This document shows, one piece after another, positions 1-64,000 of a stretch of 64,000 bases of DNA. The position numbers and the translations under genes are program-made. This DNA is from Globomyces pollinis-pini (Eukaryota; Chytridiomycota; Chytridiomycetes; Rhizophydiales; Globomycetaceae): contig MU621135.1 in the NCBI GenBank assembly GCA_025399215.1, forward strand, positions 21,592-85,591. Direction: 5' to 3'. Below the pieces are notes generated by a model. The model searched no databases and was not told the DNA's origin. It worked only from the letters and a program-made list of their open reading frames with translations. Numbering within the stretch: the first letter of the stretch is position 1; each line of letters starts with the position of its first letter.

Positions 1-1280
1 TATATTGATGAGCATCTAGATCAACAAGACACTTTGCCAAAATCAACCAAAGCCAGTCATACAGAAGTGGAAAATAAAGTCGAAGGCTCCAAAACACAAG
101 CTTTGGATAGCTTATCAAATATAATCAACCACAGTAAGCTATTTAAAAATAGAGTAATATTTAGCCAACCAAAATGATCAAACTGAAAGTAAATCGGAGC
201 CTAAAGAAACAAAAATAGAATCTCAAGAGAAAGAAATCAATCCTATACCAGATATCACAACCGAAAAGATTTCGACATCTCAAAATACTAATTATCAACC
301 AGATGAATTTTTCAATCATTTACGAGAATCATTAAATCCTATTTCACAAACATTAATCCTTCATTCTAAAATATTAGCTAAACTTCAGCAAAACGATATA
401 TCAGAATCTCTAAAGTCCGAATTATTAAAGTTAAACCAGCAATCAAAAGAATCAATTAAGAAGGATGTGGCCAATCAGCAAATGTATGAAAAACTGATGG
501 AGTCGAATGAGTTGTTGAAAACAATGATGCAAAAATTTGAACCCAAAATGGAGGAGTTACAAATTAAATTGGATGAATTTGAAACATATCGTGGAAATGA
601 ATTAGATCAGATTAAAATAGATATTGCAGATCGTTTGAATGAATTAGAAGGGGATGTGCTGAATAAAGTGACAGAGTTGTTTGAAAGTTTCAAAGAAGAT
701 ACGGAAGAAAAATTAGAAAATAGTCAAAATAACCACCAACACTTCCATGACTTGGGTCCAGATTATAGTCTTTTATCTGCCGGAGCTGCTATTGATCTTT
801 CGTACACCTCAGAGTCATACTATCAAATTGGTAGCGGTGTACCGGCAGACTTGTTACACAGAAGTCGACCTGAATCTATATTGGATCCGAATTTAGTTCC
901 TGGTAACTGTTGGGCAATGAAAGGTATATATCCTATAGCTGTTTTTAAATTGTATAGGTTCAAAAGGGCAAGTGAAGATTCATTTGGCCAGACCAGTCAA
1001 AATCCAAGCAATTATTGTCTCACACGCACATGAATTTATGTTGTACAAAGATGGATACAAGTCAGCACCAAACAAAATTTCCTTCTATCCTGTGATACAA
1101 TCTACAACTTCCAAGACACCTTTAACAACGATTGATTTCAACCCGAATAAAAGTCCACAAATTGTGTCGATTGATTCCAACATAGTTGCACATGGAGTTC
1201 TTGCAGTCATTCACAGTAATTGGGGCCAAGAAAAAGCAACTTGTATATATCGAATTGCTATACATGGAACCGAACTCTAA
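1..1280 (+). CDS. SUN-domain protein (5' part outside the window)
   Basis: Three exons are readable: 1-133, 165-923 and 958-1280. The introns (134-164, 31 nt; 924-957, 34 nt) are GT...AG, and removing them leaves one open frame of about 404 codons from the window edge to the stop. The N-terminal part is polar, Ser/Glu/Lys-rich and then coiled-coil-like (about 420-740). A SUN domain follows: DYSLLSAGAAID, ESILDPNLVPGNCWAMKG, then IHLARPVKIQAIIVSHAHEF across the second intron, ending NWGQEKATCIYRIAIHGTEL. The join restores the usual SUN order of the Gly-Asn-Cys-Trp motif followed by the basic KISA-like strand. Family knowledge: SUN proteins sit in the inner nuclear membrane (or ER) and bind KASH partners to link nucleus and cytoskeleton. 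The start codon and any transmembrane segment lie outside the window. The domain call is firm; whether it is a Sad1-type or SLP/Slp1-type SUN protein is not decided. Confidence 0.88.
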
Positions 1281-1394
1281 TTCTTAGACAATCGATCTAT
1301 CAAATAAAAAATTGCAGCTCAACTATTTCTTAATTATTGTAGAAATTGTTTATCTTAATCAAATACCATGAAAAAGAATTCCATAACTTTAATT

Positions 1395-2179
1395 TTATTT
1401 GAATCTATCAAAAAGAGAACTAAAACCATCTCGAAGTCTATCATAAATAGCTTGAGGATTATCTAACGCTGGTCGTACATCAACTAAAGATCAGAATCAG
1501 ATCCCGTATACCATTGAAAGATGCAGCATTATCAGAATCAGTACCACCATAATAATCAATAATATAACGTTGTGTTTGACCACATCTATCAATAGTCCAA
1601 TCATGTCGATCAAAAGGTTTATCAGCACTAACATATTAATTTAAAGGATGTATTTAACCCATAGAAAGTGGTATAGAACCAAGCCTTTGGACTAAGTTCC
1701 GTTGGTTTTCCTTGAAATTTCAATAATCCAATATCTTGACAATCACAATGATATTTACGTTCCCATTGTAGAATTTCTTGCCAACTTCCCTAAAATATAT
1801 TAAATTCGCGTCATCTAAAACCTCATTTAGAAAGTTATGAATGTCAACCATAGTTTCAATTGATTCTATAAAAATGATTGAATAATAATAAAACAAATAC
1901 CAGCTGGAGCATCCTTTCCTTTACGTTTTAAGGCATTATAAAATTGCTTTGTATGTTAACATATCATTTGATTACTAATGGACTAGGGTATTCCCATTTT
2001 TCAGTTGTATTACTTGATTTTTGAATTCCAGAAATCATTCTATCTTTTGATAAGATTTTTGAAGCTTCATCTGTATACAGTTGAGATTCAACAGGCATCA
2101 TGTTGTGAGGATTTATTGTAGTTTTATCCTTGTCCATTGGACATTGTGGTGCTTTTCCATGATCCACTGGGCATGACAT
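1395..2179 (-). CDS. CYC3: Holocytochrome c synthase (cytochrome c heme lyase)
   Basis: Enzyme of the mitochondrial intermembrane space that attaches heme covalently to apocytochrome c (family knowledge). Six exons read on the minus strand: 1976-2179, 1901-1946, 1822-1865, 1659-1789, 1512-1627, 1395-1483, giving 209 aa. Introns are 28-35 nt. The N-terminus carries two Cys-Pro motifs (CPVDHG and CPMDKD), the heme-regulatory type seen in this family. NPHNMMP and WEYPSP follow, then [43 protein letters not shown], and the signature [15 protein letters not shown] with RYIIDYYGG. The C-terminus is [17 protein letters not shown]. All of these are family landmarks in the right order. One intron starts GTTTTAG rather than GTAAG/GTATG. 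Length is at the short end for the family. Identity is near certain; exon edges are hand-derived. Confidence 0.9.
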
Positions 2180-2366
2180 TACTTGAAGGTTTAAATTTTT
2201 TTCAAATTTTTTTTATTGTTTGGTGGAATTTGGAACGAAATCTCTGATTTTAAACACTCACGGTCGATGGAAGAAACACGATAGTCAATGGAAGAACGCG
2301 ATATTCAATGGAATAATGGAATGGATTTTTTAATGTTTTTTATTTAAAATGATTGGAATTGAATTT
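2180..2366. other. Short spacer between HCCS and tyrosinase with small imperfect repeats
   Basis: This lies between the tyrosinase stop and the HCCS start, both on the minus strand, so it holds the HCCS promoter. Around 2262-2325 a unit of about 20 nt containing TCGATGGAAGAA / TCAATGGAAGAA / TCAATGGAATAA is repeated three times with changes. I see no gene here. Confidence 0.5.
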
Positions 2367-3921
2367 TTAATGAGAGAAATTGATTAAAGCTGCAGGAGAA
2401 ACGTAATTAGGATCATTATTGACTTCATCTACAATCATTTTGGCTATAATTTCTGCTTTACGAACTGCTTCTAAATCAAGGTGCATCATCTTGACAAAAT
2501 CTTCATCTAAATCTGTTGGGTGTCGAATCTTGAGTAAATCTGTTCGATCACTGGCTGGAGGTGCTACTATAGTAAAATTGCTATTGAATTCATATTTTTC
2601 TGGTATGACTTCTGGTACATCAATTTGAAGTCTCATGACGGATTCAACAGTTGGGGTAGAAGTTGGTTCAGATAATGTAGCATTGCTGGTTGTGGTTGGT
2701 GAAGGAAGAACGACGGATGTTAAAACATCATCCATTCTACGACGTAATACAGCATCACCAGACAATTTAGCTTGGTTAAAACTGATGGCTTGTGAGGAAG
2801 CATTGACCAATTGTTGAATGGATTTTTCAAGCCAATTAACATCCGATACGGTCGCATTACCAGTTGGAGATGCTGTAGATGTTGCTTTAGCAGTACCGGT
2901 AGCAGTGGTTTTAGTAGCTTTGCCGGTGGTAGCAGTTGCAGTAGCACTACCAGTAGCAGTTTCCCCATTCTTTTTCTTGATGCAGGAAACCGATACAGGA
3001 ACATCACCACCGCTAGAAGAGTAGGAGTAACAGTAGTTATCAGTTTGAGCCAACACATCTCGTACAGTAACCCCAAATGGTCTAAGGTTGTAGTCTGGGT
3101 TACCATAACTTTCTTCAAATTCTGGGCATAGATCTTGCCATTTTCTCCAGATTTTATCAACCATGGCATGATGCAAGAAGAATACCTACAAAATAAATCA
3201 AATCAACAACTTACAGGATCATTAGCAGATTGCATAGTTGAGAAATCACCACATCGACCACCCATCTAGGATTAATTGTTAATAGTAACTTACTTGAGAG
3301 TGTACTTGAGCATGAGGAGAATTTTCAATGTAACTCAAGAAAGTAGAGTAATCTTTAGCACTTCTCATGTATCCAGCTAAAACACTGGGTGGAGTCAAAG
3401 CACCCCAAGAATTACAACGACGCTAACTGTTAATATGATAAGTGTCCATTTACCAAACAATGAGCTCCATTAGCAGTAGCAACCCAATTAGCAGCAACAC
3501 CGTCGACTACACAGTTTCCGTTGTTTGGGTCACCATCCCCGCCGAAATTATTTGGAGAAAACAAATCGGAAGCACCAGGATTCTGTGAGTTTAAACTCCA
3601 ATCCCAATATGGTAAAGTGACACTTGGGTTAATGGCTCTTAAAGAGTTTTCAAAGTGCACCAGAAAAGCTCTGTGCCAAGGGAAGAAAGCAGGACGACCA
3701 TGGTTATCAGCTTGATATTGCCAATGAACCTCCGCAAATTGATTGAAGTTCCAATTATTTGGGTTGGATCCTGGAGGGTTTGACTTCATAGTTTGTAAAG
3801 TAGCCAAATATGTTTGTTTCTCCCCACCTGACAACTGATTCCATTCTCTTCGTAATTTTGGATTTGAACAAGCAGCAAATGATTCAGCAGCCAAGAACAA
3901 TAGAGCTAATGTTACTTTCAT
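2367..3921 (-). CDS. Secreted tyrosinase (copper monooxygenase)
   Basis: Type-3 copper enzyme oxidising phenols to quinones, as in melanin synthesis (family knowledge). Four exons: 3454-3921, 3294-3422, 3215-3265, 2367-3185; introns are 31, 28 and 29 nt; product 488 aa. A signal peptide begins MKVTLALLFLAAESFAACS. The CuA site shows His in EVHWQYQ, HGRPAFF and FPWHRAFLVHFE. The CuB site shows HAQVH and, after the third intron, DPVFFLHHAMVDKIW. The short exon 3215-3265 supplies MGGRCGDFSTMQSANDP, and splicing it in joins both halves of the CuB site. Cysteines such as HCLRRCNSWG are typical of fungal secreted forms. After about residue 260 comes a Thr/Ala/Gly low-complexity stretch, then an unrecognised C-terminal region rich in acidic residues. 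That C-terminal extension may be a processed lid peptide, as in other tyrosinases, but this is inference. Confidence 0.92.
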
Positions 3922-4997
3922 ATTCTAATGTAAGTCTAATAAATGAAGTACAAAAGCGTTGTTCCATACACTTATTCCATTGAAACGCGAAATTTCCTTT
4001 TCAGGTCGGATTTCCAGGTTCCTCTCTTTGGCACTGAAACCAGCATTGTCAACATTACTCAGAAGTTGTTGTTCTCAAACTATGTTGTTATAAGGTTTTT
4101 CAATTTGGTTCTCTTGATCTAAGTTTCCTCTAATTTGCCATATCTTTCACTCAAACTTGATTATGCCGTTTTGACATGATATTGGAATAATCATAGGCAT
4201 TTCTGTTATTATAAACCTATACCCTTTCATATTTCATCCATTCAATAATTTTGTTCTGTTGCTTTTCAATTTCTGGGTGGCGGACTGACCAAGTAGCAAA
4301 AATAGCGCGTTTAATCTTTCAGATTTTTTTTCAACTTCAATTAAAAATACTGAAGTACAAAATGCGAATAAAATCAAAATGATCACCAAATGCAACTTTT
4401 GAGGAACAGGTGGGGTTTGAATGAAGAGAATGTAAATAGCATTTAAATTTGATTTGTGTTGCAGTAAAATTGAAGTACTTGAGTTTGATTTCATGAAGTT
4501 GTGTTACTAAACAACTTCAGTGGGCAAAAAGTATAGCTAGTGAGTTACAATACTTGAACGTAGTTAACACCTCGACTCAGATTCGCCATATTCAAACTTG
4601 ACAGACAGATCTCCACACTTCGTTTCTAGCGATGGAGAAAACTTGAATTATAATTTGTTAAAGACTCTTTAGGATCTAGAGCTCTTTCAAAACGCCCACT
4701 ACTGACTTTGGACGCCATATCATTGGCTCTCTGAGAAACTTGCAACCAAACACGAATAGAGACCCAAAAAATTATATTTCCACAAGAGTTTAGCATTGTC
4801 AGTTATGACCAAAAGTCAATACGTGAATTCTGGAATCAATAGCGGCAGCATCAAATTTGCTGAACAATTGTTTCAGTGAAGCCTATACTTTCTGACTGAC
4901 CTTACTTAAGAGACCTAAGGCTCTGTACTGGCTCATTCTACTCCCTTCTTATTTAAATGCTTGAAAATCAGAAGGACTTTAATTTAATAATTTAAAA
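3922..4997. other. Intergenic region, divergent promoters of tyrosinase and first secreted gene
   Basis: About 1.1 kb without a convincing gene. An 86-codon minus-strand frame (4234-4494) has one hydrophobic stretch but no recognisable domain, so I do not call it. The last 100 bases before the next gene contain AT-rich promoter-like sequence (CTTATTTAAATG near 4948). Confidence 0.5.
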
Positions 4998-5675
4998 ATG
5001 TTGTCCACTGTATTATACTCTGCTATCCTTGCTTTCGCAGTTTCCGCTCAAAATCAATTACCTGCTGGAGTCACCAAAATTGCTCCAGTCCAATCTGTTC
5101 CTTTCTGTACTTTTGGTGGTATCACCCAAGGAACTGGTCAACAATTACCTAATGGTGGTGTGATGTGCAACAGTACTCCACAAGGTTTAATTCCTGATGT
5201 CAACAAAATGATTTCTTCATTTATTAGTAAACCAGAATCTGGTTCTACAGTTGATGCAAGTAAAGATATGGCTATTGAATTCACTTCTATCAATTTGATG
5301 AGTGGATTTTCTACAAACCCGGACACCGAATTCATGATTGTTCCACAAACGTTGGATCCACAAAATGGATTAATTCAAGGTCATCAACAAATTGTGATTC
5401 AAGCACTGGGAGATGCGAAACTAGCTCCAGATGCTTCTAAGCCAGACTTCTTCCAAGCTGTCAACACCAAATCTGATGCCAATGGTCGAACTACGTTCCA
5501 AGTTAATGTTCCAGCTGGATCTCTCAAAGCTAATGGTGTATATCGTATCTGTACTATTGCTGCTGCAGCCTCCCATCAACCAACTATTATGGCTGTTGCT
5601 CAACGTGGTGCTCAAGATGATTGTATTCGAGTCACTGTTACTGGTGCCAACGGTGGTGCTGCGCGTCGTCGATAA
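4998..5675 (+). CDS. Secreted fungal protein, array member 1 (no tail)
   Basis: Single exon, 225 aa. Signal peptide MLSTVLYSAILAFAVSA, then a globular domain of about 200 residues. Landmarks shared with the other array members: FC near residue 38, GGVMCNS, GLIPDVNKMISS, IEFTSINLMSGFSTNP, EFMIVPQTLD, GLIQGHQQIVIQ, FFQAVN, VPAGSLKANGVYRICTIA, SHQPTIMAVAQRGAQDDCIRVTV. Four conserved Cys suggest two disulfides. I recall similar secreted proteins, with a GHxHVxIQ core and no known function, from many fungi; some are misannotated as ribosomal protein S17. It ends in a short ARRR basic tip and lacks the Lys/Ala tail of its neighbours. With member 6 it forms the tail-less subgroup, at opposite ends of the array. 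Role unknown; probably extracellular or wall-associated. Confidence 0.85.
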   Translation: MLSTVLYSAILAFAVSAQNQLPAGVTKIAPVQSVPFCTFGGITQGTGQQLPNGGVMCNSTPQGLIPDVNKMISSFISKPESGSTVDASKDMAIEFTSINLMSGFSTNPDTEFMIVPQTLDPQNGLIQGHQQIVIQALGDAKLAPDASKPDFFQAVNTKSDANGRTTFQVNVPAGSLKANGVYRICTIAAAASHQPTIMAVAQRGAQDDCIRVTVTGANGGAARRR

Positions 5676-6285
5676 ACATCATACTTAGATACACTTGTAA
5701 TAAAACGATTTTTCCATAATACTATAATACTTTTTGAGCAGGAGTATAAATAATATTTGACAGATTAAGAAGGAGGTCAATATCATTGAGAATCTCAATG
5801 GAAAACATCACCAGCTCCATCACTCAATTTGAGAAGAGTAAAAGGTTTATCATAAACTTCGCTAAACAATGATTAACATGATCACTTTGAAAGCAGATCG
5901 TTTTCTTCATTCATGATTATAATAGTTCTGTTGTTTTTAGAATGATTTCTCATAAGACCACAATACAAAACTCTTTTAGTTTGTAGGCTTTCTGGATCGT
6001 GAACAAATTATCACTTGAAATGGGCTTGTACATGAGCCAAAACTTTTCTTGAATTTCAAACAAATTTCAAACCTCAATATCAAATGGGCTCTGAAAAAAA
6101 AAACCAACCATTAACAAATCATGTGTTTCTGATTAGAGATGGAATTGTCATTCAAGTGTTTCTAAGATGATTCCATTTAGGAATAAGCTTTAACCGTATC
6201 ACAAACCGTTTGGGCTTATAATCAGAGACCGTGAAGGGTGCTGTATTGAATCAATAAATAGTCCACAGTCTAGATGTAAATTTTA
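5676..6285. other. Intergenic, no gene seen
   Basis: About 600 bases between array members 1 and 2. AATAAAA just after the stop of member 1 (about 5698) may serve polyadenylation. I see no other gene, RNA or repeat. Confidence 0.5.
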
Positions 6286-7044
6286 ATGATCTGGTGTAAT
6301 TTAATAATTCTATTGTGTCCACTTATTAATGCTATCACCAATGGTACTGCATTACCAAATGGTTTAAAAGCATTAAAACCTATTCGACCAAATGCTTTCT
6401 GTAAACAACAAATTAAAGCGAATCGATTGATGAAACCTGCTGATGGAACTCAATTCAAGAAAGGTGGTGTTACTTGTTCTTCAATGCCACTTGGTCTTAT
6501 TACAACAAAGAAACGTATGGTGTCGACTCTTATTGTATCTCCTAAAGATGGTGCAACTATTGATGCATCCAAAGAAAACATTATTAGACTAGATACTATC
6601 AATATGGTGACAGGATTTTTCTCTGATGCTAATACTGAATACTATCTAGCACCTCAAACGTTAGAATTGGGTGTTATACAAGGCCATCAACACGTAACGA
6701 TACAAAAGCTAGATGGAAATAGGGTATTAGATCCGAAAACGTTTGCATTCTTTAAAGGAATAAACGAGGCCGCATCAGATACCCAAGGTCGTCAACTTCA
6801 AGCGTTGATGCCAGCAGGCTCTATTAAAGAAAATGGTAACTACCGCATTTGTAGTATAACCGGCTCTGATACCCATCAACCTGTCCTTTCTCCCGTCCAA
6901 CGACGCGGTCCACAAGATGATTGTATTCGAATCAAAGTCAAGGGTGCGGGTGGTAAAGGCAATAACATTCAAGTTGCTGATGATAAGGCTCAGAATAAGA
7001 ATGTGACAGTGAAGGGAAAAGTGACGGGAAAGAAAGCCAACTGA
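6286..7044 (+). CDS. Secreted fungal protein, array member 2 (short basic tail)
   Basis: Single exon, 252 aa, with signal peptide MIWCNLIILLCPLINAI. The core domain belongs to the tailed subgroup: LPNGLKALKPIRPNAFC, PADGTQFKKGGVTCSS, PLGLITTKKRMVST, LDTINMVTGFFSDANTEYY, GVIQGHQHVTIQKLDG, FAFFKGIN, MPAGSIKENGNYRICSI, GPQDDCIRIKV. Four Cys are conserved. After the core there is only about 30 residues of Lys/Asn/Gly-rich sequence (NNIQVADDKAQNKN..., ending TGKKAN), so this is the minimal form of the tail that is long in members 3-5. Function unknown. Confidence 0.85.
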   Translation: MIWCNLIILLCPLINAITNGTALPNGLKALKPIRPNAFCKQQIKANRLMKPADGTQFKKGGVTCSSMPLGLITTKKRMVSTLIVSPKDGATIDASKENIIRLDTINMVTGFFSDANTEYYLAPQTLELGVIQGHQHVTIQKLDGNRVLDPKTFAFFKGINEAASDTQGRQLQALMPAGSIKENGNYRICSITGSDTHQPVLSPVQRRGPQDDCIRIKVKGAGGKGNNIQVADDKAQNKNVTVKGKVTGKKAN

Positions 7045-7380
7045 TTGAAACATTTTAATATAGTTCTTTGAATTATAAAGTATTCCTATTGAATGCGTAG
7101 TGGAATTAATGTGAGTACATCAAATCATAGCATAATGAAACTACAAAGATTGGTAAATGGCCTAATGGGTGATCGATTTTATGATAAGTCACAAATCGCG
7201 CATAACCAAGACGTATTACGAGGAAACATATCATCATCTACTATTCAGTACCTCACCAGTTAACACATACATGACTATACTGTCAGTGTTAGCCCTAATG
7301 AAACTGAAACAGAAAGCCTCGAAAGTTAAGGCAACCGTGAGCCAATCGTCTCAAATGATCCTATAAAATAAACAAGCAGA
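7045..7380. promoter_or_regulatory. Spacer and promoter of array member 3
   Basis: 336 bases. A TATAAAATA sequence lies at 7362-7370, unusually close (about 10 bases) to the ATG of member 3, so it may be part of the leader rather than a working TATA box. No gene seen. Confidence 0.35.
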
Positions 7381-8358
7381 ATGCTTTCAATCCTTATTTT
7401 ATTAATGTGGACTAACCTACTATTTATAACAGTTGTCAGTGTAGCTGCTCAAGACAAAAGTGCGCTTCCAAATGGTTTGAGGGCTCTGAATCCTATCAGA
7501 CCAAATGGTTTCTGTCAAGATCAAATTAACGGTCAAACTAAACCAGCAGACGGAACTCAATTCAAAACTGGTGGTGTTACTTGTTCTTCACTACCGCTTG
7601 GTCTTATTCCTACCACTAATCGAATGGTATCAACTGTGATTACTAGTCCAGGTGATGGTGATACAATTGATGCTTCTGAAGAAAACATTATTCAACTGGA
7701 TACTGTTAATCTAGTAACTGGGTTTTTCTCAGATGCAAACACAGAGTATTACTTGGCCCCTCAAACGTTCGATAACAGTGTCATTCAAGGTCATCAGCAT
7801 GTAACTGTACAAAAACTGCAAGGAACGCAAGTATTGGATCCAAAAGTATTTGCCTTTTTCAAAGGAATTAACGATGCTGCTACTGATGCTCAAGGTCGTC
7901 AATTACAAGCTGTGATGCCTCCAGGTTCCATCAAAGAAAATGGAGAATATCGTATCTGTAGTATTACTGGTGCTGATACCCATCAACCTGTCCTATCTCC
8001 TGTTCAAAGAAGAGGACCTCAAGATGATTGTATTCGAATTACTGTTACAGGTGCAGGTGGTCAAGGAAAGAATATCCAAGTTGCTGATGATAATGCTGAA
8101 AACAATAAGGTCACTGCCAAGGGTAAAAATACAGGACGAAATGCAGCTAAAGGTGCCCGAGCTAAAGGCAACAATCCTAATGATGCGAAGGCCAAGAACG
8201 CAAAGAATGCTGCAAAGGCCAAGAATGCAAAGAATGCAAAAGCTAAAAACGCAAAGGCAAAGAATGCAAAGAATGCGAAGAATGCAAAAAACAGGAACGG
8301 AAAAAATAATGGGGGACGAAATGGCGGAAAGCGTGGAGCCAAACGTGGTAGAAATTAA
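7381..8358 (+). CDS. Secreted fungal protein, array member 3 (Lys/Ala/Asn tail of about 90 residues)
   Basis: Single exon, 325 aa, with a hydrophobic signal peptide MLSILILLMWTNLLFITVVS. The core is nearly identical to members 4 and 5 (LPNGLRALNPIRPNGFC, DGTQFKTGGVTCSSLPLGLI, NLVTGFFSDANTEYYLAPQ, VIQGHQHVTVQKLQG, DPKVFAFFKGINDAATDAQG, SIKENGEYRICSITG, GPQDDCIRITV). From about residue 225 a strongly basic low-complexity tail starts: KGKNTGRNAAKGARAKGNN, then repeats of KAKNAKNA, and finally a Gly/Arg-rich end (NNGGRNGGKRGAKRGRN). The tail resembles histone-H1-type or LEA-type repeats in composition only. A degraded copy of this 3' end lies at 9018-9172. Function unknown; a polycation on a secreted protein could bind anionic wall polymers or DNA (inference). 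Confidence 0.85.
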   Translation: MLSILILLMWTNLLFITVVSVAAQDKSALPNGLRALNPIRPNGFCQDQINGQTKPADGTQFKTGGVTCSSLPLGLIPTTNRMVSTVITSPGDGDTIDASEENIIQLDTVNLVTGFFSDANTEYYLAPQTFDNSVIQGHQHVTVQKLQGTQVLDPKVFAFFKGINDAATDAQGRQLQAVMPPGSIKENGEYRICSITGADTHQPVLSPVQRRGPQDDCIRITVTGAGGQGKNIQVADDNAENNKVTAKGKNTGRNAAKGARAKGNNPNDAKAKNAKNAAKAKNAKNAKAKNAKAKNAKNAKNAKNRNGKNNGGRNGGKRGAKRGRN

Positions 8359-9017
8359 GTACCGAGAATCAACATAGGAATATTACCATTGTAAATAAAA
8401 CATCGAATTTAAAAATCAGTCACAGTTAGTTAAATGAATAGTTAATAATTCTTTTATTTGAGGTATATGAAGCTATTATAGTAAACTATTAAATCATGAT
8501 GCATGAAGCTGTTATACGATGTGTGAATCTACTCTAATAAGGGCCAATTTCATTTCAATAGTCTGCACGTAACTCGTCGAGAATAGTATTAACGATTAGG
8601 TATTAATCCCAATCGAATATTCTTCTCGATTTGTCCTATTCGAATCAACGTCAGCTGATCTTTGATTGCAATTATGCTTCAGAGAGTAGAAGTAGTCTAT
8701 GGAGTAACGGTGTCAGATCTTAAACTGGAATACCTGTTAATACGAATAAGAAGTCGGTTATCTTAAAGTCAAAGAAATGTGCTTGGATGTGTTGGGAAGG
8801 AACAAAAGATGTTAAAGATGAATGTACTGGACCCTATTACAACCGAAACTGAAATTTGGTAACTAATCTTAATGACAATTTCTGATATCTAATAGAAACC
8901 ATATACAGAATGTGTTGTGTTATTTAATGACAGAAATAAAACTGATCATTAAAGAGATATCGGTCTTGGTCTCACCAAGTATGCAATCATTGTACACTTC
9001 TGTTCAATTGTTTTTAT

Positions 9018-9172
9018 GCTAAAGGAAACAATCCTAATGATGCAAAGAAAGCTGCAAAGGCTAAGTACGCAAAGACAAAGATTGCAAAGAATGCACAACA
9101 CAGAATGGAAAACGCCAAAATAACAGGTGACGAAATGGTGGAGAGCGTGGGACCAGATGTGGAAGAAATTAG
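9018..9172 (+). pseudogene. Degenerate 3' fragment of a tailed secreted paralogue
   Basis: GCTAAAGGAAACAATCCTAA, GATGCAAAG and repeated GCAAAG units match the start of the Lys/Ala/Asn tail of member 3 (AKGNNPNDAK...). The sequence then continues through a diverged match to its Gly/Arg-rich end (ACGAAATGGTGGAGAGCGTG) and final GAAATTAG, followed by an AATAAA-like signal as in the live gene. There is no signal peptide or core domain upstream, and the frame is not maintained. It is best read as the remains of a seventh array member or of an aborted duplication. Confidence 0.75.
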
Positions 9173-9340
9173 TTGTAAATAAACATCTTTAAATTAAAAG
9201 TGAGTTACGAATAAATTATTTGTAGATAAGTGAAATATTCAAAACCCATGTGAATGATGGAATGATATTGCAGTGCGAATGACAGCCCTATCCAAGGAAC
9301 TGATCATTTGATATCAGTGGCATATTGGCAATGTACTGAC

Positions 9341-9376
9341 AGCCTGGCTGGTTACTGAACTGGTAGAAGCCAGCCA
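9341..9376. repeat. AGCC/GGCT-rich inverted repeat
   Basis: AGCCTGGCT at 9341-9349 overlaps TGGCTGG (9345-9351), whose reverse complement CCAGCCA occurs at 9370-9376. This lies about 170 bases after the pseudogene stump and resembles the AGCC...GGCT elements in front of array members 4-6. Confidence 0.4.
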
Positions 9377-10060
9377 ATTGCATTATTCGTACTTGATACC
9401 TGTGCCATTTATATTTGTGTTTAGGTGTGTGTTAGCTTTAGGAATCGCTAAATCAACGTGATAATAAATGAAAACTTGATTTACAAATGCAATTTTCGAT
9501 ATGTCTTGTAGTATGCGTTATAATTGCGAATGGTGGTTTCAAAAGCCATAACCTAGATATTAACCCGAATTACTATCCAAGATAATATTAAAGATTTAGT
9601 TTATCATAACTATTAAAATTAACCAAAAAATAAAAGTCTAACTGTTTGTGACCACTACAACCATTCAAAAATCTACACATGCGCTCTTTTTGCGTACATG
9701 TTTCATTAGCCCTTTAGTTTACGTTCATATCTTTGCTTACATTCAGACTTACCCAATTTTAACAAATTCCACTCCCGCTATTACATGATAGAGCGATTAT
9801 TCTACAAAGGTAAACTCGTTGATTTGTCCTTATCGACTTAAAACTTGACACACGAATACAAGTGGCTTAACTGTTGAGGTCCCGATGATGAAATAGTGAC
9901 GAGTTTCAATCAAGGGAGCAGTTTCAACACAATGTCCTCAACTACAAGACATGATAACATCATTAAGATGCATAGAATAGTAATACCATGTGTTTAACAG
10001 CTTTTTTTTGTGCACCACCGTTTTGAACACGTCATTTCCAGTTCGATGTACTTTGTTTAC

Positions 10061-10118
10061 AGCCCATGTAGGCTTTCAAAAAGCACCGGCGCCTCCAAGA
10101 GTTTGTTTCCTATATAAG
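10061..10118 (+). promoter_or_regulatory. Promoter elements of array member 4 (AGCC-N6-GGCT and TATA box)
   Basis: AGCCCATGTAGGCT at 10061-10074 is a small palindrome about 96 bases before the ATG. TATATAAG at 10111-10118 lies about 40-45 bases before the ATG, a normal place for a TATA box with a short leader. The palindrome recurs in front of members 5 and 6. Confidence 0.55.
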
Positions 10119-10156
10119 ACTAGCCTGAAATTTGCCATGATGGTCAAACAATCATA

Positions 10157-11518
10157 ATGAAAATATCTGTATCATATGCAATTTATTTAACTAATCTTTT
10201 TGCTTTAACTGCTGGTCAAGCTAAAGCCAAAGCTGCAGCTCCTGCAGATAAAAGTGATCTTCCTAATGGATTGAGGGCTCTGAATCCGATCAGAGCAAAT
10301 GGTTTCTGTGAAGGCATAATTAATGGAAACGTCAAACCAGCAGACGGAACTCAATTCAAAACTGGTGGTGTTACATGTTCCTCACTACCACTTGGTCTTA
10401 TTCCTACCACCAATCGAATGGTGTCAACTATTATTACCCAACCTGGCGATGGTGAAACTATTGATGCATCAGTGGAAAACATTATTCAATTAGACAATGC
10501 GAACCTTGTTACCGGTTTCTTCTCTGATGCAAATGTTGAATATTATTTGGCTCCACAAACGTTCGACAATGGTGTCATTCAAGGTCATCAACACGTAACT
10601 GTACAAAAACTGCAAGGAACTCAAGTATTGGATCCAAAAGTATTTGCCTTCTTCAAAGGAATCAACGATGCTGCTACTGATGCTCAAGGTCGTCAATTAC
10701 AAGCTGTTGTGCCTCCAGGTTCCATCAAAGAAAACGGAGAATATCGTATCTGTAGTATTACTGGTGCTGCTACCCATCAACCTGTACTATCTCCTATTCA
10801 AAACAGAGGACCTCAAGATGATTGTATTCGTATTACTGTTACTGGCGCAGGTGGCCAAGGAAAGAATATCCAAGTTGCCGATGACAATGCTGAAAGCAAA
10901 AAAGTTACTGCTAAGGGCAAACAAACCGGTCGAGATGCAGCTAAAGGTGCTCAAGCGAAAGGAAACAATCCAAATAATGGAAAGAATGCTGCAAAGGCCG
11001 CTGGTAAAAATGCTGGAAAGAATGCAGGCAAAAACGCTGGAAAGAATGCAGCCAAAGATGCTGGAAAGAATGCAGGAAAGAATGCAGCCAAAGATGCCGG
11101 AAAGAATGCTGCGAAAGATGCTGGAAAGAATGCTGCCAAAGATGCTGGAAAGAATGCTGCCAAAGATGCCGGAAAAAATGCTGCGAAAGATGCCGGAAAG
11201 AATGCTGCGAAAGATGCCGGAAAGAATGGCGGTAAAAATGCTGCCAAAGATGCTGGTAAAAATGCTGCCAAAGATGCTGGAAAGAATGCCAGTAAAAATG
11301 CTGCTAAAGATGCTGGAAAGAATGCCGGTAAAAATGCTGCGAAAGATGCTGGAAAGAATGCTGCTAAAGATGCTGGAAAGAATGCTGCCAAAGATGCCGG
11401 TAAAAATGCTGCCAAAGATGCTGGAAAGAATGCTGGAAAGGATGCCGGTAAAAATGCCAAAGCAAAGAATAACAACAATCTTCAAAGAAGAAAAGCTAAG
11501 CGTAGCATCAGACGTTAA
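10157..11518 (+). CDS. Secreted fungal protein, array member 4 (longest repeat tail)
   Basis: Single exon, 453 aa. Signal peptide MKISVSYAIYLTNLFALTAG, then AKAKAAAPADK and the conserved core (about residues 35-240: four Cys, GFFSDANVEYYLAPQTFDN, GHQHVTVQKLQG, RICSITGAATHQPVL, GPQDDCIRITV). From about residue 260 to the end it is a regular Lys/Ala/Asn/Asp/Gly repeat, built from the tetrapeptides GKNA and AKDA, mostly in the order GKNAAKDA. It ends NNNNLQRRKAKRSIRR. Members 4 and 5 share the signal peptide style (MKI...LTAGQAKAK) and so look like recent duplicates. The repeat is very basic with regularly spaced Ala, so it may be helical. Antisense frames over the repeat are long only because the unit length is a multiple of three. 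Function unknown. Confidence 0.87.
   Translation: MKISVSYAIYLTNLFALTAGQAKAKAAAPADKSDLPNGLRALNPIRANGFCEGIINGNVKPADGTQFKTGGVTCSSLPLGLIPTTNRMVSTIITQPGDGETIDASVENIIQLDNANLVTGFFSDANVEYYLAPQTFDNGVIQGHQHVTVQKLQGTQVLDPKVFAFFKGINDAATDAQGRQLQAVVPPGSIKENGEYRICSITGAATHQPVLSPIQNRGPQDDCIRITVTGAGGQGKNIQVADDNAESKKVTAKGKQTGRDAAKGAQAKGNNPNNGKNAAKAAGKNAGKNAGKNAGKNAAKDAGKNAGKNAAKDAGKNAAKDAGKNAAKDAGKNAAKDAGKNAAKDAGKNAAKDAGKNGGKNAAKDAGKNAAKDAGKNASKNAAKDAGKNAGKNAAKDAGKNAAKDAGKNAAKDAGKNAAKDAGKNAGKDAGKNAKAKNNNNLQRRKAKRSIRR
10978..11455 (+). repeat. 24-bp coding minisatellite (GKNAAKDA) in member 4
   Basis: The unit is GGAAAGAATGCTGCCAAAGA plus TGCC/TGCT, 24 bases encoding GKNAAKDA, interleaved with 12-base GKNA half-units. 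Many unit borders differ only at third codon positions (GCC/GCT/GCG/GCA, AAG/AAA). That implies both expansion by slippage or unequal exchange and selection on the protein sequence. Confidence 0.8.
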
Positions 11519-11859
11519 ATTCGGTACCGTTCTTAAAAATAATAATAAAACTCAAAATTTACTGAAATCTGTCTCTGAGTTACTTTGTTCTTGCTTGATT
11601 GATCTAGTTCAAAGTCCCATGAAAGAAAGTTTCAAATGGTACACACAGTACTGACATCATAAAAATGACAAACGCCAAGATGACGAGGGCTGAGCCTACA
11701 CGTATTGGAAAATGGAATAATATTGTTCGCATTGAGTAAAACAAACAGACACACAGAACATAGTATGTTGATACGCTTTCTAAGTGGTTGATGCTCGTTG
11801 CCTAGTGATTGGTTATAGCATCAAGCGAAGAATTACTTTAATTCAGTACATCACGAAAC

Positions 11860-11884
11860 ATTGCAGCCCTATTTGGGCTGCAAT
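11860..11884. promoter_or_regulatory. Perfect 10-bp inverted repeat upstream of member 5
   Basis: ATTGCAGCCC (11860-11869) and GGGCTGCAAT (11875-11884) are exact reverse complements separated by five bases. It lies about 80-100 bases before the ATG of member 5, the same place as the AGCC-GGCT palindrome of member 4. It could be a binding site for a dimeric regulator (inference). The rest of 11519-11961 shows no gene. Confidence 0.55.
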
Positions 11885-11961
11885 CACGTAAACAGTAGCC
11901 AACTCAATAGAATACTTAAGCAACAGAAATCCGTTTCTCAGTTTGATAATTAATTATTAAA

Positions 11962-13224
11962 ATGAAAATCACAATAGCATTTACTGTATACTTATCATCA
12001 CTTTTGGCTTTAACTGCTGGTCAAGCTAAAGCCAAAGGTAAAGCTAAAGCTGCTGCTGCTGCAGACAAGAGTGCACTTCCTAATGGATTGAAGGCACTGA
12101 ATCCTATCAGACCAAATGGTTTCTGTCAAGGACGAATCAATGGACAAACCAAACCAGCCGACGGAACTCAATTCAAAACTGGTGGTGTTACCTGTTCCTC
12201 ACTACCACTTGGTCTTATTCCTGCTACTAATCGAATGGTGTCAACTATTATTACCAACCCAAATGATGGTGACACAATTAATGCTGCTGAAGAAAATATT
12301 ATTCAGTTGGACAACGTTAACCTTGTTACCGGTTTTTTCTCTGATGCAAACACAGAGTATTACTTAGCCCCTCAAACTTTCGATAATGGTGTCATTCAAG
12401 GTCATCAACACGTAACTGTACAAAAACTGCAAGGAACTCAAGTATTGGATCCGAAAGTATTTGCCTTCTTCAAAGGAATCAACGATGCTGCTACTGATGC
12501 TCAAGGTCGTCAATTACAAGCTGTGATGCCTCCAGGTTCCATCAAAGAAAATGGAGAATATCGTATCTGTAGTATNNNNNNNNNNNNNNNNNNNNNNNNN
12601 NNNNNNNNNNNNNNNNNNNNNNNNNNNNNNNNNNNNNNNNNNNNNNNNNNNNNNNNNNNNNNNNNNNNNNNNNNNATCCAAGTTGCCGATGACAATGCTG
12701 AGAACAACAAAGTCACTGCCAAGGGTAAAAATACAGGACGAAATGCAGCTAAAGGTGCCCGAGCTAAAGGAAACAATCCTAATGATGCAAAGAATGCTGC
12801 AAAAGCTAAGAACGCAAAGAATGCTGCAAAAGCTAAGAATGCGAAGAATGCAAAGAACGCAAAGAATGCAGCAAAGGCAAAGAATGCGAAGAATGCAAAG
12901 AACGCAAAGGATGCTGCAAAGGCTAAGAACGCAAAGAATGCTGCAAAGGCTAAGAACGCAAAGAATGCTGCAAAGGCTAAGAACGCAAAGAATGCTGCAA
13001 AGGCTAAGAATGCAAAGAATGCTGCAAAGGCTAAGAACGCAAAAGCAAATAATGCCCAAGCAGCGAAACGAAACGCTGGAAAGGCTGGCAAAGCGAACGC
13101 TGGAAAGGCTGGAAAAGCAAACGCTGGAAAGGCTGGAAAAGCCAAAGTTGGTAAAGCTAAAGTTGGTAAAGCCGGAAAGGCAGGTAAAGCAGGAAGAGGT
13201 GGAAGAGCCAAAGGGGGTCGTTAA
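11962..13224 (+). CDS. Secreted fungal protein, array member 5 (interrupted by an assembly gap)
   Basis: Single exon, 420 codons as assembled, including 100 Ns at 12576-12675. Signal peptide MKITIAFTVYLSSLLALTAG. The core is almost the same as members 3 and 4 up to ENGEYRICSI, where the gap begins, and resumes at IQVADDN. In members 3 and 4 the equivalent segment is 109 bases; 109 and 100 leave the same remainder on division by three, so the frame survives the placeholder by chance. The missing part should encode the THQPVL...DDCIRITV segment with the fourth Cys. The tail is about 170 residues: KAKNAKNAA-type repeats, then GKAGKANA repeats and a KVGKAKVGKAGKAG...RGGRAKGGR end. Function unknown. 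Confidence 0.82.
   Translation: MKITIAFTVYLSSLLALTAGQAKAKGKAKAAAAADKSALPNGLKALNPIRPNGFCQGRINGQTKPADGTQFKTGGVTCSSLPLGLIPATNRMVSTIITNPNDGDTINAAEENIIQLDNVNLVTGFFSDANTEYYLAPQTFDNGVIQGHQHVTVQKLQGTQVLDPKVFAFFKGINDAATDAQGRQLQAVMPPGSIKENGEYRICSXXXXXXXXXXXXXXXXXXXXXXXXXXXXXXXXXXIQVADDNAENNKVTAKGKNTGRNAAKGARAKGNNPNDAKNAAKAKNAKNAAKAKNAKNAKNAKNAAKAKNAKNAKNAKDAAKAKNAKNAAKAKNAKNAAKAKNAKNAAKAKNAKNAAKAKNAKANNAQAAKRNAGKAGKANAGKAGKANAGKAGKAKVGKAKVGKAGKAGKAGRGGRAKGGR
12576..12675. other. Assembly gap of exactly 100 N
   Basis: A run of 100 unknown bases inside member 5. The round length suggests a fixed placeholder rather than a measured gap. It falls in the stretch where members 3, 4 and 5 are most alike, a likely place for an assembler to break. 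Confidence 0.95.
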
Positions 13225-13860
13225 GTGGTTGTTAGTAGTATATTTTTACCAAATAAATTATGTTTGTAAAGAATGTTTAGTATCTTAGTTGTTTTTCTTT
13301 CATCCAAATCAAGAATTAAGCCTTAGACTTTGAATAACCTAACTCACTAGATTATTACCTAACATTTTCCCTCATCATTGTAATCAAGAGTCCTGATTCA
13401 AGACTCTTTTCTGTTCTTTTGAATCCTACATAGAGAGTGATAGACAGATTAGTTATTACTAAAAATTGGCACGCAAGTTAAGGATTGTAACAGCAGCATG
13501 TTTGTAGTATGTATTCCATTGAGGTATCATTAGGGCTACAACATCGAATTGACATCATAGGTGTGTGATTTCCAGGTCCCTATGACAAATACTGTTTCGT
13601 TTAAAAACATTGATTATGGAACCAAAGCACCATCATTGAACGCGAATTTGAATGATTGAAGAAGTAATTATTCAATACACACCATCCATCATTGCAGCAT
13701 CAGTTTAACCTGCTAATCTTATTAGTATCAACGTCTGTTTGAAGCCCACAAGTGTCATAATTTGGCTTCAACCAGACGCCTTATTGAAGTTTGTTAAAGC
13801 CCAACAGGCTCCAAACAACATATAAACAAATTCTGTCAGTACTTATCTTTCATTCTTAAC
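13225..13860 (+). promoter_or_regulatory. Spacer and promoter of array member 6
   Basis: 636 bases. Near the 3' end are a 15-bp inverted repeat with one mismatch (13732-13746 and 13764-13778, CGTCTGTTTGAAGCC against GGCTTCAACCAGACG), the element AGCCCAACAGGCT (13798-13810), and TATAAAC (13821-13827) about 35-40 bases before the ATG. The remainder shows no gene. Confidence 0.55.
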
Positions 13861-14496
13861 ATGTTCTTCAAAGTCACTCTTTATATACTCTCCATCGGTT
13901 CAATTGCTGGTCAATTAACTGGATTGAACAACATTGCTGTCACTAAACAAAATGCTTTCTGTGCTGCCTCTGGAGCTGGTGAAGCTACTGGTCAACAACA
14001 AGCTAATGGTGGACAAATGTGTTCCAGTACTGTACAAGGTGTTATTCCAGATGTAAACAATATGGTATCTACCATGATTCAAGAACCTGCTTCTGGTGCT
14101 ACTTTAAATGGTGCTCAAGGTTTCCAAGTCAAATTCTCTTCCATCAATTTGAACAGTGGATTTGGTTTAAATGCTCAAAATCAATTCTTATTAGCTCCTC
14201 AAACTATTGGAGCAAATGGAAAGATTGAAGGTTTACAACAATTAGTCATTCAAAAAATCAATAATCCAAATGCTGCTCCAGCCGCTGCTCAAGTCTCCTT
14301 TTTCCAAGCTGTTAATCAAAAATCCAATAACAATGGTGTGGGTAACTTTAACGTGAATGTCCCTGCAGGTGCTGTTAAAACAAAAGGTCTTCATCGTATC
14401 TGTACTATGGCTGCTGCTGCTGCCATGCAACCTGTGGTTATGCCTATTGCTCAACGTGGTGCTCAAGATGATTGTATCAGAGTCAACATAAATTAA
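13861..14496 (+). CDS. Secreted fungal protein, array member 6 (no tail)
   Basis: Single exon, 211 aa. Signal peptide MFFKVTLYILSIGSIAG. The core matches member 1 more than members 2-5: NAFCAASGAGEATGQQ, NGGQMCSS, QGVIPDVNNMVST, SSINLNSGFG, FLLAPQTIGANGKIEG, QQLVIQ, VSFFQAVNQ, VPAGAVKTKGLHRICTMA, IAQRGAQDDCIRV. All four Cys are kept. It stops right after the core, with no basic tail. The Gly-His of GHQHV is replaced (GLQQLVIQ), so the His residues are not essential to the family fold. Function unknown. Confidence 0.85.
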   Translation: MFFKVTLYILSIGSIAGQLTGLNNIAVTKQNAFCAASGAGEATGQQQANGGQMCSSTVQGVIPDVNNMVSTMIQEPASGATLNGAQGFQVKFSSINLNSGFGLNAQNQFLLAPQTIGANGKIEGLQQLVIQKINNPNAAPAAAQVSFFQAVNQKSNNNGVGNFNVNVPAGAVKTKGLHRICTMAAAAAMQPVVMPIAQRGAQDDCIRVNIN

Positions 14497-14653
14497 TCAT
14501 ATTTGGTTGTAAATAAATATCGTTATAAGTTATATCTATTTTAATCTAGTTATTTCATTTGTTAGTAACTCAATCATGGTTTTTCTATTTGATGTTGAAT
14601 TTGTTGATTTATTATATATATTTCCAACTGATTTATAATAGAAAAGTAGCATA

Positions 14654-17609
14654 TTAAGCTTTAAGTTTACGAATAACTCGTTCAGTATTAGACCGTCCAT
14701 TCATATGAATAAATCCTTCATCCATCAAATCCTTCAATAACGAATTAAACTCGTTTTCACTCAACAGTTCATCCGATTGGTTATTGAACGTCCGGTACAA
14801 TTCCGTCCATCGAATAGTAGTCTTATCAAATTCATGGATAACAGCTCGAATAGCTTTACGTTTATGTTCATGTACAGTACGACCCCAAGATGAAATCCCG
14901 GTGGTAACCAAGTCAAGATCAATACGTCCTGTACGTGGATCAACAGCAGCAGCTTGAAGAGCAGCCAATACTAATCTAAACCATCAATAAATCGAAATTA
15001 CCGATTGGCTTCTTCGACATCTTGACGTTCTACCGTAGGTGATAACCGCATCTTGGCATGAGCTTCGGCCAATCGAATCATACTCTCCAACTGTCGAGTC
15101 GTAAATGTAATCACATTCGCTCCACCAACTATCCCTGATTTCCTCATGGATACATAAAAATTAACCAAACATTGTCCAGCTTCTTCGGATATCACTGGTT
15201 GTATTTTCTTTGCATAATTCAAATATTGTGTAAACTTTTCAATGGGCAAGTAATCAGCAGCAGAAATGATGGGTTGATCGGTTAGATATAATGATACCAA
15301 ATGTTGTGCTAATCTTCGATCATCCCGTTCATTTGGTTTATCCAAAATAAGATACAATAAATCAAATCGAGACATTAAAGGTGGTGGTAAATTCACATTT
15401 TCAGGTACAGATAAATTCACATCGAATTTAGAGTTGATTGGATTGGCACATGCCAAAATAGAGGTTCGAGCATTTAATGTAGTAATAATCCCAGCTTTGG
15501 CAACCGAGATTGTTTGTTGTTCCTATCCAATTACCAAATTACGGGTTACCATCACTTCATGTAATACGGATCGTGTAAAATCAGACATTTTATCAAATTC
15601 ATCAATACAACAGATACCTCCATCAGACAATACTAACGCACCACTACCAATTAAGAATATCACGGTGGATACCTTTCCAAAACAAGCTGTCTGGTATCTG
15701 GATCTCTGGTGACATAAGCAGTTAATCCAACCGCAGATGAACCTTTTCCAGATGTATAAACTCCACGTGGTGCCAATTTATGAACATACTAAATTGAAAT
15801 AAATCAAATGATGGAATTACTTGTAATAATTGAGATTTGGAAACACCAGGATCACCAACCAATAAGATATTTAAATCTCCTCTACCATCATCAACATATT
15901 GACTGTTTACCTTATTCTTGGAGTTCCAGGTTTATCTGCTGCAAATTTATGTGATCCACCAAACAATTGTAGTAAGATTCCTTTTTTCACATCTTCTAAT
16001 CCATAAATAGAAGGAGCTGTAAAAAAAAATCAATAAATAAAAAAATTGAATTACCAATGGAACGGGAGAGGAAATCATAAATGTCAGGTCTTTGACTCAA
16101 ACTTTTCAATTCATCTTCATCTTCAACAACATTAGTTTGAATCTGATCCGTTTCATCAAACCTACATCACATCAATCAAAAAAAAATCGATAAAAACAAC
16201 ATACTCGACATGATATTCATTTTGATTGACAATACTACTATCAACCGCAATTCGTTTTTTGCTTGATTTCTTGATATGTACAACATCAATATATGTTTTG
16301 AATAATGATTTGATGTTTCGTTGACGAGGATTGACTCTGACGGAAATGGCTCGGAAAATACCAGTGATTTCAACTCTATTTGATTTAATTGTAGGGAAAG
16401 GTACCGATCACCCGGTTTGGCAACATCTACCAAATCATCATAACTGCAGAGTGAAACTGTATATGGAGTTTGACCATCAGGGGTTTCATCTGAAAAATTA
16501 ACACCATCAAGAATATTGTGATATCAGAAATAAATATAAAAATGATAGGAATTGTATGATTATAACATACCAGGAGTTTCTTGTAATCTACAGATTTGTT
16601 TATCAGAGAATAGACAACGATTATGAATGAGCATCATGGTGTTTTTAGATTGACAATCATTCGAAGGACAAACAGTAGGTTCAGCAATCCGACCACGATC
16701 ATTCTCAGTCTCCACCGTAAAATCACAAGCAGAACATCTAAAAAAAGCTACAAAACTAAGTACACCATTCATCAATACCTATACAATCATGACCAGATTG
16801 GTGACATACCTTGTTTCAGATCGGGGATGATTGGAGAAGCACGAATCATCAATCCCTTGATGGTAACCAATTGATCAATATCGGAAGGATTGAGTTCTCG
16901 TAAATTAACAACGGTTGGAAGGTTGAATGGTCGAACTTTTAATGACATTCCTTCTGGTAACGCACCTTCAAACCTTTCTTGGAAAATATCAGTCAAAACA
17001 TGATCCAGTAAAGGAATGATTTCTTGTGGATATCGAATCAATTGAAAATACAATTTTTGTGATGGTTCATAACTTTTAATCTTTGAACAATCTAAATTCA
17101 AATTATAAATTTGATTTTGATGCAACTAAGACGTTAAGGTTGATATATCATACATAAGTCAATAGATTGAGATAAAAAGGAGTGTCATCGATATTCATGG
17201 ACTGATCCAGAGGATCGACATAGTTTAAGATAAAGGATCTAAACAAAGCCATCGAGTCCTGGATATTGACGGTTGTTCCCCAGATCACCGGAGGAGGGTT
17301 TGAATTATCTGGAGCAGATGATAGATCATTTCGCGTTTGAGTACCATTCACTTGAGAAGATAACTCAGAAGCCAAATAGTGTTGTAGTGCAGCAGTAGGT
17401 TGAATATCTCCTCTGATATTTCTAACATGTCTTGGTGAATTGATAGAAGCTACTGAAAGAGGCCCAGCATCACTTGTCAAGTAGTTACGGGAAGAAGGAT
17501 TCAAGGGCTGATCGGTAGCATTATTTTGAGTATTATTTGAATTCTGGTTTGAGTTAGTTGGTCCAAAGGAAGAAGCAGTTCTTTGAGTGGGTGAAGAGGA
17601 ATGCGACAT
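14654..17609 (-). CDS. MCM4: MCM4, replicative helicase subunit
   Basis: Subunit of the hexameric MCM2-7 helicase that unwinds DNA at replication forks in the nucleus (family knowledge). Twelve exons: 17154-17609, 16810-17125, 16571-16747, 16405-16489, 16205-16375, 16055-16161, 15911-16016, 15821-15881, 15673-15788, 15550-15643, 15002-15522, 14654-14975; 843 aa. MCM4 signatures: [54 protein letters not shown], a zinc finger (CSAC...C...C), [19 protein letters not shown] and [20 protein letters not shown]. The AAA+ core has Walker [12 protein letters not shown], Walker [11 protein letters not shown] and arginine finger SRFD. The N-terminus is a Ser/Asn-rich tail, as in other MCM4 proteins. The ATG at 17609 is chosen because the family tail starts there. 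Introns are 26-43 nt apart from 16490-16570 (81 nt) and the compound one at 16748-16809. Confidence 0.95.
16748..16809 (-). other. Compound intron in MCM4: two 31-nt GT...AG units back to back
   Basis: Restoring [14 protein letters not shown] requires removal of 62 bases. They divide exactly into two units of 31 bases (16779-16809 and 16748-16778 in transcript order), each beginning GTAT and ending TAG (ATTGTATAG, then TTTTGTAG), with no exon base between them. Confidence 0.7.
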
Positions 17610-17929
17610 GAAAAGAAATCTGGGACAGGAACCAGACAAAAGAATTGACACTCGGACAATGTTTGACGGAGAATTAAAGACATCAATATAAGTCTCTGTA
17701 CTGATTCTTTTTGCTCCATGGTATCTTGAATAACTCTATGTCATTTCAGTCACTGTGATGGATTTAGTATAGGAATCAATTCTCAAATCATTCATCGTAT
17801 CATTGATCGTATCATTCTCTGATATTTTTATTTCTAAAGCAACACAATTGACTATAAAAATTCTTTGCTTTGTATTCAAAAAGTAAAGAAGTGAAATCGC
17901 GACATTGTTTCTTTGTCTCCAATTCACAA
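17610..17929. promoter_or_regulatory. Bidirectional promoter region of MCM4 and STPG gene
   Basis: 320 bases between divergent starts. No gene seen. The minus-strand frames here are AT-rich open stretches without domains. Confidence 0.4.
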
Positions 17930-19173
17930 ATGTCACTTACAAAAGATACGATAGGAGATTATGCTAAATTACCAAAAGGAGGTCGTAAACATCTCAAACT
18001 GTACATGCATCCTCCTTCAATTCCAACCCGATTTCAAACAATTCATTATGATGATTCAGAAAAAAATGCATTTCATTCTACTACTCCAAGATTTATTCAA
18101 AATCATTCTGAAATTCCTGGACCTGGATATTATGCTAAATCAGCTGAAACGATAAATCATTCCCATTCTGTTAAAGGATATGGAGTTGGTTTCGCGTCTC
18201 AAGTAATATAATATCAATTTTAAAATAGAATTAGCTTCGAAGATTTGTTAAACCACCTACTGATTTAGAAACTGAAATTGTTGTTGCACCCAACAAGTAT
18301 CATCCAAAATTACCATGTTATTCAGATTCTATTCAAAATTCATTATCATGTTCATTTAGAAAACCATCGAATCCAAATCATCAAAATCGAAATATCAATA
18401 TTTACGTACGAACTAGGAAAGGGTTAAAACCTACTCCAGGTATAGTTTTTATCTAACAATTAGGACCTGGAGATTATAAAAATATAAAAGAATTTGAAAA
18501 ATCTAATGGTGCTCAATCAGTATTTAAAAGTAAAACTAGTAGAACGAAATTTGATTCTGATGGATCACATCATGCACCACCACCAGGTTTATATTTGGTT
18601 GAAGAAGCTGCAAAGGCTATTCAACCTCAAGTTTATGGAGCTATTTCTTCATTCAAAGCATCTTCTCGATCACATCATCAAAAATTGTATTCTTTATGAT
18701 ATTCATACTTTAGAATGAAAGGACCTGGACCAGGATCTTATAATACTGTTCAAGATTCAAAGAAAGTCAAATCCAATTTGTAATTGATGACTACTGAACT
18801 TTAGAAAGAAACCATTAAAGTTTGGTAGTTTAGCGGAAATACCAGATACACCAAAAGAACCATCATCCAATCAAACGGCCATTCCTGGATCTGGAGCTAC
18901 ACCGATTGCCTTCCCATCACCAGGATGTTATGTAATCCATTCAAATCCATAATAATAGAATCTTGCACGAGGATCTGATGCCATTCACAAGACTATTCCA
19001 GCTTTGAATAGTATCTTTCAAAGTAAAACAACACGATTCCAATATAATGAAACTAAAAGTGCACCAGGTAATCTTGTAATATTTTAATTCAAGGTCCTGG
19101 ACATTATCATCCTTTCACTAATGATGGATCAAGATCTTTTCATCTCAATTTGAGTCAGAATTGGTCTAATTGA
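17930..19173 (+). CDS. STPG/SHIPPO-repeat flagellar protein
   Basis: Seven exons: 17930-18202, 18235-18439, 18464-18686, 18714-18779, 18805-18931, 18959-19067, 19094-19173; 360 aa. Introns are 32, 24, 27, 25, 27 and 26 nt. The protein is a string of Pro-Gly-Pro-Gly-Tyr modules about 45-60 residues apart: EIPGPGYYAK, TPGPGDYKNI, APPPGLYLVEE, KGPGPGSYNTV, FPSPGCYN, APGPGHYHPF, each followed by a Ser/Thr-rich stretch with a basic F..K motif (for example SVFKSKTSRTKF). This is the STPG/SHIPPO pattern known from sperm and ciliary proteins that bind axonemal microtubules. The repeat family is clear; which member (STPG1/MAPO2-like) is less certain. Together with IFT139 at 26686-31266 it points to a flagellated zoospore. 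Confidence 0.8.
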
Positions 19174-19331
19174 TCATGACTTTTTTTTCCAATAAATGTT
19201 TGTATTCCATTGTAATAATTCAAAACTTCAACAGTCATCAAAGTTCAGTACTATATTAAAATCAATTGAATCTTTACACAGCATAGGTTTAATATCAAAG
19301 TTTCCATATTTTAGGTATTTCATTACAAAAA

Positions 19332-20411
19332 ATGAAGACCAAAGAAAGTGAGGTTGAAAAGATTCCCATTGAAATCTTGTATTGGATCATCAAATACTTG
19401 ACAATTCATGATTTTCTATCCTTCACACAATCTTCAAAATCCTTCAATTCACTTTGTTTTACAACCCAACACTTGAAGCAACTTTATGAATCCAAAGTAT
19501 TATACAAGAAACCAAATTTATTCAAACAATTTTTATTGAATTCAAAACATTTAAATTATTTAGAAATTTTGAATTTTGCTATTCATTACAATTATTATGA
19601 TATCGTGGAATTGTTACTGGATGTTACTAATGTAGATCCTTCAATGGATGACTCTCAATTATTCATAGATGCTATTCAATTAAATCATACCAAAATTATA
19701 AACATCTTATTAAATGATAAAAGAATTAATCCTACTGCTCAAAATCATAGAGCTTTATTCATCGCTACTACATTGGGTATGAAGGATATTATAAACATAT
19801 TGTTAAAGGATGAAAGAGTGGATCCTACTGTTCTTGATAGTCATGTATTGACTATAGCAGCTTGGAATGGTCATCAAGATATTGTAAACATGTTGTTGGA
19901 GGATGGAAGAGTCGATCCTATAGCTCGAAATAGTAATGCATTAAAATGTGCTGCTGGGAATGGTCACCAGGAGATTGTTCAAATGTTGTTGAATAGAGTA
20001 AATCATTTTGATGGTGGTAATAATGCATTTATTACTGCAGTACAATATGGACAGAAAGATATGGTAAGAATGTTATTGGATGATACACGAATTGATCCAA
20101 CTTTCCAAAACAATGAAGCTTTGATAAGGGCTGTACGATTATCGGATAGAGATATGGTTTCTATTTTATTGGCAGATAAACGAATTGATCCATCATCACG
20201 TAGCAACGAAGCGGTAAGAATAGCACAAGAACAAATTATTGGAAATCGAGAGATTTTTCAAATGTTATTAGAGGATCCAAGAGTGACTTTGATTGATAAT
20301 ACACGTATTGATAGTGAATTTATTGATATTAACTCTTTGGAGAATGAATTCATTTCAATACCATCGTTCTTGGAGCAAAGTGATTACTACCTTGACTTTT
20401 TGAATCAATAA
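19332..20411 (+). CDS. F-box-like ankyrin-repeat protein
   Basis: Single exon, 359 aa. The N-terminus (about residues 8-50: VEKIPIEILYWIIKYLTIHD, FLSFTQSSKSFNSLC) has the look of an F-box. About seven ankyrin-type repeats follow from residue 70 to 330, with a recurrent unit: D-P-T/S ... A-L-x-x-A ... G-x-x-D-I-V-N-x-L-L-x-D-x-R-V/I. Examples are MKDIINILLKDERVDPT, HQDIVNMLLEDGRVDP and QKDMVRMLLDDTRIDPT. The spacing is about 33 residues. Family knowledge: F-box proteins select substrates for SCF ubiquitin ligases and ankyrin repeats bind proteins. The specific target is unknown. Codon use is like the neighbours. Confidence 0.75.
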   Translation: MKTKESEVEKIPIEILYWIIKYLTIHDFLSFTQSSKSFNSLCFTTQHLKQLYESKVLYKKPNLFKQFLLNSKHLNYLEILNFAIHYNYYDIVELLLDVTNVDPSMDDSQLFIDAIQLNHTKIINILLNDKRINPTAQNHRALFIATTLGMKDIINILLKDERVDPTVLDSHVLTIAAWNGHQDIVNMLLEDGRVDPIARNSNALKCAAGNGHQEIVQMLLNRVNHFDGGNNAFITAVQYGQKDMVRMLLDDTRIDPTFQNNEALIRAVRLSDRDMVSILLADKRIDPSSRSNEAVRIAQEQIIGNREIFQMLLEDPRVTLIDNTRIDSEFIDINSLENEFISIPSFLEQSDYYLDFLNQ

Positions 20412-20439
20412 ACCAAATGAAAATTTTCACTTTTTTTGA

Positions 20440-21218
20440 ATGGAACTATTTGAAGATATCAATGAATTTCTAACCAAAGTAAAATGATTAAAATGATTGA
20501 AATGAATTTAGTGTGGATATCCCAAATCATTAATTGATCCAACAATCATCAAATTAGATTCAATAGATCAATCTGATATCATGAATTTTTTAATGAAATG
20601 TCAATCACATTTAATTAACAAAAGTAAATCTATAATTCATAATGAAATCAATATAAAATCAAAGTTTTTAAAAAGAAAAAGGTTAGATATAAATCAAAGT
20701 AATTCATTGGAATTCACTACTCAAAATCATTGTGCTAGAACAAATCCTGCTCCATTAAATCGTAAAATACAAATGAAAAAAAATATTATTCATAATATTT
20801 CAAATGATTTAGATCGTTCAACTTTTCAAAAATTTGATAATACTAAACAAATGGTACATGATGAAAGAATCATCAATTTAGAATCTCATTTAAATTTACC
20901 AATAGGTATCATTAAAGATTAACAATTAGCAAAACCTGTTGCTATATCAGAACGTATTAAACGTATTGAAGATCGTTTAATTGAAATTGAATCACAATTC
21001 CCTACTTTTGCCGCTTTTTATTTTGATCAAGAATCTAAAAATTCGAATACAACTGAATCTCACTTTTTTGAATCCAAAATTCAAAATCCTCATTCTCGTG
21101 TTGATAGTATTCAAGTAATAGGATTGTTGTTTGATAGTAGTTGACTAAATCTCGTGATATTGAATCTAGAATTGATGAATTTAAAAGTTTGTTGGAAAAG
21201 AGTGTTCCTCTAGGATGA
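20440..21218 (+). CDS. MBIP-like protein (possible ATAC-complex component)
   Basis: Four exons: 20440-20478, 20512-20905, 20930-21114, 21141-21218; introns 33, 24 and 26 nt; 231 aa. It starts MELFEDINEFLTKCGYPKS. The C-terminal half contains RIINLESHLNLPIAKPVAIS, then ERIKRIEDRLIEIESQFPTF, and ends in a second short coiled coil, RDIESRIDEFKSLL. The pattern of NLE.HL, a kinked linker, then an RIK.IEDR..E.E helix resembles the conserved C-terminal part of MAP3K12-binding inhibitory protein 1 (MBIP), a scaffold of the ATAC histone acetyltransferase. The middle part is basic and low in complexity. The family call is made from memory of the motif only; it could be another short coiled-coil protein. 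Confidence 0.45.
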
Positions 21219-21353
21219 TGAACGCGTTCACTCCAATAATTTAATTTATAGTATTTCCTTTAAAATATTTTTATTTAAAATATGCATCATTGTTATAGTA
21301 TTTAATGTTGTAATAGTATTCTCGTGTTGATAGTTTTTTTGTTTGATTTTTTT

Positions 21354-22757
21354 ATGCTTTTCTCTTGGTTGAATGTGAATGAAATCAAAGCAACGAATAT
21401 GCAACAGTTACGATCAGATCCAACACTAAGTGATTGTACTATAAAGTATCATGATAAAATCCATCATTTATCCAAATTCTTTTTATCATGGAGATCAAGA
21501 TATTTTTATTCAAGTTTTAATACATTTCAAACTGATGAAATTGATTTATCAAATACAGATTTTAATTCAAATGTATTAGATGCTATCATTGAATTTATTC
21601 ATTTTACTTTTGATTTGGATTGTATTTTTATTTGGTTATTGAAGGGTCTTCCAATCAATCAATTATATGAAGCTTCTAAATATTTTCAAATTGATGAATT
21701 AGAAACTTTGATTTTAAAGGCATTTGATTTATTTCCTACTTCAACTGTTTTTACGAATTCAATCAAAAATCATCCAAAAAACATCCTGAACAATCTATTG
21801 AATGGTATCAACAATGATTCTAATAATTCCATGAATGGTATCAACAATGATTCTAATAATTCCATGAATGGTATTAAAGATAATTCCATGAATATCAACA
21901 GTAATTACATGAATGGTATCCAGAGTAATTATGACATCAAGAACAATTCCATGAATGGTATCAAGAGTAGGAATATTGACATTGATACTATTGTAAATAT
22001 TTTCAAATCTTTAGATGAATTAATATTCCAACCCGACATTCAAATTAAATTTCAATGGATTTTTGTAATGATTCAAATTCAAGAAATGAAATCATTACAA
22101 AGCATCTTGAATCAATTTCCACTATCTAATTTTGAAATATTATTTCAATTTTTATTCATTCAATTGAATGAACAAGAACGATTTCAAATATTTTTAAATT
22201 CATTTCAACAAAAATCTAAACAAGATCAAATGATATTAAGATCAAGATACCTTGAAGAATTTAATTTTTCAATGATTGATCCCAATATTTCATTTCAATT
22301 ATGTCAAAGTATTCCAGATTGTAAACAAGTTGCTATTTCAATGTATCAAAAACAAAGATTATATGATTCTAGAATGTATATAGGATGTAAAACGTTTTGT
22401 TTTAAATCCAGCAAGACTGAATGTGAATTTGAATTTATGATATCCGATTATAAATTTCAAATCAAATTGAAGGATGAATTTGATTGTTTAGGATATAAAT
22501 CTGTATTTTTGTATACCGATTGGAAATTGATACGACAACAACAAGAATTTTTAGAATTTGGATTTTATATTTATGAATTTAATGAAATGATTGGTAGACA
22601 AGAATTTAATGAAGAAAGTTTAGAATATTTAGAATTTTTTAGTCAAGAACGAATGAAAGAGGATGGATATGGTAATGTGATGGTATCTTTACAAGATTTC
22701 CAAGAAGGACAAGAGTATATATTAGCTATTCGAATGCATCTCCTTCCATATGATTAA
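21354..22757 (+). CDS. BTB/POZ-domain protein with Asn-rich repeats
   Basis: Single exon as read, about 467 aa from the ATG at 21354; an in-frame ATG at 21399 (MQQLRSDPTLSDC) is an alternative start nearer the domain. BTB features: SDPTLSDCTIKYHDKIHHLS, KFFLSWRSRYFYSSF, a helix with VLDAIIEFIHFTF, and INQLYEASKYFQIDELETLI, as in BTB folds that dimerise and often bind cullin 3. A low-complexity stretch at about residues 150-205 contains repeats of NGINNDSNNSM. The C-terminal half (about residues 330-467: RMYIGCKTFCFKSSKTECEF onward) looks like a beta-rich domain I do not recognise, possibly MATH/TRAF-like or PHR-like. Function unknown. Confidence 0.65.
   Translation: MLFSWLNVNEIKATNMQQLRSDPTLSDCTIKYHDKIHHLSKFFLSWRSRYFYSSFNTFQTDEIDLSNTDFNSNVLDAIIEFIHFTFDLDCIFIWLLKGLPINQLYEASKYFQIDELETLILKAFDLFPTSTVFTNSIKNHPKNILNNLLNGINNDSNNSMNGINNDSNNSMNGIKDNSMNINSNYMNGIQSNYDIKNNSMNGIKSRNIDIDTIVNIFKSLDELIFQPDIQIKFQWIFVMIQIQEMKSLQSILNQFPLSNFEILFQFLFIQLNEQERFQIFLNSFQQKSKQDQMILRSRYLEEFNFSMIDPNISFQLCQSIPDCKQVAISMYQKQRLYDSRMYIGCKTFCFKSSKTECEFEFMISDYKFQIKLKDEFDCLGYKSVFLYTDWKLIRQQQEFLEFGFYIYEFNEMIGRQEFNEESLEYLEFFSQERMKEDGYGNVMVSLQDFQEGQEYILAIRMHLLPYD
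21804..21869 (+). repeat. Two perfect 33-bp coding repeats
   Basis: The unit 21804-21836 is repeated exactly at 21837-21869 (encoding GINNDSNNSMN), followed by shortened copies to about 21960 with AATTCCATGAATGGTAT as the common core. A recent slippage or duplication in the BTB gene. Confidence 0.85.
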
Positions 22758-22821
22758 TATGATTTTATAATATCTTTCTATGATTAGTTTTAGTAATAAA
22801 GTAAATTTTTTATTTTTTTAA

Positions 22822-25800
22822 ATGACAGATCCTCGTCTTTTGATTGAAGATTATACCAATTCAGGAATCAATAAAACCAAATTAAAATTCAAATTAAAAA
22901 GAATTTATTTAGAGGTAAAATTATTAAATTAACAAAAAAAAAGTATGATCAACAATTTATTGGAATTCCTTACCCTTCTACTATTCTAGTAAAATATGAA
23001 CTAAATTATAATGATATCGATTTAAAATCTTACTTTCAATCTTTTGGTCATATTCAATTCTTACAAACTTTAATCTTTAATAATTTTAAATACGCTTCAA
23101 TCACTTTTACTAAAAAAAAATCAAATCATTCAAGAAGAGCTATATTAAAAGCTATAAATCAAAAATACCCTTTCATTATATCTGTAAAATTCGATTATCA
23201 AGGTATTCCTATATTTGTATTCTTAAAAAAAAAAAGGTTTAAAATATCAATCTTTAAAAGAAAAATTTGAAGCTTTAAATCCTATTCCTATATACCCTAA
23301 AACTAATTCAAATCTGGATTCAATGACTCTTCAAAATAAAAACTATACAGATAAAAGAAGTATCAATACAAAAATGATGGATCGTGTATCAACTAACTCA
23401 AACATGAATAATCGTGTATCAAATGACTCAAAAATGAATGATTCGAAAATTCATACCGAGAAAAGAATCACAGATATCAAAACACATACCAATAAAAGAA
23501 TCAATGATCATATGTCTAGTAACGACAGAAGCACTGATCGTGTATCAACTAACGAAACAAGCACTGATCGTGTCCCAATTAACGATACAAGAATCACAGA
23601 TGGTCGACGTACGTCAATGAACGATACAAGCACAGATCGTCGAACTAGCTTTGTTGGTAGATCTTTTGATAAAGAACGGCAATTTGACAATAGACGCCCA
23701 GATAGAAACGATAGATCATACACACGCGATACCAGAATACCAGATAGATCAGATAGACAAAGTTTTGATCGAGATCGATTACCAATCGACCGATTTGATA
23801 GAAATACAAGACCATTCGATAGAGATTATAGGGATTCAAGACCAATCATGAGAGATGGTAGAATGGATAGAAATGATGTTCGAGATTTTAGATATCGTTC
23901 AAATCAAATTCCAGAGATGATTGATCAAAGACATCGTCATTCTTATCATGAAAAAACTCCAGATTTTCTTTATGGTCGTGAGGATCGTAGATCGAATGAT
24001 GTATTTAGAAGAGAAAGAGACGATCGATTTTCAAGACCAGATAACAGTAGATCTCATTCAAATTTGAATCGACTTGATTCCAATAACGATTATCGTAATT
24101 CTAGTTTTCGTGGAAGAGAATCGTTTCGAAATGGTTATGGTGATGCTAGAAAACGTCAACCTTCCCGATCCCGTTCTCGATCAGTCAGTTCTTTTTCTTC
24201 TTCTACTAGTAGTTCTTCTAGATCACGCTCTGTTACATCTTCTAATTCATTCACCTCCAGTTCTCGTTCTGTAACCAGATCACGATCACCACCTCGAAAG
24301 TTTACTCAACAATCATCACGATCACCACCTCGAAAGTATACTCAACAATCATCACGATCACCACCTCGAAAGACTTTCAAACAATCACCTACACGAAAAA
24401 GATATATCCCTGATGCCCGAATGTCTAATGGATACCCGAATCGCTTTGAAGATCCACATAGGAAACGATACCCACCTTCATATGATTATCGAAGAGAAAA
24501 CACAAATAATCATGTACGCTCCGATTTGCCTTCACAGTTGGACAACCGTCGAAGATACTCAAAAGATATTTTACCAAAAGACAAGAATGAGAAAGAAGTC
24601 AAAGTGGTGGATGAGAAAACACAATTGATTGAAGGAGCTTTGGAATTGGTTATCAAGAATCTATCCCCTATTCTACTGCAAGATTTTACACGTCAGTATT
24701 TACATGCCATTGCAAAATCAGTTTGTGATACAAAAGCAACTCAACCATCTCTTAAACTCTCTTCCATTGTAGCAACCGTTAAATTACCACATATACCTAA
24801 TACACCCAATGACACCATCCCAAACGGAGATCTTAAGCGGGATGATGTTGAACATTTGGATGATCCATATCTGAACACTCAAAACAAGATTAAATCATTA
24901 CTACCTTCATTTAAGAAAATCAAACGATCTAGATTTCATTCCGATAGTAATGTATCTGATGTCGAATCGGAAAAGAAGTATTCTAGGGTTATATCATCGG
25001 ATTCAGATGAAGAATCACAAATTTCTAAACAAACTGATCATTCATTACCTTCTACTCCTATCCGAAATGATATGGTGAATCACGTATCACCTGAAAAGTG
25101 TTCACCAACTAAAAGCACTGTTGAGATTGTAAAGATGGAAATTGATAGAGAAAATGTCGAATCTAACCAAAGTGGGAATACTAATGAACGATCTGTATCT
25201 GTTATTGCAGATACCAGTGGTAGTGAAAGTGATCGACAAAGTGATCGACATGATGTTGAAGATGTCTCACTTTCACCTATTGTTCAACAAGAACCAGAGA
25301 TTTTTGAATTACCACCTGAAAATAGTATTCCAAGTTTGAAAACCAAAACCAAACTCAAGAAAAAGGCATTAAAGAAAGGCAAAGATAAGAAAACCAAACG
25401 TAAAAGAGGATTAAAACCTTCAAATTTATCTACATCTATTATTCCCAGCAATGTTGTATCTTGGACCAAACCTCAACGAGAACCTTTTAAATTTTTAGAT
25501 CATGTATTGACACCTACATTTACACAAGATGAAGATTCCGATACATCAATAGATTTCCAATTTGCAAATCAATATTTCCCACCATGTGATGAAGAAGATC
25601 TTGAATATTTGAAGCTAGCATGTCAACGAGAACAAGAAAGAAGAAGATTATCTCGATCCAAACGAACACGATTTTGTTTAGAATTATCACAAGAATCTTT
25701 TTTACAACTTTATCCGATTGATAAAATCAATCATGTAGATGATGATCCTATACCCGAATCACCCCTAAAGAATATTTTTGTAGATTTAAAAATCGAATCT

Positions 25801-26532
25801 GCTCGAACCATCAAATATCAAGATTATTTAAAGATCAAACCAAGTAAATATAAAAAATTATTGGATACCAAGAAAGAACAAGATATCAATAATTCCAAAT
25901 TATTTAATCATACCAAAGATAGTTCCAGAGCCGAACGAGTCAATCATCGATATGTATCATCAGCACTTGGATCTCAACGTAATGTATTATCTAGTGAACA
26001 TGCTGAAGCCATTAAATTCCAACAATTAAAAAGTCGAAAAAAACAATTAAGATTTGCACAAAGTCATATCCATGATTGGGGATTATTTGCAACTGAAAAA
26101 ATTGAAGCTCAAGAAATTGTAATTGAATATATTGGAGAAATTATAAGACAAAAAGTTGCTGATCATCGTGAAAAAATGTATGAAGCTAGTGGTATTGGAA
26201 GTAGTTATTTATTCCGAATTGATGAAGATATGATTATTGATGCCACCAAGCAAGGAAATATTGCTAGATTGATTAATCATTGTTGTGATGTAACTTTTAG
26301 TTTTTTAATTTTTTTTTTTTTTGTATAGCCCAATTGTAGTGCAAAAGTGATCAATATAGAAGGAACGAAACGAATTGTCATTTATGCTAATAGAGATATT
26401 TTGGAAGGTGAAGAAATCACTTATGATTATAAATTTCCAATTGAAGAAGATAAAATTCCATGTTTATGTGGATCCATTGTAACTTTTATCATTATTTTAA
26501 AATTATAGAATTGTCGTGGTTCCTTGAATTGA
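22822..26532 (+). CDS. SET1: SET1, histone H3K4 methyltransferase of COMPASS
   Basis: Five exons: 22822-22914, 22944-23202, 23237-26289, 26329-26478, 26509-26532; introns 29, 34, 39 and 30 nt; 1192 aa. It transfers methyl groups from S-adenosylmethionine to histone H3 Lys4 (family knowledge). The N-terminus holds an RRM-like region (residues about 30-120: [29 protein letters not shown]). A long Arg/Asp/Ser-rich disordered region with RS dipeptides follows. An N-SET-like part lies at about 850-930 ([15 protein letters not shown] onward). The SET domain closes the protein: [48 protein letters not shown] (joined across the 39-nt intron), EEITYDYKF, and post-SET CLCG...NCRGSLN. The post-SET ends three residues after CRG, as in Set1/MLL proteins. 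The 36-bp RSPPRK repeats are listed separately. Confidence 0.93.
24283..24372 (+). repeat. 36-bp coding repeat, two and a half copies, in SET1
   Basis: CGATCACCACCTCGAAAG plus TTTACTCAACAATCATCA (24283-24318) recurs at 24319-24354 with one change and as a half copy at 24355-24372. It encodes RSPPRK(F/Y)TQQSS in the RS-rich region. Confidence 0.85.
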
Positions 26533-26685
26533 TACCTGTTTTTTATTTTTTACTCTTTCAACCAAGATAAAAAGAACTATGAATTTGATACAAACTCAAA
26601 AAAAAAAAATCCTTAATTGCTAATATGTTAAAATTAATATATAAATATACTTGATAATTCCATCTTGTTTATTATTTTGAAAAGA

Positions 26686-29600
26686 TCAAGGAAATCTAAT
26701 ACTTGCTCTTGATTTATCCAATATTTCTGATTTAATTTTAGGATAATCAGGAACATGATTTAAAACCAAATGACAAATATCAATAGCATCAGTAAATCTT
26801 TTTGCTTTTAAATAATTAAAAGCTAATTTATAACCAATTGAAGGATTTTGTTGTCTATAAAGATCCCAACATTTTAAATAATAATCAGCAGCATCTTTAT
26901 AAGATTGTTCTTTTTCCATAATAAAACCTAAATATTCCCATGCTTTTGAACATGATAAATTGACTGTTGTTACTTTACGAAGTAATTCTGTTGCAAGATC
27001 ATATTTACCACCCTATTTGTTAACTTGTTTGGGGTTTTACTTGAATGTAGATATCAGCTAGTAATAACCAACATTTTTCTATATCATCACCAAATTCTCT
27101 TGTCCATTCCATTTTACTAACTCTCTTTAATTGATTTCTAGCCTAAATTTTTTTATAAATTAAAATGATGTTTTACTCTTGGAGTTTGTTTTAGTAACAT
27201 GAATGCAACTGATGTTCCCTATTATAATAAAAATTTGATTTTTGTTGATTGAATTACATAAATGGCGGGTATATAATCCCTTTCAGTATTGAGAATTTCC
27301 ATTTGAATTGTTATTGCCTTTTCAATTTCAGTAGTTTGTTTTGTAGATAATAATGCATGACATTCTAATATTTGAGTTTTAAGTGATTTTGGATTTTGTG
27401 GTAATTCCTATCATAAACAATATGAATGTTTTTAATTACTTTAATTAATTTATCTGCTGTTAATATTCCCATTAGATCAGTATCTGCATTTAAATCGGCA
27501 GTTGATTGACTGGTTTCAATAGCACCTTCTAATGCTTCTCCTCCTAATGTTTCTTCACCTGGATTCAAGAAAATTTCAATGAGATGATATAAAGCTCGTA
27601 CTCCCCATGTACCATCCCTTCTACAAATCGCAAATTCTTTTAAAGATTCATTCAAATTATTTATAAATCTAAAATATTAATTGAATTGTTCTATTTTCAC
27701 CTTAAATATAATCCTTTACAATAATGATATCCTGCACTTAATTTTGTATGTAAAGTTTTTTTATCTGATATTTCAAAGAATTTTGGAATATCTTTCAAAG
27801 TATTCATACGACGACATAAATCAATATAATTTGCTAATACTTCATAATTTGAAGGATATTGATCCAATATTTGTCGATAATGAAATAATGCTAATTGAAA
27901 TGATGATTTTTCACATAATACATCTGCTAATATTAAAGATGCTTCAGTTGATTCTGGATGAAGTTGTACTAGATTTGTTAATTGACTTTGTGCAGCAGGT
28001 AAATTGTTTTGTTTAATTTGTAATTTTCCAAGTGCTACCAAACTCTTAAACTTATTAAACTATGTACTTTTGTTTTTACCTTTATATGATTGGAATCATA
28101 TTGTGATGCTTCATTGTAATAAGCTGATGCTCTATCATAATCTTTTGAATTGTTTTCAGCTACTAATGCCATTTGATAACAAACATCAGCTATTTCACTT
28201 CGAATTTTTTGAGCTTCTGGACCAGATTCCTTCATCAATAATCTATAATGAACTTGGATAAATTAAATACCTTGATAGAATTTCTTTTGATTGCATAAAT
28301 GCTGTACTGGATTCATCAGTTAACCCCAAATGTACTGAATTCATACCCTTGATGAAGAATAATTTGGATTCTAATTCACTAGCAGTTTGACCTTTATTGT
28401 TAAAATTCATTCATTTTGAAATGATACCTTTTACATCTTCCAAAGCATCATCAACCACATCATTAGAATCTTCATACTTTTTCATTTTTTGAAGTAAATA
28501 AGCGAGTTCATATTGAAGATTTCGTTTTTCTGATGTGTTTGCTGAAATACCAGTTTTGTAATATGCAATTGCCTACATGATCAACTTCATTTGATGTTTA
28601 CTTTGGAATATTCATGCATCATAGTATATGTCTTGCCAATTTTACTAACAAAAACTGTATATGTTGGATAGGCATTATAAGCAGATTGATATACTTTAAT
28701 TGCTTCCTCTGGCTATTGATTGTCAATATATGTCAAAAAATACCTCAGTTATCTTGATGTAAGCATCTCCTAGTAAGATACAACTTTCCACCGTTGGACG
28801 ACGTTCTACTACTTCTCTAAAGCACTCTGCAAACCCCTTCCTGTCTTTCTTATGATTCAAGTAAATATCTGCCATTAAACTTCGAGCTTCCAGATAATTC
28901 CTAAAAAGTTGAGTCATTTCATCAATTACATTTCATCAGGTTTAATGGAACCCAAAATATCCAAGGCACCTTGAATATCATTACGTTTAAGTGATTCTTT
29001 TCCTTTTGTAATGATAAAGATATTCTCATTTGGAGTTCCTTTAAATAATCTTAAAGCTTCTTCCATAATTTTCTCAATATCCATCTAAAATCGTTAGATT
29101 TCATTTAAAAACTTGTACATTTAAACCTGCTTCAGCTTCCATACGAAACAAATACATTTGTCCTACTTGAGCAACTGTTGGAGATTTGTTCCATTCTTTA
29201 TGGAAATCAATCGCTAAATAGATTTAAAAAATTAAAACATACCTTTAATTGCTTCTTTAACGTTTGGTAAATTAAAAGATGAATTTAAAACTGTCAAGGC
29301 ATTATCATATTCTTTTAATCCAATAAAACATCTTGTTTTTAACAGGAAGAAATTGCATTCATGTCTAATATGAAAATCAAAACTAAGTGCCATTTCAAGT
29401 GCTGATAAACCTCCTTTAAAATTTTGATTTTCACAATTAATTTCAGCCAATAGTATAAATGCCTAAACATTAAAAAATTGATGATGAAATTACTTTGAAA
29501 TTTGACTTGTTCTTTGCAATACATTCTTCCAATTGTTTTTCAGCTAAAATTGGATTTCCAAGTGTCAAGTTTGTTTTAGCAGAGTAATAGAGAGCTTCTG

Positions 29601-31266
29601 TAGAGCCAGGTACAATTTTCAATAGTAACTGGAGTAAATCTCGAACAAGTTGTTGTAATTCATTATGGTCAACTATAATTTTTAATAATGACAATTGTTT
29701 ACCATTCAATTCAACGTTGATGAATCCAATGTGATCCATATAGTCCCGAACAATTGAAAGTAGTGTTTCCGGATTACAAATATGATAGAAGGTAGGAGAT
29801 ATTGAGATATCTTTTGTATTTTTTAACTGTAATTGAGCACATTCTTTTAAATATAATAGCCATTGATTAGTGTTTGATTTTCGTAAAGCAAGTGCCGAAT
29901 TTAAATACGATATGGAAACAGATTCACCAAAATTCCGTTGGATTTCATTGTACATTTCCAATTGCTCACTTGCCATTTGTAACTGTGATGAAAAGATCAA
30001 CCATCGAACAGTTCCTTACATTAGAATAGTTAAATACCTTCCAAGGCATCCAAATTTTGCGGATCTAAACTGGAAGCATTCTGATACATTGCTTTAGAGT
30101 TATCCAGATCGCCTAGTTTTAGAATAATTATGTGCATACCTTTCAAGAAATAGATATATCCTAATTCAGTCAAATAGTTGGCATTATTTGGTTTCATCTT
30201 GATGGCTTTGTTCATTATAAGTTGGCATTGACTTAAAATCATGTCATTTCTGTTACAGAGTCGACCAAAGGTTTGAGTTATCTCATATAGCAACTCGGTA
30301 TTTCCTGGTTCCAACCTATCAATCGCCTATTTGAACATCAAAATGATGTAAGGATTCACCTTAAATAGCGTTTCTAAATGATTTGAAGCTGCAGAATATG
30401 ATCCTTCCCAACAAATCTCATGCCAAACCAGCATCTTTAATCCATCCAAATTATCCGGACTCATAGCGATTAACGAATGACAAGAATCCAACAACTCATT
30501 CCATAATCCGTTTTCTAATTGTGTGTACATTTTTTCAACATATGCTGGAATAAATGTAGGGTAGTATGCGATAATTCGATTGCATACATCCAATGACGCT
30601 GTATACTTACGTTGACGTTTCAAGATCAACATTTTACCAAACATTCCCTAAAACGTTAATCCTCTTTAGTTTTACTTCAATATCTCGCATAGATTTTTCT
30701 AGCGCTTTTTCAAACCATGTTGTTTTATCATATCCATCCCCTAACAATTCTATCCAACCAAGTCCAGACAATGCAGAAATATTATTGGGATTTTTATTCA
30801 ATGCTTGTTTGAAGAATTTTATTGCTTCTGGTTGGTTTCCAACATGCCAACAAAACACTCCTGCAATAGTGAATGCTTTATCAGATGGATTCGCGTTAGT
30901 CGATGCAATTGTATATTTTGCTTGAATAGCTTGAATAGCCTCGTGGTCTTTGTGGATTAACTCCAGCTTTAATCTTACCTATGAATTTACAATTTTGATG
31001 AGCAAATAACATGGCTAAATGCCATATGTGAACAAAATCCCTTTTATCCTCTAAAACTGATAATTCTTGGATTGCTAATGTTGGATTTCCTGTATGCACT
31101 AATGCTACTGCCTTCCATAGTGTTAGAATTGGTTCTCCCAACAATTTTTTCAATTTTAACTCACAAAAGGATAGTACATGATGGTACCATTTTTTGGAAA
31201 GGTAGTAGCTGATCTGATCTATGTTAAAGTTCACTGGTTGTTTACATAAGCTTGATTTTCATCCAT
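26686..31266 (-). CDS. IFT139: IFT139 / TTC21, intraflagellar transport complex A subunit
   Basis: TPR superhelix of the IFT-A complex that drives retrograde transport in flagella (family knowledge). It starts MDENQAY at 31266, and after a 32-nt intron (31214-31245) continues [20 protein letters not shown], matching the TTC21 N-terminus. Further landmarks: [67 protein letters not shown], and the C-terminal signature [51 protein letters not shown]. About 20 short introns are visible. Three resolved exactly are 31214-31245 (32 nt), 30948-30978 (31 nt) and 30015-30037 (23 nt). The total fits about 1,320 aa, close to animal TTC21B. Not every exon border was worked out. Only 64 bases separate its start from the stop of the upstream dehydrogenase. 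Confidence 0.9.
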
Positions 31267-31330
31267 AGGTTAAAACGCGTCTGTAAATAAACAAAGAAAA
31301 ATTAGATTTAAATGATTTGACTTAGGTTTA

Positions 31331-32389
31331 TTAAATTTCCAACACAAAACGATACTTAACATTATTTTTCCTTACTTGCTCGATAGCTTCATTGCATTTA
31401 GATAGTGGGGTTTTTTCAATCCAAGGTAACACTTTGTGTTTGGCAGCATATTCCAACATACTTTCAATTTCATCTGGTGAACCGATTAGAGAACCAACTA
31501 ATGAAGTTTGAGCAAATATTAAAGATCCAAGACTGAGTGTGATTGGTTCTTCTGGAACACCAACAACACAGAGTTTACCACCAACATCCAATAAAGAGAA
31601 ATAACCTTCCCAATTGAGGCCTGGTGCATTTGCTGTGCAGATAATTACGTCTAAAGAGCGAGCGGCTTTCTTCATTGCTTGTGGGTCGGAAGAAACCAGA
31701 ACTTTACTAGCACCCAAGCTATTTAAATCTGCTACTTTCTTTGCACTACTGGTGATAGCAGTGACATCAACAGCTCCAAGAGCCTTAGCAAATTGAAGGG
31801 CGAGATGGCCTAGACCACCAATACCAATAACACCAACACGACAACCGGGTGTCATGTGTCTTTTCAAAGGTGCAAACACAGTAATTCCAGCACAGAGTAA
31901 AGGTGCAGCTTCAGCAGAAGGTAAACCATCAGGGATTTTGAAGGTGAATTCATCAGGAACAATAACAGCTTCTGCGTATCCTCCATAGGCAACACGACCA
32001 TCAGGGTGAGTAGCATTATAAGTAAATGTTCCCTTTTGACACAGGTTTTCACCACCCACTTTGCATTGTTTACACTGATGGCAAGAATTAGCTTGAGCAC
32101 CAACGCCCACTCGATCACCCACTTTGAATCTTGTCACATCCGACCCAATTTCCTCAACAACGCCCACAATTTCATGACCAGGAACAACGGGATACTATGA
32201 TAAGGCGATCAAAATTACCTTGGTAGGACCCCATCCAGAGTCAAGGGTATGTATATCAGAGTGACAAATACCACAATGTGAGATCTTGATTAAGACATCT
32301 TTTGGACCTGGAGGTTTTGCTTCATATTTGAATGGAGCTAGTGGAACCCCTTTTCCTGCACAAGCGTAAGCTGAAATTGTTTTTGACAT
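31331..32389 (-). CDS. Zinc alcohol dehydrogenase, NADP-dependent cinnamyl/ADH6 type
   Basis: Two exons, 32219-32389 and 31331-32194, with a 24-nt intron (32195-32218); 344 aa. Medium-chain dehydrogenase of the cinnamyl-alcohol/ADH6-7 group, reducing aldehydes to alcohols in the cytosol (family knowledge). Catalytic zinc ligands lie in HCGICHSDIH and PGHEIVG. The intron falls between them and its removal restores the standard segment WGPTKYPVVPGHE. The structural zinc site is CHQCKQCKVGGENLC. The Rossmann motif is GVIGIGGLGHLALQFAKALG, and the following STSAKK-like ITSSAKKVADL fits NADP(H) rather than NAD. Length is normal for the family. A TATA-like TATAAAA on the minus strand (32422-32428) lies 33-39 bases before the ATG. 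Confidence 0.93.
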
Positions 32390-32750
32390 TTTTAATATTT
32401 TTGTAGCTCAGATATGGTCGGTTTTATACTGTCCGATTTTCCACGTTTCTCCGCACAATGGCCGAAACGACACACTTTCATCTATCTGAAACCAACCTTG
32501 ATTACCCGATTTGTAATAAGAAACTGATAATGACTCAATTATGATCAAATACTCTAAACATCTACTCTTCTACTGCAAACATTAGTATATAAGAAAGACG
32601 CGCACCAGTGACATTATTCAATTAATACTGACAGTTATTACTGAGAAAATTGTTTACCAATCACTTCAATACTTCCATTATAATACAATAATTCTCAATA
32701 ATCATATTGTTTATTAAATTAAATTAAAAAGGAACGAATGAGTCATAAAT
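32390..32750. promoter_or_regulatory. Promoter of the dehydrogenase and 3' region of the transporter
   Basis: 361 bases. TATAAAA on the minus strand at 32422-32428 is the likely core promoter of the dehydrogenase. No gene or RNA seen. Confidence 0.5.
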
Positions 32751-34168
32751 CTAAAACTCGTTATCCCAGTTTAAATCTAGCGTATCTTCCGAGTAATTAG
32801 ATTGTTCAACCAATTCAATTTCGGGATTTTCTAGTGTAGAATATTCATTTTCTTCGGTTTTTGTACGGGTTTCAAGATGAAGGTTCTGATACTGATTCAG
32901 TATGTAAAGAATTATTGAAGTAGCAAAGCCAAAAATGGTACATGTGATGAAAAACAATTCTGTAGATGTATATGTAGGGTCAGTAGAAATGAGATGAGCT
33001 ACTATCATTGGAAAGATGGAGAGGGATGTGTTAAGAGCCGAAGTTGCAATTCCAAATGCTGTAGCTGTTACCCTTGCATTCACTAATAACGGTATACACG
33101 ACCATAGTGTAACCATCATAGAGTAGGCCACACCCATTACAGAGAGAATGGGTATAGGATTTCCTCCTGAATTTTTGGGTGTTTGATAAAAATACAAGTG
33201 TACTATAAACAGTAAGAGTGAGCATACAGCTAATAGTTTAGCTCGATGACCATATCGATCGACTAGAATCCCAACTAACGGCACAAAAATAACTGCAATT
33301 GTGTCTGGAACTGTCATTATTTGTGCGGCTAAGGAAAAGATTAACATACATAGTAAATACCTTTGACCGAATCACCTGGATAAAACTTGTATTCTAGTAA
33401 AGCAGCATGTATCGTATTGAACGGAATCATTGTAGCATACAGGCAGATAATAATGCCCAACAGAAGCCAGAATCCAATCGAAAAATCAGATTTCTGAAAT
33501 AATGTTTTCGATTTATCTTTTATGAGTGGTATTCCGTGTATGGTTTGAGATTCGTGGTTATCTGGCTGCTTTGACTCGATTTTGGCCAGATAAATAGCAC
33601 ACGCAAAGGATGCCAAACAAGTTAGAAATCCAAACCAAGCAGCACTTGGTACGTTAAACTGATTCGCAATCCATGGTGACATAAGATCATTTAAAACACT
33701 TCCCATTCTTCCAACGCATATATTTAAACTTAGTGCGAGAGAAAGCTCCTTGTTCCAAAACCATTTCGAGGTGATTTTGCTTTGCTAAGTTTGATTAGAT
33801 ACGTTAATGTTTACCATCACTGCCAAGGACTCCCCTCCTATTCCAAACACAAATCTGGAAAAAAGCATTAAATGAATAGATTTGATTTGAATAGCAACGG
33901 CGAATAATAACTGTCCAATCGTGATAGTTGCAGACAAAGCCAAGAGTAGTTTTGGAACCCCCAGCCGATCGATCAACCAACCACCAATAAATGGAAGAAT
34001 CATATTTGGTACTGAATACAGGGAATAGAGTAGCTGTAAGTAATATTGATAGTGTGGGGTATCCAGATACAGATCTAGTGGAGTGTTCAACGCAGCTGGA
34101 ATATCAAAGGCATAATAATTTCCAAAAACCATGCAACAAGTGAGAAACAAAACGAACCATCGACCCAT
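32751..34168 (-). CDS. MFSD1-like major facilitator transporter
   Basis: Three exons: 33815-34168, 33361-33784, 32751-33328; introns 30 and 32 nt; 451 aa. About twelve hydrophobic segments. Signatures of the MFSD1 branch: YYAFDIPAALNTPLDLYL near the N-terminus, LLYSLYSVPNMILPFIGGWL with DRLG (the MFS A-type loop), FSRFVFGIGGESLAVM, and after the first intron KITSKWFWNKELSLALSLNI, then RMGSVLNDLMSPWI. The C-terminal tail is acidic. MFSD1 of animals is a lysosomal dipeptide exporter working with GLMP (established for animals); a vacuolar role here is inference. The start lies only 90 bases from the divergent SprT gene. Confidence 0.85.
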
Positions 34169-34258
34169 TGAAAATGTTTAAACACGAAAGAGTTTAAGGA
34201 AAAAACAAACTGAGGATTGGATTTCTTTAAATTTCTTTCATTTTTACGCATCGTTTGG

Positions 34259-35379
34259 ATGCCTTTGGATTACGACTCAGAACTAGCTGCTGCCTTGGCA
34301 ATTGACCAGTCAGCATTCAATAATGAACAATCTTCTTCTTTGGCAACCATTCCTGATGAATTGGATCCAAATCCAGACCTACATTCCCTATTCCTACATT
34401 TCAATGACCTATTCTTTGATGGTCTATTGGCCGGAGTAGAAGTCAGATGGGCAAAACGTATGACTCTCTGTGGTAATAATCAATCAAATTATTCATTTAT
34501 ATAGCGGGTCAATGTCATTATAATACAGGTGGATATTGTAGTGTACGATTAAGCGAACCACTGCTCAAATTTCGTCCTCGTTCTGATATGATTAATACCC
34601 TTTTACATGAAATGATACATGCTTATTTCTTTCTTACTCGAAATATCAAAGATAGAGTGAATCATGGACCAGATTTTTTGAAGATGGCTAAACAAATTAA
34701 TGAAAAGTGTGGAAGTAATATTACAGTCTATCATACTTTCAAAGATGAAGTGCAATTGTATAGAACTCATGTTTGGCAATGTAATGGGATTTGGAAAGGT
34801 CAACCGCCTTTTTTCGGAATTGTACGGAGAGCAAACAATCGTAAGCCTCAGAAAGCAGATTCTTGGTTTGCCAGTCACCAATTTACATGTGGAGGTGAAT
34901 TTATAAAGGTTTCCGAACCTGACAAATCTACACGGCCCCCAAAATCAGTCAACAAGTTGGATAAAGGACAACGACAGTTATCTTTTGATGCTAATATTTT
35001 ATCACTTATTAAGCATGACAATGTAATGGACAGGGAGTTAGGTTTAGAGACTGGAACAAAGTCAACAAAAATCGAAAATATTCAGCGTACTCTTTCCTTT
35101 AAGACTGAAGATTATAAAAAAACTAAGCAACGCAAGAATGATGAGCATCAGTCTAGTTCAACTGCTTTTGAAATCCCAACATTAGACACCACACAACAAC
35201 TCAGTAAACGTTCAAAAATGGACTCGTACTCTTCATCACATCTTAAATCTACCAAGTCAAAAGATATTGAACCTTCGGTACATTTAGACGTTATTGTACT
35301 TTCCAGTGATGATGAAAATCAAATTGAATCACAACCTTCAACAGAATCAAGATCTAAAATATATATTGATCTGACATAA
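34259..35379 (+). CDS. SprT-like metalloprotease (SPRTN/Wss1 type)
   Basis: Two exons, 34259-34472 and 34505-35379, with a 32-nt intron (34473-34504); 362 aa. SprT domain: PDLHSLFLHFNDLFFDGLLA, GVEVRWAKRMTLCAGQCHYN (joined by splicing), GGYCSVRLSEPLLKFRPRSD, the zinc-binding HEMIH in LLHEMIHAYFF, then HGPDFLKMAKQIN. SPRTN-type details such as HTFKDEV and YRTHVWQC with W..C..C-like zinc sites follow. SPRTN proteases degrade DNA-protein crosslinks during replication (family knowledge). The C-terminal half is polar; GQRQLSFDANI and similar short motifs there could be p97- or PCNA-binding, but that is a guess. The ATG at 34259 precedes the acidic N-terminus MPLDYDSELAAALAIDQS, which is typical of SPRTN. 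Confidence 0.9.
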
Positions 35380-35647
35380 AGTAAATATTTAATACAACTG
35401 AAATTATATGAAAGAAATTCTCTCAACATAAATACCCCCATTATGTTATCGTAACTTTTCAATCGACATTATTATGGATTAGGGCAACATACTTCTGGAT
35501 TGATCTAATCGCATTAAATCAATAGAATAATATAACTCATTTTCACTGATGTATTTTGTTCTATTTCTGAAACTGTTTATTGACACTGTATACATCATAT
35601 GAATTATTGATTCACCAGACTTGTTTTACGATATTTGCTTTTACAGG

Positions 35648-37656
35648 TCAGAAGAGACCATGCCCATAACATGTTGGAAGTAACATTTCAAGTGGTAACC
35701 TTGACTCTTTTTGCATATTCTGCAATTCTTCAAGTTCATATGAACTTGTACTATTCACTATGGCAAAGTTTGGACCATTGTTGATTTCAAGAGTATAGGA
35801 TTTTGACCAGGAATGAATCCAATAAACATGGGTCCTATTCGCAATGAATGCGTGTCTCCAATCACAATTAGGGACAAAAGGTGGTCCTGCCCAACCTGAT
35901 ATCCACCGATTCTCTGGTAGTTTATTTAAAAGTGATTGACCATGAACAGTGGCATTAGATGGAGGATACAAATCTTTCATATCTTTCCATTTCATTACAT
36001 CAATTAAAGTTGGCACCATATCCAATGTTGAAATAGTTCCATTATGTGCATTCCATCGCAAGTTTTGACGCTGAGTGCGTGTAAGAAAGTAATTAGGTAT
36101 ATGAAACCATAAAGGCACCGATAAGACTCGTGAAGTCGGTTTGGTTATTCGAGCATGTTCTCCAGGAGTTTCTCCATGATCGGCACTGAAGGATATAATT
36201 GTATTATTCAAGATCTGTTTCCGCTTGATAGCATCCATAACTGATCCCATCATCATATCCGTTATCCCAATAGAATGAGCATATCTAGCTCTGTCCCGTT
36301 CTTCTTCTGTATCATCTGGAGGTATAAAGTCCTCACCAACCAAAAAGGGATAATGAAGATTATTCTAAACCATTAGATTAAATGAATGCAACATACCCAA
36401 ATAATAGTCAATAAAAATGGTTGATTTGGATCCACAGCATCCAAATAATTCAAAATCCTTGTAGTTAAATTTCGATCATCCATTCCATAATCATTAACCA
36501 CTTCAGCATTTAAAGTAGTTTGAGAAACTATTAAATCAAATTGATCAAACACTGAACTCAATTGTTTCCAACCATGACTAAATTGAGTTTGATAGGAACA
36601 AAAGAGTGCTGTCTTGTAACCATTTGCCCTTGCCAAACTCATCATAGAATCAATTTTGAAATATGATTTTGTTTCCTGTGTATTCTTTTCTGACACAATG
36701 TATCTACCCATGAATATTCCTGGAGTTGCTGTTTCAGTATTTCCAGATATTCCTCTAGCATTATTCATTACAAAAAAGTCTTTTTGGTTTTTGATTTGAT
36801 TGTTAAAATATGTGGAATTGATGTTGGTACCATTTGGATACATTCCAAAGTAATTACCCATACTTTCATTGAGAACAAACACTAGATTGGGTTTCGTAGA
36901 ATTGCTTTCGGTTAGATTTAAATATTTAATATCATTTTCAAAATCAAACTCTATTTCAGTAGTGGTAAAGTATTCAAAGGTGTATTTGATAAAATTCGAA
37001 GTTGGGGAATAAGAACCGTGATAAGTTAACACACCAAGTGATATGAGCATTGGTATTAGTGTTCGCCATTTAATTGACTTCTTTGATCTTTTAGGTACAT
37101 CTTGTTCCAGTGCTGAAAATTCTGAATCATCATCTTCCTTCATAGCCATAAATGGATATTTCTCTATTAGTCCATAATTTCGATCCGAAGTCCAAAAGTA
37201 AGATACAGCTGAAGATAGGGTCCTGGAATATCGTACATATCGAATATAGATGGAAAATAACAAGTATTCGGGTAAGATGGTGATGAACAGTAGCCATAAA
37301 GTTGCGCGGATTTGTTCTCTATTCATTGAATGAGATTCGGTAAATGAAGACAATACATTTGATAACAACTGACTATTCATATACGATTGCATGAAATACA
37401 TGGCATTTAAATCCAAATACACTATTGCACAGTGTAGCGCTACCATCGTGAACAGTGCCAATTTCAAGGTCGAATACACCTCAGCAACATACAAGACAAA
37501 AGAGATGTACATTGTTTGTTCCAAGTATGCTGCTACATAATCAGACCAGAAAGAGCCTTTGGTATGAAGATAGGTAAACAAAGGTCCGCTCATTAGTAAT
37601 GGCAAGAATGCTGGAAATAGTCCTAATACATATCTTGCCAATTTCCGAACAGCCAT
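35648..37656 (-). CDS. Membrane phosphoethanolamine-transferase-like protein (alkaline phosphatase/sulfatase superfamily)
   Basis: Two exons, 36397-37656 and 35648-36364, with a 32-nt intron; 658 aa from the ATG at 37656 (an upstream in-frame ATG at 37749 would add 31 residues). The N-terminal third has about five hydrophobic segments; the rest is an extracytoplasmic sulfatase-type domain. PNLVFVLNESMGNYFGMYP carries the first metal-binding Glu. NTETATPGIFMGRY (about residues 306-319) has Thr where sulfatases have Cys/Ser, the arrangement of EptA/CptA-type phosphoethanolamine transferases and LTA synthases. FSADHGETPGEH supplies later metal ligands. The protein therefore probably moves a phospho-alcohol head group onto a membrane or wall acceptor. 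Its eukaryotic acceptor is unknown. It differs from the GPI ethanolamine transferases PIG-N/O/G in having its membrane segments at the N-terminus. Confidence 0.72.
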
Positions 37657-38020
37657 TTTTAAAAAAACGAAGATTGCCAAGAATCTATTCTGACAAAACT
37701 TTTGTGGTGGTGTACACAAATACATATTGTTCTGTTGTGACAATACCATTAATCATCTGATAACATAATCGTAATTGACGGAATTACTACACATGCACTA
37801 AACTCCAAGCGTTATAATGATCCACTGCAATAGACAAACTCAACATTTTTACTCTTATTAGTTCTATCGACATAAATATTCATCCAACGTACCGAATGCA
37901 GTATATGAAAACACCATAACCTTATTGCTATCAATAAAACAGTTAGGTAGAGTATCAAACTTCAATGTATTTTCAAATCAGGAATGTGAAGAAATGTAGT
38001 ATTGTAGATGCAATGTCATT

Positions 38021-38302
38021 TTAATCCTCGATCAATTTTGGGCTTGTAAACTTTGATTTGAAAGACACTGACCAGAAGATCGTATACTGGAATTGTACGT
38101 GAGAGAAAGGTAGACACTGGTTGTAATTTTCATTTTCTGGAATCCAATCGCAACAGTTTTTGGTCAACTTCAGAGGTGTATCTATTTGATATGGTGGATA
38201 TCCTTCGCAAGTTAAATGGATACATTCAACGGATAATAAAGTCAATATAAAGAATCCACACATTTTGTATAATACAAACATTGATATTTTGTTACTATCC
38301 AT
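38021..38302 (-). CDS. Candidate small secreted cysteine-containing protein
   Basis: A single open frame of 93 codons from the ATG at 38302 (an earlier ATG at 38338 is possible). It has a hydrophobic stretch FVLYKMCGFFILTLLSVECI that could be a signal peptide. LTCEGYPPYQIDTPLK and NCCDWIPENENYNQCLP follow, giving four Cys after the stretch. I recognise no family. An isolated ORF of this length in AT-rich DNA can arise by chance, so this is a weak call based on the signal-like start and the clustered Cys. Confidence 0.35.
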   Translation of the reverse strand: MDSNKISMFVLYKMCGFFILTLLSVECIHLTCEGYPPYQIDTPLKLTKNCCDWIPENENYNQCLPFSHVQFQYTIFWSVSFKSKFTSPKLIED

Positions 38303-38596
38303 AAACACTGCGTTTGGGTATTGCTGGAGGTGACTCAAAAACTTTTATGCAAGAAACCCAGTTTACTAGCCATTTGTGGTCAATTCAGCTACATCAAAGA
38401 GATATACTGTAAAACTTTTGATTTTGTGATAATCCGTGTTGTGGTTTATTTGTAGTTTTTTCGTAAGACGGTTGCTAAAAACTCCTTTAATCATTGCTCT
38501 ATCATAGTTGAGATATTTTCATTGTTATTTCTAGGCGAAACGAGGACGGTTGACGTTAATTTAACATCAAACTTTCTTGATTTTTTCGCGTATCCA

Positions 38597-40502
38597 ATGG
38601 GAAATACTCAGTCAAACGAAGTCTCAAATAATAGAAATAGACGGCATTCTATTCTTATGAATCATAACACCCAACCAGTGATTCTACAGAATGAATTGAT
38701 TCAACCTAAATATAAGAAAAGGTCAAATTCCGTCGAAATATCACCAGAATCAGAAATTCAGGAACTAAAAATCCAAGAACCATCTAGGAATACTTCTCCA
38801 ACTAAGTCCCCAGCAATTTTGATATCACCGCCTTCAATTCAGTCTCCCAATCGCCTCACAATATCAAATTCATTACCTTCTATAACGAATGAGCAACAGA
38901 CAATTGATTTCCACAATCAACTCAATCCTATACCCGAAGCAGTTGTTTCTAGAAACCTCACTCTTCCTAACAATTCGCAAAAACAAAGGTAAGCTTATTT
39001 TATGATACTTTCATTTTGACAAATCCATTTAAATTCCCAAACTATTCTCACATTATAGAAAAGTAAAACCAACGCTGGCGGAAAGAAGGTCAAGAAGTAA
39101 TTCGGTAACGTTAAAGAACATTGTCGTACATACCGATACCAGAGCAAATTCTTTGAATGTTTTAGAAAATGTGTTGAGCCCATCGAATTCCTCATTTCAA
39201 GGAAGAGGATTCAGAAATAACGTACCACTTAGGTTAGATACCTCAAAAATTGTCGCGATAGCATCTCAAGCAACTCCTGATTTTACACCATTATCTGCTA
39301 ATTCAACTGAAAATGTAAATTCAATTATGGAGATCTGTAAACGATTATATGTATCAAACTATCTTCCTATTTGGTACTCCCCGTGGATAAAAAATACAGA
39401 TCCTATGGATTTGAGAAAAGTCGTCAACGGTTATTTCAAGACTATCAAGGATATGGAATCAGAGCGATTAAATATCCATGATTCAATATTCAAAACCAGA
39501 ATAGCAAATAGTACAAAGAATTCTAAACTGAATCGATACCCAGATATTGTTCCATTTGACTACAATAGGGTGGTTTTGAGTTCAAAAAATTCAGATTATA
39601 TTAACGCTTCGTATTTAAAATCTCTTGGAAATGGAAAGACATACATTGCAGCACAAGGACCTACACCAGAAACATTTGGAGATTTCTGGCAGATGATATG
39701 GGAACAATCAACAGCTGTTATCGTTATGCTGACCAAAGAGGAAGAGTATGGTCGCATTAAATGCCATAGATATTGGCCCAATTCAGTGGGGGATACCAAA
39801 AGGTGTCACAAGTATATTGACAACAATTCAATTTGCTTCAAAATATTCTATTCGGAAGACTTTGAAGTCATGAATGGATCTACAATTATAAGAGAATTTG
39901 TGGTCAAAAGAGAAATGCTCTTGCGTGACAGTCCAATTGCATTACCAGAGCCTCCTGAAATAAGAAGGATCAGAATGATACAATATTTACACTGGGAAGA
40001 CCACCATTCCACCGATCCTAGGTCTTTATTATCTCTTATTGATGTGACTAATGAAGTGAATCGCCAAGCTATTGAGGATACAATGATACTTTCAGCAAGT
40101 GATACGAATTTTTTCAAAGTTGGTCCAATGGTTATTCATTGCTCTGCAGGAGTAGGAAGAACTGGATGCTTTTGTACAGTAGATTCTATAATGGATCAAT
40201 TAAAGCAAAAATTAGATTTGTCCAATTTAATAGAAAGTGGTAAAGAGATATTTAATCATCAACAATGGGATAAACTTCCAGGGAATGATTTGATATCTTT
40301 AGCCATCAACAATTACAGGGTTCAAAGAATTGGAACAGTTCAATCTTTATCCCAATTCCAACTCTGTTATGACGCAATTGCTCTATGTATATCTGATGCT
40401 TATCATGAAAAGAAACCAATTACTTGGGATTTGTTACTTTATGATGATGAATTGAAAGATTCAAGAAGGAGTAGATTCAGCTTTTCTTTTGTGAATGGAT
40501 AA
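38597..40502 (+). CDS. Protein tyrosine phosphatase with N-myristoylation signal
   Basis: Two exons, 38597-38988 and 39059-40502, with a 70-nt intron, long for this window; 611 aa. The ATG at 38597 is chosen because it gives MGNTQSN, a good N-myristoylation start. Residues 8-250 are Ser/Pro/Asn-rich and probably disordered. The classical PTP domain (about 265-585) has RYPDIVPFDYNRVVL, SDYINASYLKS, YIAAQGPTPETFGDFWQMIW, the KCHRYWP strand, YLHWEDHHSTDPRSL (the WPD-loop position, here changed) and the active-site loop VIHCSAGVGRTG. The Q-loop is in YRVQRIGTVQSLSQFQ. The Cys and Arg of HCSAGVGRTG are present, so catalysis is plausible. The WPD loop reads WED in YLHWEDHH, so the general-acid Asp may still be there (W-E-D). 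The overall pattern is of a membrane-tethered cytoplasmic phosphatase. Confidence 0.9.
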
Positions 40503-40640
40503 TATAATTTCTTTATATATAGTTAATTTCGGAAATCCCATTAATTCTTGTGTTTGGTACTGACCCAATATCCATGATTTCCCCAATGGCTGGTGGCATC
40601 TTTACTTGTTATTCCAGAGCTATAATATTCATATTACAAG

Positions 40641-43600
40641 ATGGATGATTCCAGCTTGAAATCTCTTGCCATTGTATCCAAAGTTGTTGGTGTTACACCA
40701 ATAGTGTTAAGTCCACCATTCAACAAAAAGTTGAAATTATATTCAACAGTAGTAGAATCAAAAGTGGATGCTATAACAGTCAAAGCAATCCCCACTGAAT
40801 CTGATGCGTTTTGTCAAGTTCAAAAAACAGGTAAAGATGGATCTGTATCGTTGAAAATTGGACCAAACGAAGTAGAAGTCAAAGTAGATGCTCCTGATGG
40901 CTCACATTCTATTTATGTCATTCAAGTTTATAGAACTTCCGGTAAATTCATAGAACTAACCTGTTAAGATACTGACTTTGCATTAAGTGATATCAAGTTG
41001 TCCAAAGATCAAATGTTGATACCAAAATTCTCAAAATTAGAGACTGAATACTTGATTACCGTTCCTTCAGAAGTCCTGGATATATCCATTGATGTCATTC
41101 CTCTAAATCCTAAAGCAACGGTAGCACTTATTCAACCAGAATCAACCACAAAAGAAGTCAAACTCAACACCGGAGATACCGTATTAGAATACCGAGTATT
41201 GGCTGAAAATAAACTGAATGAGGGGCAATTATTAATTACTGCTAGAAAGGGTATGAATTGATTCATTAAAACCAGAGAAATCACTCTATCGACCAAATCC
41301 TATGAAACTGATTAATTCCTTGGCATGCTCCTTTTGTAAAAATTTACTGTTTGCACCTAGAAAGTCCTTATTTGGTTGCGAGCATTCCTTCTGCTTTTCC
41401 TGTTTGTCAGTTGCACATGAAATTAAATCCAACGCTGGAGTTGAAAATTCGATTTCCTGGCTATGTCCCATTTGTATTAACCAACCAGCGACTATCAATC
41501 CACTTAAGCAATCAGATGTAGAAAAAGAAAAGATATTAAATGAGATTGAAACTCAATGTCCATTTGCAAGGTTTGGATGTAAAGAAACAAAAAAGTTCAT
41601 TGAAATGAATGCCCACATACAGATATGCTCGTTTTCTATTTCAACTTGTGTAGAATGTAACAAATTTTCTATTATGGGACAATTGACTGAAAACAAACAT
41701 AATGATGCATGTACATATAACTGCACCGATTGTGCTAAAAAAGTGCCAACAACTATCAAGCAATATCATTCAAACTTTTGCAATCTGAAAAAGGAAACTT
41801 TGTCAATTACTAATTTATCTTCACCATCAAAATGGGAGAGTTCAATGGTTGATCTCAAATTATACGGAAATCTAAGTTTGGATAAAGCAGTTTCGGAGAT
41901 TAGTTCACTAACAGAAAACTATATGCAGCAATATAGTAGTGGTTGGGAACAAGTGATAGAATCTGATGGATTGAGTAAAGTCTGTATCAAATTAGATACT
42001 CTCCAAACAGCATCACAAATTATGGCTACAATGATATCAATCAATACTTCTTCAAATTTATCACGGAATGCAGCCTTAGATTGTCAGTTGCATATTAAAT
42101 TAGGAGACATTGCACAACTCATTACTGATTCAAAGTTTTGGTTCCCTCCCATTGAGCAAAAGAATTCTAAATCAAACGATAATGATCAAGCAGCAGATAG
42201 TTTCATGGCAGATGAAGTGACAGGTTTATTATTACAGCTTGGCATACCACCTTCTGCAACTTATGCCACACAAATCAAAGCAATGGAAGCCGAATATCAT
42301 CGGTTTAAAAATCAAGGTTCAGTCAATGAAGTAAAATTGTTGTCTTTTTTACAATAGGCAGCTGAGGTGCAGAATTTGATAACATGGAAAATGAAACAGG
42401 AGAAATCTAACGGAGTAGAAGGAAATGATACAGATTCGACACAATCAGGAAACGCTGATCTTTTTAATGTGACAAAAAAATACTTTGATGCAGTTACTAT
42501 TGACCCTAATAACCTGGAAGCAAAGTAATTTAACACAACTAACTGTAGTCTTAAATATACGAAACAATTGCTGATTAGCAATGATTCAAAACGAGCAAAC
42601 ATTTTTGCCAGAAATGCACAGAATATCCAACCATGTAACCTGGATGCACAACTATTTGTTGGAATATCATTATTGCATCCAAGGGCAACTGAACAATTGG
42701 ATGTAGTTTTACTGGAAGAATCAATGACATACTTGGAGCAATACTACAACCAAATCATGGGTGTATTCAATTCCAACACTCCTATTAACACAAAGTTATC
42801 CATTTTGAGGTATCAAAAAAATTTGTTGATTGTTGATCCTATACTGATTTTACTATTTCTATCTCTAGCTAAAGGATATCGTCAACAATTTAAATTTCAA
42901 AATGCCATTAATTGTCTATTGGATTTAATTCAAATCTTGACTGCAACTTTCCAAAAGTATCCAAGAAAGAGCGAAGGATTTTATTTTGTTTGTCAAAACA
43001 TATGTGTTGCACAGAGCTGTATCTTAGATATTTCCACAATTGATTCAGGTATCTGTAAAGAATTACACATAAACATCAAAAATACGTTGTTGTCTATGAT
43101 GAAGAAATTTATGATGAATTGCCAAGGTACCAAGGATGAAAAGGTGTTGGAGATTGAATTAGGAATTGTAAAGAACATGTTAAAGTGCGATCCCACATCC
43201 AGTAAATTCCTTTCAGCATTAGGATACAACTACCTGGAACATTTTGACCTGATTCAATTGAATAATCAGAGTGAACCGCTATTAAATCTTGCTGAAAGCT
43301 CTTTTATGGCTTCCATTGAGTCAGAAAATATATCGGAAGGCGGTGTACCATCTATAAAATTGACAAGCCAGAAATGGTGGGATGATTTCCAAAAATCATT
43401 GACAGCTGAAAAAAATATACTCAAGAATAATATGGCGAAATCAGAAAAAGCTGGTGGTAAAAAAGACGCTTTACCAAGTAAAGCTAATAAATCAGCACCT
43501 CCTCCCAAAGCTGAATCAAATATAAAAGACAATACCAAAAAAGCAATGACAGTTACAAAACCTGTAGCCGCGATAAAAAAACCAGCAACAAACGCAAAAC

Positions 43601-44349
43601 CCATAGCAAAAGAAGTCCCCCCTACCCCAAAGACAGCCAATGGCCCGTCTAAAGTCGTAGCAAGTACGCCAAACAAACCACAAAAAACCACAAAAACGAC
43701 AGCCATTGAAAGTAAAGACAAAAAACCACCCACCATTAATGAAACAAGCGCAACACAAGATTCAACAATTCCAGTTGATATACCTCAGCCGATTACCACT
43801 ATAGAGGGGAAAAAATTAGTTGCTCCTCGATTAGGACTTGCAAATACATTGTCAAGGCTACTCAATCTCCACAAACAAGGATCTACCGTGCAATCAGACG
43901 AGAAAGTTTTGATAACGAGAATGATCAACTTATATCAAGAAGTAATATCTATAGATAAATCATGTCATGATGCATATATTGAACTTGGAGTGTTGTACGA
44001 ACAGCAATCTTTAATCACTGAAGCAATCAATCTTTTTACATCATACCCATTTAATGAAGTCACGTCTCAAGACGATCTATACCTGCATGGAGAAATCTTA
44101 AGACTACTAATGAAAGGCAAACACTATAAGCATCCTCATTTGGCCCGAAGTTTAATTGCAGAAGGTAGAGCAATGGGAATTAAAACAATGTCAAAGTATA
44201 TTGAAGCGTTAGATAGTGCAAATGAGAATCAATTGCTAATGAAAGTTTATGCTGAAGTAAATCGTAAAAAAATTGATGATGTAAGTTATAATTTATTAAT
44301 TCTATAGCCTGATTTAGTTGCTTTTTTCAAATCTAAATATTGGTTATAA
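40641..44349 (+). CDS. Multidomain cadherin-like / RING-TRAF / TPR protein
   Basis: Six exons: 40641-40941, 40969-41250, 41276-42330, 42358-42524, 42549-44280, 44308-44349; introns 27, 25, 27, 24 and 27 nt; 1192 aa. The first about 195 residues form two repeats of a beta-sandwich type (LSPPFNKKLKLYSTVV, then MLIPKFSKLETEYLITVP), like the cadherin-like Pfam domains found in multidomain proteins. A RING finger follows at about 204-265 (CSFCKNLLF, CEHSFCFSC, CPIC), then TRAF-type zinc fingers (CPFARFGC, CSFSISTCVEC). The long C-terminal part holds TPR-like helices (NLDAQLFVGISLLHPRATEQ onward). Between 880 and 980 lies a Lys/Pro/Ala-rich linker, and the last stretch (ANTLSRLLNLHKQ) is again helical. 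RING plus TRAF suggests an E3 ubiquitin ligase (inference); no named orthologue recognised. Confidence 0.75.
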
Positions 44350-44401
44350 TAAACATTAATGATAAAATAAATGTTATATTACAATGCTATCAAAGAAACC
44401 A

Positions 44402-46658
44402 TTAAGATTTTAGAATATTGGCTACTTGCACATCTTCACGAACCATTGAGATCACAGCCTTCACTCCGAAATAGTTTTTACGGAATGCAACCACCAAGAT
44501 CTGTTTTAACTCCATCAACAGTCGATTGTGATCTCCTGTCGCTCTGTTAGTATTCTCCATCTTGGAAAATAATGATGCAGTTTCGTTCAAGTGAGAAACA
44601 TTTTTCTTTGCAATATCAGTCAAAATATAAATTATTCGCATTGCCAATGGACCTTGAAGTAAATTTGAGTGAATTTCCACATGATTTGCAATTGCATAGT
44701 TGACAAGCCGACGTACAATATTATAAATCGCAGAAATATTTGAAAGTTCGGGATCTTGGTACCCCGATCTTCGCTCCCAAGTTCCAAAACTGTCTTCAAG
44801 ACTTACAAGCACCTCTTTTAACTCATTCACATCAACCTTTTCCGCAGATAGTGGAAATGTTTCAATATCATACTTATTCCAGTCTTGTGCTGCTGAAAGA
44901 ACGGGTTCAACTCCAACTAAAAGAGATTCAAGTTGCTGTAAAATCAATTGAACAGAAGAAGGCATGCTAGTCAAGGCTTCGTTTGAAAAATCGAACTTAT
45001 CTAACTTGGAATTTGAAAAGAAGAAGTTGAGCATATAATTCATTCCAGGCGATAAGCTCTTTTGATTTTGTGTATTTGGTGATATTTGTTTCTCCTGAAA
45101 GTTTAATAGAAAAAAATTTACTTTTACTTTCATTTCAGACTCATTCATTAATGATACATGACTGCATGGAACGAGTCCACGTTGATCTCTTAAGCGAATC
45201 AAATACCAATGACGATAACGATCTAAAATGACAAATTGATCTCCTCTCTGAATACTAACTTCGTTTGCAGACTTTCTGGAATATTCAAAAACGCAAAATC
45301 CACTTTTCATTTCACGAACTCTTTCTTGAATTTCAAATAAACACATGGTAGGAACAGAACCTCTTTGATCATGCTTTTCCACAATACACCAAGCCTCATC
45401 TCGAGCAATAATACTATAGGTCATCCCAATGAACACATCCATTTCGTCCCTCGATTGAGCAACATATTGATATATTCCGACTGCAGTTGCGACACTTTCT
45501 GCAGAAAGTTTCGAAGCCATGTAAGTGCCTGGTTCGATATTAAGTGGCCTGGTGCTAGGACTGTTGACATGTCGAATATGTCGAATCAAATAGCATGGAA
45601 TATCATTTGGGAAATATTTTCTACTTAAATCCAAGATTTTATCGGTCGGATTGCAAACTAGTCATAAATAAATAAATAGTTACCATCTTCATTTGCCATT
45701 ACCAAGATGAAATCTTTCCAATCGCCAGCTATCTTATATTTGTGCAAAACGTATATAATAACCTTTACACAATCATCAGTTGGGCCCACTCTAAAACTTT
45801 TGTATGATTCATTTTGTCGATCAGGTAGTTGATTTCCGTAAACCCGAATAGTCATTTCATTGTTTGCTGGATCCATCTATGAAAGTTATTTAATTGAAAT
45901 GATTACTGGTGAATTCGATAGAAGACTATTTGGTGATTTTTGTGATCTTAGTGGTGGTTTTGACATATTTGGTGAATTTATCAATAATTGTAATTTAGAA
46001 TTTTTTAAAGAACTCCCGCGGTCCAATGTAGACAGGGAAGGAGTTTTTCTGTTACTCAAGTTAGGTGATGATGCTTGCAAATTATTCAAATTAGCACTTC
46101 GAGGAGAATGTTCTCCGTATGAACGATTAAAGGTTGCAGAAACAGGTGAAGGATCAGTTGCTGATTTCTTGCCCTTTGCAATATCTTTGTAATAAGCAAC
46201 TTGTGATTTCAAATTATTGATTTGTCCAATTAAATCTGATATGAGTCGATCTAACAATCATTAAGGAATTCAAAAAAATACCTTTATCTTCAATAACCAA
46301 TTCCATCATTCTAATTTTATCTGACTTGATCTATAATTCAATAAGATATGAATGTAAGAATTACTGAATCAAAATTATCAGATTCTGGTATGAAATCATC
46401 ACTTTCAATTGATATTCCTTGTTCCTTCTTCAACTGGTATACTGCCTTTAGCAACTTAAGCCTATGACCCAATTTATCCATTTTAAGCTCTTTCAGCATA
46501 TCATGATTTGCTAGTAATAGACAAGCTCCATCAATACAATTTTCTTAATTTGTTAAATTCCAGAGACTACCTTTGAATTCATCGCAATATGGTTCCAATC
46601 CAATCGAAGTTAACCATGATGCTACAGCTGCTATGCTCCAGGTCTCAATATTTGACAT
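44402..46658 (-). CDS. STE50: Ste50/Ubc2-type MAPK adaptor (SAM-RA-SH3-SH3)
   Basis: Seven exons: 46571-46658, 46365-46543, 46282-46330, 45907-46250, 45684-45876, 45128-45657, 44402-45094; introns 27, 34, 31, 30, 26 and 33 nt; 691 aa. Domain order: SAM (residues 1-70: ETWSIAAVASWLTSIGLEPY, LLANHDMLKELKMDKLGHRL), coiled coil (RLISDLIGQINNLKSQVAYY), Ser-rich linker, Ras-association (about 225-320: MTIRVYGNQL, GPTDDCVKVIIYVLHKYKIA, YLIRHI), SH3-1 (VGIYQYVAQSRDEMDVFIGM, GSVPTMCLFE), SH3-2 (CVFEYSRKSANEVSIQRGDQ, GLVPCSHVSL). A helical C-terminal region of about 250 residues I do not recognise follows. Ste50 with added SH3 domains is the arrangement of basidiomycete Ubc2, which joins Ras/Cdc42 signals to the MAP kinase cascade (established knowledge). 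The 33-nt intron 45095-45127 is stop-free and divisible by three, so it might be retained. Confidence 0.85.
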
Positions 46659-46792
46659 TCAAAGAATTAATTGTGATTTGAAACTGAAAAACACTTGCCG
46701 CTTAATGAGGCTAAAAAAAGAAACATTTGGAAACAGAGACTGAAAAATGCACTAGTGAATGGAAGTAAGGTTTATATTGGGAGAGTTTAGTT

Positions 46793-49700
46793 TCAATGGA
46801 AAGACTGGAACCCGCCTTGTTGTCCGTAACCTGGAACATTTGGTGGGGGACCACCCATCACTCCATATGCTGGCTGTGGGGTAGGAACTTGTCCATACGT
46901 CAACATCAATGGTCCTCCCATACTTGCCATATCGGTTGCTTCTACAAAAAATAAATATTATACTAAACTGTACCTTGTTTTTCCTTTGCTGATTCTTTCG
47001 TAGCCCGTTGAGCATCTGCCTCTTCAAGTGTCTTCAATTTAGTAGTTGTCTCTCGTGCAACTTGAATCAAGTACGGCATAGCAAAATCCATCAACCCATT
47101 ACGCCATGCCAATTCCATCACTACATCAGGTCGTAACAGATTATAACATGTGTATAAACAAGCAGTAAAAGAATCATTGCGTTTTTCGCTAATGAAAAAT
47201 TGTAGCAATTCTTCAGCTACTTCTGGACTTTTGGATTCAGCAGCAGTATCCATTGCATCCTTATATAGTTTATCTTTCTTTGATAATTCCATTGATTTTT
47301 CCCATCGTTTATTGCGCTACGAGTTAAAATACTCACAAGTACCTTATATAAATGAGATGCCAAACGACGGAATTCCAATAATGCATGTTTTTCTAATCGT
47401 TGTGCAAGGGCCAAATTGTCAAAGTTAGGGAAATTATCAATGGAATCACGAAGGGATTTAAAATCTTCTTCTTCAATCAACAGATCATTATATGCAGTGT
47501 TGACTGCAGCATTATTTGACTGTTGAACAGAAATCAAGTAAGGTTTGACTAACGGAAGATTATTGGATTTTTGGAATAGTTGCACCGCTCTAGTGTGATC
47601 AATTCTTGGAGTCAAAACCACTAGCAAATCATTGATCATCAACGGTTGTTCTTCCAAGTAAAATCGTAAAGCCTTATAATAGATTTCCAAATTATTCACT
47701 TTTACAATACAATCTTTGAAATTAGTATGATCCCAGGCTGTTGCTGAATGGGCCATGACAGTTAATGCAGCATTGTCATATTCATCATATTTAGTATACA
47801 AAAAGACAAGCTGTGACCATAAGTGAGCAGCTTCACAAGCACGAATGACTTTTGGGATATTAATTCTGGCGTAGAATAATCGTAAATGTTCGGTAAGACT
47901 TTCAGCCTTATATTTGGAATAGAGAATGGCCAGTTCAGTAAACATTCCCATATGTGCTCGTTCCAATCCCAAACCTGCTTCTAGCATAGAGAGTAATTCA
48001 GTGAAATAACCATGATGTTCATATAAACTGATTAATTCCTAACAATTAAATTGATATCAATAATTACGATCAACTCTTCAGCATGAACAACCAGATTCAA
48101 CCCACAAATTTGAGCCAATCGGAATTCTTTGTTATCCACACAAGCAATATTAACATCCTTCCATACTCTAAAATAAATAAGCACACTCAAACTTACTTTG
48201 TTGCGTTGGCTTTACGTGCGCAATCAACGGCTGCTTGATATTCGTGTAAATGGACTAATGTAGTAGCAAGTCGTGCCCAGTTAGAAACACTGCTGAAAAG
48301 AATTCGAGCAGCTTCATACATGGCTTCTGCGAAACAACGATCACCAACATTAGAAACATTAGCCAAGTTTGGAGAAGATATAAAATCTTCCAATTCCGCC
48401 AATCGACCAGTCTTTGCATATGCGAAAATTAACTCACTTTCAATCAAAGCTTCTCGGACTGTTTTACGTGCAATCTGTAAGAACTTCACCAATTCTTCAA
48501 ATTTGTTATTTCGTGACGCAACTTCAATAACTTCTGCATGGTTTGTATAGTCTGCCGCCTTCAAGTAAGATTCTAAAAAATTTAGCATATTAACAAGTTA
48601 CCAATAGCATCATGGACAGCGGAAGCGTCAAGTTGAGCTTTACCCAATTTGCTCCATACATCCGAAATATCAACTCGTTCCGCATATTCACTGGCACGGA
48701 CAATATCCTTAATATAGGTAATCAAAACAACCATCGCATCACTAAATTGCTCGTACTTGTTGTAAATAGTGAACGCTTCTTCAAACAAATCACTACCAAT
48801 AGCAATATTGGCAATGTCAGGTGCATCAAAGTTATCTAATCGCTTGATATAGTCCATTACTCGAGTTTTATCAGCCTACTAATCAATCAAAAACAAGATA
48901 CTTTAATAGCCGTAAGAATAAGTAAATTCTGCAAGTTTCTGTTTTCACTAAATGTAGCGCCTTCCAACACCAATTTTTCCAACAATTCAATCAGCTCATT
49001 AGGTAAATCAGCAGCCATAAATGCTTTGACAGAGATGGATACATCCTCCGGATCTTGAGTCTCAGGTAATGCGGTAGCAACTACTTGATCAATCAATTGG
49101 CGACGATAGGAATTATCTGGATTCAAAACCATATTCCATAAATCAGCATCACGACGTGCTACCAAGTATCTAGCTTGCTGTTTGAACATAGAATTCTGGT
49201 TGGTAATTCGAATCAAATCTAGATCACATTGACCACGTTGATATGCAATAAAAGCCAAATATGGATCTTTCTTTTCACAATGTTGTCCAACAACTTTAGC
49301 ATCATAAAACTAAATCATTAAATGAAAGATGATGTTTACTTGATTCTCTTTCAGGAAAGTCTCGGCATTGTTGTTGGTATCAATGTATATTTTTCCAAGT
49401 GCATTATACACTTCAACATCATTGGATCCTTCCCGAGCTTTATTTTCCAACCACGGCAAAGCAATCTTGAGTCGGTTACGTTTTTCAGTTTCAACAATCA
49501 AGGTTGCAACAGGAATTGGACCAGTAACGGATAACAATAGGTTTTTGATAATATTATCATCACAATCCACATCCATTAATGCACCAATAACTTCTGGAGT
49601 ACGTGCAGAATTGACTTTTTGTACATATATTTCAATGTATTTAGTCATTCCATTTTGGTACAGGAACAAAACTAAATCATGTACGAAGTTGAATCGATCA

Positions 49701-52428
49701 CAAACGATAATGAGTGGCAGTTGATCTTGAAGTTTTGCTTCCTAAGAATTATAAACCAATAACTCCAATTACTTTCAGAAAGTTTTTGACTTTTTCAGGA
49801 TCATAGAAATTACTTTCTCGACAAATACGTTCAACTTCCTTCAATTGTCCAGTACGACAAGCAGCTTGGATATACTTGTAATGAACCTCAGGCTCTTGGC
49901 TGAAATTTACAATGGATCCCAGATAGAAATAAAGTCCTTCAAATGATTTGACGTCTTCAAATAGTACAATTAATTTGGATGCTCCAATTTGTTCACTGTA
50001 CTTTGTTGCAATTTTAGTAGCCATTGGTAAGTTTTGTCGAAGATTGTGTGTCATAATTTCTCTTAAGCAATCCAAGGATTGTTCAACTGATAATCTACCG
50101 AAATATCCAATCACCCACTAAGCCATTAAAACCATAAAATCACCTCAGGATTCAATAGATGCGTATGAATAATAGTACGTTTGATATCATAAGTATCAGT
50201 GAAATGTTCCAATGCCTAATATGAATATAAAACACAATACTCGTTGGAATAATCCAGCCTTCTCACAAAGACCGGCAATATAAGATCTATCGTAATGGTG
50301 AAACATTTCATTGCCCAAAATAGCATCTGCAACTTGTGGGGCATGCAACAAATTCATTTCTAATAATCGAGTTTGTAAAGCAGCATGTTCAGGTAAATCA
50401 TCCTTGAGTGCATCCAACAAGAATGATGTACATTGCTGTACCATATTGAGAGACGAAAACACATCAACGATGCCTTCCAGTTTAACCAATGGACCTCCTT
50501 CATTATTGATCAAAAGAGTTGCAAATTCTCCTCCTTTATCAGGGTCACATCGCATAATGTACTGCAAGAGATACGAATAATCAGGTTGATAACCCACTTT
50601 TTGTGCATAGAGAATGATTTTGTTGTATTGTCCGGTTTCAGCAAAACATGTAACAACCTAAAATTAATGTAGGTTGTCTACCTTGGCTGGACAATTGGCT
50701 CTTAAATAAACGGAAAGCGCCAAAGTTTGATCGACCTGTTTAACAATATCACCAAGCTCCTCACTACATTCCAGCTAATCTATTAAGATTCAAAATGAAA
50801 AACCTTGTCTTCCTTCAACCACTTTTCCAAAAGATTCTTTCGACCTTGTTGTAAAACTGGACGAGCCAATTCCAAAGATTCAAATTTGTTTAATTCTCCT
50901 TTTTCCAATAAAATTCCAAAATACTGCAAGATTGGTGACGGTTGACCTTGAATAACTGGACATTGTTTAAATCGTTCAATGGTGTCTGGAGTTCTTAGAA
51001 TAGCCTATTTCATCAAATTCACGGGATTTTAAATACATTTGGTGAAGTAGCAGCGATTTTGGCGGCTTCTCCAAAATTGCCAGTGTTCATGCATTGATTG
51101 AAACGTTCCAAAACTAAATTCTCGGCTCCAGGAAGATTGTTTCTGGTGGCGAGACGGAATGCCAATTCCAAATTATTAAGAGTTCCAGTAATGTAAGGAA
51201 TAATACTATTCTCATCCACAGACACGGATAGAACCTTAACGATCAGTATTTAAACTATTACCTGTCCTTTTCTATTGACACCAATAATACCCGAGTTGTT
51301 GAGATCGGCAGTGACAAAAATAGTATCTCCACTAATTCTGTTCATGTAGATACAAGTTCCAGTTTCAAGATCGTATAAATGAATAAATCCATATTTAGTA
51401 ACCAAAAAAATGATATCGTATTTTGGACTGACTTGCATAGCCACTGGGAAATCATTAACGGCTTCTGGTGGAAAGAAGACATCAACAGACCGCTTTTGAA
51501 ACACAGGAGTTCCATCAGCATGATCGATTTCAATAATATGTAACTAATATGAGAAATATTTAATGAACCTTCGCTCCATTGGCCGTACGAGAAGCAAAGG
51601 AAAACAATTTGTTTGGAATAGCTGATCCATCTAATTTCAACTGTGCAAATGATGCAGCATGACCTTCTAGTGGTTGGGACACGCCGCGATCTTTATTGTA
51701 CAATTGCATATTTCCAACGACTCTACCTTGCTTTAAAAATGTCAGTGGTTAAGATGACCATACCTGAGCAGAAATACCAATCAATACCATCCATTTTCCA
51801 TCTGCATTAACCCTATAATTGATAATCTGAGAGCCAGCTAAAGAAGCATGACGATCAAAAAGTTTAGTTGGGGAACCATCGCCTTCAATTGACCAATGGA
51901 ATACTGAAGTTTCTGTGACAAGACCAAGGAGGAATGGATTGACCCAATTCCAGTATACGATATCTTCATTCATAACATGAGCTTTAATCTTTGCTTTCAA
52001 TTCCAAGTTGAAGATTTGTAATTGACGACCAGCTGTATATTAAAAACCACCAGGGTAAAACGAACCTAGAATTAATCAACGATGAAAATCACCTTTCAAA
52101 GCAATGATGTTATTAACAGGATTCATGATTGCAGAATCGGCAGTGATTGGACGTCGTTGAAGTGCTTGTGGATTGTTCATATCAATAATAACGACCTGAT
52201 TCTGTTCCCCTACCTTTTCTCTGACACAGATATACTTGTCAGACTCCATGGTGAGGTTATTGAATCCGATATTGGCAGCATTTATACCCAAAGAAGGAAG
52301 CTAGGGTGTAAGATACAAGACAAACCTGTACGGTTAGAGGATCTTGGACAGTACCTGAACATGCTCTTGGAAACGGATCGGCAATATTTCACCCACTAAA
52401 GAAGATTAGGGAAGCGAGTAGAGTTACT
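46793..52428 (-). CDS. CHC1: Clathrin heavy chain
   Basis: Leg of the clathrin triskelion on coated vesicles at the Golgi and plasma membrane (family knowledge). N-terminal propeller: [20 protein letters not shown] after removing the intron at 52301-52354, then [82 protein letters not shown]. The alpha-solenoid legs follow ([57 protein letters not shown]). The C-terminus ends with the trimerisation region and a Gly/Pro-rich tail ([17 protein letters not shown]). About 18 short introns are seen as frame changes; not all borders were resolved. Span and intron load fit about 1,680 aa. The initiator appears split: A at 52428, then a 32-nt intron (52396-52427), then TG at 52395-52394. Confidence 0.94.
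52301..52354 (-). other. Compound intron in clathrin: 29 + 25 nt GT...AG units back to back
   Basis: Restoring FQEHVQ-LPSLGIN requires removing 54 bases. They split exactly into GTACTG...CCGTACAG (52326-52354, 29 nt) and GTTTGTC...CACCCTAG (52301-52325, 25 nt). Keeping either unit alone would shift the frame. Confidence 0.65.
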
Positions 52429-52752
52429 TATTGACTAGCGAAAAAACGAAAAGGAGAAGCGAAGGCGAAGGGGAAAAGAAAATGAAAGTTGGATAGGAAG
52501 AACGTCAAGTGAAAGAGAGTAGGATGAGAAGCCAGGATGTGAGCTGCTAGGATGCAATCATGCAAGCATCCAGTTGATATCCAGAAACCACTCAAAAGTG
52601 TTCCAGTTCAAGGGATTGAATTATTCAACTACAATGCGATCACTAATCAATAACAGTTCGTAATAGCGAACTGAATAATTCTTTTATTGGTCTAAAGAAA
52701 ATTGTCTTACGATCAAACAACGTGAACCATTAATACTTACAACAGTCTCAGT
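52429..52752. promoter_or_regulatory. Clathrin promoter and 5' leader region
   Basis: 324 bases between the start of the clathrin gene and the stop of the next gene. Contains the purine-rich stretch 52441-52500 (minus strand pyrimidine-rich), probably leader or core promoter. No gene seen. Confidence 0.45.
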
Positions 52753-54383
52753 TTATTGTTTTCCCATAAGACTCCTACGAAATGTATCAAAAGACGCGTT
52801 ATCATCTAGAATGTTATATCCTTCCTTCTGACTCTCCACTGCTATTCTACTGCAATTGTAACTAGTGATCGGTTTCGAAAACACACGATATTTACTAAAC
52901 ACTGCCATCAATATCAACATCCATAACATCAACAATACTATCATTATTAGATCAATAATTTGCAATGTCAAGTCTCCTTTTCGGCAGTCAACAGAATGCA
53001 ATGACCGACCACGGAGCATTCTGGTTTTGCCATTACTTGTGATAGTCAATGCTCCAGCTGCAATTAATCCATCAGTAATAGCTTGTTTTTGCTTCTCTTC
53101 TTCAACTGGTGAAAATTTTATAACATCATTTTCTTTGAATGATTGATCGGCATACCCAATTGATCGAAGCAATTTTTTGATAGGAATGTATTCAGGTGAT
53201 GCTGTTGAATTGGCTGCTTTACAAAGGTCTCGGAAAACATTAAAATATGATTTGGCTGGATACAGGTTTGGTTCAAAGCCAGTAGGAACCAGTTTAGTTC
53301 TACTAAACCCACTTGCAGTACGAGCAGCACCAGTTTCCACAGTAGCATTTCCAACAGCAGTTTTGATTTTGCAAGTGTATGCATGTTTAACCGGGCTTAA
53401 CCCATTCATTGTCTCTGTGAAATCAAAATTAATGGTCGATTCTACGAATTTGTCTAAATACAATCCGGCATTTTGATTAAAATCAACCTCATACGAATCA
53501 TCCGTACTGACTGCTATTTTTAACTTCAAGTTCAAATTCTGAGTATCGCATGCAAATGAAGTTTGTAGTTTTGGTACTGAATTTGAGCGTGAACAGGAAA
53601 CATCATGATACAGCCCAAACGCAGATGCTTTAGAGTTATTTCCCATATCTATAATATCAGATTGAAAAGCATTTACCTAAAAAAAAACATTAAACAATAA
53701 CACACGTCTTACCTGGTCCCCAAAAATCAGCCCCATCTGAATTCTTGTATAAATAATTGGAAAATAAAGCTCTAGGTGAAACCACAGAGATTGCACTATC
53801 AGCATACATAATTGAATCGTACGTTTCCAATCCACAATATGCCAAAAAACTAGGTCCTGTAGCAGGTATATCTTGGTCCACATCACCACCTACCAAACAA
53901 GTAGATGCACGAAAGACTTGACCAGTGAGAAAACTCGATATCAATCCTGTAATCAACAAACATATCAATACCTAAGGAATAAATGACCAGTAGTATAAAA
54001 GACCAGGCGGATGCAGTTTTTGAAGACCCCAATAGTTTAAAGACTAAAATAGGATTGGCCCATTCTTTATCAGCAATCGCACAAAGGCCTGCAAAGGATT
54101 GAGGACCCAAATGAATCATTTGCAAGGAATAAACAACTGAAGACATGGCTAGATAAGATAAAATAATGGGATTAAAGGTTATATAAATAGACAATAGGAA
54201 TTGAGAAATGAAGTTTGAGATTGTGAATCCACCAAAAGATACGTTGAAGTTGTAAGTTTGCCAGAACAAAACCAAGGTCAGGATGACCAGGAACAGAAAC
54301 CAAGAGAAAGCTCCCAAGACAAGCGCCGGTTGTTTCTTCCAGTTCCTGTTATTTCTCAATAGTGTTTCTTGTTCATATTCCAT
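52753..54383 (-). CDS. Membrane protein of unknown function, tandem copy A
   Basis: Three exons: 53972-54383, 53713-53946, 52753-53648; introns 25 nt and a compound 64 nt; 513 aa. About four hydrophobic segments in the first 165 residues (WFLFLVILTLVLFWQTY, FLLSIYITFNPIILSYLAMS) are followed by an extracytoplasmic region of about 250 residues with Cys (ASTCLVGGDVDQ, HDVSCSRS, FACDTQN). One more membrane span lies near the C-terminus (LTLQIIDLIMIVLLMLWMLI) followed by SKYRVFSKPITSYNCSR. Shared with copy B: GFTISNFISQFL/TNAGTQMFITFY, ITFNPIILSYL, FAGLCAIADKEWANP, ADFWGP, FRDLCK/FNHLRNLL, GALTITSNGK, DCRKG, KYRVFSKPITSY. I recognise no family; it looks like a receptor-like surface protein. The start is set at the MEYEQETLL ATG. 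Confidence 0.8.
53649..53712 (-). other. Compound intron in copy A: 36 + 28 nt GT...AG units back to back
   Basis: The reading frame after WGP requires loss of 64 bases. They split exactly into GTAAGAC...TTTTTTAG (53677-53712, 36 nt) and GTAAATG...ATTATAG (53649-53676, 28 nt). If only the first unit were removed, translation would stop within seven codons. Copy B has one 27-nt intron at the same codon (55630-55656). Confidence 0.7.
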
Positions 54384-54712
54384 TTTGTGGATTTTTGGTA
54401 ACTTTCTTTACGGTTTCAAACCACCAGGCTGAGACGGAGCATGGCTTGAACCTTGCTCCGCTTGGCTTGTAACAATCATCAAAGAAGCCACTACCTTCAA
54501 TCAAACTGTATACATGTATGACATTGGTGCACCTACTGCTTTTACCATTTCAATATTATACTAACGTAGTCTATCAAACCTACTGCTATATTATTCTAAT
54601 GTGGTAATACAATTAAACCCTTCTTTTGACTACGCCTAACAACGTTGATAAGAAACCATTCAGGGATCTCTATCGCAAAAGGTTCTATTCAAATTAATTT
54701 ATTAATTCTATT
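54384..54712. other. Spacer between the two membrane-protein paralogues
   Basis: 329 bases. CGGAGCA (54435-54441) and TGCTCCG (54454-54460) form a 7-bp inverted repeat about 50-75 bases upstream of copy A. No gene seen. Confidence 0.45.
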
Positions 54713-56339
54713 TTATTTATCTTGTTCTACTTCAATCAACCGGCTACGTAATGTTCCAAAACAAGCTTCATGGTATCGTACTGGTCCTTCATTATCACTT
54801 TGAATAATAGTTTCTATCGCAACTTTTGCACAATAGTAACTGGTCACGGGTTTCGTGAATACTCTGTAGCGCCAGAATAACCTCATAATGACCATTAACC
54901 ACACCAATTGGATACAAATCAGTATAAAGTTGAAAATTTGGATGTTTTGAACACCTTTTCGACAGTCATATGAGATGTATGGACGCCCAGGGACGGTAAA
55001 TTGTTTTCCATTGGTGGTAATTGACAGTGCACCACTTGCTACAAGTTCATCTTCTATTATCTTGATTTGTTCGTTTGGATCTATAGGTTGAAACTTGACC
55101 GTTTTATCAGATATTGGTTTTTCAAAGTATCCCAGTGTACGGAAAAGCTTCATGTGCTTTAATTGACTGTCGCTTGTTATATTAGCAGTCGGAATAGAGA
55201 GTAAATTTCGGAGATGATTGAAATATGCTTTCGAAGGGTGTATCATTCGATCAGGTTTTGATTGTGGAATGGAGGTTGGAGTGAAATATAATGCAGTCAT
55301 ATCACTCCTGTTGGCCATCACATAGCCCAACTTGGATGTCGTTTCACATACATAAAAATATTGATTGACAGTTGATGTAGCTTCCAATTTCTCTTTGACA
55401 TGTAAATGAATGGTTGAAGATATTGATTCAGATTTGAAATAGACACTCGTTTTCCTTACTTCTACTTCATCTAAATCATTGGTGCTCAGGGTCACATTGA
55501 GATTCAAATTAGACCAAATTCCAGAATAATAAACTGCAGTCTTCAGAACAGAAACAGGTGTGGTTGACACTGTACATTTGACTTTGTGAGATAAACCAAA
55601 CACAGTTGCAACAGCTGCAATATCCAATTCTAATACAATCAATAATAAAAAATTACTAGGTCCCCAAAAATCAGTTCCATCCGAATATTTATATAGGTAA
55701 CTTGATAAAATACTTTTAGGAGTAGTAATGATTGATCCAGATTCGGCAAACATCAATGCATCTGCATTTTCCAGAGTGCTAAAAGAAGTAACATTGTTAC
55801 CAAAGACTGGAATATCCTGCATTACATTGGACAAATCGACACAAGTATTCCAACGAAAAAACTGATTAGTTAAAAAGCTAGAGATTGCTCCTACGAATAA
55901 AAACCATTGAATTCTTACCCTGTAGAAAAATACACATTAAAAGCACAAACCAGGCGGGAGTTGTAGACTTTTTGGACATGAACATTTGCATGGCCAAAAA
56001 TGGATTGGACCATTCCTGATCAGCAATAGCACAAAAACTCTTGAATGTAGTTGGACCCCAAGATCCCAATTGTAGACTATAAATTGTAGTTTGCCAAGCC
56101 AATGAACAGACAATGATAGGATTGAACACAACGTAGAAGGTGATAAACATTTGAGTTCCAGCGTTTGTCAAGACCAAACCCATTAATGATTCTGAATAAT
56201 AGAAAGCTTGCCATATCAAAATAGATAACAGTAAACAACAGAATAAGAAATATCCTAAACCCGCTGCGAATATCCATGGCTTGTAATCCCAATTCTTCCG
56301 GTCTGACAAAACTTGTTTGTTCAATTCCAACAAGACCAT
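54713..56339 (-). CDS. Membrane protein of unknown function, tandem copy B
   Basis: Three exons: 55919-56339, 55657-55890, 54713-55629; introns 28 and 27 nt; 523 aa. Same plan as copy A: N-terminal hydrophobic segments (GYFLFCCLLLSILIWQAFYY, FITFYVVFNPIIVCSLAW), FCAIADQEWSNPFLAMQMFM, SSFLTNQFFRWNTC, then a long Asn/Ser/Thr-rich extracytoplasmic part with many possible N-glycosylation sites. The segment IQIFNFILICIQLVWLMVIM and RYRVFTKPVTSYYCAKV form the C-terminal span and tail. Identity with copy A is moderate, so the duplication is not recent. Both are on the minus strand, so B is transcribed first. Function unknown. Confidence 0.8.
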
Positions 56340-57426
56340 TAAATTCCTTACAAATTGTTTTTTTCACCAAATATTACATTGGGTTCCGAGTAGATACTGA
56401 CCAACAATGTAGTACAATTGAACGCATGGCAGGACTATTTTCTCTGATACCAAAAGGCATTGTATCATCAGCACTTTGTCTTTTAAATAACATAGGATCA
56501 GCACTGGCCTTCAATTTGATTTGTCTTTGGTCAAATTTATCATTTTTACCTAACGATACAAAAAGAAAGCGATTCTAACATATAGAAATTCAGGTTATTA
56601 TACTCATTGTTGTGAATTTGAATAGGCAGTCAGATGTTTCCAAATTCCCAATATTCACTAATTAGTGGTGTCAAGGAGAGAACTTGAGGTAATATTACAG
56701 ACTTTTCTGTAATTGATATAATAACCCCACTATTAGTTTCTGTGGGCCTGAGCTTTCCAGCCAATTGAATGAAGAGTAGCCCTCATTGCCTTCACTCACT
56801 TGACTACTTACTTGACTCATTATGTTGCAGTTTTGAAATTGTAGCATAAGCATCTCAAAAGCCTTTATCTGCAATCATTCGGAATTGTTTGTGTGCTGTT
56901 CAACAGTTGAAAATGGTACTCAACTATACAAAACAAATAAAAACAAATGCCATGATCTTTATAGTGCCTATTTTAAAATCTGAATCTGTGAAGGATTTCA
57001 AGATGCGAATCTGTGATGTACAACCACAGAACCTCACAACGGACACATATATTAAACTTGAATATAAGCATTCCACTTTATTCGTCATCAAGCCCTTCAA
57101 CTCATTTCGCGTTTTTCAAGTTGAAACCACCAGTTCAATATATAAGACCCCTAAGCAATTAAACTTGTTTTCTGCTTCTGTTTAACACTATTGTTGAAGT
57201 CACCTGAAGCTTCTCTTAAAAAGAAAGATAACAAATAGAATAATTACTTCAAATAGAATTAGAAATATTATTTAACCGAAAAAATAGAAGCGATGAAATT
57301 AAGTCATATTGGGTGATATCATAACTTTATTTCAATGAAGCTTTTGAATTAAATATCAATACAAATCAATGAATGAAACAATCTCACCTGTAAAACATAC
57401 TTGGGAATGATGATAAACAAATCGAT
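56340..57426. other. Intergenic region without a convincing gene
   Basis: About 1.1 kb between the UPF3 3' end and copy B. A 90-codon plus-strand frame from the ATG at 56913 to 57185 (MVLNYTKQIKTNAMIF start) and a 50-codon hydrophobic frame from 56427 are open, but have no domain or support. I leave them uncalled. Confidence 0.45.
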
Positions 57427-58667
57427 TCATGGTTGTTCAGTAATAGATGAAACTGTCCCATCCTTTTTAACCAGTATAAATTTAGATTTCGATTTTGGAT
57501 CAGAAGATGTTTGGGAAGGCGATCGATTTCGATATCGGTTCTTTTTGGAATCTTTCGAGTATTCTCGTTTAGAGTCTCTAGAATATTGGTTATCTTTGGG
57601 ATCTTGAGATCGATTGGGGTCACGTTTAGAATCGCGGGATCTATCGTATTGATGGCCTTGTTTGGATGTTTCTTGCATATTAGGATCAGCAACACCACTC
57701 TTGGAAACATCAAGTCCATTTCTAGATGTATCTGCATTTTTCTTTGATTTATTTTTGTTATTACGTTTCCGTTTCGGTTTTCCTGATCCCGATTGCGATT
57801 GATCTTGAGAAATATCGACCTGGGATGGCTCTCTGGTGCTACTTGATTCGTTATTGTTTGAAGTTTCGGGTCTTGATAACAACGTTACTTGCGATTTCTT
57901 TGCTTTCGCTTTTGATTTTTTCTTTGTTGCACTTGACTTTTGGGATCTTAGAGCTTCAAGTAAAGGAGTGGTTTTGGGTTGCTCTTTTGGATTACTCAAC
58001 AAATACTCAATATCTGTTTTATCCAATTTTTCTGGCTCTTTCTTAGTTTCTGATTGTAATTCTTCTAAAAATGAAATATACATTGGATCTACGTTTAAAA
58101 TTGGTGTACTGAATTACCTTCGTTAATAGTATTTAATCTAGCATCCGTTTTTCGTTTCTTTTGTAAATCAGGAATCCGTTGAAAAGGAGCGAATTCTACC
58201 ACAGCCTTGAATTGAATTCCTATACATTTAATTACAATCATTTCCACTGTGGTAATGATAATACAAATCCAACTATTGATTGGAGAAAACAAGCATAATG
58301 CAAGGGGTGGTTATTACTAAACAGATAATAGTAAACGATAACCGATAGAATGAAAAGGGAATCCAAGTAGTAGAGTGATATACATACCTTTAGAATCAAT
58401 AAAAGTATGGCCATCAAAAGATTTACAAAAATCCAACAAAGTATCAGCATTGGAGAATCCCAGATAAGCTCTTGAAAAGATATTATCTTTAGCTTGAGTT
58501 TTAGCAGGTTTTCCTTTGATATAGTTCAACCAAGTGATATCGTGAGACCATTTTTGGATTGTATTTTCGAATATATCTTGCGGTAACTGGTAAGGCAGTC
58601 TCCTGACAACCACTTTCTTCTTTGGTTCAGGTTGAGTTTGTTTTTGAATTTGGATTTCTTGCATCAA
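57427..58667 (-). CDS. UPF3: UPF3, nonsense-mediated mRNA decay factor
   Basis: Three exons: 58388-58667, 58118-58219, 57427-58088; introns 168 and 29 nt; 347 aa. The UPF3 RRM-like domain covers residues about 18-130: KKVVVRRLPYQLPQDIFENT, DITWLNYIKGKPAKTQAKDN, IFSRAYLGFSNADTLLDFCK, GHTFIDSKGIQFKAVVEFAP, FQRIP. UPF3 couples exon-junction complexes or terminating ribosomes to UPF2/UPF1 (established knowledge). After MYISFLEELQ and DIEYLLSNP the C-terminal two thirds are Ser/Lys/Arg/Asp-rich and disordered (GKPKRKRNNKNKSKKN, RDSKR repeats). The first intron, 168 nt, is several times longer than any other resolved here; the join at SKG-IQF is certain from the family alignment. The short spacer to Atg22 is 226 bases. 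Confidence 0.92.
58220..58387 (-). other. Exceptionally long (168-nt) intron in UPF3
   Basis: GTATGTATATC...AAATGTATAG. Most introns resolved in the window are 23-43 nt and only a few are 54-81 nt. No ncRNA fold or conserved box was recognised inside. Confidence 0.7.
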
Positions 58668-58893
58668 CTTTTAATGGTGAAAACATTTTCTGTTGTGGAT
58701 CGAAATCAAAGTTTGGATCCAATGGATGATGATAATTAAGCTTTACCTGAGTCGTTTTGTTAGTTCAGGTTATCTGACTGGGCACAGTAAGAGACTCCGC
58801 GTCGGATGAAGTATTCTAAAACAAACATAAAGCTTTTAAACTGTGTTTCTCTGATAGAATTCTAACAAGCTATGGCAGTGTAATTCGATTTTA

Positions 58894-60652
58894 TTATAGA
58901 ATGCGAGTAATAACTTTTTCCACTCTTGAAAACTGTAATGCTTCTTTCTTACCTTTTGGTACATCAATCGATGACATGACAAAAAAGGTGCAAACAAATA
59001 AGAATAACACAAATAGAAATCCCCATCTCATCTCTCCAGTCAAAGTTGTCACAGTAGCAACCATAAGTGGCCCAAACCATGCACTTCCTTTGTCTGTAAT
59101 TTCTATACAGATTAATTCGATTGTCATTTTACCATATAATCCAAAGAATTCCGCTTCTCTACCTGCAGGTACTAACTCACTAAATAATACACGACTAGAC
59201 GACTGAGTAGCCCCGATGATCAAACCAATTAGTGCTCCCATAATTGGTAATTCATACTTGTTTTGAAGTCCAAATGAATTCTCGGGAGTCAAGAAACCTA
59301 AGAGTCCCCATAAAGGTGGTAAACAGAATAATAGACAATGAGTCTTCAATACTTGCTGAGTGGTAAGGTGAAAAGTACTTTTGATTTTAACCCAAAGTAA
59401 AGTCCCAAGACCTGCAAAGATCGGAACGATTATGGCACAAGTTATCAAGATATCGTTTCCAGCACCTAGCTCTGACTGTGCAAACAAAATAGCCGAAGCT
59501 CCGACAGTGGAGAATGCATCTGCATAAAAAAACCAGAAAATTAAAAATTTGAATAATTCTGGTTGTTTTCTAGCATTTGAAAGGGTATGATAAACTAGAA
59601 ATTAATAAAGATTTTAAAGATTACGATTTTTTAGGGAAAATAGCACGACATTTACATTTTCAGGAAGTGGAGGACCAGGTCGTGTTTTTAGGTGGGTATT
59701 CGTATATCCTAATACAACTACACCTTGCCAAACACACACCAAAGCAATACCAATTTGCATTGGATAATTTTCAGGAAGTCCCCATTGAGTACCAGATCCC
59801 ATAACGGCTACTAAAGTAACCACAATAAACAGTTGCACAACAGCAGAACAGTAGGCAAGAAAAAATCCTGTAGCAGATATTTTGTTGCTAATGGCATCTG
59901 AAACTAGATACTTTGACTCTTTTGATAATTCTGGGTTAGCATGTGCCTCCAAGACCTCAGGAGAATATCTAGTTAGTAGAGGTAACTGAACAAATCAGAA
60001 CTATAAAACTCTTACCCAAGCATAACAAAACACAAAAGAAGCACCATAGAAGGTATTACTGATGATATAAATCAAAAATGCAATCCAATAGAGAGCTAGA
60101 TGTGAAAGATATTTCATTACATTCATTGACAACAAAAATCATTCCAAATCCAACAATAGAACTTGTCAATGAGAAGAACACCAAAAATTCTTTTCGATGT
60201 GATCCAAAATCAGCCAATGATCCCAATGTAGTGAATAAAAATAACTGTAGTATAACTGATATTGTGGTCGCGACTATCATTTAATTTATAGATGAATACA
60301 TAATACTAAAGATGCTGTATCGATATAGATCCCCATGATAGATACATCACATTTGTAAGCTCCATCAACGTTACAAGGTTTTGAGTGATCACTACGTTCC
60401 ACACCAACATGAGCAGCAAGTGATTGTAAAATAATTGGATAAAAAACTCCTACTGCCACATATCTATAACATCAATTACTAGATCTATATATACGTGTAA
60501 GCTTCAGCCTAAATCAAATTAAATTTTCGAGTTTTTTTTACCGCGATTCCAAAGGAATACCAACCATTCAATTCTGCAGGTGTTACAGGTGATTGATCCA
60601 TTTGATACGATGTTGATTCTGTAATTGTATCGATACTCTCTTTCTCTTGCAT
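58894..60652 (-). CDS. ATG22: Atg22-type vacuolar MFS transporter
   Basis: Seven exons: 60542-60652, 60495-60508 (only 14 nt), 60300-60463, 60121-60273, 60016-60095, 59625-59985, 58894-59594; introns 33, 31, 26, 25, 30 and 30 nt; 527 aa. In yeast Atg22 exports amino acids from the vacuole after autophagic breakdown (established knowledge). The family start is TPAELNGWYSFGIAAEAYTY, then VAVGVFYPIILQSLAAH, LFLFTTLGSLADFGSHRKEF, WLPLLTRYSPEV, ARKQPELFKFLIFWFFYADA, FSTVGASAILFAQSEL, LPIMGALIGLIIGATQSSSR, FSELVPAGREAEFFGLYG, DKGSAWFGPL. About twelve membrane segments are present. The frame is restored exactly by all six introns, which include the micro-exon. This confirms the splicing pattern of the window well. 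Confidence 0.93.
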
Positions 60653-61005
60653 TTGATATTTTAGTGAAGAGTTTTTGTGGCAAATGATAAACAAATGAAC
60701 TAATAAACATGAAGTAAAATGCTGTTTTTATTCTATGTTATTGAACTTGAATTTTGGGTTTATACGAACCAATCTATTGCTATCGATTTTTTATTCAATA
60801 CTATTTATATTGTAATTTTTTTTTGTGAGATCAGTCAAAGTGAGTGGCGCGAAACTTGTTTGCGGATTTAAAACTTTCGTTATAATCGTCAACCCTTCCT
60901 TTAATTTCGATTCGATTCAATTTGTAAATCCTTGATATCTGTTCCTGATAATCCGACCCAGTTTGATCCACGTCCACTATTGCTCAATATCCACTTACCT
61001 TTAAA
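60653..61005. promoter_or_regulatory. Divergent promoter region of ATG22 and CUE gene 1
   Basis: 353 bases, AT-rich. No gene seen. Confidence 0.4.
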
Positions 61006-61590
61006 ATGCAACTGACCGTCAACGTATTCGAATCAGAATCAGAAGGATTAGTATCCAAATATGATGTATCTGATTTGACATGTCATTTTCCTCAAGTCGA
61101 AGGCCCATTTATTAATCAATTACTGTTAGATTATGAAGATGATTTACAAATGGTAGTTGATTCGTTATGCAGAATGGTGCATGATGACGAGGTACGATTA
61201 TCAATTTGATTTAACAATAGCCCGGTATTAATATCCCAGTATGTTGTGATGATAAACATTAATGTTAGGAAAGAGTAGATACGATCGTGAAAGAAGTTGA
61301 ATCAAAAACTCAAGAAAGAATTAAAAGTCGATCATCCGTTAAGAGCAATTCTTCTATTGTCAAAAGCAATTCTTCAATAGCCAAGTCACCATCTGTAAGA
61401 AAACATACCGTACACTCAAATGCTCAATCTCCAAAAGGTTTTGTTTTGTAGTTGTTCATTTGTAAATTTAGACGCTAAACCAACTATGCTTATTCCAAGA
61501 GCTGCATCACGTAGAAACTCTGATTCTGGCCCTAGACCCTCTATTTCTAAACCAACCTCATCAACAACTATTGTGAAAGATTGCAGTTAG
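61006..61590 (+). CDS. Small CUE-domain protein 1
   Basis: Three exons: 61006-61191, 61269-61437, 61472-61590; introns 77 and 34 nt; 157 aa. Residues about 22-62 (SDLTCHFPQVEGPFINQLLL, DYEDDLQMVVDSLCRM) have the CUE pattern: F-P position, a central helix and a final D...L helix, suggesting ubiquitin binding. The rest is Ser/Lys-rich (SRSSVKSNSSIVKSNSS, PRAASRRNSDSGPRPS) and probably disordered. The 77-nt intron is one of the few longer ones and does not split into AG|GT units. The second intron starts GTTTTG. Function beyond ubiquitin binding is unknown. Confidence 0.6.
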
Positions 61591-61947
61591 TGAAATCAAA
61601 TAAATGCTTCTCTACTTTCCCAAACTACATTTTAAAAAACTTGACTTTTTTAAAAAACTATTTTTGTTGATTATATCCACGATTGAGAATACTTGGCTAT
61701 GTTCTAGGGTAAACTTATTAGAAGATCTTTTAATCCATCATCAGACTGTTTGCAAGAAACCGTTTATAAATGTATTTCAACCAGCTCTCAATCTACGCAC
61801 TGTTTTCACCCTTGCACAATCATGAACTTCAATAATCGTATAAGGTATGGTAGGTATGATGTAATGCCCATTCTATTCGTTTTTTCATGTCACTTTTAGC
61901 TAATGGTTTTGGCTTTGTTGACGCGATTTTTTCTTAATTATACAAAC
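61591..61947. other. Spacer between the two CUE genes
   Basis: 357 bases. A 73-codon open frame at 61604-61825 lacks any recognisable domain and is ignored. Confidence 0.45.
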
Positions 61948-62618
61948 ATGGAGGTAAATTTAAACACAAAATAACTAACCAGTAAGGAAATCATTGACAT
62001 ATTCCCACAATTAGATCGAATCATAATTGAAGAAGTATTCTATGCCAATAATCAAAATGTAGAAAAAACAATTGCAATATTGGTTGAAATGGCTCAAGGG
62101 TGTGGTACTTCCAATAGATCAAGTGTTCCAGTAAAACGAACCGAAAAGCTAATTTCAATAGGAAGATGAAGCACGACGAATTCAGACAGAAGAGGATCAC
62201 CGATATGCATTGGAGTTACAGAATAAAGAAACGGCTAGAGGTGAATTGAGACAAGTTAGAGATACTTTGAATGAAGTTGGTATTGGCCCTGAAGCCCCAG
62301 ATCCATTTGCCATCATTGGTGATGGTATCAAGAAAGGGTTTGAAAAATCAGTCGAGAACATTAAATCGTTCTACGGTCGAGTTTCAAATACTATTGCTAG
62401 TTCAATGGACACCACTCCTCGTACCGAGTACACCAGTTTACCTACCAACCATGAGTTTTCAAAATTTGTTGATGATGATGACGATGAACGATTGGTAAAC
62501 CACGGATATCCATCAAGTAAATATAAATAACTCACAGTTAGGATCCATCACCGTTGAAGAACAACTTAAGCGAGATGAAGAGTTGGCTAGAAAACTACAG
62601 GATGCATCTTTTGCTTAA
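61948..62618 (+). CDS. Small CUE-domain protein 2 (Cue5/Tollip-like)
   Basis: Four exons: 61948-61953 (ATG GAG only), 61987-62130, 62162-62516, 62542-62618; introns 33, 31 and 25 nt; 193 aa. The CUE domain starts at once: EIIDIFPQLDRIIIEEVFYA, NNQNVEKTIAILVEM, with the F-P and final L-L positions of CUE/Tollip/Cue5. It is followed by a charged helix (EARRIQTEEDHRYALELQNK), an amphipathic stretch ENIKSFYGRVSNTIASSM, and a C-terminal motif EEQLKRDEELARKLQDAS. The RDEELA(R)xLQ pattern recurs in Cue5-type ubiquitin adaptors. It may be an autophagy or endosomal ubiquitin receptor (inference). The very short first exon makes the start less certain. Confidence 0.65.
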
Positions 62619-62668
62619 TCTTATTACATTAGCGTATAGAAATAAAATTAATCGGTAAACTTACAACA

Positions 62669-62790
62669 GTTAATATTAACTATATTTAAAATATTTATCT
62701 TAATAAAAAATTGATAAAGGTAGAACCAAATGCATTTACTTTTTACCAACGTGTTCTTTGTCAGACTGAAATTGATCACAAATATCCAAG
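62669..62790 (-). pseudogene. Eroded 3' stump of a third PLAC8 gene
   Basis: TTTAAAATATTTAT followed by CAAATGCATTTACTTTTTACCA and then ACGTGTTCTTTGTCAGACTG resembles the 3' end of the intact gene just downstream (TTTAAAATATTTAT at about 62834, GAAATGCAATTACTTTTTACCA, then GCGTGTTCTTGAGTCAAAGC). The copy lacks about 15 bases around the last lysine codons and carries no further coding similarity. Confidence 0.6.
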
Positions 62791-62882
62791 TGAATTCGAA
62801 ATATTCTTTAAACCATTTCAAGTTAAGTAACTTTATTTAAAATATTTATAGTAATAGATTATAGACAATGGAAGAAATGCAA

Positions 62883-63254
62883 TTACTTTTTACCAGCCTT
62901 GACCAATTCAGCGTGTTCTTGAGTCAAAGCACAAGGATAACAACAATAATGAGATAAACAATCTCCAACAAATCCACCATCAATACCACGATCCTTACGA
63001 ACAATACCACGTCCGTAAGCTCCCATACATGAATGGAATCCAAATCCGGCTGCACAAGTATATAACAATCCACTCATAAAACAACCATCACCGTTCTGTA
63101 ATGCAGCTTGATTCTGTCCGTAGACGACACATGGACAAAACCAGGCAACCACACAGGTAGAGAGGTTGGAAGTACAGTCAAAGAGTCCAGAGTCGAATTC
63201 ACCAGTGGCAGATTTAGCAGTAGTGTTCATTTGAGCTTGAGCGGTGTGAGACAT
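62883..63254 (-). CDS. PLAC8-family cysteine-rich protein, copy 1
   Basis: Single exon, 123 aa from the ATG at 63254 (MSHTAQAQMNTTAKSATGEF). PLAC8 signatures: DSGLFDCTSNLSTCVVAWFC, PCVVYGQNQAALQNGDGC, a short hydrophobic stretch, GIVRKDRGIDGGFVGDCLSH, then YCCYPCALTQEHAELVKAGK. The CPC...GQN and CC.PCALTQE motifs define the family, which includes plant metal-tolerance (PCR) and fungal membrane proteins; the cadmium and zinc roles known in plants are not shown here. A TATAAAAC on the minus strand (63289-63296) lies about 35-42 bases before the ATG. The closely related copy 2 starts about 0.4 kb further on. Confidence 0.9.
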   Translation of the reverse strand: MSHTAQAQMNTTAKSATGEFDSGLFDCTSNLSTCVVAWFCPCVVYGQNQAALQNGDGCFMSGLLYTCAAGFGFHSCMGAYGRGIVRKDRGIDGGFVGDCLSHYCCYPCALTQEHAELVKAGKK

Positions 63255-63633
63255 TTTTAACGATACTCTTTGCACACTAGATTTCGTTGTTTTATACTAC
63301 AGTTGAAACGGGGAGGCTGTCAAAGACTGATTGCCACGGTTTTACATCAAAGAGTTTTGGGTCGTTGGGAGCCCTTCAAAATACCTCCCCTAAAGTTAGC
63401 CAACGCCCCAAACAACTTCACGTCCATCAATCCAGGAATGATATCTATGACGAAACATGTGTTAACATGTTTGATTGAATTCACTTGAAGAAACGAGTGG
63501 TAACGATTCTGGGTTTAGTAGTGATTACTAATGCCAAAACTGTTGTTCAAAAACTTTACAAACATCCTCAACAATGTGTTTCTTAAATGTACAAAATATT
63601 AATGAATTTTATTGGGTAATGCATATGTCGGAT
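63255..63633. promoter_or_regulatory. Promoter of PLAC8 copy 1 and spacer
   Basis: 379 bases. Minus-strand TATAAAAC at 63289-63296. Plus-strand open frames at 63270-63488 have no domain and are ignored. Confidence 0.5.
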
Positions 63634-64000
63634 CTATTTCTTTCCAGCCTTGACCAACTCAGCATGTTCTTGAGTTAAAGCACAAGGAGCACAAAAGTAA
63701 TGGGTAACGCAATCTCCCAAGAATCCTCCTTCAATTCCTCTTTCTTCACGAATGTTACCACGACCATGTGCACCAATACAAGCATAACAGTCAAAGGCTG
63801 CTAATAAGGTATACAAGAAACCAGCTCCTCCACAACCTTCACCACCTTTAAGAGCAGCTTGATTTTGTCCATAGACAACACAAGGACAGAAACAAGCTAA
63901 CGCGCAAGTTCCCATGTTAGAGGTACAGTCAAAGAGTCCAGCATCGAATTCACCAGTGGCAGATTTAGCGGTAGTGTTCATTTGAGTTTGAGCAGTATGG
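63634..64000 (-). CDS. PLAC8-family cysteine-rich protein, copy 2 (start outside the window)
   Basis: Stop at 63634-63636; the frame runs off the window end. The visible part, read from 63999 inward, is HTAQTQMNTTAKSATGEF and onward, which matches copy 1 closely, so only the first two or so codons are missing. Motifs: DAGLFDCTSNMGTCALACFC, PCVVYGQNQAALKGG, GRGNIREERGIEGGFLGDCV, FCAPCALTQEHAELVKAGK. Compared with copy 1 it has Gly/Ala substitutions in the hydrophobic stretch (GCGGAGFLYTLLAAFDCYAC) and different loop Cys. Probable tandem duplicate. Confidence 0.9.
   Translation of the reverse strand, partial: HTAQTQMNTTAKSATGEFDAGLFDCTSNMGTCALACFCPCVVYGQNQAALKGGEGCGGAGFLYTLLAAFDCYACIGAHGRGNIREERGIEGGFLGDCVTHYFCAPCALTQEHAELVKAGKK

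Follow-up and report, generated by a model that had tools for sequence, protein, structure and literature searches.

Background

Ultra-short introns are already known from ciliates, nucleomorphs and mikrocytids. Among the ciliates, Paramecium and Nyctotherus are said, in the available excerpt of the source, to have ultra-short introns only (PMC5014332). According to the accessible part of another report, the introns of Stentor coeruleus (15-16 nt) have GU-AG ends, a weak branch consensus whose A is nucleotide 10 of 15, and a canonical branch-binding sequence in U2; Slu7 and Prp18 are both listed there as not found (PMC9505925). The introns of mikrocytids (16-17 nt) and of chlorarachniophyte nucleomorphs (18-21 nt) form a narrow length class, for which deletion down to a functional floor has been proposed as the cause; these genomes are reduced and intracellular, and the mikrocytid intron sequences are strongly conserved (excerpt of PMC10245619). 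The microsporidia, which are relatives of fungi, also have short introns, although very few or none (excerpts of PMC10245619 and PMC8476143). In the excerpt of Lim et al. 2021 (PMC8476143), the introns of the intron-rich fungus Cryptococcus neoformans, with a mean of 63 bp, are termed relatively short.

Globomyces pollinis-pini is a chytrid fungus (Rhizophydiales, Chytridiomycota), whose genome paper is Amses et al. 2022, as cited in the available part of PMC13391722. Its introns of about 23 to 36 nt are far below the usual fungal length and near the smallest known for the splicing machinery. They resemble the introns of Stentor in their ends, their weak branch consensus and the canonical U2; in contrast, the Stentor introns are shorter, with a different placement of the branch A, and Prp18 is present in Globomyces. 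The narrow length class is shared with mikrocytids and nucleomorphs; however, the Globomyces introns are variable in sequence and lie in an 18.5-Mb fungal genome. Unlike the microsporidia, Globomyces carries 4.3 introns per kb in three checked genes, and unlike Paramecium and Nyctotherus, which are distant from fungi, 7 of its 48 checked introns measure 38-81 nt. The median of 29 nt is below the mean of Cryptococcus, in agreement with the premise of a preliminary description of this DNA that typical fungal introns are longer. Among the matches listed by a literature search, outside which most subscription papers lie, no paper described ultra-short introns for Globomyces or another chytrid, or an intron-rich fungus in which they predominate.

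In this work we analyzed a stretch of 64,000 nt of G. pollinis-pini (assembly GCA_025399215.1, contig MU621135.1, positions 21,592 to 85,591, forward strand), referred to as the window, together with sequence from other contigs.

Methods

Genes were predicted in 264 kb, comprising the window and 200 kb from three other contigs (together 1.4% of the 18.55 Mb genome), with a gene finder in which intron length was free up to a maximum of 80 nt and several dinucleotide end pairs were run as decoys. This limit was chosen because at 200 nt short exons were swallowed into false long introns; for example, a 146-nt gap in the clathrin gene corresponded to introns of 29 and 24 nt in the rule-free alignment. 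The latter is a spliced alignment that applies no splice-site rule, carried out with homologues from other genera for the clathrin heavy chain, MCM4 and IFT139 genes. For the same three genes, 48 GT-AG introns were cut out and the translation was compared with the deposited Globomyces proteins. DNA of relatives was searched for in viral contigs, with no match.

Results

Introns in the window

Nine introns listed in the preliminary description were all found at the following positions:

14976..15001, minus strand: 26-nt intron of MCM4; rule-free alignment, and deposited protein reproduced after removal with the gene's other introns
18440..18463, plus strand: 24-nt intron in a gene with SHIPPO repeats (STPG-like); gene finder, with a Pfam match for the gene
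18780..18804, plus strand: 25-nt intron of the SHIPPO-repeat (STPG-like) gene; gene finder
20906..20929, plus strand: 24-nt intron of a gene previously labelled MBIP-like; gene finder
30015..30037, minus strand: 23-nt IFT139 intron, the smallest seen that is credible; rule-free alignment, and deposited protein reproduced after removal with the gene's other introns
32195..32218, minus strand: 24-nt intron in the gene for a zinc alcohol dehydrogenase; gene finder, spliced protein gap-free there against PDB 6kj5
41251..41275, plus strand: 25-nt intron of a gene previously labelled TPR; gene finder
42525..42548, plus strand: 24-nt intron of the same TPR-labelled gene; gene finder
60096..60120, minus strand: 25-nt candidate intron of a gene previously labelled Atg22; sequence, by eye

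The gene finder missed the last one and instead modelled the gene with a 91-nt gap; cutting out the 25-nt candidate gives a plausible frame, as judged by eye alone. Regarding the gene names, the Pfam family SHIPPO-rpt supports the repeat implied by STPG, while for TPR a match exists, but only below the curated cut-off, and the same gene matches a Cadherin-like domain.

Three genes were reconstructed along their length:

14654..17609, minus strand: MCM4, 11 introns; spliced translation identical to deposited P0121 (843/843 residues)
17126-17153, 16748-16809, 16490-16570, 16376-16404, 16162-16204, 16017-16054, minus strand: MCM4 introns 1-6
15882-15910, 15789-15820, 15644-15672, 15523-15549, 14976-15001, minus strand: MCM4 introns 7-11
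26686..31266, minus strand: IFT139 (TTC21B-like); its 21 introns measure 23-39 nt, and splicing them out yields deposited P0241 exactly (1309/1309 residues)
46793..52395, minus strand: clathrin heavy chain; 16 introns checked, measuring 24-60 nt; spliced translation matches deposited P0001 exactly over 1555 residues, starting at residue 2
47317..47342, minus strand: 26-nt clathrin intron left in by the deposited annotation; seen with 3 of 4 homologues in the rule-free alignment

The MCM4 introns measure 26-81 nt, seven of the 11 being of 36 nt or less. The clathrin heavy chain, similar to PDB 6sct, has its start codon in an additional upstream exon; at the other end, the deposited protein reads VLVSILTR after LYK, a wrong end that results from the unremoved intron at 47317-47342.

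A narrow length class of short introns

In the 264 kb the gene finder returned 212 GT-AG introns of 23-35 nt, out of 251 introns in total, and at least one of them was present in 52 of the 71 predicted genes. With ten other dinucleotide pairs the same procedure gave 11-37 segments of that size (mean 22), which puts the possible share of false introns in the gene-finder set at about one tenth. Between 23 and 35 nt, the pairs AT-AC and GC-AG, tried as other intron types, yielded 22 and 12 segments, inside the range of the other pairs. The class is narrow (23-36 nt, with both mode and median at 29 nt) and, in the three checked genes, it includes 41 of the 48 introns, so that the main class lies below 40 nt; not all introns are ultra-short, and lengths continue up to 81 nt with unchanged ends. 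Outside the sample, SF1 and Prp18, located on two further contigs, each contain one intron of 28-29 nt. The recurrence across the genome proposed earlier was thus borne out in the sample and on these two contigs.

Below 23 nt, GT-AG gave three segments of 15-22 nt and two of 12-13 nt, compared with 5-48 for other pairs; given that these counts do not exceed those of the other pairs, no intron shorter than 23 nt is credible. The 48 segments of 15-22 nt obtained with TT-AG indicate that the gene finder is able to yield false peaks. A 16-nt GTATGT...TAG pattern was found 136 times against 264 for its reversed control, which is no excess, and GTATGT..CTAAC..TAG had zero matches.

That frameshift errors or chance GT-AG pairs in the annotation or assembly had been taken for introns is a possibility to which we give almost no weight. 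In its favor, part of the set is ab initio, with the false share given above, and the TT-AG segments show that false peaks can arise. Against it, GT-AG is enriched over the decoys, and homologues from several genera give the same gap lengths when no splice rule is applied: of the 51 gaps on which they agree in the clathrin, MCM4 and IFT139 genes, 40 fit GT-AG within 4 nt, a fit reached by 2.5% of random intervals. These random intervals and the other dinucleotide pairs speak against chance pairs, and the identity with the deposited proteins, which contradicts an artefact for the 48 checked introns, speaks against frameshifts. In addition, when the deposited MCM4 of another isolate, Globomyces sp. 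JEL0801, is aligned to this DNA, eight of the 11 introns are recovered at equal lengths (81, 29, 43, 29, 32, 29, 27 and 26 nt), and the other three differ. In sequence, the ultra-short introns of G. pollinis-pini genes are confirmed as real, and the earlier statement that they are not annotation artefacts, in a host that is indeed a fungus, holds.

Splice signals

All 48 introns that match the deposited proteins have GT-AG ends. Among the gene-finder introns the donor is GTAATT-like and preceded by AG, with G at +5 in only 21%, and the acceptor is TAG. Of 42 short introns checked, 33 contain the motif YTRAY, compared with 14.3 expected from shuffles, and nine lack it. The distance between donor and branch A is mostly 16-23 nt, and that between branch A and intron end mostly 6-11 nt; the second is at most 11 nt in 170 of 224 introns. 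In the 23-nt IFT139 intron, the A of CTAAT is preceded by 16 nt and followed by 6 nt; the sum 16 + 1 + 6 = 23 nt matches the observed length floor.

In Paramecium, stop-free introns with a length multiple of three are reported to be depleted, a mark of quality control. In the checked genes, 2 of 13 introns with a length multiple of three are stop-free versus 9 of 35 at other lengths; with these small numbers a depletion is not evident.

Some elements that are bypassed in translation or excised from DNA during development are similar in size to these segments, and a skipping of that kind, without the spliceosome, could be proposed from the size. This explanation seems to us highly improbable, considering the 48/48 GT-AG ends, the branch motif complementary to U2, and a length range that extends without a break to 81 nt while the ends stay the same. 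Removal of the introns restores conserved protein in the rule-free alignment and in the three deposited proteins. From their ends, YTRAY, the canonical U2 and the restored protein, the short introns look like U2-type spliceosomal introns, which fits the spliceosomal behavior attributed to them before.

Splicing machinery

The U2 snRNA is canonical and includes the branch-recognition sequence GUAGUA, complementary to the branch motif. The genes for SF1 and Prp18 are present. No Slu7 candidate was obtained by profile or with the human protein as query, and no U6 by a covariance model or three patterns, in searches that were run without a positive control and, for Slu7, in a genome where genes are split into short exons.

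Discussion

The altered splicing machinery suggested in the preliminary description did not find support in the canonical U2 and the presence of SF1 and Prp18, nor in the Slu7 and U6 searches, which lacked a positive control. Such an alteration, in which Slu7 or another late-step factor, or else the donor-pairing box of U6, was lost or changed, permitting short introns with a weak +5G, is in our opinion unlikely. Slu7 gave no candidate, whereas the same tool found SF1 and Prp18; U6 escaped every search; the +5G is infrequent; and Stentor, with even shorter introns, is listed without Slu7 and Prp18 in the accessible part of PMC9505925. However, both negatives come from searches without a positive control, in a genome whose genes are broken up into short exons; Globomyces has Prp18, the factor missing in Stentor, and its U2 is canonical. 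A related and broader proposal, for which the odds appear to be low, is that this fungus independently reached near-minimal introns genome-wide and that its spliceosome is remodelled as well, Slu7 being lost and/or the donor-pairing box of U6 changed, to match the weak +5G. The 23-nt floor would then be obtained by adding up the two shortest distances that such a spliceosome accepts around the branch point.

The sequence evidence favors the following reading: these are very probably GU-AG, U2-type spliceosomal introns of an intron-rich chytrid, which have shrunk almost to the mechanical minimum. In this mechanism U1 would read mainly donor positions -2 to +4 and U2 would pair with YTRAY, and each intron would be recognized as a single unit, given that the space between branch and AG seems too small for a polypyrimidine tract. 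The lower edge may be geometric, with about 16 nt ahead of the branch A and 6 nt behind it, 23 nt in total. Old introns would have been retained, at the density of the three checked genes, and deletions would have trimmed them to the floor; we infer this shortening from density alone. Regarding the intron-length selection suggested earlier, the narrowness of the peak and its sharp lower limit do indicate a length constraint, but they do not separate selection from a deletion bias halted by a mechanical floor.

On the practical side, the wrong end of the deposited Globomyces clathrin, caused by one unremoved 26-nt intron, is a warning for annotation. The ultra-short-intron systems in the cited papers belong to ciliates or to reduced intracellular genomes; with a flagellated, intron-rich fungus at the floor whose U2 is canonical, the question of minimum intron size would move near the yeast models of the spliceosome.

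Introns implied by the deposited proteins

With their GT-AG introns removed, MCM4 (11 introns) and IFT139 (21 introns) translate exactly into the deposited Globomyces proteins, with 100% identity over 843 residues for the MCM4 model against the Globomyces pollinis-pini MCM4; for the clathrin heavy chain gene, removal of 16 GT-AG introns yielded identity from residue 2 on, because a further upstream intron splits the start codon. Since their removal reproduces the deposited proteins, a public annotation already contains these introns by implication. The 48 checked introns are 23-81 nt long (median 29.5), and 41 of them do not exceed 36 nt. In the protein similarity search, the closest matches of the clathrin heavy chain after Globomyces pollinis-pini were from Boothiomyces, Kappamyces and Polyrhizophydium.

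Introns of IFT139 and clathrin heavy chain (window positions, minus strand)
IFT139: 31214-31245, 30948-30978, 30648-30675, 30327-30359, 30113-30139, 30015-30037, 29673-29702
IFT139, continued: 29463-29493, 29214-29242, 29085-29118, 28901-28929, 28713-28743, 28573-28601, 28392-28427
IFT139, last: 28243-28270, 28045-28079, 27669-27700, 27408-27439, 27219-27257, 27143-27176, 27013-27040
Clathrin: 52301-52354, 52033-52092, 51731-51763, 51544-51568, 51235-51261, 51005-51036
Clathrin, continued: 50775-50803, 50658-50681, 50216-50240, 50118-50143, 49742-49772, 49310-49339
Clathrin, last: 48876-48901, 48573-48601, 48168-48196, 48039-48067, 47317-47342

In the deposited clathrin heavy chain of Globomyces pollinis-pini (P0001), the C-terminus (window 46793-48038, minus strand) is incorrect because the 26-nt intron 47317-47342 was left unremoved and is read through, so that VLVSILTR follows LYK; its excision brings back the conserved C-terminal part.

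Alignment to homologues free of splice-site rules

A splice-site-blind dynamic program, in which skips of 6-160 bases were permitted anywhere at a flat cost, was also used to align the DNA of these three conserved genes with proteins from other genera. Four homologues per gene were used, taken from the 120 (clathrin), 120 (MCM4) and 29 (IFT139) matches listed, and representing four, four and three genera, respectively (two of the four IFT139 proteins are from Boothiomyces). The gaps recurring in at least three of the four homologues measured 60, 33, 25, 27, 32, 29, 24, 25, 26, 31, 30, 26, 29, 29, 29 and 26 nt in clathrin, and 28, 62, 81, 29, 43, 38, 29, 32, 29, 27 and 26 nt in MCM4. For the three genes together, GT-AG could be placed within 4 nt in 40 of the 51 gaps on which two or more homologues agreed; the runner-up pair, TA-GG, fits 18, and GT-AG was reached by 2.5% of random intervals of matching lengths and by 3 of 38 single-homologue gaps. 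The 11 agreed gaps without GT-AG all come from IFT139, the least conserved of the three genes; five, including the 23-nt one, match a deposited intron in length but lie 5-8 nt away from it, and the remaining six have no corresponding deposited intron.

Gene prediction with decoy dinucleotides

To train a simple homologue-free gene finder with a flat intron length of 12-80 nt, 264 kb of the assembly (18.55 Mb in 459 contigs) were used, comprising the window (bases 21592-85591 of contig C46) and C1:1-80000, C2:1-80000 and C3:1-40000. With GT-AG the finder predicted 251 introns, of which 212 measured 23-35 nt and 3 measured 15-22 nt. Identical training with ten other pairs yielded, in the 23-35 nt range, 12 (GC-AG), 22 (AT-AC), 13 (GA-AC), 23 (TG-GA), 11 (CT-AC), 20 (GG-AG), 27 (GT-AC), 24 (GA-AG), 33 (TT-AG) and 37 (GT-TG) introns; TT-AG additionally gave 48 segments of 15-22 nt. 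Given these 11-37 decoy introns, roughly one in ten of the 212 may be spurious. The 212 are divided between the window (66) and the other 200 kb (146), and 52 of the 71 predicted genes carry at least one; extrapolation to the whole genome gives on the order of 15,000 short introns.

Other genes were observed in these regions. A tyrosinase-domain gene (window 2367-3921, minus strand; Pfam 8.2e-37) has three predicted introns of 28-31 nt. In window 4998-14496 (plus strand) lie six to seven related genes in a row, mostly intronless, with secreted-looking products, several of which bear long Lys/Asn/Ala/Gly-rich repeat tails; two tested genes of this row had no Pfam match. Contig C2 carries, at about 59.6-67.2 kb, three intronless genes that share the N-terminus MKF(S/A)NILVIIST and have low-complexity bodies, Asn/Ala-rich or His/Asn/Gly-rich.

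Splice sites, branch site and length floor

Among 246 introns of 20-40 nt from the trained gene finder, the donor is GTAATT-like and preceded by AG, with A at +3 in 94%, A (54%) or T (34%) at +4, and G at +5 in only 21%; T precedes the final AG in 78%. Of the checked introns, +5G is found in 6 of the 41 short introns and in 3 of the 7 long ones. These three, which all belong to MCM4, have GTATGT donors and lengths of 43, 62 and 81 nt; the counts are too small for a conclusion.

A motif search found YTRAY; in 170 of the 224 introns from the gene finder its A is at most 11 nt from the intron end, and for these 170 the distance from donor to A has a minimum of 10 and 5th, 50th and 95th percentiles of 16, 19 and 23 nt. 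In the 42 checked short introns, a set independent of the gene finder, YTRAY occurs in 33, where 14.3 would be expected (at most 23 in any of 500 shuffles); in 27 it lies no more than 11 nt from the end, where 6.6 would be expected (shuffle maximum 14), and in the remaining 15 it does not. The smallest common branch distances, 16 nt before the A, the A itself and 6 nt after it, add up to 23 nt, the length of the shortest credible intron observed; the 23-nt intron of IFT139 carries CTAAT with exactly 16 nt before the A and 6 after. There is little room after the branch for a polypyrimidine tract.

Splicing machinery

The U2 snRNA was found (Rfam match, 135 bits) with GAUCAAGUGUAGUAUCUGUUC intact. 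SF1 and Prp18 are present, each interrupted by a short intron (28 and 29 nt, respectively, read by eye from the sequences). The available text on Stentor gives Slu7, Prp18 and Cdc40 as not found (PMC9505925); Globomyces differs in having Prp18, and in view of that list Slu7 is the most telling point, no candidate having been recovered from the assembly by profile or human protein query, an empty result that does not equal absence. The same reading applies to U6 snRNA, for which a covariance model gave no hit in the whole assembly; three U6 consensus patterns with 2-3 mismatches permitted gave none either, though U2 was found. The miss would be explained by an intron within U6, by divergence of its box or by a gap in the assembly.

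Evolution of intron length and density

Ultra-short introns are described as the main class in ciliates, nucleomorphs and mikrocytids in the accessible parts of PMC5014332, PMC10245619 and PMC9505925, and a study of 644 fungal genomes, in its available text, describes introns averaging 63 bp as relatively short (PMC8476143). None of the papers listed by the literature searches deals with ultra-short introns in chytrids.

The short lengths fit both a deletion bias stopped at a floor, as the available text proposes for mikrocytids (PMC10245619), and selection for short introns. Stop-free introns amount to 2 of 13 with length 3n and 9 of 35 with other lengths among the 48 checked introns, which decides nothing; gene-finder introns were excluded from this count because the finder is blind to stop-free 3n introns. 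The median distance from one predicted gene to the next is about 1.1 kb (54 gaps), a value raised by genes that were missed; on this weak evidence, introns seem to have been squeezed more than the remaining genome. By the gene finder, intron density is 1.9 per kb over all predicted genes, lower than the 4.3 per kb of coding sequence in the three checked genes, which is close to the 5.3 per kb reconstructed for the Chytridiomycota ancestor in the accessible part of PMC8476143. Judged from density rather than from intron positions, this pattern fits a shortening of introns without much loss, unlike the situation in microsporidia.
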